Origin: Sabellastarte sp. h YS-2021
Lineage: Eukaryota; Annelida; Polychaeta; Sabellida; Sabellidae
Length of the DNA: 64,000 nucleotides
Assembly (NCBI GenBank): GCA_964017235.1
Contig: OZ024933.1
Location: forward strand, 91,417,432 to 91,481,431
Reading direction: 5' to 3'
The translations under genes and the position numbers were made by a program. Below the pieces are notes generated by a model, which ran no database searches, was not told the origin of the DNA, and saw only the letters and a program-made list of their open reading frames with translations. Shown here in pieces: positions 1-64,000 of the stretch (the first letter of the stretch is position 1; each line of letters opens with the position of its first letter).

Positions 1-577
1 TCTTCCAAATTTGGTGTAATTTGTTTGAAAATTAAAGTCAGGAGACAGGTTTTTAAATTTTTAATTGGGTATATACAGTGAAACCTACTTGTCTTCAAAA
101 ATCAATATCATGATAGGATTTCCTCCTCATAAATTCTTGCCTCATCAGATATCCTCTGTGGCTGTGAGTGTAATGTGTAGAACTTGTAATCTCATGGTTG
201 GGGTTCAATACCAGTCAATTCTAATTTTTTTTTTTTTTAATTTTTGTTTTTACGTTTTTTTTAGCAATTTTTTTAAAGGTCTTTTAAAAAGAAAAGAAAA
301 AAACACAGCATCTAAAATTTTACTGTTCAAAATAAAAACTTTAACCAAGATAAAGTGTTCAACTTGATGGACAATAATAGATCAATTGGGCATATACAGA
401 GAAATCTGATTTTCTTTATTGCATAAGTAAAAAAATCAATATTTTGCTGTCTGATGATGTCATTACTTAATGATGTCACAATGCAATTGTCATTGTGAGG
501 TCACAAAACCTAGCTTGTGATACGTGTGATATACTTCTTCTCATTAAATTTATGTCTTGAAATTGACATAAATACAA

Positions 578-866
578 TTGAGAGGGAAGTGGTGTATTTG
601 TCATGCTTATTTATTTCTGTTTTTTTTTGGTTTTTTTTTTGTTTGTTTGTTTCAATTTCTTGACAGTCCATCACAAAAATTTACCCTGAGTAATTTTGAC
701 GAAGAAGTGGCTTTTAACCAATATTTTTACCTCTACCAGGAATTTATGTTTGTTGTGTGCTTTTTTGTCTATTTGTCTGCCTGTTTTTGGTGTTTAGATT
801 ACTCCAGAACTAATGAACAGATCTTTATAAAAAATTTGTGAGTAGGACCTGGTGAAAGGAAGAAAT
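578..866. repeat. Left half of an older interspersed repeat split by DIRS element 1
   Basis: It contains TTACTCCAGAACTAATGAAC and AGATCTTTATAAAAAATTTG followed by ..ACCTGGTGAAAGGAAGAA. This wording repeats at 7088-7160. The matching right half resumes at 6473. Confidence 0.7.
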
Positions 867-902
867 TTGAAAAATTTTGTTGTAATTTTAATTTTTATTA
901 GA

Positions 903-1074
903 TAAATACTTACCATTTCCTGACCATTGCTATATGTTGGTGCCATCCAACTCACTGGCCAACGTTGAGAAACGTTTTAAGAAACCTTAAGAGGCCAGTG
1001 AGTGAGTGTGAACTAGCATGTCCCCCTAGTGGTCATGTGACCACGCTAGTAAACAACCTTCATTATTTTTGTTG
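903..1074. repeat. Element 1 left inverted terminal repeat
   Basis: It runs from ACTTACCATTTCCTGACC through CCATCCAACTCACTGGCC to the CTTCATTATTTTTGTTG block, and is repeated in inverse orientation at the right end. It contains the palindrome GGTCATGTGACC, which includes an E-box of the CATGTG type. An inner imperfect palindrome, GGCCAGTGAG with CTCACTGGCC, is also present. Confidence 0.88.
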
Positions 1075-1122
1075 CAGAAAATACTCCCCTAGTACTGAAT
1101 CTGCGGGGAGGTAGGGGGGGAC

Positions 1123-1235
1123 TCTCCTGGTCAGGAAATGGTAAGTATTTATCTAATAAAAATTAAAATTACAACAAAATTTTTCAATTTTATTGCGAAA
1201 AATACACTTACCATTTCCTGACCATTGCTGAATGC
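1123..1235. repeat. Element 1 internal complementary region (ICR)
   Basis: It reads as the reverse complement of the right terminus fused to the left terminus: GGTCAGGAAATGGTAAG, the AT-rich outer bases, CAATTTTATTGCG, then CTTACCATTTCCTGACC. In DIRS elements this region is thought to template completion of the circular cDNA ends. Confidence 0.85.
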
Positions 1236-2255
1236 AGCCTTCATGGAAGGAGGGCAGTACTAGAATATAAAGACCCAGTACACCACTCTGCACAGCTATC
1301 ATACACAGCACAATCCTATAGGCATTCAGATCCAAACTAACCTCCCAGATGAGGCAGTGGAACTGTTGAGCACTACAAAACAACACAGCCTTGTTGTTGT
1401 TGTTGTAGGAAGGAAGTAATCATTACAGAGACTCACTACCTAGCCTACAACTAAAACGTTATGAGAAGTTTACATTGAAATTTACATGCATACCACAACA
1501 TATAAACTTCCAACAGTCACCACATACCATACAGATCGCCTAAATCATAGTATGTAGTTGAAGTTCTCACAAATTGCCAGTTATTGCCACAGTTGAATGC
1601 TGTATCTAGACAAACATCCAACACCCACACAGGTGACACAAATATTGGAAGTGTCATCAGCATATTGTGTAACTCCAAGTCTGAATGAAGTCAACAATTC
1701 TGCCTAATATAAATACAGATAGTATGACAGATATACAGCTGCAAATGCATACTAAAGTATCAATATAAGTATCACGCATATACTTATAAGATAACAAACT
1801 GTAGAACACAATATCAAAGTCTGACCACAAGCAAACCAAGCAGGTGAGACTGAAAATTGGTAAAAAAGTTATGGTTTCCAGTAACATGCATATAAAAATT
1901 CATATACAGAAACACTATCCTAAAACCTAAAGATTCTTGCTTTGACTCGCTGCTGTTGAGAGTCAGAATTTGACTTCTCCTCAGTCAAAATGATAGTATG
2001 CCCACAGCAAGATAAGATAGTTGACCTGAAAATATCTGCTGTAAAGCCTTCCTAACTAGGCACAGAAAAGACATAATAATTCCTCATTGAATCCTTTGTC
2101 CCAAGTAAAAGTATTTCAAAACCTCACAAGACAAAGAGATCTATCTTGAGTAAAACTGCTGTCCCAGTGATTGAGAGCTGGCATATCGACCGGCTTAACT
2201 GAAGTAGGCCCATCCGAAGCCAACTGAATCTTGGCTAATAAATGGCCAGAGCCAC

Positions 2256-2480
2256 TTACTCATTCAAAGTAAGGGAAGACAAAGCCAACGAGAATACCCT
2301 TCTTCCTTTGCCTAATGCCAAAGTCAAAAGAAAGACTGTCTTGAAAGTTAATAAACTCCAAGAAATCTTCCCCAAAGGCTCAAAAGGCTGTCTGGTGAGA
2401 CCAAACAAGACCAGAGACAAAAGGAAAAGAAGGCTTAACCTATTGGCTACTGGATTGTCTCTATAGAAATATGTCAACAA
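2256..2480 (-). pseudogene. Tyrosine recombinase remnant of DIRS element 1
   Basis: The short minus frame contains LTRQPFEPLGKISWSLLTF followed by KTVFLLTLALGKGRR. This aligns with LTKAPFEPMKDTDLKHLTLK and the TAFLLALASSKRRSEIHAW segment of element 3, the first catalytic-arginine region. Only this block is open; the HxxR and Tyr boxes were not found intact. Confidence 0.75.
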
Positions 2481-2716
2481 TCTATACAGCTGAAGAGTTC
2501 TAGAGACTTATTCCCCTTCAAGGAAAGCAATCTACCATTGTTATTCTGTAACCAGCAATAGTAGATGGCTTAAGATTTCTTTCCTTAAAGAAATAATTAA
2601 GGAAATTTGCTACATCTAGAAAAGTAGTATCTGAGAAGTTCACCACCAAGAAGCCTCAGATGTGCATAGATTTACCAGGTCCCACAACCAAGAACATCCA
2701 CCATGACCATCATGAT

Positions 2717-3100
2717 TCAATCATGATGAATCTGCAACTGAAGGTGGTCATCTTCTAAATCACCTGAAGAATCTTTGGCTATCCTGGTGCAATCATGATG
2801 ATTCTGCACCTGTAGGTGATCATCTTGAGTCACCTGAGGAATGAGAGCCACTGGAACAAACACAAAGCTGTCCAGATCCTCCCAAGAAATGAGTAATGCA
2901 CCTGTTCCCCAAGCCCCACAGTCTAAGAAAGGAAACACATACACTGGAAGCTTAAGATTCAGGTTGTTGGATACCAATGGCATAATGATTGAACTCACCA
3001 GCAAGGGAAGCCTTAAAAGGAACCTTTGTGGAACAGATCCACCAGATCCCAAAAATAAGACATCCCTAGCCACTCTGATGCCATCCAGATGATTCTGCAC
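2717..3100 (-). pseudogene. RNase H C-terminal / DAM-like remnant of DIRS element 1
   Basis: The frame contains NLNLKLPVYVFPFLDCGAW and the GTGALLISWEDLDSFVFVP block, matching LNHKLPLYVSPIPDPQAWDI and following residues in element 3. Another frame at about 3055-3085 matches the PGWPGMPWFWDLVQ box. A duplicated stretch of about 75 bp (2704-2850) has grown inside it, which shows decay. Confidence 0.72.
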
Positions 3101-3610
3101 CTAAATCTTGGAGTAGCCCTTCTTAATAGGTACAAAAAGAATTTTCTTGCCTTTCCTGAGATTTTTGACTTATCCAGATAACCTCTCAAGGCTCTCCCTG
3201 GACAAAGAAACCTATCTTGACCAAAGCAAGATCTAAAGAAGGTTCCAAAGCAGGAATGACTACAGGTTGCAAACCAAAGGAGCCTTAGAAGCCAAATGAT
3301 TCACCTGCATCACCTGAAGAATCAAGGTCACAGGACCAAACAAACTGTCCAGTCCATCCCAAGAAAAGTTGAAAAAGACAAGCTTGTGGTTCAAACTAGT
3401 TGCAAAACAAATCCATCATTGGTGATTGTAATCAAAGACAGATTTGATTGAACACCTGAATCAGAATAGAAGATTCAAAAGTCATCCAAAAACACATTCA
3501 ATTTGAATCATCTTGATTCTCATGAACAAAGAATTTGTTGGAATATTGTATACCCTGGGAAGTGATATGCCTGAATCTGAACCCATGGCATTCGTCCAAA
3601 GAATGATTCT

Positions 3611-3949
3611 TCAGATAAGGAAACACATTCCTGAAAGCGGGTACCTCCCTACCTGTTCAGATAGGAAACCACTGAAGAAATATCTGGGGAAATCAACAGA
3701 TTCAGAATCCGAATCAGACCTCCAAATGATTCTAAAGGTAGTAACCCTGTTAATGTGGAGTCTTGACCCCTCATGATACAACAGACCACTGGCTGTTTGA
3801 TGCCATAATTGTGCATCCCAACCCTTAAAGAAAGCATCTAATAACAGAAGGAGATTGTGCTCCTTCTGATGAAGAAAAGGAAGCTCCTGCAAATTGAAAA
3901 GTCGTTCCACCACTGAAGATGGAACCTGAGAACAGAAAAACTGGTACAT
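3611..3949 (-). pseudogene. RNase H remnant of DIRS element 1
   Basis: The stretch LLLLDAFFKGWDAQLW followed by SGLLYHEGSRLHIN matches FTDASNEGWGAHL and KGLWSPQEKGLHIN of element 3. The first catalytic Asp is retained in DAF, but the following Glu-bearing ELKA helix has become RVTTFR, so it is not a working domain. Confidence 0.68.
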
Positions 3950-4082
3950 TATCTGTGTATTATGTGTGGTATCTGTGGTACATTTAATTTAGCAGATAGC
4001 CTTGGGGTTACCTGATAAACAAATAACCCAATGGCACTGTTTTCTCCTATGAAGCCATACCGCCACCAAAGAAATGGCTTCC

Positions 4083-4352
4083 TTAGAAACCATTAGCCGG
4101 AGAAGATGCTTTGCTATGAGTAAAGATGTACCCTAAGGTGGAATCTGCAATCCAAACTAAAAATCCTGGTTTTTTTTTTTTTTTTTTTTTTATAAGCTGG
4201 TGACACCCAATGCCGTCTACTGCAGCCATCAGGTTCACTATCCGTTGATGCCATACAAAAGTCGAAAATAAACCATTTCCAAGAGCAAAGCAATGAAATG
4301 GTCTATACTGGTAAAGCATGATGCGTTCTTCTAGATGCCACATTCTCACCAT
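4083..4352 (-). pseudogene. Possible RT-RNase H linker remnant of DIRS element 1
   Basis: The text MVRMWHLEERIMLYQYRPFH resembles the MRPFQF linker that opens the RNase H frame in element 3, and its position between the RNase H and gag remnants fits. The match is short, so I hold it loosely. Confidence 0.4.
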
Positions 4353-5301
4353 GGACTAACATAGCAAACAGGCAGTGAACCGGTGTGAATTGTCATCAAC
4401 AGGGAAGTGAAGATAAGAATTGCGTGAATCCGGCTACGAAAGAATGCAACTGTAAGAAACGAGTGGACACACCCATTCACTTACTAGTAACAATTAATTG
4501 CGAAAATCCCAACTATGCGAAATTAAGGTACATGTAAAGGTTTATTACCTGACCTCAACTATTAGTGGTAGCCATCTCTTCCCAGCTTATCACAACCGAT
4601 AAAGTGTAAAATTGTAGGGATATCACCATCTCACTGGTATTATCGCCCTTTTGTCGATCATTCCATACACAGCTTTATGCAAACTGATCTCCCGCATTTT
4701 ATTCATTTATTCTTAAAACACATGTCCACAACTGCTTTAGGAACATGAATAAGTACTCCTTCCTGCTATTGTTGCTTCTGTGAAAGGTAAAGTATGGTTG
4801 AAAAAATTATCCTCTTACTATGTTGAGATGTAAGGTGTAGAATATCTGCCACTACTGGACAAACATTCCTCCTAAAGATTACTCCTAACCCCTCTAAGTC
4901 TTACAGAGGAGGAGAGTTTTGTAACAGTGTTGGAGGATTAATTATCATAATGGGAACAAAAAACTGCCCTGGGGCCCATCTGTAACCATGTGTAGGAGTT
5001 TGCTCCTTCCCAGACAGAAGAAACATTATACAACCAAGATCACAAAATGAAGTTTTCCTGAGACATCTGCCAAGAGTACAGCAGGAGAAAACCTCATTAA
5101 GAGTGAAAAATGCACTTTTATTCTACCAAAATCATCTAAGAGATAAGATAGAGAAAAGTAAGACTTGTAACACTCCTGATGAGTAACAAGTTGAAGAACT
5201 GGTCAACGCACTGTCCAAAAAACATCCAGGATCATTGAAGACTGTAATTGAAAATACTGTACACAGTCCAAGGTAGTACTGGATATTCTATGAGATTCCT
5301 G

Positions 5302-5895
5302 TTAATCCTTAAATTCTTGAAGACCTCCTGACAGAGGTACTGCTAGATAACTCCAAATTATTAAATTCCAAGATTTGACATGATTATGCTGCAAGAAACA
5401 CAGAGAACCTGTATTGTTGAACAAAATCTGACAATGGGTACATATAGGTCTCATGTACCGGTGCCGGTTGCCAGTAGAAACCCTACATAACCCGCAGAAT
5501 GAGAAAGCTAATTTGTGAGATGAAACACAACTCCGGTCATCTGACAACCCGATTCCAGACCTTTTGGGAGGTATGGAAACTCGATTGTCTTCGGATGACG
5601 TCATGCAGGTATTTTCCTCCGTGCAAACGTTCCGACTGAACTTCACCGGATAAGTTAATCGCAGTGACAGTTCAGACGTGTACTCGGAACTTCTCCACAA
5701 TGATGCCTCCTGTTGTGAAAAAAAAAAAAAAAGATGTCTGCCTCCATGGGGAATTCCTTCTTGACGTCCTGTTCGACTGAGAAGTACGAAGTGAAAAATA
5801 GCCTCCAAACGCCTGGTTGTTAGAACCCGACGAATGATCAGGTTTATATCAATCGAATTATTTCTGTCATGGCGACTCCCTTGGTTGCCTAGCAA
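5302..5895 (-). pseudogene. Possible gag N-terminal Cys-cluster remnant of DIRS element 1
   Basis: A 197-residue frame contains CVSSHKLAFSFCGLCR and PICTHCQILFNN. The C..C spacing resembles CNHFC..GYCPSCR..TCQIC at the start of element 3 gag. It lies where gag should start relative to the right end. The rest of the frame shows no similarity I can see. Confidence 0.45.
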
Positions 5896-6284
5896 CCTGT
5901 AAACTGTCCCTGCCGGAGCTACTAGACTGCCGACAGTTTCAGTGTTTTATTGTAAATCTTCAATCTCGTGAAAAAACAGAATTGATAAAAGAACTTGTCC
6001 CATCCTCATGTAACACGAGCCTTTTGAAGAATAAGAAGAAATGTGAATTGAAGAGTCGTCTTCATCCAACAACGAAACATCAATACCGCCATTTTACAAA
6101 TAGTGGTCATCAATCCCCATAAAATGGCCACAAAAACACAATTCCTCTGTGCTATTTTCCTTAATTTTGTCCTGAGAAGACATTGTATACACATATGTCT
6201 TATCACAGAACTCCAAAAACGCACCAGAAGTCCAAAAAACTTAATAAAATGAGAATTGAAAATCAACATCCACACTCTAGGATG

Positions 6285-6455
6285 GCCAACAAAAATAATG
6301 AAGGTTGTTTACTAGCGTGGTCACATGACCACTAGGGGGACATGCTAGTTCACACTCACTCACTGGCCTCTTAAGGTTTCTTAAAACGTTTCTCAACGTT
6401 GGCCAGTGAGTTGGATGGCACCAACATATAGCAATGGTCAGGAAATGGTAAGTGT
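6285..6455. repeat. Element 1 right inverted terminal repeat
   Basis: This is the inverse copy of the left arm, ending AATGGTCAGGAAATGGTAAG. The outermost bases TTTTTCGCAATAAAAT follow and are mirrored in the internal complementary region. Confidence 0.88.
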
Positions 6456-6472
6456 ATTTTTCGCAATAAAAT

Positions 6473-6620
6473 ACTAATTTTGGGGAAAGACGTGGATCAT
6501 ATTTTGGATACAAAAAAATCATGAATTTTCATAGGTCCCATTTCAATGTATTTTAATGATTTTAGCTTTCTACTTCATATTTCTTCAAAAGTAATTAATA
6601 AATTTTGATGTCAAATTTGA
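6473..6620. repeat. Right half of the interspersed repeat split by DIRS element 1
   Basis: It contains CATATTTTGGATACAAAAAA and CATAGGTCCCATTTCAATGT, matching the continuation of the intact copy at 7180-7290. Confidence 0.7.
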
Positions 6621-6779
6621 AGTAGGAAGGGACTAGCCATGGGAAGGAGTGATTATAGTTTAGGAAAGATCCAATTAATATATTGGATACCAAGAAGCCT
6701 CCAGAATTTCTGGAAATGCCACCATGATGGATGTGTGTTATACTTTATAACACTTGTGAGACTGGTCACATCGAGTCGA

Positions 6780-7410
6780 GCGTTTTGCTCTCTCTGAGTG
6801 CATCTTGTTTGTCTTGAAATTGACATAAAGATAATAAAGGGGGGGGTGGGGGGGTGTATTCATCATTTTTTTAAATTATTATTTCTGTTTTATGTTCTCT
6901 TTTTTCTCTCAATTCCTTGACAGGCCATCAAAAAAAAAAGAAAAAAAATTACCATGACTGATTTTTACTAAGAAGTGACTTTTAAGCAATATTTTTTTAC
7001 CTCACCCAGCAGTTTATGTTCTTGTGTGCTAATTGTCTATTTGTCTGTCTCTCTGGCTTTTTTTTTTTTTTTTTTGTGTGTGTGTTTAGATTACTCCAGA
7101 ACTAATGAACAGATCTTTATTAAAAGTTTTTGTGGGCAGAACCTGGCCAAAGGAAGAAGTTGCTAAAAAAGAAAAATCTAGATCTTATTTTGGATACAAA
7201 ATAATCAAGAGTTTTCAGAGGTCCCATTTAAATGCATTTTTAATGACTTTAGCTTTCTACTTGATATTTCTTCAAAAATTAATTTACATGTTTGGCTTTA
7301 TTTTATTGTCTTCTTTACAATACTTTATATCACTTGAGAGACTGGTCACATGGAGTCGAGCGTTTTGCTCTCTCTGAGTGCATCTTGTATAATTTGTATT
7401 CAAACTTGAA
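6780..7410. repeat. Second copy of the same interspersed repeat
   Basis: It includes the spliced-together version of the two halves above. A G-rich tract (6838-6854) and poly-T tracts lie inside. Paired phrases AGTCGAGCGTTTTGCTCTCT occur at 6775 and 7356, so there is some internal duplication. Confidence 0.65.
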
Positions 7411-8162
7411 GTTAAATAAAGAAATTTAACATAAATCACTTTTGTATCTTTTTGACTTGTCACTGTTAATAAATTAAAAAGACAATTTGATAGAAAAAAG
7501 TTTTTAAAAAGTTTGGGCCATCAAGTTTTAACAGGGGCCACTTAACTTCAGAACCTAGTGGCCCTATGGGGCCACCACTGCTTTGCAACGAATTTCTCAC
7601 ACTGGGCATAAGTGAAATTAAATTAAGATAAGTTTCACTGTTCAAAAAGTTTCTAATAAGATAAGTTTCACCGTTCAAAAATTTTCTAATTTATAGTTAA
7701 AATGTCAAAGAGACTTGGGAGTCAAAATAACGTGAAATTGCCACTGAAAATGGTTACCCTTAGTTTTTCTTACTTCTTATTCTATTTTGATAATGATGTA
7801 AGGTCTTCACCATCACTTGGCCGTTTGTCTGACTGCTAATTGGCAGGATTGCTGAAACAATGCTTGTGAGAAATAATTTCAATCGATCGCAATGACAGTG
7901 AGTTTAAGGTATGCAATAGTCCAGGAAAGTATAGTTGGGTCGATTTTTGTTGTCCTTTTTAAACAAATGGATATATATTGTGACAGGCAATTGGTATTCA
8001 CTGCAAGTTATCATAAGCTGACTCAGAACCTACACTATCAAAATCACTGGTTTTAAGAGAAAAATATCCCTGACACACCCCTGTGTCTTCTTGGGTATGA
8101 TTCTGGCTACGTCAATGGACCTATTCAATTACATTTAGACATGGTTACACTTTAAAGCTAAA
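7411..8162. other. Gene-free intronic DNA
   Basis: AT-rich. A duplicated phrase AGATAAGTTTCAC.GTTCAAAAA occurs at 7627-7683. Nothing else recognised. Confidence 0.5.
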
Positions 8163-8310
8163 GTTGGGGTTTTACATCCCACTCAACAGCCTGGGTCATT
8201 ACTGGGGTGAGGGCCTCAGCATTGTCACTTGTGCGAGTCGAACCCACACAGATGTGACAGCCTGTGATTAGATGCCAAACTTGCAAACTACTACACCACT
8301 GTCGACCCCC
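8163..8310 (-). repeat. tRNA-derived SINE, copy 1
   Basis: Read on the minus strand, it starts like a tRNA gene (AGTGGTGTAGTAGTTTGCAA, A-box-like) and has the B-box GGGTTCGACTCGC about 50 bases later. A shared body ends GTTGAGTGGGATGTAAAACC. Other copies are at 52041-52182, 60327-60475 and about 50038-50125. The source tRNA is not identified. Confidence 0.75.
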
Positions 8311-8814
8311 GTTGCGACTTAAGAGTTAATATAGAGTTCTACCAAAATCTGGTTTGACTGTACATTCTAATCTAATCTTATCTAATCTGGCCTTTTATAT
8401 TGCTTAATCCTTCATTTAATACTATTATAATAATACGTAGAATTCCATTTATAATGAGACAAAAATATTAGAACCTCAAACTGTTCTTTTCTGCTGAAAT
8501 TTACTGTTACTTTGAAATTCTGGTTATTAAGTAGTAGTAGAGTGAAACTTGTGTGTAATGACCGCCCTTGGAATATAGACAATTTGTCTTTAGATGCAGC
8601 CAGTCTTTACATAGAGGTAAAAATTAAGGGGAAATGCACTTTCGTGAATCATGAGGTGGTCTTTCTAGTACAGATGTAAGTCTTTATACACAGGTGGTCT
8701 CTCACACAGGTTAGTCTGTATGTTTCTTCTCTCTTGAGATTCGACTTGGTTTAACTTTAATATAAAGCTAACAAGCAGTGACTGAGAACACATTGTGTTT
8801 TGTTGTGAAAACAA

Positions 8815-9045
8815 GGCCGAAAGGGGTTTTGGTCTACTAGCATGAGACGCAAAGCCATCAGAGACACAAGTAGTGTACCGAAGAGGTCACCCATCCAAGT
8901 ACTACTGTAGCCCATTGCGTCTTAACCTCTGTAAAAGACAGATAACTCGTCATGCTACGTCACAATACATGAAAGTCCAGAGACAAAAAAAAAAAAAAAT
9001 TATCTCTAGAAGTGCGAGCCATGATATTAGAGCTTGCACTTAAAA
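8815..9045 (-). repeat. 5S rRNA-derived SINE (SINE3-type), copy A
   Basis: On the minus strand, GAGGTTAAGACGCAATGGGC then AGTACTTGGATGGGTGACC reproduce the internal promoter region of 5S rRNA (GAAGCTAAGC..GGGC..GTTAGTACTTGGATGGGAGACC). Flanking body sequence (GTCTCTGGACTTTCATG, GATGGCTTTG, CTAGTAGACCAAAACCCC) is shared with copies B and C. This is a SINE head, not a functional 5S gene. Confidence 0.85.
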
Positions 9046-9234
9046 ACCCTCTTCAAAATGAATCTTACCACATATGCAGTATTCAATTTGGTTAAGTTGT
9101 TTGAAATTTAAATAGAGACAGACCATCATTCTGTCCTCTTATTTCTGCCCCTTTAATTAGTTTGCACTTAATAACCCCACTACACATCTTTATCGCTGAC
9201 AGTAACCAGGAAGTCAAATGATTATTTGGTGATT

Positions 9235-9475
9235 CTATTTTGAACCAGATAAAAAATACCTCCCTCATCATATTATTCCACCTGCACTGACATTACACTT
9301 GATTAAAGCAAACCTGCTGGGACAAGTTTAGACAACCTTCATCAGTCATAAGAGTCCTACTGGCAGAAAATTCTGCACATTGTCAAGTAACTGAGAACTG
9401 ATTCTGATTTTCTTTAATGGTTAAACATTGCATCATTTGGATATGCATTTGCATTTGTGCAATGTAAATATCATA
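9235..9475. repeat. Dispersed repeat, copy 1 (pairs with 45420-45625)
   Basis: It shares TATTATTCCACCTGC, GACAACCTTCATCAGTCA and ..ACTGAGAACTG with the 45-kb copy in the same order and strand. No ends or coding seen. Confidence 0.65.
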
Positions 9476-11096
9476 AGGTGACCTTCATGATTTTATCAGA
9501 AACCTGTTGATTTTGTCCAAAACATCCAACTTTTAACAACCATAATGATTAACTATATCTGGTTGAGTTGTTCTGGTTATAATTGGTGGTATCTGAATAT
9601 ATTTTACTTGTTTCAAATTTAATTGAATCTGTTTAGTCTGAGTTCTTGTGGTAGTTAACTGTTTTCGAAATCTCTGAATCAGCTAAACACTTGTACAACC
9701 TTGAAGCTGATTACTACAGTTATTTGTTTCACCCTTAGTCATTTGATTGTGTATGTATGTTAGACCTAAGTCACTGCAACGTTGGTCAATCTACTCTTAA
9801 AAGCCTTCTTTGCAATTTTTCTATTGGTCAAATTTCATGACCTAAGTGAGATTTCCAATGACATATATATAGCGGAACTATGTTGAAACTACACTTTCTT
9901 TTCTTTTTTGGTCACCAATAATACTGGGAACAATCAATATGTACAATCAATTAATACACTACATACGTCACAATTAGCAACAGACAATACACTCAGAGAC
10001 AACAATAATGGTTTAACACTACCAAAAACACACAACTAACAAGTATCTCTGGAACCGTTCACTTTTCCTTCAAATATTTCACGATTAAATTTATGCCATC
10101 TTTGATTTTCACATCAACTCCCTCCTTTACATCAACTCCTTTCCTCCTGAGACTACACTTAATTGTGATATCACAACTTAAAAGAGTGAAGATATACCAT
10201 TAATATACAACATTTAGTGAATCATGTTTAACTGTATAAGGACCGACATGGAATGGGTCTTACAGAGAAGTCTGAAGGAAGCATTGGGAGACAAAATGCT
10301 TTGTCTCTTCTCTTACACAAAGCTTGTATAGGCCTAAAAAGTACAGACAAATTCACTAAGAACGCAGTATCTATACTCAGCTTAGGCTCAAGTTGGGTTC
10401 TTTACCCTTAGTATTGTAAGAATAGGATGTGTCAAATGGGTTTCCACCTAATACATTTGGGCAATTATTGCAGTGGGTTCTTATTTGAACACATTCTAGG
10501 ATAGGGAAATTATATGATTTTACTTTTGAGGAATAAGACGGGTTGAAACTACAATAGTCAACAAAACCCATCTATCTGTTGATGGACAGTATAATCTGCT
10601 TGACAATGAAATCCTCTGTTAAGCCTTTATAGTCATAACAGTACTGCTTCTTAATTCCATGGTGGGTAAAGGAATTCAGTGACACTTGCCATGTATGTGT
10701 TATGGATTGCTTTTCAGTTGCACTTTATGTTTTTGTCTCTGCTAAAGTTGAACCTTAAGCTACTCTTATAAAACTTATATGTCAAGAGCTCTCAATACTG
10801 TACATAAGTTTATATCACTTATTATTCTTCTACAAATATATCTTTAATGGTGGTGGACAGATGTATTTCATTCTTGTTGTATATAAATATTCATGTGAAG
10901 TCTGAAAAGCATAATTATGTAATTATTGTAAACTTGTCCTTTACCACATAGGGATTGGCACTTTTAAAATAAGGTCTAGTCATGTTAGACATCTGAATAC
11001 ATAGTTTGCATTTCTAATTACTTCAGTCTACTCTGATCACAGATGCTCTAAACAATAGAAGATTTTGTAGTGTGGTAATTGTCCATACAAATAAAT
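9476..11096. other. Gene-free intronic DNA
   Basis: AT-rich with no long frame, no repeat structure and no CAMKK exon motif that I could find on the minus strand. Confidence 0.5.
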
Positions 11097-11370
11097 TGTA
11101 AAAATTTTATTGTAATTTAACTTTTTATAAGTTAAATACTTACCTTATCCTCACTAGTGCTTACGTGTTGGCGGGAGCAAACAAGTACGACCAAACGAGA
11201 ATATTTTTAAAATAAATATTCTTGTCGGTACCAGTATGTATACGCATGACCGCGCATGGCGTGCACCGGAAGAACCCCGTTAAGCCTCACTTTAATTTTG
11301 GGAGTCAATATAATATATTGCAAACCCAAAAATCTTGAAAATGTGGGGTTGGCCGGGCGGGAATCCAAAT

Positions 11371-11473
11371 CTAGTGAGGATAAGGTAAGTATTTAACTTA
11401 TAAAAAGTTAAATTACAATAAAATTTTTACATTTTATTGCGTAAAATAACCTTACCTTATCCTCACTAGTGCT
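11371..11473. repeat. Element 2 internal complementary region
   Basis: It begins CTAGTGAGGATAAGGTAAG, passes through TTACATTTTATTGCGTAAAA and ends CTTATCCTCACTAGTGCTTG. Its reverse complement equals the right end joined to the left end, which sets the element limits at 11097 and 16279. Confidence 0.83.
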
Positions 11474-12805
11474 TGATTACAACCATACTGGTGGTGGGAT
11501 TTTTAATATTTTTGCCACCAAAAGCAGGTACAACCAAATGAAAAGTCAAAGTACATATCTCAAGAAATCTTGTGAGTACCAGACTATATTATCCAATAAA
11601 AGTAACTTAACAAAATAACATTTAATAGTTATATATGTAAGCACTACCTGGCAACCTTCCCAAAGGCGCCTTGGCCCTGCATGTATCTTTATATCCAATG
11701 TACTAATTTAAAACACACTTGTGGTGATAAGTACAAGAGTATGATAGGCATACTTAGCAACATAACAACATAACCTATGTAGTTATATTCTGTTATTAAG
11801 TAAACTGGAATTGTCAAGAATACGCATTGAAAAATTCCCACCTTGGAATTTTATAACACTAAATACCAATGTGTTCCCCAACCATGGACAGGCGCATTGG
11901 TAATAACAGGAGATTGTGCTCCTTTATATGGATAAGACCACCTACTAACCCATTCCTTGGGCCTTTACACCAGATCAGATGCTTACCCAAAAACAGGAAC
12001 CTGATTTGGTATTTCCAATGGGCCTTCAGGTAGCCCTAAACAGCGTGATCTGGCCATTGGAACTGTACATATACATACAATTACTGTAATGTATCATACA
12101 ATACACAACTTATGAAGGAACCACATGGCGATACTATCGTTCCAACGATTAATCTGACCTTCATTAGACTTTCAGGTCACAAGTTAAAGTATAAATTGTG
12201 GAGTGTGACTTCCAGCCATATAAGGAGCAATTTGAGCCTTGGCCAAAGAAACATTCTAAGTTTCAAGGTCAAATATTTGACCAGCTAGCAAAACTGTCTG
12301 CCTGTTGACATGGTAGCTCCTTGAATGCCTCCTGAAAAGTACATACATATACACACATGCACAGTATAGCACATACTTCCCCTATCTAAGATCTGAAAAA
12401 TATCAAGATAAAATCTTAGAGCTCTAAAAGGGGCAAAAGGTCATTTCTTCAGTCAAAGAATGATCCAGACTAGCATAAAAGCAGGAATGAAAACCAGCTT
12501 GAACAATATTGTGACCCTCTGAGGTCATCTGTTCTCTGCTAGGAGTATTGATGAAGGAGAAACTGTGAACTCCTTCCAGTTGTGTGTTCAATGATTTGAA
12601 AGATCAAACACCCTCACCTCTCTATCTACCCGAGGCTAATGCCATGGATTCAGATGATTCAAGAGTCTTTGTCAAGACTAAGAATAATCAAGCCAAGTCC
12701 AAAGAGTGTAAAAGGTATAGCACCATCCTTCATTGGTCCATTCTCAGAAAACCACTATCAATCCATTCAGTCCATTACTATGGATGATTTCAAAAATGAA
12801 CTCGA

Positions 12806-13062
12806 ATGAAACCCATGTATCAGTCTACTGAGTTCATAAGTATGAATGATTTTCACAGTGAACCCAACTGGAAAACCATGTATCGGTCTATTGAATTCTT
12901 ACCTAAGAATTACTTCAATAGTGAACTCAAAAGAAAGACCATGTATCAGTCTATTGAATTCATACCTATGAATTACTTCCATTATAGTGAACCCAACTGA
13001 AAAACCCCATGTATCAGTCTATTGAGTTCATAACTATGAATGATTGCAGTAGTGTACCCAAA
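12806..13062. repeat. Tandem repeat of ~75 bp inside DIRS element 2
   Basis: Four imperfect units carry ACCATGTATCAGTCTATTGA and ATTCATACCTATGAATTACT. Variation between units is moderate. A short open frame across three units is a by-product. Confidence 0.8.
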
Positions 13063-13292
13063 TGATTAGCAATAACATCCCTGTATCATGGCAATGTGGT
13101 AGAAACCAGATTTTGCCTGTGAATCAAAGGCTCAAAAATCTGCTATTGAGAAGAGAGGAGGATACTGGAAGACCAACTGAATCTCTTTGCATCAGATTCA
13201 AAAAGAACTACCTTGACCCTTTTATTTTATTTTTTTTTTTTTTTTTTTTTTTTGAAATATGGCAGGCTATCTTGACTCTATTTGATAGCTGT

Positions 13293-13490
13293 TCACAGAG
13301 ATTCCTCTATTCTGTAGGGCAAAAGTGGTTTGGAGAATAAGTCAAATAGATCCCAAACCAACACATCCCTGGTCACCCTGGGGCTCCTGGTAGTATGTAA
13401 GAAGTATAATTCCCATTTTTTGTACCACCTCTGAAATGAGAAATACTCAAAAGTAGGATACTCAAAACATCTACCGCCATTGTATTGCAT
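13293..13490 (-). pseudogene. DAM-like remnant of DIRS element 2
   Basis: Reading the minus strand, PGMCWFGIYL in one frame and TRSPRVTRDVLVWDL in the other correspond to PGMPWFWDLVQ and NSPRLARDALVLG of element 3, which also overlap in two frames. This double match supports common origin. Confidence 0.62.
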
Positions 13491-15244
13491 TGTATTAGGG
13501 TATTAGACTGGAGAAATAAACACAGATAGTTTGTTCTTTATCCTTGAAACAAAACTATCTATCCTTGCAGTGTGCCAAATTGGCAAAGAATGCGAAACTA
13601 TAGGATGAAGGACATTCTGTTTGAATGGCTTATCCCTGTATGAAAAGAGGTTGATATCACATCTTGACAGCCCTAACTGTGTCGGGCCCTCAGACAGTGT
13701 TGTGGGCTTCCAAAGGACCATTAGATATCAGACCCTCAGACACATATCTAATGAATGGGTCCCTCTTGTTAAGATAAGACAACACTGTGCCATGCCATTA
13801 TCTGAAGTAAAACCCAAACAAACTTGTATGTACACCATCCATAAACTCCTGAAATACCCCACTTCCCTTCTATGGGGACACTTCATCTTGCCATGGTTGA
13901 ATTAGTAAGTGCTGTGATGGGATGAGTTCTGACATCAAGGTTATCACCCCATGTACAAAGTATCCCTAAACTTCTCAAATACCAGACTTCTTCCTATAGG
14001 GACACTTCACCCTTGCCAAGGTTGAATTTGTCACCAAAGAACTGGAAGTGTTTCACTGGGATGAGTTCTAACCCCCTGTAGTTCTGTACACAGGCCACTA
14101 ATTGCTTCGATTTCTACAAGCAAATATGCGATGTTGGTGACAGCATATAACCAGTGTTCCCGATACACGGACAAATTCGAATGGATCCGTTGCCGTACCG
14201 AAGTGTAGAGCAGTGAACTGAAAAGAATGACCTATGACAGGGTGCATTCTTCCAGCAGCAAACAATTAATGAAGCATAACACTTTGATGTACCTGGGGTT
14301 GAGGAAGAACGCGTCTGATAGATGTAACACGACTACCTATCCACCTCACAAATGGAGTACCGATTACCTTGGAATTTGCATTGTCAGAGCCGTGTGAAGC
14401 TTGATATATACACTACCCTCTCAGGTCACCAATATACTGTAAAACTGTAGGTTGTACACATGTTACTGAGATTTACTGAACATATAGAAGCATTTGAAGA
14501 CCACTTCATTTTTATTGTTGTTTCCTGTCAGAATATATAACCGCTATGAATTGTGGGGATTCTCGACAATTCGATAAGGTAGTTCCAATGTTCAACAGCA
14601 TTGCAGAATGTGCCCAACTTGGAAATGAGATTCGTTTTAAACTAGATGTTGCAGTAAAACAACCTCCATCCATCATTTCTTTATATCTTGGTTGTCACAT
14701 CCCTCTGATGGATTGTGATGCATTCTGTTAAATCTTGTCTGTTGTACCAACAAATACCTTGTGACATATTAGTGGTATATGTGATACTGAATAAGTTCAT
14801 GCTGCAAATTCCTTGCCATTTGATGCCTCTTCTTTAATTTCTAAAGCTTCCCGATAAATGAGAAGAAAGAAATTAGATCTGAATGTAGGTGAGCAGTGAT
14901 TCAACTTCTTAATGAAGTGTTGGACTGCTGGAAGCAAAACATTGCAGTATTTCTATGTATGTGATAGCTGTTGGGTGTGTTCTCCCTGATCTCAAGCAGT
15001 TTGTGTCGAATCTACCCTAGCAAAGACAGGGTTGTAACTTGTTTCCTGTTCAAGTTGTCATCATGAAGCTCTCCCAGCCGTGGATACCTTGCCTGAAGTA
15101 TGAGAGGAATAAGAAAGCCAGATTTGTGGTGACATTCTAGTTCCTAGCTAGAAGAAAACCTTCATTAACAGCCTAATCGTCTTCTTCTGTTGTTGAAAAT
15201 AACTGACCAGTGAAATTTAATTTGAAAGAAATCTCTGTTGACCA

Positions 15245-15690
15245 AGTGCATTCTCTGCCGAGTTTACTCTACCAGAGGAAGCCCTGCCATTTGCTTGCAA
15301 CTGAAGTTCCTGTAAGTTGCAGTTGTGAAACCATCTGATGAGAAGAACCTTATTCTTGAACCCTTCTTCTGTTACAGGATTGCCTCTGCCATATTTACCT
15401 CACTAGAGGAGTCAGAAGAATTACTCTTTTTTGAGATGAAGATCTTATTCTGGCCACCTTTCGCCTCAAAGCACCGTGCAGTCCCTGCTAAATTGCTTCA
15501 CCAGAGGCAGAACTGTCATTTGTTTGCAAATGAAAATCTGTAGCCTGTAGGTGTGACCTATCTGATGAGAAGAACTTCTGTTTATGGTGGATTCTTCTGT
15601 TATAGGGATTGCCTCTGCCATATTCACCTCACTAGAGGAGACAGAGGTACTACCCTTTTATGAGAAGAAGTCTTTATGAAGAAATGCAGA
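15245..15690. repeat. Tandem duplication of ~235 bp inside DIRS element 2
   Basis: Two diverged units share CACCAGAGG.., ATCTGATGAGAAGAAC and TTGCCTCTGCCATATTCACC followed by TCACTAGAGGAG. They lie between the decayed body and the right arm. Confidence 0.7.
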
Positions 15691-16499
15691 TTCTGTCATC
15701 TTCCATCTGAATTAAATAAACAATGAAGCCGAGATTCTTCTGCATAATAAGAGTGTTGATGGACCGTGCATAGCTTCTAGACGTGCTAGTATAAGCTGCA
15801 GAGGGTCAGAAGGTGAATTCTTTTCTCAATGTCGAGGAAAAACTTATTCTTAAATGGCGAACAGGACCCTACCCTGCAGTACCCTGTAAAAGGTCTGCAA
15901 GCGCCGCAGATCCAGTAAAAAGCAGACTACTCAATGAGGAAGGCTGGCAAACCACAAAGAAAGAATAACTCTTCCAATTCTTATGAAAGAGTGAATTCTT
16001 TGCAATAATAACATTCTTCACATCTTCTTCCTCGCCAGCCATGTTGAAATTCTTCGCAAACGAAGATCGTGTCAAACGATGTTTACTCCCTCACGACCAA
16101 AATAAAAGTGAGGCTTAACGGGGTTCTTCCGGTGCACGCGCATGCGCGGTCATGCGTATACATACTGGTACCAACAAGAATATTTATTTTAAAAATATTC
16201 TCGTTTGGTCGTACTTGTTTGCTCCCGCCAACACGTAAGCACTAGTGAGGATAAGGTAAGGTTATTTTACGCAATAAAACATATATATAACCAGTATCTT
16301 GTAAATAACTCCTTTTGATATTTATATTCTGTGTAAGGTTTTAAAACACATGTTTAGTTTTGGTATCTATTGACTATTGTACAAATTCTATTGTCTAAGA
16401 TACACATCTGGTATAATTATGTAATTACACTCCTTAATGTCCTACTTCATGTCAATGAAATTTGAAAATTTTAATTACTTAAATGTAGCTTTTATTGCG

Positions 16500-16682
16500 C
16501 TACAAGCTTACCATGTGGGACTGAATGCTTTACTGGTTGCCGCGAGGTACAGACGACCAACGCTCGAGAAAAACAAGCATGCAGTTGGTTCGGCCTCATA
16601 GGTTGTCGTGACGTCATCACTTCCTGTGTATCAGCCTCCTTTTCGTTGAGATTAAACCCATGTCCCCTCAGCTGTAATACAG
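16500..16682. repeat. Element 3 left inverted terminal repeat
   Basis: The arm includes AAGCTTACCATGTGGGACTG, CGCTCGAGAAAAACAAGCAT and the CRE-like TGACGTCA. It is inverted at 22560-22720. The arms differ at a few sites (GCGAGGTACAGACG here, cgtctgtgcctcgc opposite). Confidence 0.88.
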
Positions 16683-16702
16683 CGGGGAGGTAGGGTGGGA
16701 CT

Positions 16703-16812
16703 CTTCTCAGTCCCACATGGTAAGCTTGTAGCTTATAAAAGCTACATTTAAGTAATTAAAATTTTCAATTTTATTGCGCTACAATAGCTTACCATGTGGG
16801 ACTGAATGCTGA
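16703..16812. repeat. Element 3 internal complementary region
   Basis: It reads TCAGTCCCACATGGTAAG, then CATTTAAGTAATTAAAATTT and CAATTTTATTGCGCTACAAT, then CTTACCATGTGGGACTGAAT. Its two halves complement the left and right termini, defining ends at 16462 and 22733. Confidence 0.87.
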
Positions 16813-17282
16813 ATTCAACCGCCCGGTGGCGGGATTACAGCTGAGACTGGAAGGTCTGAATGTTGTTTTTCTCGAATTGAGAGTAATAAAAAATAGTTCC
16901 AAAAAATTTCCAGTCTGAGTCCCATTTACAGAGTCCCAATCCTGAAGGTCGGACTTGTAAAGAGCCAAAAACCTGATGAGAATACACAGTGTCGTACACT
17001 GTAGGGTGTTTGGAAGGAGGATTGTGTACCCGGAGTACACAGATAGGAAGAACCCCTAAGGGCTATGACGTCAGAAATGAGGTCAAGGTTCGAGAATTGC
17101 TATTTGCAACCTTATTTATAAGACAACCTTATGGTCCCAAGAATTTAAAGTTAATGTAAATTTAATATGTGTGACCTTACCTGTAACACCCTGATGAGGT
17201 AGCTTATACCTAGACCTGGGGAGACTCCTGAAGGCTTAGCTGTAGCGGACGTGCCCCCCCCCTTTTGTTTCCGAAGAAGACA

Positions 17283-19319
17283 TCACTGAGGAGAAGGGTC
17301 TAGGACTTGTTGAGCCGCTACTACTGGTCCCAGATACATGTTGTTGTCGTTGTCCGACCAAGTAAGGTCTTTTAGATAAAAATTGGTAAACGTGTTGTGA
17401 GCTTTCCAGTGACACGCTTGCATGATCTGGTCCACCGATACCCCACCGTAAAAAGCCTTAGAGGCTGCGAAGGCCCTAATGTCATGCGCTTTAACTTGGA
17501 CTAAGTCCAAGGCTTGCTGGTCTGCTTGCTTATAACAAAGTAGAATGGTTTGTTTCAACCATGAAGAGAGAGTAGCGGGTATGATATCTGAGGTATGTCC
17601 TTTCTTGAAGGAGATGAAAAGAAGGGACCGGGACCCTCTCAGGTCCTTGGTTCGGTCCAGATAGTACCTCAAAGCCCGTACAGGACACAAGGTCCTGTCT
17701 TCTTTGAATTGTCTATCTACAATGGTAGTCAAGGCAGGAATAGTCACCGGAGACACACTTTGAGAACCTTCTCTTGCTAGCTGGTTTTTGGCTATAAAAT
17801 CTGATGAAGGGAACAAGGCTACCTTTTCCCATTGGCCTAGATTAGATACTTTGTTTGCGACCCAGGCGTGGATTTCACTGCGGCGCTTGCTGGAGGCCAG
17901 AGCTAGCAAGAAAGCAGTCTTGAGAGTGAGATGTTTGAGGTCTGTGTCTTTCATAGGCTCAAAGGGCGCTTTTGTGAGCTCATTGAGGACAACAGATAGG
18001 TTCCACTGAGGAAGGTTTCTGGAACTCTTGGGGCGATCCCTGTGAAAACTGGAGAGCAACCTGTGAAGGTCCTCATTATGGGCAATATGCTGGGCCGTAG
18101 GACCCAGAGTGTCAACAATAGCTGTCCTGTAACCATCAATGGTAGAGGGGCGCCTGTTTAGGTCTTGGTACAGATACATAAAGAAATCTGAGATTTGCTT
18201 CACAGATGGTGAGGAGAAATCCACCGAATTATCTCTGCACCATTTTTCAAATAGGGCCCACTTTGATTTGTAGATGTTCCTTGTTGAAGACCGCTGAGGT
18301 GCAGCAATTCTCTCTGCCACTTCCACAGAGAAGCCTTGTTCTTGGAGTTGTCCACTCCTAGAGACCAGGCGTGGAGGTTGAGGTGCTGCGGGGAGCTGTG
18401 GAACACGAAGTTGTGGGACTGCTTGAGGAGTGTTGTCGACACCGGGAGTTGTAGAGGGATCTCTGTTGAGAGCTGCACTAGGTCCCAGAACCAGGGCATC
18501 CCTGGCCAGCCTGGGGCTATTAGTATGATCAGGCAGGTGCATTGCCTGATTTTTTGGATCACCCTGTAAAGGAGAGCCGTTGGAGGGTAAGCATAAGCAG
18601 TGAGACCCGTCCAGTCTATGTTTAGAGCATCTATGTCCCAGGCCTGGGGGTCTGGGATAGGAGACACGTACAGAGGGAGCTTGTGGTTCAGATGAGTGGC
18701 AAAAAGGTCCACGTGGGGAGTGAACCACTTTCGGCAGATCTGTTTGAACACCTGTGGATGGAGTGACCATTCGGTCGACTGAACCTGGTTCGACCTGGAA
18801 AGTAGGTCGGCCATCACATTCAGGCACCCTGGAATGTGTCTGGCTTTCAAGATTATGTGATAGTGGTGGCACCAGGTCATGAGTCTCCACAGGAGTGCGC
18901 ACATCTCCGCCGAGTGTGTTCCCCCTTGTTTGTTTATGTAAGCTACCACAGTTGAGTTGTCCGTGGCAACTAGCACTGTTTGGTCCTGACACTGGTCTTT
19001 GAAGTGTCTCAAAGCCAGAAAGACAGCTTTCAATTCTAGGACGTTTATGTGAAGTCCTTTTTCCTGAGGTGACCACAGACCTTTTGTAGAACTTTGTTCT
19101 AAGTGAGCGCCCCAGCCTTCGTTTGAGGCGTCTGTAAAGGGTTGGATACTGTGGTCTTTGGGATGAAGGTCGGCGCCTATCATCACCTTTGCAGGATTCT
19201 GCCACCAGTCCAGATGAGCAGAAATGACTTCTGTCCAGGGAAGGAGGCTGTCCAGCGACTGAGGAGATTTCCAGTGCTCTTTCAGGTGAAACTGAAACGG
19301 TCTCATGTGAAGGCGTCAT
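17283..19319 (-). CDS. DIRS tyrosine recombinase
   Basis: A 678-residue open frame has its convincing domain in residues ~318-678. There is an N-terminal core-binding part (TRNIYKSKWALFEKWCRDN.., STIDGYRTAI) and a catalytic part with KRRSEIHAW (Arg ~479/480), AHDIR (His ~612, Arg ~615), CHWKAHNTFTNFYLKD with His/Trp ~637-638 and the nucleophile Tyr ~648. This Arg-His-Arg-His/Trp-Tyr set is what DIRS elements use instead of an integrase. The first ~310 residues overlap RNase H/DAM in another frame. They are Pro/Ser/Arg-rich with no domain I recognise, and may simply be an open shadow; the real start could be near 18370. Confidence 0.9.
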   Translation of the reverse strand: MTPSHETVSVSPERALEISSVAGQPPSLDRSHFCSSGLVAESCKGDDRRRPSSQRPQYPTLYRRLKRRLGRSLRTKFYKRSVVTSGKRTSHKRPRIESCLSGFETLQRPVSGPNSASCHGQLNCGSLHKQTRGNTLGGDVRTPVETHDLVPPLSHNLESQTHSRVPECDGRPTFQVEPGSVDRMVTPSTGVQTDLPKVVHSPRGPFCHSSEPQAPSVRVSYPRPPGLGHRCSKHRLDGSHCLCLPSNGSPLQGDPKNQAMHLPDHTNSPRLARDALVLGPSAALNRDPSTTPGVDNTPQAVPQLRVPQLPAAPQPPRLVSRSGQLQEQGFSVEVAERIAAPQRSSTRNIYKSKWALFEKWCRDNSVDFSSPSVKQISDFFMYLYQDLNRRPSTIDGYRTAIVDTLGPTAQHIAHNEDLHRLLSSFHRDRPKSSRNLPQWNLSVVLNELTKAPFEPMKDTDLKHLTLKTAFLLALASSKRRSEIHAWVANKVSNLGQWEKVALFPSSDFIAKNQLAREGSQSVSPVTIPALTTIVDRQFKEDRTLCPVRALRYYLDRTKDLRGSRSLLFISFKKGHTSDIIPATLSSWLKQTILLCYKQADQQALDLVQVKAHDIRAFAASKAFYGGVSVDQIMQACHWKAHNTFTNFYLKDLTWSDNDNNMYLGPVVAAQQVLDPSPQ
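18200..19306 (-). CDS. DIRS RNase H plus DAM-like methyltransferase domain
   Basis: A 368-residue frame begins at the ATG overlapping the RT stop. RNase H motifs are complete: FTDASNEGWGAHL (~57-69), the ELKAVFLAL helix with Glu ~91, TDNSTVVAYINKQGG (~115-129), and ARHIPG..NVMADLLSR with Asp ~166. After this comes the region that DIRS families share and that is usually described as DAM/N6-adenine methyltransferase-like: VDLFATHLNHKLPLYVSP (~199-216), QAWDIDALNIDW, and ILIAPGWPGMPWFWDL (~261-276). Enzyme activity of this domain is not established. It is overlapped throughout by the recombinase frame. Confidence 0.9.
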   Translation of the reverse strand: MRPFQFHLKEHWKSPQSLDSLLPWTEVISAHLDWWQNPAKVMIGADLHPKDHSIQPFTDASNEGWGAHLEQSSTKGLWSPQEKGLHINVLELKAVFLALRHFKDQCQDQTVLVATDNSTVVAYINKQGGTHSAEMCALLWRLMTWCHHYHIILKARHIPGCLNVMADLLSRSNQVQSTEWSLHPQVFKQICRKWFTPHVDLFATHLNHKLPLYVSPIPDPQAWDIDALNIDWTGLTAYAYPPTALLYRVIQKIRQCTCLIILIAPGWPGMPWFWDLVQLSTEIPLQLPVSTTLLKQSHNFVFHSSPQHLNLHAWSLGVDNSKNKASLWKWQRELLHLSGLQQGTSTNQSGPYLKNGAEIIRWISPHHL

Positions 19320-20439
19320 GTAGAGACATCAAACATCTTGCAGTCAAAACATGTTTCGACTTGAGTCGTAGGATCAAATCCTGAAGTTTGAGCCATCTCT
19401 CTTGAGTGGGTTTTACAAGGGCTGAATCTAGGTGGTATTCGTAGCCCACGAACGAGAACACCTGAGTTGGTTTCAGTTCTGATTTCTCTTGGTTTAAGAT
19501 CCATCCCAAGGACTGGGTGAGATCTACCACTGTCCGAGTGTTCACTAATGCTTCCTCCTGGGACTGAGACCTGATCAGCCAGTCGTCCAGGTATTGATGA
19601 AGTCTGAGTCCTCTGCTGAGGGCCATGAGCTTCACTTCTTTGACGACCATGGTGAATACCTGGGGGGCTGTGGCTAGTCCGAATGGGAGCGAGGTGAACT
19701 GGAACACCTGTGACCTGTGGCAAAATCTTAGATACTTCCTTGAGTTTGGATGGATGGGGATGTGGAGGTAAGCGTCCGACAGGTCTATTGACGCTACCCA
19801 TTCCCCCGGAATCAGAGAAGTCCTGATGGACTCTGGCGTTTCCATTTTGAACTTTTCTACGTGTAGAAAAGTGTTGAGCCTGCTTAGGTCTATTACTGGC
19901 CTCCACCTTTGGTGAGGCTTGGGTACAAGAAAGAGGCGACTGTAAAACCCGAGAGATTTTACATTTTCCACCCTTTCGATAGCGTTCTTTAACAGGAGAG
20001 ACTGGATGCAATCGGCCAAGGCTTGGTCTTTTTGAGGGGCCTTGTACTCTGACACAATCAGAGGAAATCTTATCAAGTTTGGCCTTGAGAGGAATGGCAG
20101 AACGTAGCCATTGGTGATGATATTTAACACGTTGGCTGAGCAATTGTTTGCGTGCCAGTCTCTCCTGAAAGAACGGAGGCGACCTCCTACTGGTGGATTG
20201 ATTGAGGCTTGATAGGAGTCATTGGGAAGAGGGGTTTCCACGCCCTTTTCCTTTGTTGTGGGGTCGAAAACGACCCCTGGAGCCTCTGAAGTTTGGTTTT
20301 CCTCTAGAAGAGGGAAACGAATAGTTGCTGCTTTGGGAGGAATTGCCCCCAAAGGGGCGTTTCCTGTAGGAGCCTCTTCTCTTATTGTGGTGGGAACCAC
20401 GAAAGGGCTTATTTTGGTAGGGTCCGAAACCCTGAGCAT
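19303..20439 (-). CDS. DIRS reverse transcriptase
   Basis: A 378-residue frame has a clear RT domain from about residue 88. Motifs seen: LVPKPHQRWRPVIDLSRLN (~171-189), SIDLSDAYLHIPIHP (~217-231), LPFGLATAPQVF (~251-262), YLDDWLI (~283-289) with the catalytic Asp pair, and FVGYEYHL. The wording (DLSDAYLHIPI, YLDDWL) is typical of DIRS and related RTs. The first ~85 residues overlap the gag tail in another frame and may not be translated, so the true start is unsure. The frame ends in ATGA, where the TGA stop shares bases with the ATG of the RNase H frame, suggesting stop-restart or a -1 slip. Most DIRS elements carry RT and RNase H in one frame, so a recent single-base change is the alternative. 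Confidence 0.9.
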   Translation of the reverse strand: MLRVSDPTKISPFVVPTTIREEAPTGNAPLGAIPPKAATIRFPLLEENQTSEAPGVVFDPTTKEKGVETPLPNDSYQASINPPVGGRLRSFRRDWHANNCSANVLNIITNGYVLPFLSRPNLIRFPLIVSEYKAPQKDQALADCIQSLLLKNAIERVENVKSLGFYSRLFLVPKPHQRWRPVIDLSRLNTFLHVEKFKMETPESIRTSLIPGEWVASIDLSDAYLHIPIHPNSRKYLRFCHRSQVFQFTSLPFGLATAPQVFTMVVKEVKLMALSRGLRLHQYLDDWLIRSQSQEEALVNTRTVVDLTQSLGWILNQEKSELKPTQVFSFVGYEYHLDSALVKPTQERWLKLQDLILRLKSKHVLTARCLMSLHDAFT

Positions 20440-22309
20440 CTTTTGAGGTGCCTTTTTTGAGAAGGAAGTCCTCGCCTTCCTTCACTGACTGGGAGTTGAA
20501 CAGGGAACGAGTCCAGAGAGAGGAATTCCTGAGCTCTTGACGTCTGGTTTCCCCTAATTGTGGCTGCAGATGGGACATTTCGGCTTCGCGTCTAAGCAAG
20601 CTGGAAGTTGCCATTGTGTAAAGTTCCCTTTGTAAAATATGGGCAAGGGATTTGCTCAGGCAGGTTATGGCCTTATGTTGAATAGTGAGGGTCTTCTCCC
20701 AGAGATCAAAGTAGTCATAGGCCTCATCATAACCACGTTTTACTGCTTTTTCAGGGTCGGCACCTTTCCTGACCTGGGACTTGACCTTCTTGAAGGTTTC
20801 TTTTAGTCCATAACGACACCTCCTCATGGTAGAGTTGCAGGAGGAGGATGTCTTGGCAAAAGTGGTCGTGAAATTCAATGTGGTTAGATTGTACCTTGCC
20901 TGTTGTTCTAAGTCCTTGAGGACAGAGAGTGGGACCTTGCCTAAAGGGGCCCCCGAAGGTTTAGGAGTTATACAGATCTTGGCAAAGTCTGCATTTAAAT
21001 CTTGGAGTTTCTCCGAAAAACAAGGTTGTCCAACCTTGTACCACTTAGAAGTGGAAGGGGGGGGCTTTGGGTATTTGCCCTCTGCCAGGTTTGCAGCCAT
21101 AAGGTCATTGTTGAATTTGTCAAAGGCATCTCTTATACCAGAGTTGAGGGGCAACATAGCTGATGGACCCGTAGGTCTCAGCTCTTGGACGGCCACCTCG
21201 TCATCGATACCTATGATAGCAGTAGCAGGTCTGGGGACTGAATCCCTCGGATCAGGTAATTTGAGGATACGTCGAAAAGTATCTACCTCCTCCGCATATT
21301 GATTTGGGATGTCAGCCAGAGCCACATCCCTATAGTAGGGCGGATCAAGGTCAAGTTGAGGATGTTCCTGATCATCAGAGGCCATTCTCTGGGGCTTGGG
21401 AGACCTGTGTCTACGTCTAGGGGACTGATCCTCCCCTGACGATGAGGGCAAATATGCGGACCTTGACTTATGTTTAGACTTGTCAGAGTGCTTTTTAGGT
21501 CTAGAATATGAAGGGCGATCATGATCGGAATCAGATCCCGAACCTGAGATTGGAGCATGGCTAACCTTGTGAGTGGACGTCTTGGGGCAAACAGACTGTG
21601 TCTGTTCGGAAGAGCTAAGACGAACGTCCGAACCTTGCTCGGCCTGAAGGCGAGGAGGAAGAGAAGGGCCATATTCAATATCCATGGGTTCTGAAGCACT
21701 GACAGAGGTCTGAGGTTCGGTGCGAACAGCCGAAGAGGCGATCTTATCAGCCAGCCCTTGTTGAGATTTTAGGAAATCTTCACGCATAGATTTAAGGGCA
21801 TCATAGATGTTGGCTTGAAAAACACCAAATTTCTGATCAAATTTGTGGTCCAAAGACTTTTCTACAGAAGAATGGACTTTATGATGTAAGGCTGTACTGG
21901 GAGTGGGAGGAACAGTACGCCCTGGTGTAGTAAGAGGCAAAGGATCGAAAGATAAGGGTCTGGGACGTGGAGGTGAAGTAAACAAATGATCGGCCGCAGC
22001 CTCAAGTTCGGCTTGCGATCCAGAAAACGATTCAAAAGAATCGCCAAGTACCTCGTCCCGATCTTTGTCCGATGCCTGTGAAGTGGGATGTTTTTTCTTG
22101 TATCGTCTTCTATTAGCAATTTTAGTGGACTGTTCGTCTGTGAAAGACGCACAGATTTGACAAGTACCAGCTTTTGTAACACACAGATCATCGCCCTTCC
22201 CTGCATCTCTGCAGGAAGGGCAATAGCCATGACTGTCGAATGGCTGACAGAAATGATTGCATTTGCTGGATCTGGGTTTATCTTTAGAAGACTGGTGGGC
22301 GGTGGCCAT
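20219..22309 (-). CDS. DIRS gag-like protein
   Basis: A 696-residue frame starts at the ATG at 22309, the first frame inside the right arm. Residues ~17-60 form a Cys-rich cluster (CNHFC, YCPSCR, TCQIC spacing) that may bind metal, followed by a basic RRRYKKKH patch. The middle is rich in Ser, Pro and Asp with RRRHRSPKPQR-type basic stretches. Residues ~380-600 look helical. The tail (~640-696) is Arg/Gly/Asn/Ser-rich (RGSRGRFRPHNKGKGRG), a typical nucleic-acid-binding end. DIRS gag proteins are poorly conserved, so the name rests mainly on position and composition. Its 3' end overlaps the annotated start of the RT frame by about 220 nt. Confidence 0.8.
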   Translation of the reverse strand: MATAHQSSKDKPRSSKCNHFCQPFDSHGYCPSCRDAGKGDDLCVTKAGTCQICASFTDEQSTKIANRRRYKKKHPTSQASDKDRDEVLGDSFESFSGSQAELEAAADHLFTSPPRPRPLSFDPLPLTTPGRTVPPTPSTALHHKVHSSVEKSLDHKFDQKFGVFQANIYDALKSMREDFLKSQQGLADKIASSAVRTEPQTSVSASEPMDIEYGPSLPPRLQAEQGSDVRLSSSEQTQSVCPKTSTHKVSHAPISGSGSDSDHDRPSYSRPKKHSDKSKHKSRSAYLPSSSGEDQSPRRRHRSPKPQRMASDDQEHPQLDLDPPYYRDVALADIPNQYAEEVDTFRRILKLPDPRDSVPRPATAIIGIDDEVAVQELRPTGPSAMLPLNSGIRDAFDKFNNDLMAANLAEGKYPKPPPSTSKWYKVGQPCFSEKLQDLNADFAKICITPKPSGAPLGKVPLSVLKDLEQQARYNLTTLNFTTTFAKTSSSCNSTMRRCRYGLKETFKKVKSQVRKGADPEKAVKRGYDEAYDYFDLWEKTLTIQHKAITCLSKSLAHILQRELYTMATSSLLRREAEMSHLQPQLGETRRQELRNSSLWTRSLFNSQSVKEGEDFLLKKGTSKDAQGFGPYQNKPFRGSHHNKRRGSYRKRPFGGNSSQSSNYSFPSSRGKPNFRGSRGRFRPHNKGKGRGNPSSQ

Positions 22310-22559
22310 GTTTTAATGCAATAAAATATGAAAATACTCCGAACCGTAGATTCGAGCAGTACTAGTGTAGTGGCGAGCACACAACACGTGAAATAAGAAG
22401 ACGTTAAAAAACTGACAAAATACAGCACCGGAAGTGCTGAAAATTGGGTATAAGATTCTATACTGCTAAATAAAGGAAAAGCCGAATTATGGACGAATGA
22501 CAAACAATATATCCAGAGATATAATAGAAAACAGCTTTGAAAACTTAGCAGAGCATCCA

Positions 22560-22722
22560 ATATGGCGGCGACCAACGAAAAGGAGGCTGATACACAGGAA
22601 GTGATGACGTCACGACAACCTATGAGGCCGAACCAACTGCATGCTTGTTTTTCTCGAGCGTTGGTCGTCTGTGCCTCGCGGCAACCAGTAAAGCATTCAG
22701 TCCCACATGGTAAGCTATTGTA
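22560..22722. repeat. Element 3 right inverted terminal repeat / presumed 5' promoter region
   Basis: This arm lies upstream of gag on the coding strand. It holds GATGACGTCACG (a CRE-type palindrome) and, just inside, CCAATATGGCGGCG, which in reverse reads like a YY1 box. A promoter role is inferred from position only. Confidence 0.75.
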
Positions 22723-22733
22723 GCGCAATAAAA

Positions 22734-23518
22734 GTGCCACTTTTAGAAAGGTTATATGTAAATTGTTTTGTCACCTGTCTATAGTTTTATTTTCATTATA
22801 ACTATTGTTAGAAATAATTGTATTATCCATCTAGTGTTTATTGTTTGGGTTAGATAAAGAGAGAGCAGGCTTCTTAGCTTGCAGTTAGTTAATAAAAGAG
22901 AGAGAGATGGAATAAGAGTAGATGTAAATATTGGAGATTGAATAATAGTTACAATTATCATATCTAAACATAACTTATACATTTGCAAGTAAGAGAGCAA
23001 AAATCAAGAGTTATAAAATATGATGCTCATGAAGAAGTAACTAATTACATTGTTATATATATAGAAGTTGCTTAAACATTCAGTTATTAGTAGAGATACA
23101 AATTCTAAAGAGCAAAGGTTTAACATCATAGGAAGGAGTGACAACTATTAAGCATTTGCAATAGGAAGTGAACGGAAATAAAGAATCAACTGTGAAATTT
23201 CATGTGATAATTGGAATGTACTTTTATGTGAACTTATTGGTGTACAATTTGTTAAATGTTGAACTGTCAAAGAGGAATAACTAATAAATATTAAATAAAC
23301 AAGAAATTATAGTTTCACACCCCAATACCAAACTATAAAATACCCCAATAACAAACTATAAAATATGTGTTAGGATGTTTACTTTTTAAGCAACACCTTT
23401 AACAGAGGGCAGAGATTCTGAACACCCTTTCATCCTTTAACATTGGGTTTCAAGTGGAGATGACAATTTAATGCCAATTTCTCTTAAACTTTGTCTCAAT
23501 GAGCAGACAAAATACATG
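22734..23518. other. Gene-free intronic DNA
   Basis: AT-rich, with short GAGAGA tracts at 22858-22915 and a duplicated phrase ACCCCAATA.CAAACTATAAAA at 23320-23362. No gene. Confidence 0.5.
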
Positions 23519-23748
23519 GCCAAAAGGGGTTTTGGTCTACTAGCGTGAACAGCAAAGCCATCAGAGACACAAGTAGTGCACTGAAGTGGTCACCCACCCC
23601 AGTACTAACGTAGCCCATTGCCGCTTAACTTCAGTGAACAGACAGATACTGTTCACACTAGGCCACAATTCATGCAAGTCCAGAGAAAAAAAAGAAAGAA
23701 AAAAAGTGACCTCTAGAAGCATGAGCCTTGCTAGAGCTCGCACTTAAA
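23519..23748 (-). repeat. 5S rRNA-derived SINE, copy B
   Basis: The minus strand reads GAAGTTAAGCGGCAATGGGC then GTTAGTACTGGGGTGGGTGA, keeping both 5S promoter boxes. The body matches copies A and C, including the A-rich stretch (poly-T on the sense strand) near 23685-23705. Confidence 0.85.
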
Positions 23749-25009
23749 GAATGGAAATTTTGAATTGAAAATAATGGCCACTTGGAAGACTGCTAAAGGT
23801 CCCCCAGAAGTAATTTATGACAGGAAACTAAGAAAATGGCCCAGAAACTCTACCTTTTCTTTATACGACAAGTAGAAGAGGCAATGATAAATGAGACCCT
23901 GGATCCTAACAAACAAAATTGAAAAAATTACTCCGGGACAAAAACCTACATACTTTAGCTAAAATCCTCCCCGGTGCAATCAGTTTTTGTAGGAATCCTC
24001 AATCAAGGAGTCATTTTTAAACAGGAATAAATGAGTAGCAGGTAGAAATTCCCGTGTACTTAACTTCTACTAATTTAAAATGACTTTCCAAAGACATCAG
24101 CAAATAATTTCTGAGATGAAAACTTAAAATGGTGCGACAATTACTCAAAATACACTCCCAGAAAAAAATCAAATTTCTAAATATATAAAGTTAATTAATG
24201 CCAGTGGTTATAATGAAAACTAGTCTCAACAGGCATTACTTAAGCATCATTATTCTAAGAGTGATTTTTGTTTCTATTTTCTAGGATTTTTTTTTTGAAA
24301 AAAAAAAAATTTAAGATACTCTAAAGAAGAATGTTTGTAAACTTGAGGCCTTGTGTAGAACACATAGACTGCTATTTTAAGCTCAAATTTTGTATTTTCA
24401 CTAGATATCTGGGATAAGCTAGGATTACAGTACGTTTCTATGTTACAAATAGAAGGGTTTTTGTATAGTTTCTGTATTACTGTTTTGGGGATTTGTTCCA
24501 AATTGCCCCACCAAGTAAATAGGAAGAATGGGGCACTTAAGCTTGACAGCTGTAATATTTCATTATTAAAGCTGTATGAGAAAGAGTTATCCTTGATGAA
24601 TTTATGGGGACAGAAAAGTATGTTAAAAACATTTAAATTTATATTACTTGTACTCTTGAGTATTGAAATAACCAACGATTGAGAACCTCATGCATTATTA
24701 AATCAAGCAACTGAACTACTTTTTAAGACTTCTACGAGATCTGTTTTCTTTCAAATTGGGAAACGAGTTGTTTTCTTTTATGCCATTAGTTAGTTTACAT
24801 TGTAGCTTCCTGAATAATGGATGACTTAAAAGAAGATACTGAATGTTAAACTTGCAGGTTTGATACAATGGATTAAGATTGTCATGCAATTGAAGCCTAA
24901 TAAGCTTGCAAACTGACTGATACAATAATGACTTTTCAACCATTAGTTACGACCTATTCAACAGAAAAAGTAACTTTCTTTAGCAACATTAGTTACAACT
25001 TGTTCAACA
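23749..25009. other. Gene-free intronic DNA
   Basis: AT-rich. Overlapping short frames on both strands around 24270-24680 have no recognisable content. A phrase pair TTAGTTACAACTTGTTCAAC / TTAGTTACGACCTATTCAAC occurs at 24944-25010. Confidence 0.5.
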
Positions 25010-25294
25010 GGGGCTATATTCACAAAAGGGATTAGCAGGAGATCAGTGAAAAATTTGCTTAAATAAAGATTTGTATTCACACAGAAGCAAAGTTAATTTT
25101 TGTATTAACTTTAATCCACCCCACAGAATGGATTAACTTTTGGATTGAATACAGTTAAATGTACTGCACCTAATCTAAAAATCACCTTAAATTTGTGAAT
25201 ACTGATTTAATCCAAAAAATTAGATACGCCATTTTTTAGTAAAAGTTAAGCTAATTTTCTTTTTTACTTAACTTAATCCACTTATCATTGTCAA

Positions 25295-26631
25295 GAGGTG
25301 AAACCACTGCCTTAGTATTGCTCGGCTTGTCTGCCGCCTTCAACACCATAGATCATTCCACTCTTCTTAGTTGCCTCCGAAATTGGTTTGGAGTTGGTGG
25401 CTCTGTTCTGAAATGGCTCACACCCTACCTAACAGACCGTTATCAGTCAATAAAAATTGGTTCTACTTTGTCAGATGTTTGTAAAGTCCTATTTGGCGTA
25501 CCCCAAGGTTCTGTCCTGGGCCCTTTGCTGTTCTCATTGTACACCACCCCCTCAGTTTGATTATCAGTAAACACAAAGGAATAAAGTTTCATTTCTATGC
25601 AGATGATAGCCAAGTTTATATACATTTATCCCACAAGAATGCATCTGCTGCCTTTGAAAAGCTAAATAGGTGCCTGGATGATGTTAAAGAGTGGATGTCA
25701 ACTAGTAAGCTCAAATTGAATCCTGACAAGACCGAGTTTATCATCTTTGGTTCGAGAGAGACAGAGGGACAAGTTGAAAGCATGTTTTCCAATTGATATC
25801 TTGGGCAATTTACTCGGCCCTGTTGATTTAGTAAAAAATCTGGGTGTGTGGTTCGATTCTGACTTTTCTTTGCCAAGCATGTTCAGAATGTCTGCAAAAG
25901 TTGTTTTGTTAAACTCCGTGATTTCAGACATGTCAGGCGGTTTCTTACTCATGATGTTTCTGTGCTTGTGGCTAATGCTCTTGTTAGTAGTCGTTTGGAT
26001 TACTGCAATTCATTTTTCAGGAGCCTCTCCAAGTTCAATCTACGCAAATTACAGTGCATCCAAAATAGTGCAGCCAGAATTGTATCAAACATCAGTCGAT
26101 ACACCAGTATGCTACACAGTCGATACACCTGTGCTAAAGAACCTGCACTGGCTTCCTGTTGAACAGCGCACAGTGTTCAAGACAGCCACACTTATTTATA
26201 AGTATCTTCACACAGGCTTTCCCAGGTATTTTGCTCCATATCTTTATTCCTAGTAGTACCTATAGTACCAGGCGCAGTCAGAGTGGTGGTAATTTCCTTG
26301 TCATTCCAAAGTTTTGCCCTTCTGTTCATAAATCTGTCAAACAGTTTGGTAATAGTTTTGCTTTTGATGCTCCCACTGTGTGGAAGGCTCTTCCTGATGA
26401 GATTCGTGCCTCTCCCTCCCAGGCCTCCTTCAGAAAGCAGCTTAAGACCTACCTGTACACCAAAGCATACCCACCTTAGCCTAGATCATTCCCCTGGCGT
26501 TTTCCGTGGCGCTTGACCCCTCTTATGTCCCTGGATACAGAAATTTTGCTGACTGCTTTTGTTTTGTTGCGCCTTAGAGTCCTCTTGTTTGGGGAGATTA
26601 AGCGCTATAAAAGTCCAATTAGAATTAGAAT
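25295..26631 (+). mobile_element. 5'-truncated CR1/L2-like LINE, decayed
   Basis: It is flanked by TTGTCAA at 25288-25294 and 26632-26638, a possible target duplication. RT motifs run in order: [77 protein letters not shown] and a C-terminal PSQASFRKQLKTYLYTKA. These are spread over at least three frames, so the copy is dead. The 3' end is a hairpin (26569-26605) followed by ATTAGA repeats. The motif wording fits the CR1/L2 group of the jockey superfamily. Confidence 0.88.
26569..26605 (+). other. LINE 3' terminal stem-loop
   Basis: GCGC at 26569-26572 pairs with GCGC at 26602-26605, and an inner CCTC pairs with GGGG (one G-T wobble). The equivalent positions in other LINE tails of this window change in a compensating way. 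Confidence 0.6.
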
Positions 26632-26647
26632 TTGTCAACACGGGCCC

Positions 26648-27186
26648 AGAAAAATAACTTTCTCCTGCATTAAACCCCAATATTGAATGGTTAAAGGACA
26701 TACCGGTATTTCTCTGCCAAATGTAAAAAATAATCATCAAAAATACATATACTTACATGGCAACTTTTCAGGGCAAGTGCCACAAAATTTTTAACATACA
26801 TTTATCAAACAGATTTTAGACTTCTAAAAATAGATTTAGTAACATTACGTTTCTCTGTCACATAGATGACATGCTAGATTTTGTGACTCCACCAAAAGTG
26901 AAGTTTAACTGCAATTTAATCCAGGGAAGAATATTTTTTCTCTTTAACCTTCATGTAATCAAATGTTCATAGAATAATGATATACTACACAGATGTGGCT
27001 TTGATTAAATATGTCAGGTACAACTTAGCTGATACACAATAACTTTGTCAGTTTTTGCCTCAGAGTTAAAGTTGCACTGTGATCTAGTACTTGACCTTTA
27101 CGTGGATAAAGACCAAATTGTAGTGATACAACTACGGCAAAATGATTTGGATCACTTGACTACAAAAAAAAATTTCATGCAAACCA
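26648..27186. other. Gene-free intronic DNA
   Basis: AT-rich, nothing recognised. Confidence 0.5.
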
Positions 27187-27420
27187 GGTTGAAAGGGGTT
27201 TTGGTCTACAAGCGCAAGCCGTAAAGCCATCAGAAAAATGGGTAGTGCAATGACGCGGTCACCCATAACAGTACTGTATCAGCATAGCCCATTGCCGTTT
27301 AACTTCAGTAAACAGACAGATACTCATCACGCTGCACCACAATTCATGAAAGTCCGGAGACAGAAAAAAAAGAAAAGGTGATCTCTAGAAGCACAAGCCT
27401 CGCTAGAGCTGCACTTAAAA
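27187..27420 (-). repeat. 5S rRNA-derived SINE, copy C
   Basis: The minus strand retains GAAGTTAAACGGCAATGGGC and GTTATGGGTGACCGCGTC with the same body as copies A and B, but its promoter box is more eroded (a small insertion before AGTACTG). It lies 44 bp beyond the donor of CAMKK exon 5, in the sense orientation of the gene. Confidence 0.8.
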
Positions 27421-27463
27421 ATGCAGTTTGGAAACTTAAAACTTTTGGTGAAAAAATACTCAC

Positions 27464-27515
27464 TGAAGAATCCTGCTTTCCTGACTAGTTTCTTCTTTGA
27501 CAAGATTTTCATTGC
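27464..27515 (-). CDS. CAMKK: CAMKK coding exon 5 (catalytic lysine); gene continues off the left edge
   Basis: A 52-nt exon with acceptor TTTGCAG and donor GTGAGT encodes AMKILSKKKLVRKAGFF plus one base. AMK carries the subdomain II lysine that binds ATP phosphates, and AMK.LSKKKL....AGF is characteristic of CAMKK. In vertebrates the next residues begin the RP-rich insert that recruits substrates. I could not find that exon, the HRD loop or the DFG motif on the minus strand between here and base 1, so they presumably lie outside the window. The gene is therefore partial, and its last visible intron is over 27 kb. A 5S-derived SINE ends 44 bp beyond the donor. Confidence 0.88.
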
Positions 27516-28714
27516 CTGCAAAGCAAAAATGTTCTCAGTTTGTAAAAAAGATGGAAAAATAACATAATGTCTTGACAACTTTGTTTCATTACACTTTGAA
27601 ACAATTATTGGTGTTACTCAAGTTATTGACACTTATTTTGAAATAATACACTCAGTATATTCCTTTTAACTAGAAATTTCATGTTGATTGGAAATTTGAT
27701 TGGGTTTATTTCATTCAAATTGACTCTGTTATTTAGAATTTCTTGTTAAGTAGAAATATGTTCATGGTCCCTTGACATTTTGATGATAATTAAGGGTATA
27801 CCGTTAAAACAGTAATACATGTTTTGTAACCCTTTTTGTACTATTTGTTGAATTTTTCTTTGTTTTGTAATGTTTTTTTTGTGTACTTGTATTAGAATTA
27901 TCTAATGGATATTTTCAAAAAAAAAACCAATAATAATGAAACAAAGTCACACAATTATGTTGCATACCTAATTATATCATTGATATTATTAATTTTCAAA
28001 CAAAAATTGCAAGGAAACAGAAAGTATTTTAATATATATATAATATGTAACATTAACAGAAGAAGGATTGTGACAAAAAAATTTTAAAAATCAACAACAA
28101 AAAATTTCTCGAAATGGAAGCAGATCCTGAGAAGTCTGTTTGCGTACAGATTACAGATTGCAATGCCATGATTAGAAGCTATTGTTTTTCACCAGTATTA
28201 TTTCATGAAAAACAAGAAAACAGTTTACCATAAGCAAGAATTGGACACCGAGAGCATGACAATTCCAAGAAATACATACATGTGTATTGAAATACAAACA
28301 CAGTACCATAAAAAACTTTAACATGATACATACATTTCAAAATATTTATTTCAATTTCTTTGTTTTGTAAGATGACTGTCATCAAAATATAATTTTGCTT
28401 TTGAATTTCTCTTCAGCCTATTCTCAAATTGGTTTTACCTAAAACCTTTAATTGCCAAAAAAAAAAAATTAATATACTTTGAGTAACTCATTAAGAAGGG
28501 AATTTTGCTGTACCGGGGCATAAAAGCATTTTTATTTTTTATAACTCATAATGGAGAGAGGGCGAATTAAATATACATATAAATAATATACATGTATTAC
28601 AATATGACAAGAGATCCACACTCCACACATGAACTTACTTACCTCTTCCACTGTCGCGACTGAAGTAAATGTAAATTGGAAAATCTGGATTTTTTTTTGT
28701 ATCCAGATGGTGAT
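27516..28714. other. Gene-free intron 4 DNA, first part
   Basis: AT-rich and nearly featureless. No open frame with recognisable content. Confidence 0.5.
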
Positions 28715-28985
28715 CCAGATTAATCTCAAAATGTAGAGCAAGAAATCTAAAATTCGCCACATATCTGAAAGTTGCCACATGTGGAATTATACTAATAAAA
28801 TAAATAAATTGGGGTGAGATTTGTTGAATGTATAGTAAAGTAAAGCTTTCTGAAATGAAAAATACCAATTTTAAGACAAAACATCATTTTCTGCATAAAA
28901 TTAACTAAGGTTTTAGAGGTGGCGAATTTTAGATTCCTGGCGAATTTTAGATTTCTTACTCTAATGGGATCTAAGTTGGTCACCT
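28715..28985. repeat. MITE-like inverted repeat element
   Basis: AGAAATCTAAAATTCGCCA at 28741-28759 is exactly inverted at 28938-28956, and weaker pairing extends outward by about 25 bp (TCTC.TAGAG against CTCTAATGGGATC). The right arm is partly duplicated: GGCGAATTTTAGATT appears twice in a row. No target duplication recognised. Confidence 0.7.
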
Positions 28986-29400
28986 ATCTTTTATTAGTTT
29001 TGTCATGACGTTCCAACCAGTAGTATTTCCATAATCCTTCTAACAAGCAGACAAACAGACAAACAAATGGTCATGAACATTAAACATCTCATTGGTGGAA
29101 GTAATAAAGATGATTCGAAACGTTGCCTTAGTCCGACTCCTATACCGCCCCAAAGATGCAGACACCAAATGCAGCCAGCTTTGATAATCTGTTGTGACTT
29201 ATTTTTATATGTTTGATTTATTATTGTCCCTTTTAGGAAAAATCTATAATATTATGGCGTTAACATCAGAGTATTGCAGGAATTTCTCTGATATCTTTGC
29301 ATTATATTGAATCGGTATTGTTTGCACTTTTTTGACAGTAAATTGATACTCAAATTGCACAAAATGAACACAAGTCCAGAAAAATATAAACACTGCAAAG

Positions 29401-29789
29401 TAGTGGGTAAATCATTTTGCTGTGTGGATATTGATATTGAACATAAAAATATTTCAATATCAGGCAATATCGGGGGCTGATATTATCTCCCAAATAGCAC
29501 GAATACGGGAAACCGACAATGTTGTAATTTAGTATATCCTGAACCGTTAACAGCGAAATATACCAAACCAAAACATTACAGTTTTCAAAAAAATGTATTG
29601 AAAACTTCAAAAACATGAGATAAAAGTGTACAATTTCTTCAGATTTAGGCTTTATTTCGAATATATGCAGGGTAACATTACAGTTTTACTTAAAATGGTG
29701 ATATTGAAATATGTGTTCAGATCTCGATATCGGAAGCTCAGTCCCAAAGCAATAAATATCAGCAATATCGATAAATGATTTACCCTCTA
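29401..29789. mobile_element. hAT-type MITE beside CAMKK exon 4
   Basis: Terminal inverted repeats TAGTGGGTAAATCATTT and AAATGATTTACCCTCTA are flanked by the same 8 bases CTGCAAAG (29393-29400 and 29790-29797). An 8-bp duplication and YARNG-type ends are hallmarks of hAT transposons. The 389-bp interior is noncoding and rich in GATATTG/CAATATC words. Confidence 0.85.
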
Positions 29790-29827
29790 CTGCAAAGTAT
29801 ACACACAATATTTTTATAAATACTTAC

Positions 29828-29881
29828 ATAGTTGTTGTTGTCTTCCTCATTATAAGCTAACTTCACAATTCCATAAGAACC
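29828..29881 (-). CDS. CAMKK: CAMKK coding exon 4 (glycine-loop microexon)
   Basis: A 54-nt, 18-codon exon lies between an acceptor ending TTTTTTAAG and a TAT|GTAAGTA donor, phase 0 on both sides. It encodes GSYGIVKLAYNEEDNNNY. With the GK ending exon 3 this completes the kinase glycine-rich loop (GKGSYG) and the first beta strands, closely matching CAMKK family wording (GSYG.VKLAYNE.D..YYAMK). It is far too short to be found as an open frame and was located by motif. A hAT-like MITE begins only about 30 bp downstream of its donor. Skipping this exon would keep the frame but remove the ATP loop. Confidence 0.88.
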
Positions 29882-30461
29882 CTTAAAAAATACAAATTTA
29901 TATTTATTGTATAAATTTTAGGAAATAAGACATAGTATACAATATGCTAAATTAGTATTTTGTCATGTATGAAAAAACTATTTTTAACACAATTTAAGAA
30001 GGTGTTGGAAAAATCTAATAATTAACTTAAATTTCTATTAGACATATTTGTCATTTCGTAATAAAATCCAGAGATATGAAATGAAGGCTTTATAAGAACT
30101 TTTACAAGGGGTTAGTAATAATTCAAACTTGACCGTTTTCCAACCAAATGATCACCTGACCATGCTTGTTAACTTCATTAAATTTTTTTTGTCCTTCTAG
30201 CTATATGCTCAGAGCTGTCAATCTCACTGACAAATACAGGTATGCAAATATAAGATTTTACTGAAAGAAATGACAGATCTAAAACAGCACCAGAGATGCC
30301 TGTACCCCACAACCTGGCTTATTAGACAATGAGATATAAAGGAACACAAAAAATACAAAGATGAGGAGTCTTTCAGAACTGACTGTGTAAGTTATTTAAA
30401 GGTGCATCAGAAATAAGAATTCAGAAAAGGGAAAATGAATGTAAAGACAAACTAGACCTAC
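29882..30461. other. Gene-free 5'-of-exon-4 intron DNA
   Basis: AT-rich. Nothing recognised between the exon 4 acceptor and the terminal-hairpin element. Confidence 0.5.
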
Positions 30462-30976
30462 GCATCGGAGACCGATGCAAATTTGTATCCACCAAAAAGA
30501 CAACTCACCAAAGCCAGTGAACCACTGTTTCACCTTGAAGAAGGGGCCCAAGGTCAAATCTAACATCAGAAAATTCCTAGCCCAAGATTTCGTATGAGTT
30601 GGTTTCGTACTGTAAACTTCTAGGATCAATAATAAACGAGTTATAAGCACTTTTAACTTTGGCTATCCTCGTTTGACCTTGAAGAAGGGGCCCAAGGTCA
30701 AATCCGACCACACCAGAAGATTCCCAGCCCATGATTTTCTATAGGTTGGTTTACCATCCCAAACCTCCAGGACCAATAATACGCGAGTTATAAGCCCTTT
30801 TAACTTTGACTGTCCTGATTTGACCTTGAAGAAGGGGCCCAAGGTCAAATCCAACCACACAGAAGATTCCCAGCCCATGATTTCCTATATGTTGGTTTAC
30901 CATCCCAAACCTCTAGGACCAATAATAAGCGAGTTATAAGCACTTTTAACTTTGGCTATCCTCGTTTGACCTTGAA

Positions 30977-31951
30977 GGAGTCCCCCAAGGTTCTGTCTTA
31001 GGTCCCCTTCTGTTTTCCCTCTACACAACACCTCTGAGTCAAGTCATCAGAAATTATACCGGAGTCCGTTACCACTTCTATGCGGACGACACCCAGTTGT
31101 TCATTCACTTATCCCCTGACGATAGTCTCAAGTCTTTTGACCGTCTTAAATCATGTTTGAATGATATTCAGGTCTGGATGTCTGAAAACAAACTCAAGCT
31201 AAATCCTGATAAAACAGAATTCATAGTCTTCGGTGCCAAAGACAGACACAAATGGCTCAGTGACTCACTACCTGTCAATATCCTGGGTAATTGTCTCTCT
31301 CCCGCAGATGTTGTACGCAATCTGGGCGTTCTGTTTGATGCAAAGTTTTGTTTCACCAATCACGTAAATTCTGTTATCAAATCCTGCTTTATCAGCCTCA
31401 GGGACCTTCATCGTATCAGGAGGTTTCTTTCTGTGGATACATCAGTGGTGATTGCAAATGCTCTGGTCAGTAGTCGTTTGGATTATTGCAACTCTCTTTT
31501 TCGCAGTTTGTCATCCCGAAATGCTACAAGGCTCCAATATGTTCAAAATGCGCTTGCACGGTTTGTCACTGGTGCTTCAAAGTACACTCACATTACATCC
31601 ACCCTTAGGACACTCCATTGGCTACCCGTTAGACAACGTATTATCTTCAAAACCCTAGTTTTGGTCTGTAAGTACCTCACCACTGGCCAGCCTAAGTATT
31701 TTGCACCATATCTCCCCTTGTACAAATCTGCCGTGAATACAAGACGTTCCAATCCCAAAAATTTGTTCCTTCTGGTTCCCTCTTACTGTCCTTCCATCCA
31801 TAAATCTAAGGTCCATTTTAACAATAGTTTCTCATATGATGCCCCTAAGTTATGGAATGATCTTCCATATGATATACGCAGTGCTCCTAATCTCTCCAGT
31901 TTCAAAAGTCGACTCAAAACCTACCTATTTCAGAAATCATTCCCACCATAG
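30977..31951 (+). CDS. LINE reverse transcriptase fragment, open
   Basis: The frame is unbroken from the insertion junction, where target bases GGAG supply the Gly codon of [18 protein letters not shown], to a stop at 31951 (about 325 codons; the first internal Met is at 31097). Motifs: [15 protein letters not shown] with the catalytic [73 protein letters not shown] and a [11 protein letters not shown] end. The upstream half of RT and the endonuclease are missing, so it is not functional. It is read opposite to CAMKK. Confidence 0.85.
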
Positions 31952-32100
31952 CTTCTTACTACCGAACACCGGACCGCCTCCCTGGAAACGACTCGGAACA
32001 TGTCTAATGTCTCATGATTTATGCCTTACGGATTGGATGGTGTGCCTTAGAATCCGTTGATACGGAGATTAAGCACCTGGACAACTGATTGATTGATTGA
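30981..32100 (+). mobile_element. Recent 5'-truncated CR1/L2-like LINE inserted in the satellite
   Basis: The unit phrase TTGAAGGAG is duplicated at 30972-30980 and 32101-32109, a 9-bp target duplication (the end is ambiguous with the TTGA tail). The insert starts inside the GVPQGS motif and ends with a GATT/TTGA repeat tail. Its only frame is fully open, so the insertion is young. Confidence 0.9.
32042..32076 (+). other. LINE 3' terminal stem-loop
   Basis: GTGC (32042-32045) pairs with GCAC (32073-32076), and an inner CCGT pairs with ACGG. Against the 26-kb copy, an outer C-G pair has become T-A on both sides. Confidence 0.65.
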
Positions 32101-34086
32101 TTGAAGGAGGGGCCCAAGGTCAATTCCGTCCACACCAGAAGATTCCCAGCCAATGATTTCCTATATGCTGGTTTACCATCCCAAACCTCTAGGACCAATA
32201 ATAAGTGAGTTATAAGCAGTTTTAAGTTTTGCTGTCCTCATTTGACCTTGAAGAAGGGGCCCAAGGTCAAATCCGACCACACCAGAAGATTCCCAGCCCA
32301 TGATTTCCTATATGTTGGTTTATCATCCCAAACCTCTAGGACCAATAATAAGCGAGTTATAAGCAGTTTTAACTTTGGCTATCCTCTTTTGACCTTGAAG
32401 GAGGGGCCCAAAGTCAAATCTGACCACACAAAAAGATTCCTAGTCCATGAGTTTCTATAGATTGGTTTACCATCCCAAACCTCTAGGAGCAATAATAAGT
32501 GAGTTATAAGCACTTTTAACTTTGGCTATCCTCGTTTGACATGAAGGTGGGGCCCAAGGTCAAATCCGACCACACCAGGAAATTCTCAGCCCATGATTTC
32601 CTATATGTTGGTTTGCCATCCCAAACCTCTAGGACCAATAATAAGCGAGTTATAAGCAGTTTTAACTTTGGCTATCCTCGTTTGACCTTGAAGGAGGGGC
32701 CCAAGGTCAAATCCAACCACGCCAGAAGATTCCCAGCCCATGATTTCCTATATATTGGTTTACTATCCCAAACCTCTAGGATCAATAATAAGTGAGTTAT
32801 AAGCAGTTTTAAGTTTTGCTATCCTCATTTGACCTTGAAGGAGGGGCTCAAGGTCAAATCCGACAACACCAGAAGATTCCCAGCCCATGATTTCCTATAT
32901 GTTGGTTTATCATCCCAAACCTCTAGGACCAATAATAAGCGAGTTATAAGCAGTTTTAACTTTGACAATCCTCGTTTGACCTTGAAGGAGGGGCCCCAGG
33001 TCAAATCCGACCACACCAGAAGATTCCCAGCCCATCATTTCCTATATGTTGGTTTACCATCCCAAACCTCTAGGACCAATAATAAGCGAGTTATAAGCAG
33101 TTTTAACTTTGGCTATCCTCATTTGACCTTGAAGGAGGGGCCCAAGGTCAAATCCGACCACAGCAGGAAATTCTCAGCCCATGATTTCCCATATGTTGGT
33201 TTGCCATCCCACACCTCTAGGACCAATAATAAGCGAGTTATAAGCAGTTTTAACTTTGGCTATCCTCTTTTGACCTTGAAGGAGGGGCCCAAGGTCAAAT
33301 CCAACCACACCAGAAGATTCCCAGCCCATGATTTCCTATATATTGGTTTACTATCCCAAACCTCTAGGATCAATAATAAGTGAGTTATAAGCAGTTTTAA
33401 GTTTTGCTATCCTCATTTGACCTTGAAGGAGGGGCTCAAGGTCAAATCCGACCACACCAGAAGATTCCCAGCCCATGATTTCCTATATGTTGGTTTATGA
33501 TCCCAAACCTCTAGGACCAATAATAAGCGAGTTATAAGCACTTTTAACTTTGACTATCCTCGTTTGACCTTGAAGGAGGGGTCCAAGGTCAATTCTGACA
33601 ACATCAGAAGATTCGCAGGACATGATTTCCTATAGGTTGGTTTCACACTGCAAACCTCTAGGACCAATAATAAGGGAGATATAGGCACTTTTAAAGTCCG
33701 CTATGTGGGTTTCTTCGGCACTCCGTGGATAACCTTGAATTAAGAGCTTCAAGGTCAAATGTCTGCAAGGTTGTAGAGGACATGTATATCTGTTATACAT
33801 ATCACCTATGAAGAGAGTCAACCTTCTACCTGTGAGAAACAGCCAGTAGAAAAATGTCGATTATTTTCAAAGAAATGACCGTGGCGGCCATCTTGTTTTT
33901 CAGAATGAGGCTATTTTCCTTCCCAGAGAAGCTTACCGGGCCCCAATGAAGATATCCTGCAAATTTGGTGAACCTAGCTGCTGTCGTTTTCCTCTTAGAG
34001 CGTTAACGCCGAAGATCTTTCTACGCGCGGCGGCGTAGCGAACACTAAACCAAAGTATCCACCGGACGCTTCCAGTGGATACAAAT

Positions 34087-34768
34087 ATCAAAGGCCACCA
34101 TAATAACAATGTTCAAACATACTTTTTTTCAATATTTTGCAGGGCACTGTGGCAGAAATTAAGGTATTTATAGCATATTTATATCCAAACAAACTCCCTA
34201 ATTTTTGAATATCTATGTACAGCAGTCGACTTGAAAAAAATTTAAATTTATAATAATATGTGAGAAAAATACGAAACTATGCTCAGATTTTGCTGCTTTA
34301 CCCAGAAAGATCTGATATAAATATCAGTACAGTTTCTAACCTATACAAGTCAATTTACAATACAGAATACAGAGTTACAGTAAGGCAGTTAGCCAATCTG
34401 AATAAATCATGACTGAAATGATATTTCATGATTTTTCTTTGATGATTTTTTTCTCTTGGTTGATTTGATTAACACACCATCAAGTCCTTGATTTGTCCCA
34501 CATGTCTAGACACTCAAGGGGCATACCATAGAAATATGATTAAAAGCCAGGGTATGTAATAAACTTTACAAGGCCTTGGATGGTGGGTGGTACTGTACAT
34601 TGCTAACTTAATTTCTAATCTTATCAAACTTTCATAATAGAGAGTTTAAGAGTCCTACTGTGGAAAATTGGTATACTGCGAAACATAAGAAGTAAGTATA
34701 CTTTTATGTTTAACATTTCATTTTCTCTTTAAGATACAAGTACTAGGTGAGAAAAGACAGGAAAATAG
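34087..34768. other. Gene-free intronic DNA
   Basis: AT-rich, nothing recognised. Confidence 0.5.
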
Positions 34769-35506
34769 TATCACACTGAGAAAAATGTTGTATTTGTGTG
34801 ATTAAGTTTAAACTAAAAGTTCTATTTGAGTAAACTGACACTCTTTCTATTATTTTATTACTTCCTCTTTTGGGATGTAGCTCACATTAATAATAAACAA
34901 TAACAGTTACAATATTCAATTTATAACCCATTTAACATAACTAATTAATAATAAAGTTGCATAATCCAATTGTCAAATATCAGTTTATAACTTCCTATTT
35001 AAAATTCACTATCATTCAATTCTCCTTTTAAATATATTAATATCACTTCTCAGTCTATTTTCATTTTGTCCTTTTGATTGTATCTTCACACTCTCATTTC
35101 ACTTCAATCTCAACTTTGATTCTCAAGTTAGTCTAAACTTTCAATCTCTATTTTCTATCTCTTACTTCAATCTCTATTTTTACATCTCTCTCATTTCTTC
35201 TGAGTTTCACTTCTCACTCAGGTAAGACCTTATACAGCAACTGGATATCTGTGATTCCAGATGACAGATAACATGAGGATACAAAATCAAAAGGAACATA
35301 CAGGACATAATGACAGATGTTTTACAATAGACATTACATCATGAAAGACATAAATTTACAAGCAATATGAAATCAACACAAACTACAAAGAAAACAAAAT
35401 AATTCAAAGATCTACATTTGACAAATTATACATTTTAGCTGGCAAACTAGGGGGTATCCTTAAAATCTATGAAACTCCTAAAACTACTGAATTTTACACT
35501 GTGATA
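34769..35506 (-). repeat. 3' LTR of the gag-only element
   Basis: 738 bp. It differs from the 5' LTR by a few substitutions, a 12-bp and smaller indels, and lacks a ~286-bp segment present there. Low divergence means a young insertion. Confidence 0.88.
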
Positions 35507-36261
35507 ATACACCCCCTTGTTACAATTTGGACCTCCTGGTCCAAAGGTAAGAGATTAGTGTTAATATGAGATATTATGTACAGATGAAATGCAAGTAGAA
35601 CACACAGTAGTGAAAAACAAAGTAGCTATCAATACAAAACAAAATATATAAATGACTTTCAAAACTGTTTTGACAACAGTAACAAAAATGAAATACACAT
35701 TACAGGGTTGATTTTATAAATGACAATTATGACACTGATGAGATATGAACTTTTCTGATAACCATACACGATCAGGGGCAAAATATACTCTACTGCATCA
35801 CTTAAGTACATGCCTAAAACACATATCTATCAACACAAGGCACCCAAAGTGCTTGTAAAACAATCTTCTTAAGCTATTTTCTGACCTGGAATTAGCTGGA
35901 CACCTTATGTGACAGCCCATAGTAATCAGACATTAATACCTAACCTTCATGTACATTTCTGAGCAGGGAGGAATTACATTAATGTGCACTCGCACTGCTG
36001 ATTCGTTTCAAAACACATTATGTACTTTAAAGTTGCTCTTTAAACTGCTACTATAATACAAATTCACAGCACTAATGACATTACTAATAATTTTGTTCTA
36101 AAGGGGTGGCCTCAGAACTTAGAATAAAAATATATATAACTCCCTCTAAAACCTGAATATATAACACTTATACAATGTATCTTCAGAAACCCTCTAATCT
36201 TTTTCCTATTTTACCTATTTACCATATATCAACTAGAAGAATGTTTTTGCTGACAAAAACG

Positions 36262-37689
36262 AAGCGGCCCTGATGAAAAACAAGTCACCCATAAAAGATG
36301 TCAACATATGCATCATAAGCAATAGAAACTGTGAACTTTATTGCATTGTGTATGTTACTTGTCCCTATTTTCATCTTTAATAAGTGTGCACAATTAAAGT
36401 GAGGTCAGCTGAACAATACAATAGCTGGAGATTAAAAACTCCATAATTTCCACTGCAAGGTGGCCATAACTCCATTCATATTGGGACTTTAAGGTGACCA
36501 TAAAATATGAATGTCCCTTTTCTCATCCTTTATATTAAGTGCATAAAGTTTAGCTCATGTCAGTTGAACAATAAGATAGCTGAAGGCTGAAACTTCCTTT
36601 TTCACTGTAAGGTGACCATAACTTCATTCATAATGCGACTTTAAGGTGACCATAATATGAGAATGTCCCTTCAATATCAATATATGTTAGATATGGAAAA
36701 AGAAAAGAGCCAGACGGCTTTATTCAAATGTTATGACTTTAGGGGGGCCAAAATTATATTAACAGTTTAAGGTCACCTTAAAGTTAGGATAACCCTTTGG
36801 TTTGCCATCCTTTATAGGTGTGCAAAGTTTAACTGAGGTCAGTCGAACAATAAGATACTTGGAGGCTGAAAACCCCCTTATTTCACTTTAAGGTGGCTAC
36901 AACTCCATTCATACTGAGAGTTTAAGGTGACCATAAGTATTATTTTTATCTACTTTAATACCAGTGATAATTTCAATATAAAAAAATGGAAAAAGAAAGG
37001 AGCCAGATGATTTTATTCCAATTTGATGACTTTAAGCAGGCCATATGTCCATTAACATTTTGAGTTTAAGGTCACCATAAAGTCAGGATATTCCTTTGGC
37101 AAATCTTAATATATGTGCCAAGTTTGGTTGAAAAAAGTGAAAAACTAAGTGAACTGGAGGGCTAAAACCCCCTTTTTTGACATTAAGGTGACCTTAAGAT
37201 TGCAGATACAGGGCTAAAACTTCGGCATGTGAAAGATTATCAAAAAGTAGCTGAATAAGTTATTCCAACAAAACGCCGAAATCCTAACCGTTTCTGAGAT
37301 ACAGACCAAGTACCCATTTTTAAAATATTTACAAAAATAAAACGCCTCCCATTCAGGTATCTATGGTGCGATGAGAAAATCCTTTCCGACCTTGGAAATT
37401 TGGTCTAGAATGTACCAGATAAATTTTATAGCACAAGTGTGTGTGGTTTTTTCCAAAACGCGATGACGGGGTGTTTTGGAGTTATGCTTAAGGTTACCTT
37501 AAGTAAAGCTTAAGGTCTGCGCAAAGTATCCCAAAAATTTTTCCCGCCCCTATAGTTTTAAAGAAAGATAAGAAGGAAAGAAAATTTGAAAGGCTAAGAA
37601 ATTATTCAAGGGAGACCATAATCCGGCGGCGGCGGCGGTGATCATTCGAACTTCGGTGAAAACAAATAAGCGTCCCTGACGGGCCGCTT
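36262..37689. mobile_element. Terminal-hairpin element nested in the LTR element
   Basis: The ends AAGCGGCCC (36262-36270) and GGGCCGCTT (37681-37689) are inverted. The right end also folds on AAGCG..CGCTT. A (CGG)n block at 37624-37638 precedes it. The interior repeats TTTAAGGTGACCATAA-like words about ten times with spacings near 145-150 bp, a decayed version of a tandem core. It resembles the 30.5-34.1 kb and 42.3-43.8 kb elements in plan. Confidence 0.6.
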
Positions 37690-37744
37690 AATTATCAAGT
37701 GCTTTAACTATCACCATTAAATAGTACCAATAGTTCACCCACTC

Positions 37745-38314
37745 CTAGCTGACTCTATAGTTACCATGGTACCTCACTGGCTGTTGACACATTCTCTGGA
37801 GATGACCTGTCATTCCACACTTCCAGCACTGTAGTCCAAAGGTGCCACACTGGTCACTGTTGTGGCTCTGTAGCCCACATCTCTGACACTGGTCTTGCTG
37901 CTGGATGTTTGGACAACACCTTGCTAGATGCCCAACCTGGAAGCACTGTCTGCTTCTTAACCGTCTGGCACCACATGTTGCACTAGAATGAGTGTTACTG
38001 CCACAGAGGTCACAATGCTCTTTCACTTTTGGAGCTGCATGCGAGACGGTCTCCACTGTCTCTACAGTGCCTGTTTCCTTCTGGGCCTCAGTTAGTGCAG
38101 TTATTTTTAGCTGGACCTTATCCAACAGATGCTCGTGATCCTCACAACTCTCCTCAATGGCATGAACTTTGGTATGAAGTGTTGATTTTTCTCTGTCAAA
38201 CATGGGTTTTAATGCAGCTATTTCCTTTTGAACATGCTCTTGTCTATCTTTTAGTGATTTGAAAGTGTCATTTTTGCTATTACTAACTTTGGATAGTTTT
38301 TCTTCCATTGACAA
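37745..38314 (-). pseudogene. Gag C-terminal half with zinc knuckles
   Basis: The 189-residue frame starts with a coiled-coil-like stretch (MEEKLSKVSNSKND..) and ends in Cys/His knuckles. One is canonical, CWKCGMTGHLQRMC (CX2CX4HX4C); CQRCGLQSHNSDQC and CDLCGSNTHSSATC have one residue less; and one (RQCFQVGHLARCC) has lost its first Cys. These bind RNA in retroelement gag proteins. It is out of frame with the upstream half, so gag is broken at about 38320. Confidence 0.8.
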
Positions 38315-38325
38315 GAGTTTGCTTT

Positions 38326-38691
38326 CTAAAATTCTGTTTTTGGCCTGAAGATTGAAATTGATTGTTCTAATTTTTGGATTCTGTCCACAAGAATTTCTAC
38401 TGTTTTGTTTTGAATTTTGAACTGAGAAATGGCAGAAGCATGTTCAGACAAAAGTGTATGAATATCTTGCATGGCTAACAATAGCTCACCCTCTTCTGGC
38501 TCCATGAACTTTGACTGAAACAAGTCGACTAAAATGTCAAATGGTTTGACTCGGTGCCTCTCATGAGCAGATAATGACTTGTGGAACCACTGCTTTGCCT
38601 CACCATTCAGTTTTGCTGCAAAAGTATCAAACTTGTATCTTGTCATCTGGTTCGAAGGTGAAATCCATGAATGATCTGTAGAAAGCTGCAC
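38326..38691 (-). pseudogene. Gag N-terminal / capsid-like half
   Basis: The frame holds FDTFAAKLNGEAKQWFHKSL and FDILVDLFQSKFMEPEE, which resembles the retrotransposon gag pattern (A..L.G.A..WF ... L...F...F) of Ty3/Gypsy-type elements, then a coiled coil. It has no ATG start at its upstream edge. The preceding ATG near 38791 opens another frame (MNSRTEVYHVPHFDGS), so a second frameshift lies near 38690. Confidence 0.72.
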
Positions 38692-38855
38692 CTGATGCTT
38701 TGTCCAGTATCTCTTGTAGATGTCTTGTCAGGCCTTGTGGAAAGGTAGAGCCATCAAAATGAGGAACATGGTACACTTCAGTCCTGCTATTCATCTTTAA
38801 GTTTCTCCACTCACTTGGTTGAGGTAAACTGGGAACTTACAGCTTCTCCACCAAT

Positions 38856-39889
38856 TATCACACTGAGAAAAATGTTGTATTTGTGTGATTAAGTTTAAAC
38901 TAAAAGTTCTATTTGAGTAAACTGAAACTCACTTTAGTAATCTTTCTATTATTTTATTACTTCCTCTTTTGGGATGTAGCTCACATTAACAATAAACAAT
39001 AACAGTTACAATATTCAATTTATAACCCATTTAACATTTAACTAATTAATAATAAAGTTGCATAATCCAATTGTCAAATATCAGTTTATAACTTCCTATT
39101 TAAAATTCACTATCATTCAATTCTCCTTTTAAATATATTAATATCACTTCTCAGTCTATTTTCATTTTGTCCTTTTGATTGTATCTTCACACTCTCATTT
39201 CACTTCTCAACTTTGATTCTCAAGTTAGTCTAAACTTTCAATCTCTATTTTCTATCTCTTACTTCAATCTCTATTTTTACATCTCTCTCATTTCTTCTGA
39301 GTTTCACTTCTCACTCAGGTAAGATTTACCTCACAATTTATAGTAAAATATAACAATACAAAATACAACAATACAAGGGTTGGCCAATCACATTACAGAA
39401 ACAGAAGACAATACAAAACACCAGATAATAAAATGAGTGACCAATGACATGACATAAAAGAACAATAACCATTTATAATACAATATACAATACAACATCA
39501 CAAGAACATAAACTACATCATTACATAATCATACAGTCATTCTCACATCATCACACAACTTCAAATAAACCCACTAATACCGGGTAATAACCTCCTGGAG
39601 CTACAATGGACCTTATACAGCAATTGGATATCTGTGATTCCAGATGACAGATAACATGAGGATACAAAATCAAAAGGAACATACAGGACATAATGACAGA
39701 TGTTTTACAATAGACATTACATCATGAAAGACATAAATTTACAAGCAATATGAAATCAACACAAACTACAAAGAAAACAAAATAATTCAAAGATCTACAT
39801 TTGACAAATTATACATTTTAGCTGGCAAACTAGGGGGTATCCTTAAAATCTATGAAACTCCTAAAACTACTGAATTTTACACTGTGATA
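38856..39889 (-). repeat. 5' LTR of the gag-only element
   Basis: 1034 bp. Segment 39320-39608 has no counterpart in the other LTR. It is rich in ACAATACAA words, and its ends show no clean target duplication, so deletion from the other LTR is as likely as insertion here. Confidence 0.88.
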
Positions 39890-39950
39890 ATAGTATTAAT
39901 GGTGAAGAAAATCAATAAACCCACAATTATATAAACTCCATGCTTGATTC

Positions 39951-40256
39951 ATGGTATTTCAATCTGTTATTTTTTTATATTTAGAAGTGGGTTTTAACTG
40001 TGAAAGTTGGAAGTTGAACATATATGCCCCAGTTCTTTGGAACTCTTTCAACTTCCAAATAAGAAATAGCCCCTCTGTTGCTTCATTTAGGAAACACCTT
40101 AAATCCCAACTCTTCGAGTCCAGTTTACCAACTTAGTCTCCTTCCCCCTTGGTCACACCCATAATTCCGGATCACTGACCTTGACCACCCCTCGACCACT
40201 CCTTATGATAAACGATTTTTGTTAACCAGTGCCCTGAGTTCCCCTCTGTGGGAAAG
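39951..40256 (+). mobile_element. LINE 3' remnant (left part), split by a foldback element
   Basis: The frame ends ..RNSPSVASFRKHLKSQLFES then SLPT and a stop, the usual end of the RT-containing ORF2 protein in this LINE group. The 3' UTR that follows matches 49165-49337 (CCATAATTCC.., GAGTTCCCC.., GGGAAAGATATTG). The tail resumes at 41878 after the foldback element. Confidence 0.75.
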
Positions 40257-40260
40257 ATAT

Positions 40261-41873
40261 TGTTATAATGAGTAAACTTTATGTATTTTAATTAGTCAGC
40301 TGTCATTAGTGGATTTTACATATAACATAGTTCATGTGTATTATTAGCATGTATTGAAAAATGTTCTGTGTATTGGTACATACAAACTTAGGACTGCATC
40401 ATATTTCTTGTTTCTAATTTACAGACTTGTAAAGGCTGATAGAGCATAATCTTACTTTTATTATTATTGTATCTTAAGCCCTATGAAATCAAACAGGGTG
40501 TCTATAAACTTGGCACTTTGTAATGATTCTTGTGAAGTCACACATGGTGTACAAAGACTGTTTGTTTTAACAGCCATTCTTTCAACAGAAACAGGGATCA
40601 ATCTGTATAGTGTGGTAGCTTGTCAGTATATCTTAGATAATTTTGTAATTACCATGAACACTTCAAAAGCTTAAGCACAAGGGACTTATTCATTACTCTC
40701 CTCTGAACTGGTTACACCAATGCTGTTAATAGCTCATCAGATCTTGTATGTGGGAAGCAGGTTATAAAGATATATATGGTCAGGAAGTTATAAAAGAATA
40801 TATAACTGCCACACTTAATGACAACCAAACAGCAATAGCAGCTTGTATCAAAGCTTGTCTGGATAACCAGATAATTACTTGTATGTATTCCACATCAAAG
40901 CCTATACCTTCTCTTGTTAAGTTAACCAGTATCATAGTTTCCAGTAACACTCATGATGATCTCCTTTCAATCTCTAAACACATGATGTTTTATGCTCTTT
41001 TTCTGATACTACCAAGCCACATATATACTGACCCTTTTCAAAAAGAGAAACAGTCTAGGTAAGTCAGGTGACCATAATCCAATAAGGTAGTTGCATCCTA
41101 TCAGCCAGTTACATGTAGAAGTTTGGGTAGGAACAGGAACTGACAACCACACAAGATAAATGCTGAGTGACATTAAGGGCAACAAGTTAGTCATTGTACC
41201 TAAGTTAGGGTTACTTAACAGAGAAGGTATAGGCTTTGATGTGGAATACATACAAGTAATTATCTGGTTATCCAGACAAGCTTTGATACAAGCTGCTATT
41301 GCTGTTTGGTTGTCATTAAGTGTGGCAGTTATATATTCTTTTATAACTTCCTGACCATATATATCTTTATAACCTGCTTCCCACATACAAGATCTGATGA
41401 GCTATTAACAGCATTGGTGTAACCAGTTCAGAGGAGAGTAATGAATAAGTCCCTTGTGCTTAAGCTTTTGAAGTGTTCATGGTAATTACAAAATTATCTA
41501 AGATATACTGACAAGCTACCACACTATACAGATTGATCCCTGTTTCTGTTGAAAGAATGGCTGTTAAAACAAACAGTCTTTGTACACCATGTGTGACTTC
41601 ACAAGAATCATTACAAAGTGCCAAGTTTATAGACACCCTGCTTGATTTCATAGGGCTTAAGATACAATAATAATAAAAGTAAGATTATGCTCTATCAGCC
41701 TTTACAAGTCTGTAAATTAGAAACAAGAAATATGATGCAGTCCTAAGTTTGTATGTACCAATACACAGAACATTTTTCAATACATGCTAATAATACACAT
41801 GAACTATGTTATATGTAAAATCCACTAATGACAGCTGACTAATTAAAATACATAAAGTTTACTCATTATAACA
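40261..41873. mobile_element. 1.6-kb foldback element with ~665-bp inverted arms
   Basis: The ends TGTTATAATGAG and CTCATTATAACA are flanked by ATAT on both sides (40257-40260, 41874-41877). Removing the element restores AGATATTGCACC, as in the homologous LINE tail at 49300. The arms (about 40261-40927 and 41207-41873) are nearly identical inverse copies around a ~280-bp unique loop. No transposase is visible. The superfamily is unknown; 4-bp duplications occur in several cut-and-paste groups. Confidence 0.88.
40748..41062 (+). other. Short open frame in the foldback arm and loop, function unknown
   Basis: A 104-codon frame beginning MWEAGYKDIYGQEVIKEYIT shares its first ~56 codons with an inverse frame at 41386-41009, because both lie in the arms. 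No domain recognised. The pairing is a consequence of the inverted repeat, so coding is doubtful. Confidence 0.3.
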
Positions 41874-41877
41874 ATAT

Positions 41878-41905
41878 TGCACCTGCAAAGCAGTGGATTA
41901 TCAAC
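41878..41905 (+). mobile_element. LINE 3' remnant (right part)
   Basis: TGCACCTGCAAAGCAGTGGA matches TGCGCCTGCACAGCAGTAGA at 49300, the tail of the related LINE, and continues the sequence interrupted at 40260. Confidence 0.7.
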
Positions 41906-42313
41906 ATCTAGATGCTTTTTCCTGTTCTTTACTTGTAGCTTGAAGTATTTTAGTATGACAAAATGTAAAAGATGGTATCATCCATTTGTTCTGCTGTATA
42001 CTTTATTAGGGGTATTTAGAGCTAACAAAGTCTCTAGTATGCAATTTCTGTACTACTGTATAGATTCTACGGTACAATTGAACTTTTATGCAAAATTCCT
42101 GTTCCACTTAAAACATATTGGAAATTTACAGTGGTAACTGGAATAATTGGTTAAAGGTGTATGTTCAGAATTTTTGGTCAAATGTCAAAGTTTACTCAGA
42201 ATGATAGTAATACGCATAAACACCATGTTAACAATATTTTTTCTTCCTTAAAACTAATCATATGTTCAAATAAAGACTTTTAACTAAACTAGATTGGGCC
42301 AACTCGGAGCCAA

Positions 42314-43780
42314 CATATCCCCAGACAGGTCATCACTCACGCCACAGGTTTTGATCGGGAATTTTTTATTTAATCCATTTGTTGTATGCCATAAATATTG
42401 GGAAAAGTTATATGAACTTCAGCACATCAATCTACTAAGTTTATATCTTCCCAAGGAAGATGGTGTATCCCCAGACGTCGAATACATAACTCAACAGATC
42501 ATATGTTCAATCTTCCTGCAATGATAACTCTGAACCTATTTTCAAAGTATTTAAATGATTGATGATTGAATGTCCATTCTAAATTCATAATTCCAAAAGC
42601 GTATCTCTGTTTCTATATTTGTTCACAGATAAAATATTATTTAAAAATCATATATTATTTATATTATTATTTTATTATATTATTTTTAGAATTTGCATTG
42701 TTTTTCAGTTATTCATTTCCTCAATTCCTATATATATGGTCCATATATATGCAACCTAAATATGTGACACAATCTCAGTTCTGACTCCCTTTGTCTTAGA
42801 TAATTAGATAATGAAGCAAACACCACCTCCCACCCCCACCCCACCTCTCTCCCCTTCTCCACACCTCTCTCACTATTACAGAAGATCTGTATACCTTTGT
42901 TTATTTAGTGTCACTCAATAGCTGGAGGTCCCAGAGGTGGGTGGGGGATGGGGGGTGGGTCTACAAAGAGATGGAGTGCTGCAGCACAAATGGTAAACAA
43001 ACACATATAATATAAAAGGGGTAATCAAATACAAAAAGCTCAGTTAATCTTATCACTAAAATAAAATCAAATATATAAATAAGGAATGTCTATTAAAGGC
43101 CTAAATTTTGGAGTACATACAAGAAAAACATATTGATATATTGTCAGATGATATTTCACTTAGATGAGAGACATGGTTTGAAAGCTACAGTGCTTGAAGA
43201 TGGCAAAAAGTCCATAAATTGGGTCTCTGTGGGCAATTTTGAGATCTTAAGTCAGCCTAACAAGTAAACCTACAGCCTTTAATTTTTTCACAGACAAGGA
43301 TTACATATAAGAGTTACATCTAGTGCAGTTTGAGACTCATCAGAATTACCACTTCCAAATTATAGGGCAAAATAAGTTAAAAATATAGGAAAAAAGTCCT
43401 AAGTGGGGTCTTTATGGGCCTCAAAGACAATTTTCTCCTCAACTTAAAGTCTTGATTTTCGGCACATGTACTAATAATATATTAATGTGTTCTCAGGTAA
43501 AATTTGAGGCAGATAAGCCTCATAGTTTGTGACCTAGAGGGCTCTAAGTAGCCAAAAGTGCAATTTCTGACCTTAAGGTGGCCATAAGTTCTTTATTATT
43601 GGGAGTTTAAGGTCACCTTAAAATAGGGATCTTCCTTTGGGCATCCTTAACATGTGTACCAAGTTTGAAAAAAAAATATTAATCCGTTTTTGAGTTATTG
43701 CGTACACAAGGAAATTTCTACGGCGGCGGCGGCGCGACGGACCTGAATCCAATATATCCCCGACTTTCGTCTGGGGATAT
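42314..43780. mobile_element. Terminal-hairpin element, third copy type
   Basis: ATATCCCCAGAC (42314-42325) is inverted at 43769-43780. The right end folds as ATATCCCC..GGGGATAT and is preceded by a (CGG)n block at 43721-43735 and by AAGGTGGCCATAAG / AAGGTCACCTTAAA words like those in the 36-kb element. A second TATCCCCAGAC at 42466 hints at a nested or duplicated end. No coding seen. Confidence 0.6.
42821..42960. other. C-rich / G-rich inverted pair with G-quadruplex motif
   Basis: The C-rich tract (42821-42860) and the G-rich tract (42934-42960) are near-perfect inverse copies of about 27 bp. The G-rich side has four runs of three or more G separated by 1-2 bases. Confidence 0.6.
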
Positions 43781-44564
43781 AATAAGACCACACATTTTTT
43801 TTTGTTTTTGTTGTAAATGTATCCTGATGTCACATGACATTTGCGACCTCCTACTTTCACACAAATCATACAAAACTTCACCAAAAAAGCTGATGACATA
43901 CAAAGCTTGTCAATCAACTACACCTGTCAATCAAAATGAAGTTATTACTTCTTGTGTCTTGTGTTGACACAAAACAGACAACACCATAGATGCCATCTAC
44001 ATTTTTCGGAGTTTTGCGAAGAATTAAAACAAAACTGAATTTTGCAAGGAATTAAAACAAAACATCTGATTTTTAAAGTATATTTTTACAGGCTATTCTG
44101 TCCCAAACTATTTGCTTATGTGGGCATTATACACAGTTGTCAATACAGGGAAAGTAAAAGTGGAGGACTTTTAAAATATGAATATACACCCTTAAATGGA
44201 CATATTTTTGTCTGGTTCTTTGAAATTCAACTTACCAGGGTAATATGATACTGTCCACAAATATCAATGTTAAATTTAAAACTGTGACACTGGAATTTTC
44301 AATGTTATTTGAACCCATATTCATTAACATTCTAATTCTTAGGATAAGAATTTTCTAAGATTATTAGCATTTTCTTAGAAACAAGAAATTCTGAGAACAA
44401 TAAAAAGTTTTGAAATAGGAAATTTTCAATAATTTCAACAAAGGTGTAAATGTAGTACATTAATTTTATTTTTCTAAAAATAATTAACTTCATGTTGATC
44501 TGAGATACCATATTTTACCTGTTTTATATACTGTGACATATTGCATCCAATTTGTCATTAATAC
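43781..44564. other. Gene-free intron 3 DNA
   Basis: AT-rich, with short inverted words TTCTTAG/CTAAGAA at 44335-44400. A weak MITE-like pattern, not delimited. Confidence 0.4.
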
Positions 44565-44833
44565 CTGTGCCAAGGTGATGAAGATTTTGGTAGAGTGTGT
44601 TTGTTTGCAGAATAACTCTAAATATTATCGGCAGATTTTGATAAAATTTCCAGGAAATGTAAAAAAAAGCACAAGGAACAAATGATTTGATTATTTTGTG
44701 ATCTGGTGTCTGAATCCAGGAATTTTCAAAGGATTTTTATCATTACATTCATACGTAATGAATCCATAGTATCCCCGCTTCGCGCCGGGGATACAATAAA
44801 ATTGCAGGTATTGGGCATCTGCAGTGGTATGCA
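44565..44833. repeat. CCTCCGCCAAGG-family interspersed repeat with inserted hairpin
   Basis: It runs from GCCAAGGTGATGAAGATTTT to CACCCTCCAAGTGCTCTTGT. A short palindrome, GTATCCCCGCTTCGCGCCGG (and following bases) at 44769-44795, looks like the end of a terminal-hairpin element. Related copies are at 47519-47797, 49500-49710 and 57937-58235. Confidence 0.55.
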
Positions 44834-45240
44834 CCCTCCAAGTGCTCTTGTTACCTTTAAAAGTCTAAACATTCCTGTGAATTTAAAAAAATTCTCATTC
44901 TTAGGAAATTTTTTATTTTGCTTAGAAATTTTTTGTGTTCTTACTGACGGGAAATTCTAAGAGTGAGAACAATTCTTAAAGGCCTGCAATCATTGGTTAA
45001 GTGGAAGTAGTTGCAATATCTTTTCCCTTGAAACTTAACAGGTCAAAAAAACTAAGTAACATATTAATAATCACTGGTTAATCTACTATTTAAAAACTGA
45101 AAAGCACTTGTAGAGAGTGCAGAACACCACCAGAGGGGGAATGAGGGATGTTTCTGAAAATTTAGGATTTACTAGTAACCAGAATATGATCCAGATCTTT
45201 CCCAAAATTTGATAACTTCTTCCTTTGGCCAGGCCCAGGA

Positions 45241-45362
45241 CTCACTCATTACTTTTTAAGTAATCACAAACACAGACAAACAAACAGGCAAACAGACAGC
45301 CACTCACTCATTACTTTTTAAGTAATCACAAACACAAACAAACAAACAGGCAAACAGACAGC
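45241..45362. repeat. Tandem duplication, 2 x ~61 bp
   Basis: ACTCACTCATTACTTTTTAA with a following CAGACAAACAAACAGGCAAA tract is repeated almost exactly, the second unit at 45303-45362. Confidence 0.85.
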
Positions 45363-45419
45363 CTGACAAATGAACATAACCAAAAACATAACTTCTTGGT
45401 GCAGGTATTGATTAATAAA

Positions 45420-45625
45420 AACTATGTCATCCTATTATTCCACCTGCGGGAACATCACACATGATTAATGCCAACCCAATGTGACAATAGTTGACAACCT
45501 TCATCAGTCACAAGAGCTGCGTCCGCAGAAAAGTCAGCGCATGTAACTGGGAACTGTTTTCTGGCTCTTCAAAGGTTATTGCATAATTTGGAGACATATT
45601 TTGCATCTTGTACTGTAAATTTCCA
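45420..45625. repeat. Dispersed repeat, copy 2
   Basis: The same ordered phrases as at 9235-9475 (TATTATTCCACCTGC.., GACAACCTTCATCAGTCA). Confidence 0.65.
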
Positions 45626-47518
45626 TATACGCAAACATAAAAGTAATCAAGAATTGTTTCTTACAATTTGGCAACATTCAAACAAAGTTTTTAAAATGAC
45701 AGATATTGATTGTTGTTTTTTGTAATATTGATTATACTTTTACTACCCCTGAATGGTTATTTACGCTAGTAAAAATTGTTTGTATCTTGCTCTTTCTTTT
45801 TAAAAATGACCTTTTTGTAAATTATATTGATTATATTTTATTAACCCTAATGGTTACTTATGCCAGTAAAAAATTGTTTGTATCTTTCTCTTTCTGTTTA
45901 AAAATGACCTTATTTTCCCTTTGGCAGTTGAAGTAAAATGGCATGCACAATTCTTAGATATAGCACCATATTTGGATAGCCAGGCAACACAAGCTCAGCC
46001 CTAACACTTCAGTCTAAAATATACTTATTTTAGTTACATAACAATGATAATAATAATTTCTGACCTCCAAGTTATGTTTTTGGCTGCATTTATTTGTCTG
46101 TCTGTCTGTTTCTCTGTCACAATAACTCCAAAGGTACTGAATGGGTCCTTCCGAAATATAATGTGCATAGGGCCGGACAAAAAGAAAAGGTGATTAAACT
46201 TTCAAATGGGAAATATAAAGATCATATGCTGGATGCCAATAAAAATCCCAAATTTTCAAAGGTCTCATTTTTAATAATGTATTTTCAATAACTTCCAATT
46301 TCTGCTTCACATTACTCTAAAGACAATAGGCAGAATATTTTTATGCGGGCAGGGCCTGTGAAATGAAAGAACCTATTACATTTTCTGGCAAAACGTGAAG
46401 AAAATTTCATTAATTGTTCAATTTTACAAATTCAGAAGAACTTCTTTTCACTAATGCCCAGTTTCTACTTAAGAGATCGATTTATAACTTTCCTTGGACT
46501 TAATTTTCACTTTCCCAGCCCATTAGCAAGAGTAGCTCACATAAATGTTATTAAAACATTTTCATTGATACTTTTAAGCTGTGACATCACAATGACAAAA
46601 TAGATCTGCACAGTTAACCCTTTTCCCACCAATTGAGCAGTACGCAACTGTACAAAAGGAAATTCCAAAGTAGAAGAGTTTTCAAAAAATTTCAGTTGCT
46701 AAAATACATACAAGTATTCCTCATTTTCCATGATGACCTTGTATATAACATTTTAACCAATGTGAAGGTAAAATAACCATACCACGGTGTCAACTACTAG
46801 TCGACAGATATCATACTGACAACTATAGTCACTTTGCTGGAAACTGCTGGTCAAAAGATCAGGTCTTCAAGGGGTTAATATAAGAGAGAATTTAGCCTCA
46901 CTATGTGGCCAAAATGTTGACGACATTCCAGCAATATAGCCCTTTGCCCCACTTGGGTCTGAGACTGTATTGATTTTATGCAGCATTCTAACCGGCCGTA
47001 GACACAACCTCACAGCCTGTAAATTGGTCAAGAACGGTCTCACAGGTGGTATATACCACTCGTGAGTTGGGTGCCTCCAGAGACTTTCCAAACTTTGACC
47101 TTCACCTCTAATGACAACAAAGATGCAGAATACACGTTCTTTCGCTATAAAAACATGTTAAATAAAGTGTTTCGGTACTCTGGATTTTGATAAATAGCAT
47201 TGGAAAAGGTTTAACAAATGAAATATACACCATTAGCATGGCGGATAGCGAAATATTGTGATTTCTTTTATTTCTTTCTCTTTGTGATTTGTGTTTGTTT
47301 ACATACACACATAAACACACAGGCAGTGAATTGCTAAGAACGATCAAAACTGTCCGCTGTACTCACAGGTGGTGCGCACCACTCGTGAATTTCCATCTGA
47401 ATGCAGCATTAGTCTTGTGATAAAATTTTAACTTGGCTAATTTTCCCATTTCAACCAACCATATAAGGAAGAGTTATGAATGTGTTGAAATAATAGAAAT
47501 AGTCAATTTACATAAAAC
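45626..47518. other. Gene-free intron 3 DNA
   Basis: A duplicated phrase TTTGTAATATTGATTATACTTT / TTTGTAAATTATATTGATTA occurs at 45719-45840. 46080-46310 resembles the 6.8-7.4 kb interspersed repeat (GTCTGTCTGTTTCTCTGTCA..). No gene recognised. Confidence 0.4.
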
Positions 47519-47797
47519 AAGAGCACTTGTACAGCACATACCTCTGCCAAGGACAAATACCTCTAATGTTGCTTACGAGTGCAACGTTAAAAAAATCCTT
47601 TAAAAAGTTCTTGGATCCAGTGAGTGGTCGTTTTTCACCACCACAATCTAATTATCTGCTCCAACGTGCCATTGTCAATATTTCCTAAAAGTTTCATCCA
47701 AATCTGTCCATATCTTTCTGAGTTATTTTGCAAACTAACATACAATCAGACAAACACACACAGCCAATTACATCACTTGCACCTTGGTGGAGGTAAA
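47519..47797. repeat. CCTCCGCCAAGG-family interspersed repeat, opposite orientation
   Basis: It starts ACAAGAGCACTTGTACAGCA and ends GCACCTTGGTGGAGGTAAAA. The body matches 49540-49705 (GGATCCAGTGAGTGG.., ATCTGCTCC, TCCGTCCA-type phrases). Confidence 0.6.
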
Positions 47798-49164
47798 ACT
47801 GAAGAGGCAATTTATTAGTAATACAGGAGGAAAATACAAATGTTGGAGAGTGGGATCGTAAAATAGAAAAAAGTTCCTGTATGACATATGAAAAAATTCA
47901 TCACAAAATGAAGATGACACTATTATACGAGTGCGTAGCATTGTTACATTGTGTTACATTGTTAATTTTCATGAGTGATATATGCTTTCTGTATATGTCT
48001 AATGAGGGACATTTTAGTTTTAATATCCACCCTATTGTATGATATGTCAGTTAAATTCATCTGTAGTTAGACAGAAAATGTTAAAAACTGTATCATATAT
48101 ACAGGGGCACCAATGAACATAAAACATCAATGTTTTGCGACTTCTCAGCTATGTCTGTATTGATTTTTATGCAATAATTATGAGTAGAAGCGCTGTAAAA
48201 ATATATTTTTAATGATATCTATAACATATTTGTAGTTTACATAGTTTTCAAAAAATTAACTAAAGCTCAGCACTTGCTGAAAACACTGTATACAAAATAT
48301 TTCCCAGTCTGTATATCCCATACATAGGTTACATGTGGTGCATGGCGGATAATAAAATCATACATTATGGATAACAGAAGGTTGGATAATACAGGTTCTA
48401 TTTTATGTTGTAAAATCTGAGCAGAGAAGTTACACTGATGCTTTACAAATGACTGAAGTTGGTACAAGACAATCTATATTCTATAGCAGAGGAAAATTGG
48501 ACTAAACCAAGGAGAAGAAATCATGTATTGACAAGCTGGGATTCCCCCATGGATGTTGTTCTTATTCAAGTATATTGATAAGATTATATCTAATATCTGT
48601 CACTCTTTCTCCTTGTTCTGTCGGTCTTTCAGAGAGAGTAATGATGGCTTCTAGGCAAAGTAAACATTTTCCTAATCAAATTTGCAAGACTAATGCGCTA
48701 ATTCCCCTGCTGTGAGTTCATCTCAAGGGCCACCCCAGTTTTTCAGTCAGGAGATGTAATCTTGCTGAAAGTTAACTCAAGAAAAACACAAGACTTTAGT
48801 GTCTTTTCAGCGAGCATAATTTAAATACCCTTTGAAAATATTTAACGCGTTTAAATACCTATGCTAGTGAGCATTTTTGTCCTACATACTGGAAACGAAT
48901 TTTTTTTGGCCATTAATGTCTTGTGACTGATATTTTCAGTGTTACAATCTATCTTTTGGATACAACAACCCCTTTTATGTCCACCCTTTTCACATTATGA
49001 CCATTCTTAACAATGGAGGCAAGTGTTTTTGTCCCAAGAGAAGATTAATTAATATACAATTCTTCCAATTAACCTTCCCCGATTTCCAAGAATAATTGTC
49101 ACTTAAGTGGTAATGAATGATTTAAAGCAAATCTTGTCATGCAATCTTTGAGCACTGATGCAAC
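47798..49164. other. Gene-free intron 3 DNA
   Basis: AT-rich, nothing recognised. Confidence 0.5.
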
Positions 49165-49337
49165 TCTAGTTTCCCCACTTAGTTTCCTTCCCTTTGGATA
49201 CAGCCATAACTCCAGACTACCTACCTTGGCTTGACTGTCCCTTGACTTTCCTAATGATTAATATTTTAAACTTTGCGAGTTCCCAATGTGGGGAAGATAT
49301 TGCGCCTGCACAGCAGTAGATTAGATTAGATTAGAAT
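49165..49337 (+). mobile_element. LINE 3' UTR remnant with ATTAG tail
   Basis: It matches the tail family at 40130-40260/41878 and ends in (GATTA)n at 49318-49337. No coding left. Confidence 0.7.
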
Positions 49338-49499
49338 CATGGCTGGAGCAGGTTAAACAGCAGTCGTAATGACTGCTACTTTCACTTGGGACAAATCTTC
49401 TACTTTTCCCACCCTTTTTCAACTGGGTTAGTTTACAAAACCAACTTAATTTCACAACAGAACTAGAGGGGTACTTGGAGGGTGAAGACGTCCTCCAAG

Positions 49500-49710
49500 A
49501 CCCAATCCCTCCACTATCCCTTATGAGGGCACCAATAAGAAAAAAATTCTTTACAAAATTCCTGGATGCAGACAGTCTTCCAAATAACACATTTAATCAT
49601 CTGTTCCCTGTACCACTGTTGACAAAATCCGTCCACAATTTTTAGAGTTAATTTTGCAAACAAACAAATTCATAATGCCGATTACATATTGGCTCCTTGT
49701 CTGAGGTAAA
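49500..49710. repeat. CCTCCGCCAAGG-family interspersed repeat, copy near CAMKK exon 3
   Basis: CCTGGATGCAGACAG.., TTTAATCATCTGTTCCCTGT and GACAAAATCCGTCCACAATT parallel the 47.6-kb copy. The end TGGCTCCTTGTCTGAGGTAA is a degenerate CCTTGGCGGAGGTAA-type terminus. Confidence 0.55.
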
Positions 49711-49758
49711 GAAGTCTTTTTCGAGTTAAGTACCAATATCACAAGACATTCCACTTAC

Positions 49759-49996
49759 CTTGCCAATTTCATCCTTTAATCTGTACTGATTCAACTGTGT
49801 AAAGCCTTCATTTTGAAGCAAGGAATACTTGTGGGTTTCTTTTGTGGTTTGTCTCCGTAACCTTGCAGGGGATCCAGTGGGAGAGGACACTGGGGAGAGG
49901 GAGTGAGCAACTCCAGTCACTGAAGACTGTTTCTGTACTACAGGATGGCCAGGTGGACTGTTAGCACTGAGTGGTGAATGCCTGCTTGGGGATACT
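49759..49996 (-). CDS. CAMKK: CAMKK coding exon 3 (linker and kinase-domain entry)
   Basis: A 238-nt exon runs from an ACACAG acceptor to a strong AAG|GTAAGT donor. The alternative acceptor two bases further in soon gives a stop, which fixes the boundary. The product is a Ser/Pro-rich linker (RVSPSRHSPLSANSPPG..) followed by RRQTTKETHKYSLLQNEGFTQ and LNQYRLKDEIGK. The last motif is the CAMKK signature that leads into kinase subdomain I (LNQY.LKDEIGKG.YG in the family as I know it), so this exon is the key to the gene's identity. It ends in phase 0 directly before the glycine loop, which sits almost 20 kb away on exon 4. The SP/TP-rich stretch resembles the region that carries regulatory phosphosites in vertebrate CAMKK2. 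Confidence 0.9.
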
Positions 49997-50037
49997 CTGT
50001 GTTATAGTGAAAGCAACACTGGGTTAGATGTTTTATT

Positions 50038-50125
50038 TTATGGTTTTACAGCACGTTCAACAGCCAGGGTTATATTGCAACGGGTAGTTTACAGGTGCAG
50101 GAACCAGTGCATTCTCGTTGGTCAG
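50038..50125 (-). repeat. tRNA-derived SINE body, partial copy
   Basis: GGTTTTACAGCACGTTCAAC followed by AGCCAGGGTTATATTG matches the body of the other SINE copies. The tRNA-like head is missing. Confidence 0.5.
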
Positions 50126-51044
50126 GATTCATATAGCACTCAGGGTAAATGTCTGTTTAGACAGACTGTGTTAAATCTTAAATTACCACTTCAGTTGTAT
50201 TTATGAGGTGATGGATATGGCATAGGCTCATATATGCTTGTTTTGGGAAATTCTGTGCTACATTTAAAGCAACACATCAGTTATATGCACTAAGGTTCTA
50301 GTTATGGCAATGCATGGTAAAGGTTTGCTTATTGAAACTCTGCGTTAAACCTAAATTTACCCCTTTTGTTATATTTGTGAGGTTCTAGGTATGACATTGC
50401 GTAGTAAATGTTTTCCTGGGAAACTTTGTTAAATTTAAAGTAATATTTCAGTTATATACATGACATGTTAACTAAGCCATTGGCTGGTGTAGGACTGTGT
50501 TTGGAAATTGATTTTTTTTGTCTCAATATCTCATTATTCGTCTTTTTTAATGTTGGAAAATGATGTCTTAAAACGTAAATACACATTCTGGGTAGATTTA
50601 TGATTCTATGTATAGCTGATGTGTAGTTTACCAAGAAATAGTTCAATATATTTTTTGTGACAAAAATGTGCAACATTGGAAATAGCCCAAACTATTAAAG
50701 CCTATGATATAAAGGTCTAAATGTTGATATATTAATATAATTATCTTTCTTAAACAGATTAAATCATCATAAAGTAACTATAAGACACTTGTACATAATG
50801 TTATTTTAAAAACTTGTATGGTAGAATCTCTTGCTACCCAGCCTTCTTTTAACTTAATATTGGATTCAATAAACCCGTTTTTTCTCCCCACATTTGCATT
50901 TTCTGATAGATTAAAAGTAAATTTCCCCTTGTATTTTTAACTGATTTGGCCTTCTCTTATCCCAACAAACTCTTGCCTTCTCTCAAAATATTTATAAAAA
51001 ATTTCAGTGTACAGACTGAAACATTGCACAGTCACAACTGTTAC
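50126..51044. other. CAMKK intron 2, gene-free
   Basis: It contains a loose ~120-bp repetition (GGGAAA.T.TGTGTTAAATTTAAA.. near 50150, 50250, 50330, 50410). Otherwise AT-rich. Confidence 0.4.
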
Positions 51045-51806
51045 CTGTTATGTGGTGAATGTGACAACTTTTTTGCTGAGTTTTTTCCACTGGTCCTCTC
51101 CTCCTCTGACCCTGACCCCACCATGGGACCAGGCATCTGATAAGGGCACTCTTTGTGTTGAGCATGAGCTGGTTTGGAATGTTCTGGAAGAAATGACACT
51201 GGTGTGTCATCAGTATCACTATCGTATGACACCATGTGTTGTCTTTCTATACGTTTTGGGCCACGACTGTGCTCAAGTGAAGGATCACTATTATCCAATC
51301 GTTCATCCTGTAGTGGACTGCCATTGCATGTCTTTTCCTCCTTTCTAGTCACTGCAATCTTCATGGTTTCAACAGAAGCTTGCACTATGACACCATTGAT
51401 ACTCTTATCTTTCGCATTAATGTGCTTACAATGAGCACAACCTTCAGCTGAAGTTTTCTTTTCAGTGTGTTCACCATTATCACAGGTGTGCTTGGAGCTA
51501 CAATGGCTCCCCTGTTTCTTACGCTGATACCCATCAAAACCATCACCAGATCCACAGGAGCTGTTGCCATAGCTACTGGTCTCATGGCAACTGCAACTAT
51601 TCCTCTGATTGTTTACACCACTTGTTGTTTGATCAATGCCATACTGGTATTGAGCACTATGTACACTTTGTGGGGAATTTCCACTGGTGGAATTTTCCGT
51701 TGACAAATAACCTTGAAATGGCAGACTGTCCCCACCACTGTGATGAGTCAGCTGTTCTGTCATGCCTTCAATGTCATCATCATTATTAGATGACACATGG
51801 TATTGC
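51045..51806 (-). CDS. CAMKK: CAMKK coding exon 2 (long Ser/Cys/His-rich N-terminal region)
   Basis: A 762-nt exon encodes about 254 residues of low-complexity N-terminal regulatory region. The acceptor is a pyrimidine tract with CAG at 51807 and the donor is AG|GTAACAG at 51044. It enters and leaves in the same split phase, so it could be skipped without a frameshift. Visible features are many Ser, His and Cys residues, including a cluster of CxC and CxxxC motifs near the middle, an acidic YDSDTDD stretch likely to be phosphorylated, and KKRK-like basic patches. CAMKK N-termini are long, serine-rich and poorly conserved, so this composition fits. The Cys density is unusual, but the spacing matches no zinc finger I recognise. 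A long overlapping plus-strand open frame here is only a shadow. Confidence 0.8.
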
Positions 51807-52040
51807 CTGTAAAAAGGTGAACAAAATGTAGTTTTATAGACAAAATGAGACTTACAAATTATTTGACTTATTAAATTATTCCAAGCAAAATTTAATTGGT
51901 GACACAACATATAAAACTGGCAGTCAAATTTTTGTGCAAAATATATACAGCTTCCTTGTTTACATTATTTCTTTAGAATTTGCCAACTGAAATTCAACAC
52001 AAAAGAAACTTTCCCATACACGCATAACTGATATGACAAA

Positions 52041-52182
52041 GTTGGGGTTTTACGTCCCGTTCAACAACCAGGGTCATATTGGGACAGGTCCTCAGAATTG
52101 CCACTTGTGGGACTCGAACCCACAGAGGTGACAACCTATGATTAGATGCCAAACTTGCTAACCACTAGGCCACTGAGGACCT
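52041..52182 (-). repeat. tRNA-derived SINE, copy 2 (best head)
   Basis: The minus strand reads GTCCTCAGTGGCCTAGTGGT then TAGC, a good A box, and GGGTTCGAGTCCCAC, a perfect B box, then the shared body ending TTGAACGGGACGTAAAACCC. It sits in CAMKK intron 1. Confidence 0.82.
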
Positions 52183-52281
52183 CATATAGTAATAGAGATA
52201 TTACTAAAAATACTTGAACAACTTGTATGATAACCAAATGGGAATGAAGTCAAATTCAACACATGGCACAGGTCAGCCCTG

Positions 52282-52868
52282 GGGTGGATTTTATGAAAGG
52301 TCTCAGACTTAGCCCAGTCTCAGGCTGAGCCACTGGCTCAAATCTGAGCCTTTTGGCTCAGCTAAGTCTTTGTCTCAAATGGTTTTCACAGAAGGGGTCT
52401 CAGTTGAGACCATGCTTATCAAATAACCACAGTGGTTTTCTGTGTCATGTGACCATTTTTTGTAGTCAAAATATTCTACTGATGACATATATGTTCCTTG
52501 TTTGACACATAATATCTCTGGTCAAATACCATTTTGCAATGGGAAACCTTGTAAACATGTAAAAACACCCAAAAGACTACTTCAGGGGGTTGTTTTATAT
52601 ACTTGTACCCTATTTTCACCCTTTTCAAATTTTGAAGTGAAGAAAGAATTATGGCGGCCATATTTGAGCCTTTGTTTACAAAACTTAAGCCCACTTTCTA
52701 CCAGTCTCAACATTTGAGCCAGTGGCTCAGCCAAAGCTGCGACTGAGACCTTTTGTGAAATACATTAAGGCTGAGCCCATGGGCTCAAGTAAAATATTCC
52801 AATAATTTGAGACAAAAATCTCAAGTTTGAGTCTGAGACCGGGCTAAGACCTTTCGTGAAATCCGCCC
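52282..52868. mobile_element. Harbinger-like MITE in CAMKK intron 1
   Basis: The ends GGGTGGATTTTATGAAAGGT and ACCTTTCGTGAAATCCGCCC are inverted and flanked by CTG on both sides (3-bp duplication, as in PIF/Harbinger). The arms consist of many GTCTCAG / CTGAGAC / GGCTCA words in both orientations. The middle (TCAAATAACCACAGTGGTTT.., TGTGTCATGTGACC, ATGGCGGCCATATTTGA) is shared with 62624-63136. Confidence 0.78.
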
Positions 52869-53577
52869 CTGGACAATTAATGGGGTACATTAAACCAGTA
52901 CATACTGGCTGGTCAAGATTGTCCACTGTACACCATGGTAACCCAGACATCTAGTGATCTACAGTTGAATCTAAGGAATCCAAACTCACGGTACTAGAAA
53001 AACACTTTCGCTTACCCATTAGGGCAAGAGAGTAGATCTCAACAGAAAAGGCCCTAATAGTATAAAACAATTGATATTTACTTCTTTCTTAGAAGGGAAT
53101 TTTAAAGGGTTAAAGCATGAGCAAGGGTGCATCTATGCAGAATTTAGATGACTTCTTAACCAATCAGTATCATGAACACAACCGTGTCATGTTACAAATG
53201 CTTAACATAATTCTAATATTTAAAGGATTTCTGCTAAATAAATAGCTGCTGCTAGGATATGAGTCAATTTCATAAAACTATCACAATGTCACTAATACAA
53301 TGCATGTGTTTATGCTGGTCAAAATGGAAACTTATGTAAGTTCACAAGTTCCTATATCGTTAAACGCGTATGAAAGATTGGAGAAACATAAGCCAGGAAC
53401 TTCATGTACTTAAAATTTGTCAAGCTTAAGACATTAGAGTGAAGTCACTGAATCACACTGATAAACTGCTTCAATTATAATAACTACTTTCAAAACTGCA
53501 ACAAAAATGCAGTTAATAGCAGCTCTTTCTGATGCAATCAATTATACCACCATTACAGCAAATTCGTAAGAATCTAC

Positions 53578-53720
53578 CTGTCACTGGAATCAGCTACAAC
53601 CATTGTCTCAGTAGCAGTGATTCCCGGCTGAATGTCAAGTTTTGATCCAACAGTAAGTTTATCCTTTTTTCTAATCCGCCACCAAAGTGAATGCAAGCAA
53701 CTACCACACTCTGTACTCAT
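53578..53720 (-). CDS. CAMKK: CAMKK coding exon 1 (start codon exon)
   Basis: This is the first coding exon of a calcium/calmodulin-dependent protein kinase kinase, the cytosolic kinase that phosphorylates the activation loops of CaMKI, CaMKIV and AMPK. The minus-strand ATG at 53720 opens a 143-nt exon that starts MSTECGSCLHSLWWRIRKK and ends in ..VADSSD plus two bases (AG), followed by a GTAGAT donor. The two leftover bases join the G that opens exon 2 to make an Arg codon, so the phase is consistent. The segment itself is not diagnostic. Identity comes from the joined exons 3 to 5. I chose this ATG because it is the first in frame and the frame flows into exon 2; upstream 5' UTR exons cannot be excluded. 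Confidence 0.78.
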
Positions 53721-54340
53721 TTTAAAGCATTGTTTCAGGTGATTTCACTGGCTGATAAAAATGTGTAGACACATCTGATTGGCTAGTTTTTTTTTTCAAA
53801 TAATTCCACGAATATGCAAGTTGCAGGCAGTAGGTTGACTATATCAATTGACAAATATTGTATTTTATATTTATCAACACCTTCAGCCAGATTTGTTACT
53901 TGTTAAATATTGACATAACACATGTACCACATAGTATTTGTTTCCAGATTTTAGTTCATTCCACACTTTTGGTTGTTACGATGGCAAAGTTAAGTTAAAT
54001 AGTCAAATCAATGGTTAACTCCATCTTTATTAAAAGCTTACCGTAAATATAAATCATCAAGAATTTTGGACTAAAACCACACAATACTTGTGATACTGAA
54101 GAGTATGATTTATGATGCCAACACTTTTTCAACAACATTCATTTTTTCTGAATGATATATAACATTCACAATCACTAACTTTATTCACAAAGAATTTATG
54201 AATACAATAACTGGTATTTTAGACAGAAAGTCAGAGCAGAGATTGCCCATGTTCATGTTCACCTGTAACAGTATTTATTTTTTTAATGTTTTTCAGCTTG
54301 TTCTTACAATTTTAAAATAATATACTATTTCTTGACATTC
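53721..54340. other. Presumed CAMKK 5' flank / 5' UTR
   Basis: The DNA upstream of the start codon is AT-rich with no CpG island or clear TATA/initiator that I would defend. A noncoding first exon may lie here or further right. Confidence 0.35.
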
Positions 54341-56246
54341 AAAGCAAGGACTGAACCATACTTTTTCAATAAAAATTTAATTTTGAGTAAATTATTTTTT
54401 TACAAATTGCAACTGTATTTCAAACAACTTACTGTAATTCAGGTTGTATCAATACAATTGAACTTTCATTATTCTGAACAACTGGTATAAACTGAATATT
54501 AAAAAACTTAAAAAGCCATACATCATACAGTATTAATTGTATGTTTTTTACCATAAGTTCCAACACATGAAACTTCTGGTATAGAACATCTTGATTTTAA
54601 TTTTTATCAGTATTTTTTAAATTAAAATTGTATTTTATATATTCCAAGTATACGTCTTGTTGACATCAATGCTTGGGCCATGTTTTGCAGTTATATATCA
54701 TTATCATCTATACATGTACATAGACCATGAGAATCCTATTTCATCATTCCCTCAATAAAAATGTCCTCGGTTTAATTAATCAACAGTTCTGCTAGTACAC
54801 GCATAAAAATTCAGACTGGAGGGCTTTTCCTGTTGGGAAAGATCACCAGGATCACTTAATCTAAATACACTAGACCCTGTTGATGAAGTGCCATCATTTC
54901 AATTAACTTTCCACCAGCCTTACCACCCCAACACACACACAAACACAGCCACCCATCTGACCATAATCCTAATACTCCATCCTGTATATCTTGCTTCGAT
55001 AGCTGAGATCCCAATCACTCTTCCTTCATTGGTAAATGGTAATACCAATTTGGTATTAACCTTGTGCCTTTCCCAGAGGCTGTGTTTGTTCCACTAACCT
55101 TGCTGGGGGTATTCTGGGGAATCCAATTCATTTCATTAAATACCCTCCATTGAATGAATCCTCTTCTTTATTACCAATGGTTTTTTTCTGCCACTTAACC
55201 TACTTCCTACCTAACTAAATCCAAACAATGGACAGAACTTCAAATCCTGTCAATGACATTGGGGGTCTTGCTCTGAGGTCCAGATTTTAGGTTATTTTGA
55301 AGAATATAATTCTGACCTCTTATTTAATTTACCTACTTGCTCATTTTTTTTAACCAAGGCAGTTATGGCAGTTAACATATCACCTTTTATTTTTAAATTT
55401 TCCTGAGAACCAAAGGCCCCATTTATATAGGATTAAATACCTACTTACTTGTTCAGTATTATTATCAATCGATTTACTGCTTGTAGTATTTGTGCATAGC
55501 TCCTGAAAATTAACTTAAAAAGGAATGTTCATTTGAAATTGCAATGTCATTTGTGAACTGGAAATTGATACAAGTCAAAAATAGAAAGGCACATATAATC
55601 ACAAGGATTATTTGCAAGTATTAGGTTACAAGTTTTAATGTTACAATACTTTGAGAGAATTCAAATTAAGTGCACAAAATTTCCAATTCTGTCAAAATAT
55701 CTTGACACAACTTCTAATTGGAAGTTCTTTTGTGAGAATCTGAAATTCTGTCAGATTTGAAGTTCTGTCACAACATAATGAACATATAGTGCATTACGTT
55801 TTGTAAATAATTAATGTTCCATCTTGTCATTCCCATATTCAACTGTCTAGCATCTCTGACATAATTCCTGTATAGTCGATCAAGGCTGAGACAGGATCAA
55901 AGGAAGAAAGATCTTCACAAAGATCACAGTCACAGTTGAATGAGTACATATTTCCCTACACAGTAAATCAAGATTATCCTTCCGATCTATCATGTATTCT
56001 TCATGCAGGTTAAAAGCAGACATGGTAGTAGTTGCAGACCACTGAGGTATCACAGAGGCTTCAGTTATAATCCCCATGGTTAACCAGTTTGGCATTTAAT
56101 CACTGAGTTCTCACCTCTGTAGTCTTGAGTTTGAATCCAGCCCAATTGACAACATGTTGGTAAAAATTGAGGTCATAAAAACAAAAGCTTGACCTTTGAT
56201 GTAAATTACTGTTAAAAAGTCCAGTAATGTAATGTCTTATAATCTT
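54341..56246. other. Gene-free intergenic DNA
   Basis: AT-rich. Short CA-rich run at 54925-54945. 55650-55770 repeats AATTCTGTCA words. No gene recognised. Confidence 0.5.
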
Positions 56247-56637
56247 GTTTATTATACCGCAAGTGAGTTTCGGCCAATCAGATTGCAGTATTTGCGGTCA
56301 ATATGACATAATATTGCCCTTTTTGGATGAAAAAATATCACCCAGATGCCCATTTCATTGAGAATGTAAACAAAGTGGATGTTATTTACATATAAAAACA
56401 TCATCATGACATCACAAAATAATGACGTGGTCATGTACAGTTATTTAATGTTTGTCTTCAGTGTGGTGGAATTTTGTGATGTCACATTTCATTTGTTTGG
56501 AGGGATTTTTCACAAGTGTTCTACTGTGTTCTGTTTTATACTTTTATAGCACTTAATCTCTGCCAAGGCAGACTATAGTATATACACTTACTATGAAAAA
56601 GGGAGAGATAAAAACAAATGCTTTTGGTATAATAAAC
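56247..56637. repeat. MITE-like element with TTTATTATACC ends
   Basis: TTTATTATACC near 56248 is inverted as GGTATAATAAA near 56626. Inside, ATATTGCCC and GGGCAATATTG words are inverted and GGCCAATCAGATTGCAGTAT precedes them. The exact ends are uncertain. Confidence 0.45.
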
Positions 56638-57837
56638 AGAATAAAACATGTCATTCTGGGCAATATTGTGATTTATGAAGCCCAAGGACAAGTGATATTG
56701 CCCAAGGGCCGATATCTGTAATTAAAAGTTAAGTAATATAATCCTTGCATGACCAAAAAACCAGTTTAAACCAGTAATGTAAAAAATAATTAATGTGAAA
56801 ATTGGCCACATAATAAGAACTGCACCACTGTATGTAAAATACACAACTGGAGAACACCCTTTAAAAGAAAGACAACATTAAAGAAATTGGTTCTAACTGA
56901 ACATCGGGGAAGACCATAGGTCTAATTAAGTTAGAAAAAATACAAATGTGTTCAATTTATATCCCATAAAAAGAGGAAATAGAAGGGGTGGTATTGTCAG
57001 TGGCAAATTTCTCATTAATTATTAATCTTACACCCAGTTCCCACTGTTTTGTATTTGCCTCATAAGCCAAAAAAGTTTAACTCATCCAGGCTTGTTTTTG
57101 GCACAATGTGTTTCATTAACTTTGGTAGTATCCATAAGGTTTTAATAAGTCAGGCTTTGTGTTTGAGTAGGGCCCATGATTCAACACCACAGAGACAGAC
57201 TTTCCAGCCTGTGACAGATTTTTTTAAATTGTTTGAAAATCTGCCATGAGGTTTCACATGCCAAACTAAAATGTACAATATATCCAAGGTTATAATATCA
57301 AAGATGGCTGTCACAATAAATGCTGTCAATAAATCATGGACTGAAAGCAAACAGCAAAAGATGCTTCAATAAAGAAATCTCAACTTTCTCTTGTAACCTT
57401 TTGCAAAAGTACTTTAAATATTCAAAAGCCATCATGTCATAATAATGTCAGCCAGGTTATCGTAGTTTTATTGTCAATCACTAATCCCCCACTCTTAATT
57501 GTAATATCCCAACCGAGTAACCTCTACCCACTCAGAATACCTTGTCTGTGAGAATATATTCCTCATGCAGACTGATGCTACAACCACTTTAGTCTCTATG
57601 ACAACACACACTTAGTCCTTGTTTGCAAATTACACACGGCCTTTGGCTCATGTAAGAATTTCAGCTTTTTTCTTCAACTTCTTACCTGTATAAGTACTTG
57701 TAGTGACTGGCTTATATTTGACTAGCTTAGAATGTGTCCAGACATTATAACATGATATTGTTATAAGCCTAACTGGGCCTCAGCCTTAATCTGATAAACT
57801 GTCTTACAAGCAGCTTCTGAGCATTATATACAATGTC

Positions 57838-57915
57838 CTTATTGGTTAAATAGCGCTTTGAGTCCTGTAGTATAAGGAGATATTGCGCTGAGTATATAAT
57901 AATAATAATAATATT
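57838..57915 (+). mobile_element. LINE 3' tail fragment with AAT repeat
   Basis: GCGC at 57853-57856 pairs with GCGC at 57885-57888 around TCCT..AGGA, the same hairpin as other LINE tails here, followed by (AAT)n. No coding. Confidence 0.55.
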
Positions 57916-57936
57916 ATACCACAACTTATTACCTCC

Positions 57937-58235
57937 GCCAAGGAGGTATAATAATTCATGACCATTTGTTTGGTCATTTGTTTGCAGGATTACACAAATA
58001 CTACTGCTTGGATCTTCATGAAGAAAATGAGAAGATGGGCCTAATGGTCCAATTTAGATTCCATAAAATTTTGAAAGTGATCAGTATCACTGCCTAGATA
58101 CAAAAAAAATATCAAAGATCTGGATTTTCCCATTTATTAGTACTGAGCTATTTTACTTTAGAAAACAGAGATAAGGTTCTGATAAAAAATATACATGCCC
58201 TCGTGGAGGTCTGCATTTTCCAAGTGCTCTTGTTT
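57937..58235. repeat. CCTCCGCCAAGG-family interspersed repeat, best copy
   Basis: It starts TTACCTCCGCCAAGGAGGTA and ends CGTGGAGGTCTGCATTTTCC then AAGTGCTCTTGTT. The body holds GTTTGCAGGATTACACAAAT and GGATCTTCATGAA. Confidence 0.65.
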
Positions 58236-58444
58236 AGCCTTTTTATACTGTTAAAGATTTAGTGTAACAATTTTTTATTAATTCAGATTCATCCATTCTC
58301 TTAAATTAACTGTTCAATGGAAAAGTAAGCTGTGGTATTTTATCAAAAATCATGGTGCTCTTTACAATTCTTGAAACACGTTTTTATAGCAGTTATGTAT
58401 ATACATGGAAAACTGTGTAACTTTCCAATGCATAATATCTAGGT

Positions 58445-58500
58445 TCAAAAGAGACCTCGAGCATACCGGAGATGCTTATTTGTATTCACCAAAAATACAA
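58445..58500. repeat. Left-end fragment of the terminal-hairpin family
   Basis: AGCATACCGGAGATGCT (hairpin) followed by TATTTGTATTCACCAAAAAT parallels GCATCGGAGACCGATGC plus ATTTGTATCCACCAAAAA at 30462. The stem bases differ but pairing is kept. Confidence 0.5.
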
Positions 58501-59276
58501 AGGATCCCAGCTAACATTTCGTAGCAGCCATTATGTAGCAGCCTATGATTTCCTATAGCACACTTATGATGAAGCCTCACTGTCATAATGACACAAGAGG
58601 GTTTCACATCGTAACCCCCCCCCCCTATGAATAATAATAATCATTAATAGCATCACTCCCCCATGCATCATAATACACTGATGTGCTGTTGAAGTTAAAT
58701 TTTCCTTGAATCTTTATATTTGTGCACATATTTTAATAGCTTGTCATATAGATGTAATCTATTTATTCTATTTTCATGCAACTCATTTTTATTTTATATC
58801 CTATCTCTTTAAGTTTATTTTTACTTCCTGACATGTTTCTTCCAATATAAGTGTGTACCACCTATTAATTTGCCCAAGATTTTCATGAAATTTTTTTGCA
58901 GAACATTTGTACAGACTTTTTAAGCTTAAAAAATTATATGGTGTTAAACTTGTCAAGTCAGTTATACAAGTTAAGCTTCTCTGATATAACTTGATATTAC
59001 ATTATATAACTTGTACAAAACTTTAACTGATAAATTAAATGACATACAAAACACATGAAATATATGCCCAGATCATTTAAAATATTTCATCCATACTGTT
59101 ATTGTATTTTGTGTAACAGAGCTCTAAGTATCAGCCATGATAAAATAATTCAAATTTCTAACAGGAACAATTTAAAGAGCTTTATAATTCTTCTCATTTA
59201 TCTAAAAATGGCTAAATAATCATCAAAGCTTTGCATTTTATAAAATTATTGTATTTCACATTTTGCCTAAATGCAC

Positions 59277-59406
59277 CAGGCAAGTTGTGTAATACAGAAG
59301 GACAAATTTTAGGCATTTCACAAAATGCCTAAGTGAATCAGGGATTTCGCGAAATGCCTGGAAGTTTTAGGCATTTCACGAAATGCCTGATTACACAATT
59401 TGCCTG
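59277..59406. repeat. 130-bp palindromic foldback
   Basis: CAGGCAAGTTGTGTAAT is inverted at the right end (ATTACACAATTTGCCTG). The inside holds three related palindromes of the form AGGCATTTCRCGAAATGCCT. Confidence 0.75.
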
Positions 59407-59817
59407 TAACATATACACCATAATTATATTTGTTGTTGTCGAATGATATTTGAATACTAATTCTAACAAACAAATAATGAACAAATGTTCACATATTCAT
59501 ATTTTTTAGATATTTAAACCTGGTTCAACTTCAAATTACAGTTTAATCCAGTGAAGACTGAAAACTCTTCACACTCGGGCAATCTTTTACTTGTTATTAA
59601 CTGGTTCAATATAATTTTGCCAACTAACAATGGTTGAATTGCTGAACCCATTAAGACAGAGTCTGTTCAGGGAAGGAGCAATCAGATTGAAGCATTTCAG
59701 CATTACCATGCAATTGCACAAGTGCTCAACTTTACCAAATCAGGAATGAATGCACTTGAGAAAGTTCCTGGCAATTCAATGACTAGACTTTGATTTATCC
59801 TGAAGTAGTGTTGGCAA

Positions 59818-59877
59818 TTTGCCCAAATACACCGCAATTTCTGTAATAAGTTGCCTAGGGCAGTGTATTTGGGCAAA
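59818..59877. repeat. 60-bp hairpin with perfect 15-bp arms
   Basis: TTTGCCCAAATACAC (59818-59832) is exactly inverted at 59863-59877. The arm resembles TTTGCCTAAATGCAC at 59262-59276, just left of the 130-bp palindrome. Confidence 0.75.
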
Positions 59878-60326
59878 GGTGTAGAATGATGATATGCACA
59901 TATTTATTAACCCCATCAGAACCTTAGAGCAGGATAACCCCCGTAGATATTATGGTGAACATTGATTTTCCCTCAACTGAATTTTCCCCCACTGATTGTC
60001 TGCCTTTTTTTCTTTGTTTCAATAACAAGCATAAAATGTGCTGGGAGTTAATCTCCATTATAAATGAGCCACTTTAAATTTAAATTTCTTTCAACTACCA
60101 GTATCTGACCAAGGTGTATCAAAAAATAAAACGCCCAGAACAAAAACATCTTGGTGATTTCATTCAATGTTACTTCAAATATGCAAATCAAATTGTTCAC
60201 TGAAGCTAAAATAACCTTCTCTAATGAAGAAGAGTGTGACGTACAGTATTGCCCCAACCAAGTTATGGTCATTCAATTTCAATATGAACTTGACACCCTA
60301 TATCACCTCATATCAAAGGTCAACAA

Positions 60327-60475
60327 TGGTGTTTTAAGAACTGTACAACAGTTAGGGCCATAGCAGGAGAGGTCCTCATTATTGTCACTTATAGGAGTCA
60401 AACCCACACAGAAGTGACAGCCTGTGATTAGATGCCAAACCTGCTACTCATACCCACTGAACCCTTGAGGATCTC
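60327..60475 (-). repeat. tRNA-derived SINE, copy 3
   Basis: The minus strand has a degenerate A-box region, GGCATCTAATCACAGGCTGT, and GGGTTTGACTCC as an eroded B box, with the shared body. Confidence 0.65.
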
Positions 60476-61640
60476 CTCGTCTCACACAAATTACCATACA
60501 CCCTACAAAGTGTATGAGTCTTTGACTTTCCATGTTATTTTGCAGACAAACATACAAATTCTATGATAACCATGTTTCCTTACTCTTACTCAATTTCTTG
60601 CCACTAACAGTCAAGTTATAATATTGCAAGACATTACAAGATTTGGAAGCAGAAAGTACTACTAAATTCATATAGCATTTCTTTCAAGTTCCAGACCTCT
60701 GGCAACAGTGATTTTTGGGCCACCATGGGTATTTAAATTTACCTGAAACTGTACTTTTCTAATAGAACCTAAAAACTAATTAGGTGTTGAGCCTTTTTCA
60801 CTATATAAGCTGTACAGTTACCTTATTTCCAGGCAAATCATTATGTAGAAATTTCAAATATATAGAAACATACTTACTGCTCTAAAGTATTTAAATTAAT
60901 TGAATATGTACTTTTCTCAACACTTGCAAACAATAGAAACTAGAGGATTTTTTTTTTCACTGAATAAATTGTTCAGCTACATGTTCCTTTAAATTATCAT
61001 GAGTAAACTTCAGATCCCCAGCCACAGCACTATTTAATACTGAGGTTCTTAAACAACCTTTGATCTGTACTTGGCAGTTAACACAGAAACTACAAATTGT
61101 ATTGAGCTTTTCCATTAAGATAATAGGGACAGAATATTATGAGTTTGTTGTGGTTGATTTATCCATGTAAAAATAATGCAAGACAAAGGTTTCATTGTGC
61201 TTACTGAGAATCTACAAAAACAAGCTTTACAAAAACAAGCTTTCCTGAGCTTACTTCTTAGTTGCTGTCCCTTTGTATTTATTTTTTACCCATCCCTCAT
61301 TACTCAGTTACCTCAATCCATTTTCATGATACTACTCAAAACATCATAGATTTTTTGTATTACTTGGAAGTAACATTCTGAGAAATACAGCTAAAAGAAA
61401 TACAAAAAGGATTTCAATATCATTTCCAAGAGATCAGAGAGCAATTTTCTCAACCATAGTTTGTAATTGTACCACTAAACATTTAAATACATGTATTTAA
61501 CTTACAGCTTACACTTATACACATTTTGGGATATACCAGTAATTAGGCGTTTCAGAGCTTTATAGCAAGTAACTAAAGTTATAATGACACATAAATAATA
61601 TACCGGTCTTTTGAAAATTTGAGACAAAAGTAATTGATAG
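60476..61640. other. Gene-free intergenic DNA
   Basis: AT-rich. ACAAAAACAAGCTTT is tandemly duplicated at 61214-61242. Nothing else recognised. Confidence 0.5.
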
Positions 61641-61641
61641 T

Positions 61642-62466
61642 GTGAAAGGGTTTTGGGATGGATCAAATCTTATCTCACAAACCGCAAAAAGAAGTTTAAA
61701 TTGGGTAATATCTTCTCGGATGCCTTCTCACTCCCTTATGGGGTACCTCAAGGTTCTGTCCTGTGTCCGCTGCTTTTTACTCTTTACACTACCTCCCTCA
61801 GCTACTATCATCTCAAAGATTTCAGACGCATTCGTAAATTCCTGTGTGGAGACTGCAGCCCTGCTGGCAAACTCAATGATCAGTAGTCGAATTGACTACT
61901 GCAATTCCCCACTTTATGGTCTGAATAAATATAACGTGGCTAAATGCCAAAAGATTCAAAATGCCCTTTGTAGATTTGTTTTCAGACTTGATAAAACAAG
62001 CCATGTTACTTCCTATCTGCAAAAACTATATTGGCTCCCCATTTCATACCGTATCATTTTCAAATATAATCTTATTACATTTCAAGGCTATCAAATTCTC
62101 CCAACCCACATTATCATCCTTAATCAAAACCAGTAGCCTTACTCTTCGAAATCAGCTTTTTCTTTCTTCTGTTCATCCCAAGAAGTCCATTGGTAGGCCA
62201 GCTTTTGCAATGGCTTCTCCCACTGAATGGAACAGACTCCCACAATCAGTCCGATCACAGAACACAATAATAGGGTTTCGAAGCCAGTTAAAAAACCTAC
62301 TTGTTTAGACTTGTATACCCTCAACCATAGTATATCTCCCCTTGCGGGCGCTAAATTAGGATTTTGACCTGGCATGTCATTTGACTTTCCCTTTTCTGCC
62401 TCAAGCGCATTAAAGGATATTGCGTCAACTTTGCACTATATAAATGTTTTTATTCTATTCTATTCT
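61642..62466 (+). mobile_element. CR1/L2-like LINE fragment with internal deletion
   Basis: WIKSYLTNRKKKFKLGN and [20 protein letters not shown] run straight into DFRRIRKFL and SSRIDYCNS, so the YADD catalytic block and following ~90 residues are deleted. The C-terminal part continues in another frame (PTEWNRLPQSVRSQNTIIGF, then RSQLKNLLV and a stop at 62308). The tail ends in ATTCT repeats. It is a dead copy. Confidence 0.82.
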
Positions 62467-62623
62467 TACACAAGCGAGTACAATATTCACTAAAAGGCTG
62501 GCTTTGTTTCCTTTGACAAACATTTTGTAAATATCATACTTTTATCAATTATTAATTAAGTTCTCTAATTACAATATAATAACTACTCACATATTAACAA
62601 TACTGGTGTACATTAATATACCT

Positions 62624-63136
62624 GGGCCCGTATTCACAAAAGGTCTTAGACTTAGCCAGGTCTTAAGCTTAAATCCAGTCTTAAAGTTAAGACTTTTGTC
62701 TCAGCTAAGTTTTGTCTTAAAACCGTATTCACAAAGGGTGACTTAGTTAAGTCCAAGATTATCAAATAACCATGGTGGTTTTCCTGTGTCATGTGACCTT
62801 TCTTTTCTATTCAAACTAAACTATTGGTGACATATATCCTTCATTTAATACATTTTATCTAAGGAAAAGTGCTGTTTTGAAATGAAAAACCTTGTTCCCA
62901 CATATAAACTTCCAAAGACTGCTTTAGTGAGATGTTCTGTATAATTATACTTTATTTACAGCCATTTCAAATTTTGAAGTGGAGAAAAGTTTATGGCGGC
63001 CATATTTAAGTCCTCTTTACAAAATTTAAGCCCACTACTAACCAGTCTTAAAGTTGAGCCCTTGGCTAAGCCTAAGACCAGTCTTAAATTCTTTGTGAAT
63101 ACCACTAAGCCAAGTCTCAACTTTAAGCCTAAGCCC
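62624..63136. mobile_element. Harbinger-like MITE, second family member
   Basis: The left end GGGCCCGTATTCACAAAAGG leads into GTCTTAG / CTTAAG words in both orientations. The central block (ATCAAATAACCATGGTGGTT.., ATGGCGGCCATATTTAA) matches the 52.3-kb MITE. The right terminus seems shortened: an inner TTTGTGAATACCA is present but no full copy of the left end. CTG occurs at both proposed edges. Confidence 0.6.
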
Positions 63137-64000
63137 TGGCATTAACTATGCACTTATATAACATTTAAGAATAAATCTATCATAATTAAATATACTTGAA
63201 TAAAAATCTTTTAATGTGTCTATGTAGATCACAGTTTTTGGCAAACATAAACAATCTAAGTATGTATTAAATTTACACAGTTTTATTGATATTATTTTTA
63301 ATATAGTAGGCTCATTTGCCGTGGTTCTTACTTTTGGTAAAAATAATAAAGGCCTTTTTTGTGGGGGCCATGTTCTTATACTTGGTTGTTCTTATTTTCC
63401 TCGATTGACTGTATATTGTAAATCACAAGATCATTTCCCCCTTTTAGAAAGTCAAAATGATGATGCTTATTGAAGTTGAAATTAAATTCGATATGAACAG
63501 ATCACTACAATCCAGTATGTAATTGTACAAACTATAAACTTCTTTGAAAAGCATTACAATCATAAAACTTCTCAACCAACACAAGACTATAATCATAAAA
63601 CTTCTCAACCAATACAAGACTATAATGTTATATCAGCAAAGAGTTTTAGTAATAATTCATTATTCATTAGTACCTTATATTTACAATTACAGCTGAGTTT
63701 AGCACAACCATAAAGTCTACATTAGTCTGTTTATTGTAGAAATACAGTATTACCAATAATGTTCTCCTAAGTACAGTCATTAATGGCTGTAAAATTAACC
63801 AGTTGCAATGAAATGCTACCCCTTATATACTGAAATAGTCCCATAGAAAGAATATAAAATGACAGATATAATATATGCCTGAATTACAAACCTAAAAGCT
63901 CATATTTACGGACCTGAATAACCACCATATTATAGGTTATTACATAGCATAAAACCAATGATTCATGTTATATTTTTGTGACACATCTGTGTCAAAATCT
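63137..64000. other. Gene-free intergenic DNA
   Basis: AT-rich. CATAAAACTTCTCAACCAA.ACAAGACTATAA is tandemly duplicated at 63561-63624. Nothing else recognised. Confidence 0.5.

Follow-up and report, generated by a model that had tools for sequence, protein, structure and literature searches.

A large DIRS family with conserved ends and a shared dead interior in Sabellastarte

Here we describe element 1, an element of DIRS anatomy that spans 5.6 kb (867-6472, minus strand) in a 64,000-nt stretch of contig OZ024933.1 from Sabellastarte sp. h YS-2021; this whole stretch is called the window, and all coordinates are positions within it. At the 3′ side, in coding orientation, lie a terminal sequence (867-907) complementary to the left half of the internal complementary region (ICR), the 3′ arm of the inverted terminal repeat (908-1074), which pairs with 6287-6453, the ICR itself (1128-1234), which matches both ends and has its circle junction at about 1185-1190, and an adjoining conserved stretch (1235-1264) that bounds the conserved 3′ block on its inner side. 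At the 5′ side, a conserved inner edge of 22 nt (6265-6286) leads into the 5′ arm (6287-6453) and then into a terminal sequence (6454-6472) complementary to the right half of the ICR; all of these features are on the minus strand. The original prediction, whose coordinates were correct within a base or two, held that the arms are identical over about 150 bp and that the ICR fits both termini, and both statements were borne out: the arms are complementary at 167/167 positions (100%), the left end 867-926 pairs with ICR positions 1187-1128 at 60/60, and the right end 6430-6472 pairs with 1229-1187 at 43/43. The end/ICR pairing dominates the RNA fold computed for 867-1264 (z -14.7), a signal that arises from the repeats and hence is no independent evidence, and a scan for bacterial promoters and terminators, which is not meaningful for this DNA, gave no match.

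Two further DIRS elements lie in the window, both on the minus strand. E2 (16458-22745) has arms and an ICR and is of the autonomous type, with gag-like, RT, RNase H and tyrosine-recombinase (YR)-like frames; RVT_1 and RT_RNaseH exceed the Pfam cut-off, and no Pfam family was found for the gag-like frame. The YR label of the E2 frame is tentative and leans on a sub-threshold match to Pfam PF00589 (E 0.029) and on characteristic motifs. E3 (11090-16285) is a second multicopy DIRS-type element with relic coding, and its ICR is 81.6% like that of element 1.

As had been predicted, all coding blocks of element 1 are broken. When the four long E2 frames were used as tblastn queries (no-match threshold E 1e-2), a relic of the E2-type YR frame was recovered at 1875-3252 in several frames and with internal duplications (best E 3.6e-16), together with a broken RNase H relic at 3305-3874 (E 4e-4) that is followed by further fragments resembling the E2 RNase H frame down to 2822 (2822-3129), all on the minus strand. 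These relic alignments contain 10 in-frame stops, and none of the relic frames matched Pfam above the cut-off. No match to gag or RT was found at E 1e-2 anywhere in the element, including its 5′ interior (3900-6264, minus strand), which is the part most variable between subfamilies. DIRS1-like elements code for RT, RNase H and a tyrosine recombinase; since element 1 has only broken RNase H and YR relics and no RT was found, it is a non-autonomous derivative and not an autonomous DIRS.

The original prediction named a unique copy, or an intact close relative, as findings that would count against it. The copy is far from unique: an exact 42-mer from the arm occurs 435 + 439 = 874 times in the genome (reversed control, 0), the proposed search with 867-1235 returned 1534 candidates, of which all 40 scored were about 100% identical over 369 bases, and a search with the interior (3050-3650) returned 1277 candidates, with 40/40 scored at 99-100%; both candidate counts include the window copy. 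Nine of the 10 stops recur in all of the 2-24 other copies aligned at the position, the tenth is present in 22/24, and the four stops of the RNase H relic at 3305-3874 are each common to 22/22 other aligned copies. Because copies that lie on different contigs and between different flanks have these stops in common, the interior, judged from the alignments, was already dead before the copies read were made. Left flanks are unlike one another across 20 compared copies, and a twin of element 1, L016, lies 8.5 Mb away between different flanks; L015 and L016 differ at 1/5000 aligned interior bases (99.89% identity with gaps counted). By codon position, the variable sites of four relic stretches number 33/36/37; an E2-type control copy (in L010) has more of them at third positions in RT (34/48/94) and in gag (29/23/62), an excess that is absent from the E2-type YR control (89/31/46). 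Raw differences in the relic frames (72/125/205) resemble such an excess, with inherited changes being counted repeatedly.

Divergence was compared in 20 copies picked by their interior sequence, counting aligned positions alone; no left end was found in the sequence retrieved for 4/20 and it was cut in 1/20, the right arm was cut in 2/20, and 3/20 also stand in the end-selected list from the 867-1235 search. In these copies, which were not picked by their ends, the ends are conserved above the interior: the arms diverge by 0.2-0.35% (9/2579 differences in 908-1074 and 7/3113 in 6287-6453), as against 2.6% in the interior beside the left end (124/4754 in 1265-1600). The terminal sequences are almost invariant (620/621 aligned bases identical in 867-907 and 324/324 in 6454-6471), both inner edges are without differences (0/450 in 1235-1264 and 0/440 in 6265-6286), and the ICR differs at 11/1605 positions (0.69%) and the spacer 1075-1127 by 1.6%. 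Among end-chosen copies, the ICR shows 0 differences across 231 pairs, and 6265-6286 has a mean pairwise divergence of 0.79%; that of 5201-6264 is 14.3%. Within one element the two arms are 0-2 bases apart in 22/22 copies. Identity is 91-100% in the bins from 1267 to 3866, while in 10 of the 12 full copies that fall outside subfamily A it is 69-86% per 200-base bin over 5267-6266 and then breaks sharply at about 6265 to an arm of about 100%.

At the insertion sites that were compared, target duplication is absent, as judged from one clean junction and an in-window paralogue among the few sites tested. The joined flanks of L023 align without a gap at the junction to the E3 ICR, in which that copy is inserted, and the joined flanks of the window copy align to a paralogue at 7083-7240, again with no gap at the junction and with a 3-base gap a few bases past it. 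Less clean junctions were seen in L010, where the right end is truncated, and in L027, where the target has diverged.

Element 1 very probably belongs to a large non-autonomous DIRS family that was active recently and keeps its cis-acting ends, its enzymes presumably being supplied in trans; the loss of coding came before the spread. On this account an ancestral DIRS would have been left with no recognisable gag or RT and with decayed genes for RNase H and YR, but would have kept what acts in cis: the two arms, the ICR with about 30 nt next to it, and about 22 nt on the inner side of the 5′ arm. Enzymes of a second DIRS would presumably reverse-transcribe its RNA, with the ICR serving as the splint that closes a circle, and the helper's tyrosine recombinase would insert that circle at a short A/T-rich homology without target duplication. 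Supply in trans is reached by elimination, since the copies read included no autonomous element that carries these ends. The original prediction of a defective element mobilised recently in trans is supported by the shared stops and near-identical copies in the part of the family that was read.

An autonomous DIRS might instead have decayed in place after insertion, its relic coding being what remains and its perfect ends being due to luck or to gene conversion, which could make the arms identical within an element; the sharing of stops and interior between copies at many loci leads us to reject this account, and with a twin one base apart in 5000 between different flanks it is scarcely credible. 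Movement as DNA by a tyrosine recombinase, as a class II element of Crypton- or MITE-like kind, would account for the inverted arms and for a clean junction without target duplication, but the relics include RNase H and an ICR fitting both ends is the DIRS arrangement in the material drawn on from PMC3266345, so that we judge it very improbable. The agreement of the ends might also stem mainly from recombination or template switching between co-replicating elements, with swapped ends and mosaic interiors, and not from selection in cis. The sharp identity break at about 6265 and the structure of L031, an inverted dimer of the 5′ half, speak for this, but the conserved block on either side spans parts presumably required for DIRS replication, and 14 rare 5′-interior types, picked because they carry the 22-nt edge exactly, diverge inward of that edge by 12-26% from the family sequence that matches each best (the match of L075 begins only at base 209); we consider such swapping, which is compatible with the main explanation, possible but rather doubtful.

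Equally compatible with the non-autonomous family is a helper that has the same arms and is rare, unsampled or lost from the assembly, to which we give somewhat less than an even chance. The searches list the best 40 matches or the first 100 places, a minority of places was read, and many continuations of the 5′ edge exist, part of which were read. Against this, a freer end pattern gave 268 + 265 = 533 inner-edge matches with many continuations (the source of L072-L088), and the roughly 437 pairs represented by the 874 arm 42-mers are not above that number, so that arms lacking the family inner edge are not in large surplus, a weak argument in that the motif lengths differ. Two pattern searches for narrow alternative end continuations gave 0 matches. 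Among the 37 inward arm pairs in the part of C1 that was listed, 28 are spaced 5.1-5.45 kb, a minority of them read, three at 6.1-6.5 kb were all read and are all dead, and six lie at 10.4-14 kb, two of which (L025 and L027) were read in part.

No autonomous partner bearing the ends of element 1 was found among the copies and arm pairs read, and no intact close relative among 25 copies and part-copies and the 14 rare 5′-end types; the longest stop-to-stop frame in the former is 214 aa, save for one of 335 aa that lies inside an insert in L030. Candidates with unusual arm spacing were rejected as helpers, L029 and L030 being dead family members with insertions or rearrangements and L031 the inverted dimer, as were L072 and L073, which represent an abundant 5′-end type (continuation GTTATTTTAATTT), and the odd type L074, all dead. 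The 14 rare types, at 1.5 kb each, are all family-related and gave no match to E2 proteins, and in 13 of them no coding-strand frame exceeds 118 aa; in L076 a 243-aa frame starts within the family-related stretch and extends past it, in sequence that by eye we tentatively take to be Penelope-like.

Large non-autonomous LTR elements of the LARD type and MITEs likewise keep their ends, lose their coding and are moved by the enzymes of others, but they have LTRs or transposase TIRs, whereas element 1 has DIRS arms and an ICR. The suggested label of a DIRS counterpart of a MITE is loose for 5.6 kb with a relic interior, and element 1 is more like a large non-autonomous retroelement. Phrase searches of the literature found no paper on non-autonomous DIRS families. 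What DIRS replication needs in cis has been deduced largely from sequence, and hundreds of copies in which about 600 nt stayed near-constant while the rest drifted outline the parts needed. DIRS1-like elements, as treated in the parts of PMC3266345 used here, have inverted arms, termini rich in A/T and, close to the 3′ end, an ICR by which both ends are joined at a short circle junction, and they insert without target duplication; element 1 shares these features, and its length of 5.6 kb and arm of 167 nt fall within the ranges of the DIRS1-like table there, but no gag or RT was detected in it, and the RNase H and YR relics common to the copies read are dead. SIRE of Trypanosoma cruzi, a non-autonomous derivative of VIPER according to the portions consulted of PMC6681497 and PMC6390901, is likewise a relative of a tyrosine-recombinase retrotransposon that kept terminal parts; it is about 0.4 kb and derives from a split-direct-repeat element, unlike element 1 with its inverted arms, ICR, 5.6 kb and near-identical copies, and its mobility is left open in those portions of PMC6681497. 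The survey in PMC3266345 demands, in the part used, RT, MT and YR domains together, and because surveys of that design exclude such families, their genome share may be underestimated.

The E2 family, abundant, with open RT frames and a common circle-junction core, is on these sequence features a candidate source of helper enzymes. E2 and element 1 share DIRS anatomy, the GGTAAG/CTTACC motif and 17 identical nt that span the circle junction, and only this core and motif are common in sequence; E2 differs in its arm sequences and its long open frames. All 106 scored matches of the RT search for helpers were E2-like at 99-100%, so that other DIRS families could not show up in it; 76 of the 106 lie within a 772-aa open frame, as against 392 aa in the window copy of E2. 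As a tentative and, in our judgement, unlikely extension, at least two dead DIRS families, element 1 and E3, might be cross-mobilised by an unrelated active DIRS such as E2, in which case a short circle-junction core would suffice, the arms need not match, and the blocks 867-1264 and 6265-6472 (about 600 nt) would be the whole cis requirement. The window copy of E3 has no stop-to-stop frame of 110 aa, and a genome search for E3 returned 445 candidates, of which the 40 scored, including the window copy, are 93-100% identical over about 500 bases.

Element 1 (window 867-6472), on contig C7 of the 1.786-Gb assembly, runs in the minus direction and carries inverted terminal repeats (arms) and an internal complementary region (ICR). 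This is the arrangement described in PMC3266345 for DIRS1-like elements, in which the ICR lies near the 3' end, the ends are joined at a 3-bp circle junction and no target duplication is made. The original prediction had seen identical arms and an internal region matching both termini, and both are present: 908-1074 and 6287-6453 are complementary at 167/167 positions, and the ICR (1128-1234) matches the left end over 60/60 bases and the right end over 43/43. The element is a member of a multicopy family. The proposed search with 867-1235 returned 1534 genome candidates, and the 40 scored each matched at ~100% over 369 bases; interior 3050-3650 gave 1277 candidates, with 40 scored at 99-100%. 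An exact 42-mer of the arm occurs 435 + 439 times in the genome (reversed control 0), and the inner edge of the 5' arm, searched as 22 nt plus one loosely set base, 268 + 265 times (control 0). Among the first 100 arm places listed, all on contig C1, 74 form 37 inward pairs, spaced 5.1-5.45 kb apart in 28/37, and 26 are unpaired. Twenty copies were taken as best by left end; 17 of them extend to the right arm (in L010 the right end is truncated), and L021, L025 and L027 do not.

Since copies picked by the left end are unable to test ends against interior, 20 further elements, all of subfamily B, were picked through 5300-6260 as the top-ranking among those not already fetched; three of them are also found in the match list of 867-1235, namely L044, L048 and the L035/L055 element (the same one as in L021). 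With aligned positions alone counted, they differ from element 1 at 9/2579 positions in the left arm and 7/3113 in the right, against 124/4754 in interior 1265-1600, so the expected difference between arms and interior holds. Differences number 1/621 in the left terminus, 0/324 in the right end, 13/795 in 1075-1127, 11/1605 in the ICR, 0/450 in 1235-1264 and 0/440 in 6265-6286. The left end is absent from the fetched stretch in 4/20 and cut in one (L045), the left terminus of L037 aligns over just 6/41 bases, and the right arm is cut in L032 and L046. In a second set, of 22 end-selected copies, pairs diverge on average by 0.09% in 867-1074, 0.96% in 1075-1127, 0% in the ICR and 1235-1264, 3.2% in 1265-2500, 3.1% in 2501-4000, 5.9% in 4001-5200, 14.3% in 5201-6264, 0.79% in 6265-6286, 0.22% in the right arm and 1.06% in 6454-6471. 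Over 5267-6266, 10/12 full copies outside subfamily A show 69-86% identity to element 1 per 200-base bin, and identity is mixed in L013 and L017; the transition at ~6265 is abrupt.

The family appears to have moved recently, judging from the likeness of its copies. L016, which has different flanks and lies 8.5 Mb from the window copy on C7, shows a single difference from it in 5000 aligned interior bases (99.89% identity over 5610 columns, gaps counted), five copies of subfamily A are 0.02-0.66% apart, and the two arms of one element differ by 0-2 bases in 22/22 end-selected copies. Insertion junctions were read by joining flanks. L023 sits in an ICR like that of E3, a second DIRS relic family (window 11090-16285), and its flanks, joined without the terminal TTG, align to the window's E3 ICR with no gap at the junction; those of the window copy align to a paralogous host repeat (7083-7240), again with no gap at the junction; a gap of 3 bases follows a few positions past it. 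Two junctions are less clean, because L010, which lies in a copy like E2 (the DIRS element of autonomous type at window 16458-22745), has lost its right end, and because the target is diverged in L027, where an E3 copy lies within an element 1 copy. The trinucleotides adjoining the ends differ from copy to copy. Element 1 is flanked by host DNA that is also repetitive (6485-6808 and 7171-7388): another copy of it lies 580-690 bp downstream, in pieces 84-96% alike. L031 (362-6771; C1:158016700-158023800) is an inverted dimer made of two 5' halves of the element arranged head to head, and it has two 5' ends; part of another family copy borders it on one side. It may have arisen by template switching during DIRS replication.

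The coding blocks had been called broken, and a tblastn search using E2's four long frames (E cut-off 1e-2) bears this out: the relics span several frames and contain stops. On the minus strand, RNase H relics occupy 3874-3305, with further pieces as far as 2822, and the tyrosine recombinase (YR) frame is represented by relics, in several frames with stops, at 3252-1875; gag and RT gave no match in element 1 at this cut-off. Against Pfam, E2 proteins contain RVT_1 and RT_RNaseH, and the relic frames of element 1 gave nothing above cut-off. The E2 frame that we take to be YR is so named because of a sub-threshold PF00589 match (E 0.029), gene order and, in part, motifs.

Comparison with up to 24 other copies suggests strongly that the interior was dead before the family amplified. 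The relic alignments contain ten in-frame stops, of which two lie in stretches inserted relative to E2; nine are common to all copies aligning there (23/23, 24/24, 24/24, 2/2, 20/20, and 22/22 for each of four) and the tenth to 22/24. Variable sites in four relic stretches are spread over codon positions 1/2/3 as 33/36/37; raw differences, in which a single inherited change is counted repeatedly, run 72/125/205. As controls, E2 was compared with E2-like DNA in L010 and L011, giving 34/48/94 and 18/21/31 for RT and 29/23/62 and 47/25/97 for gag, respectively; YR in L010 (89/31/46) has no third-position excess, which we attribute to the overlapping RNase H frame. The longest stop-to-stop frame is 214 aa in 25 copies or part-copies, except for 335 aa in L030, where the frame is part of an insert and, by eye, resembles a LINE RT.

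Enzymes would presumably come from a helper acting in trans. Elements with the same ends and open DIRS frames were absent from three pairs at 6.1-6.5 kb, from three elements of other 5'-end types and, over 1.5 kb, from 14 rare 5'-end types, in a search that covered a minority of places, among them parts of two of the six pairs spaced 10.4-14 kb apart. E2 looks like an active DIRS by sequence, its RT having 106 scored matches at 99-100%, with a 772-aa open frame in 76/106. The window's E2 copy looks frameshifted (19303-19315), with RT (392 aa) and RNase H in separate frames. Element 1 and E2 share 17 identical nt across the circle junction and a GGTAAG/CTTACC motif; their arms are not shared. 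E3 is built like element 1 and is likewise a relic family with many copies, and we hypothesize that E2 serves both as helper. The window's E3 copy lacks ~370 bp present in others (position 516-519 of the E3 interior query), and C6:121631074-121634590, where two matches to the E3 interior lie ~2.5 kb apart and point in opposite directions, is possibly another inverted dimer.

Searches for 'non-autonomous DIRS' and similar phrases found no paper within a coverage that excluded most subscription papers and Repbase, and a word-start search of PMC3266345, PMC3783388 and PMC4157794 did not find 'autonomous'. The nearest precedent found (PMC6390901, PMC6681497) is SIRE/VIPER of trypanosomes; PMC9210276, PMC8498967 and PMC5633606 were also consulted. 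Elsewhere in the window, a 232-aa frame with CCHC zinc knuckles (37745-38443, minus strand) looks gag-like by eye, and a 195-aa open frame (32796-33383) consists of tandem repeats of ~49 aa, likewise read by eye.
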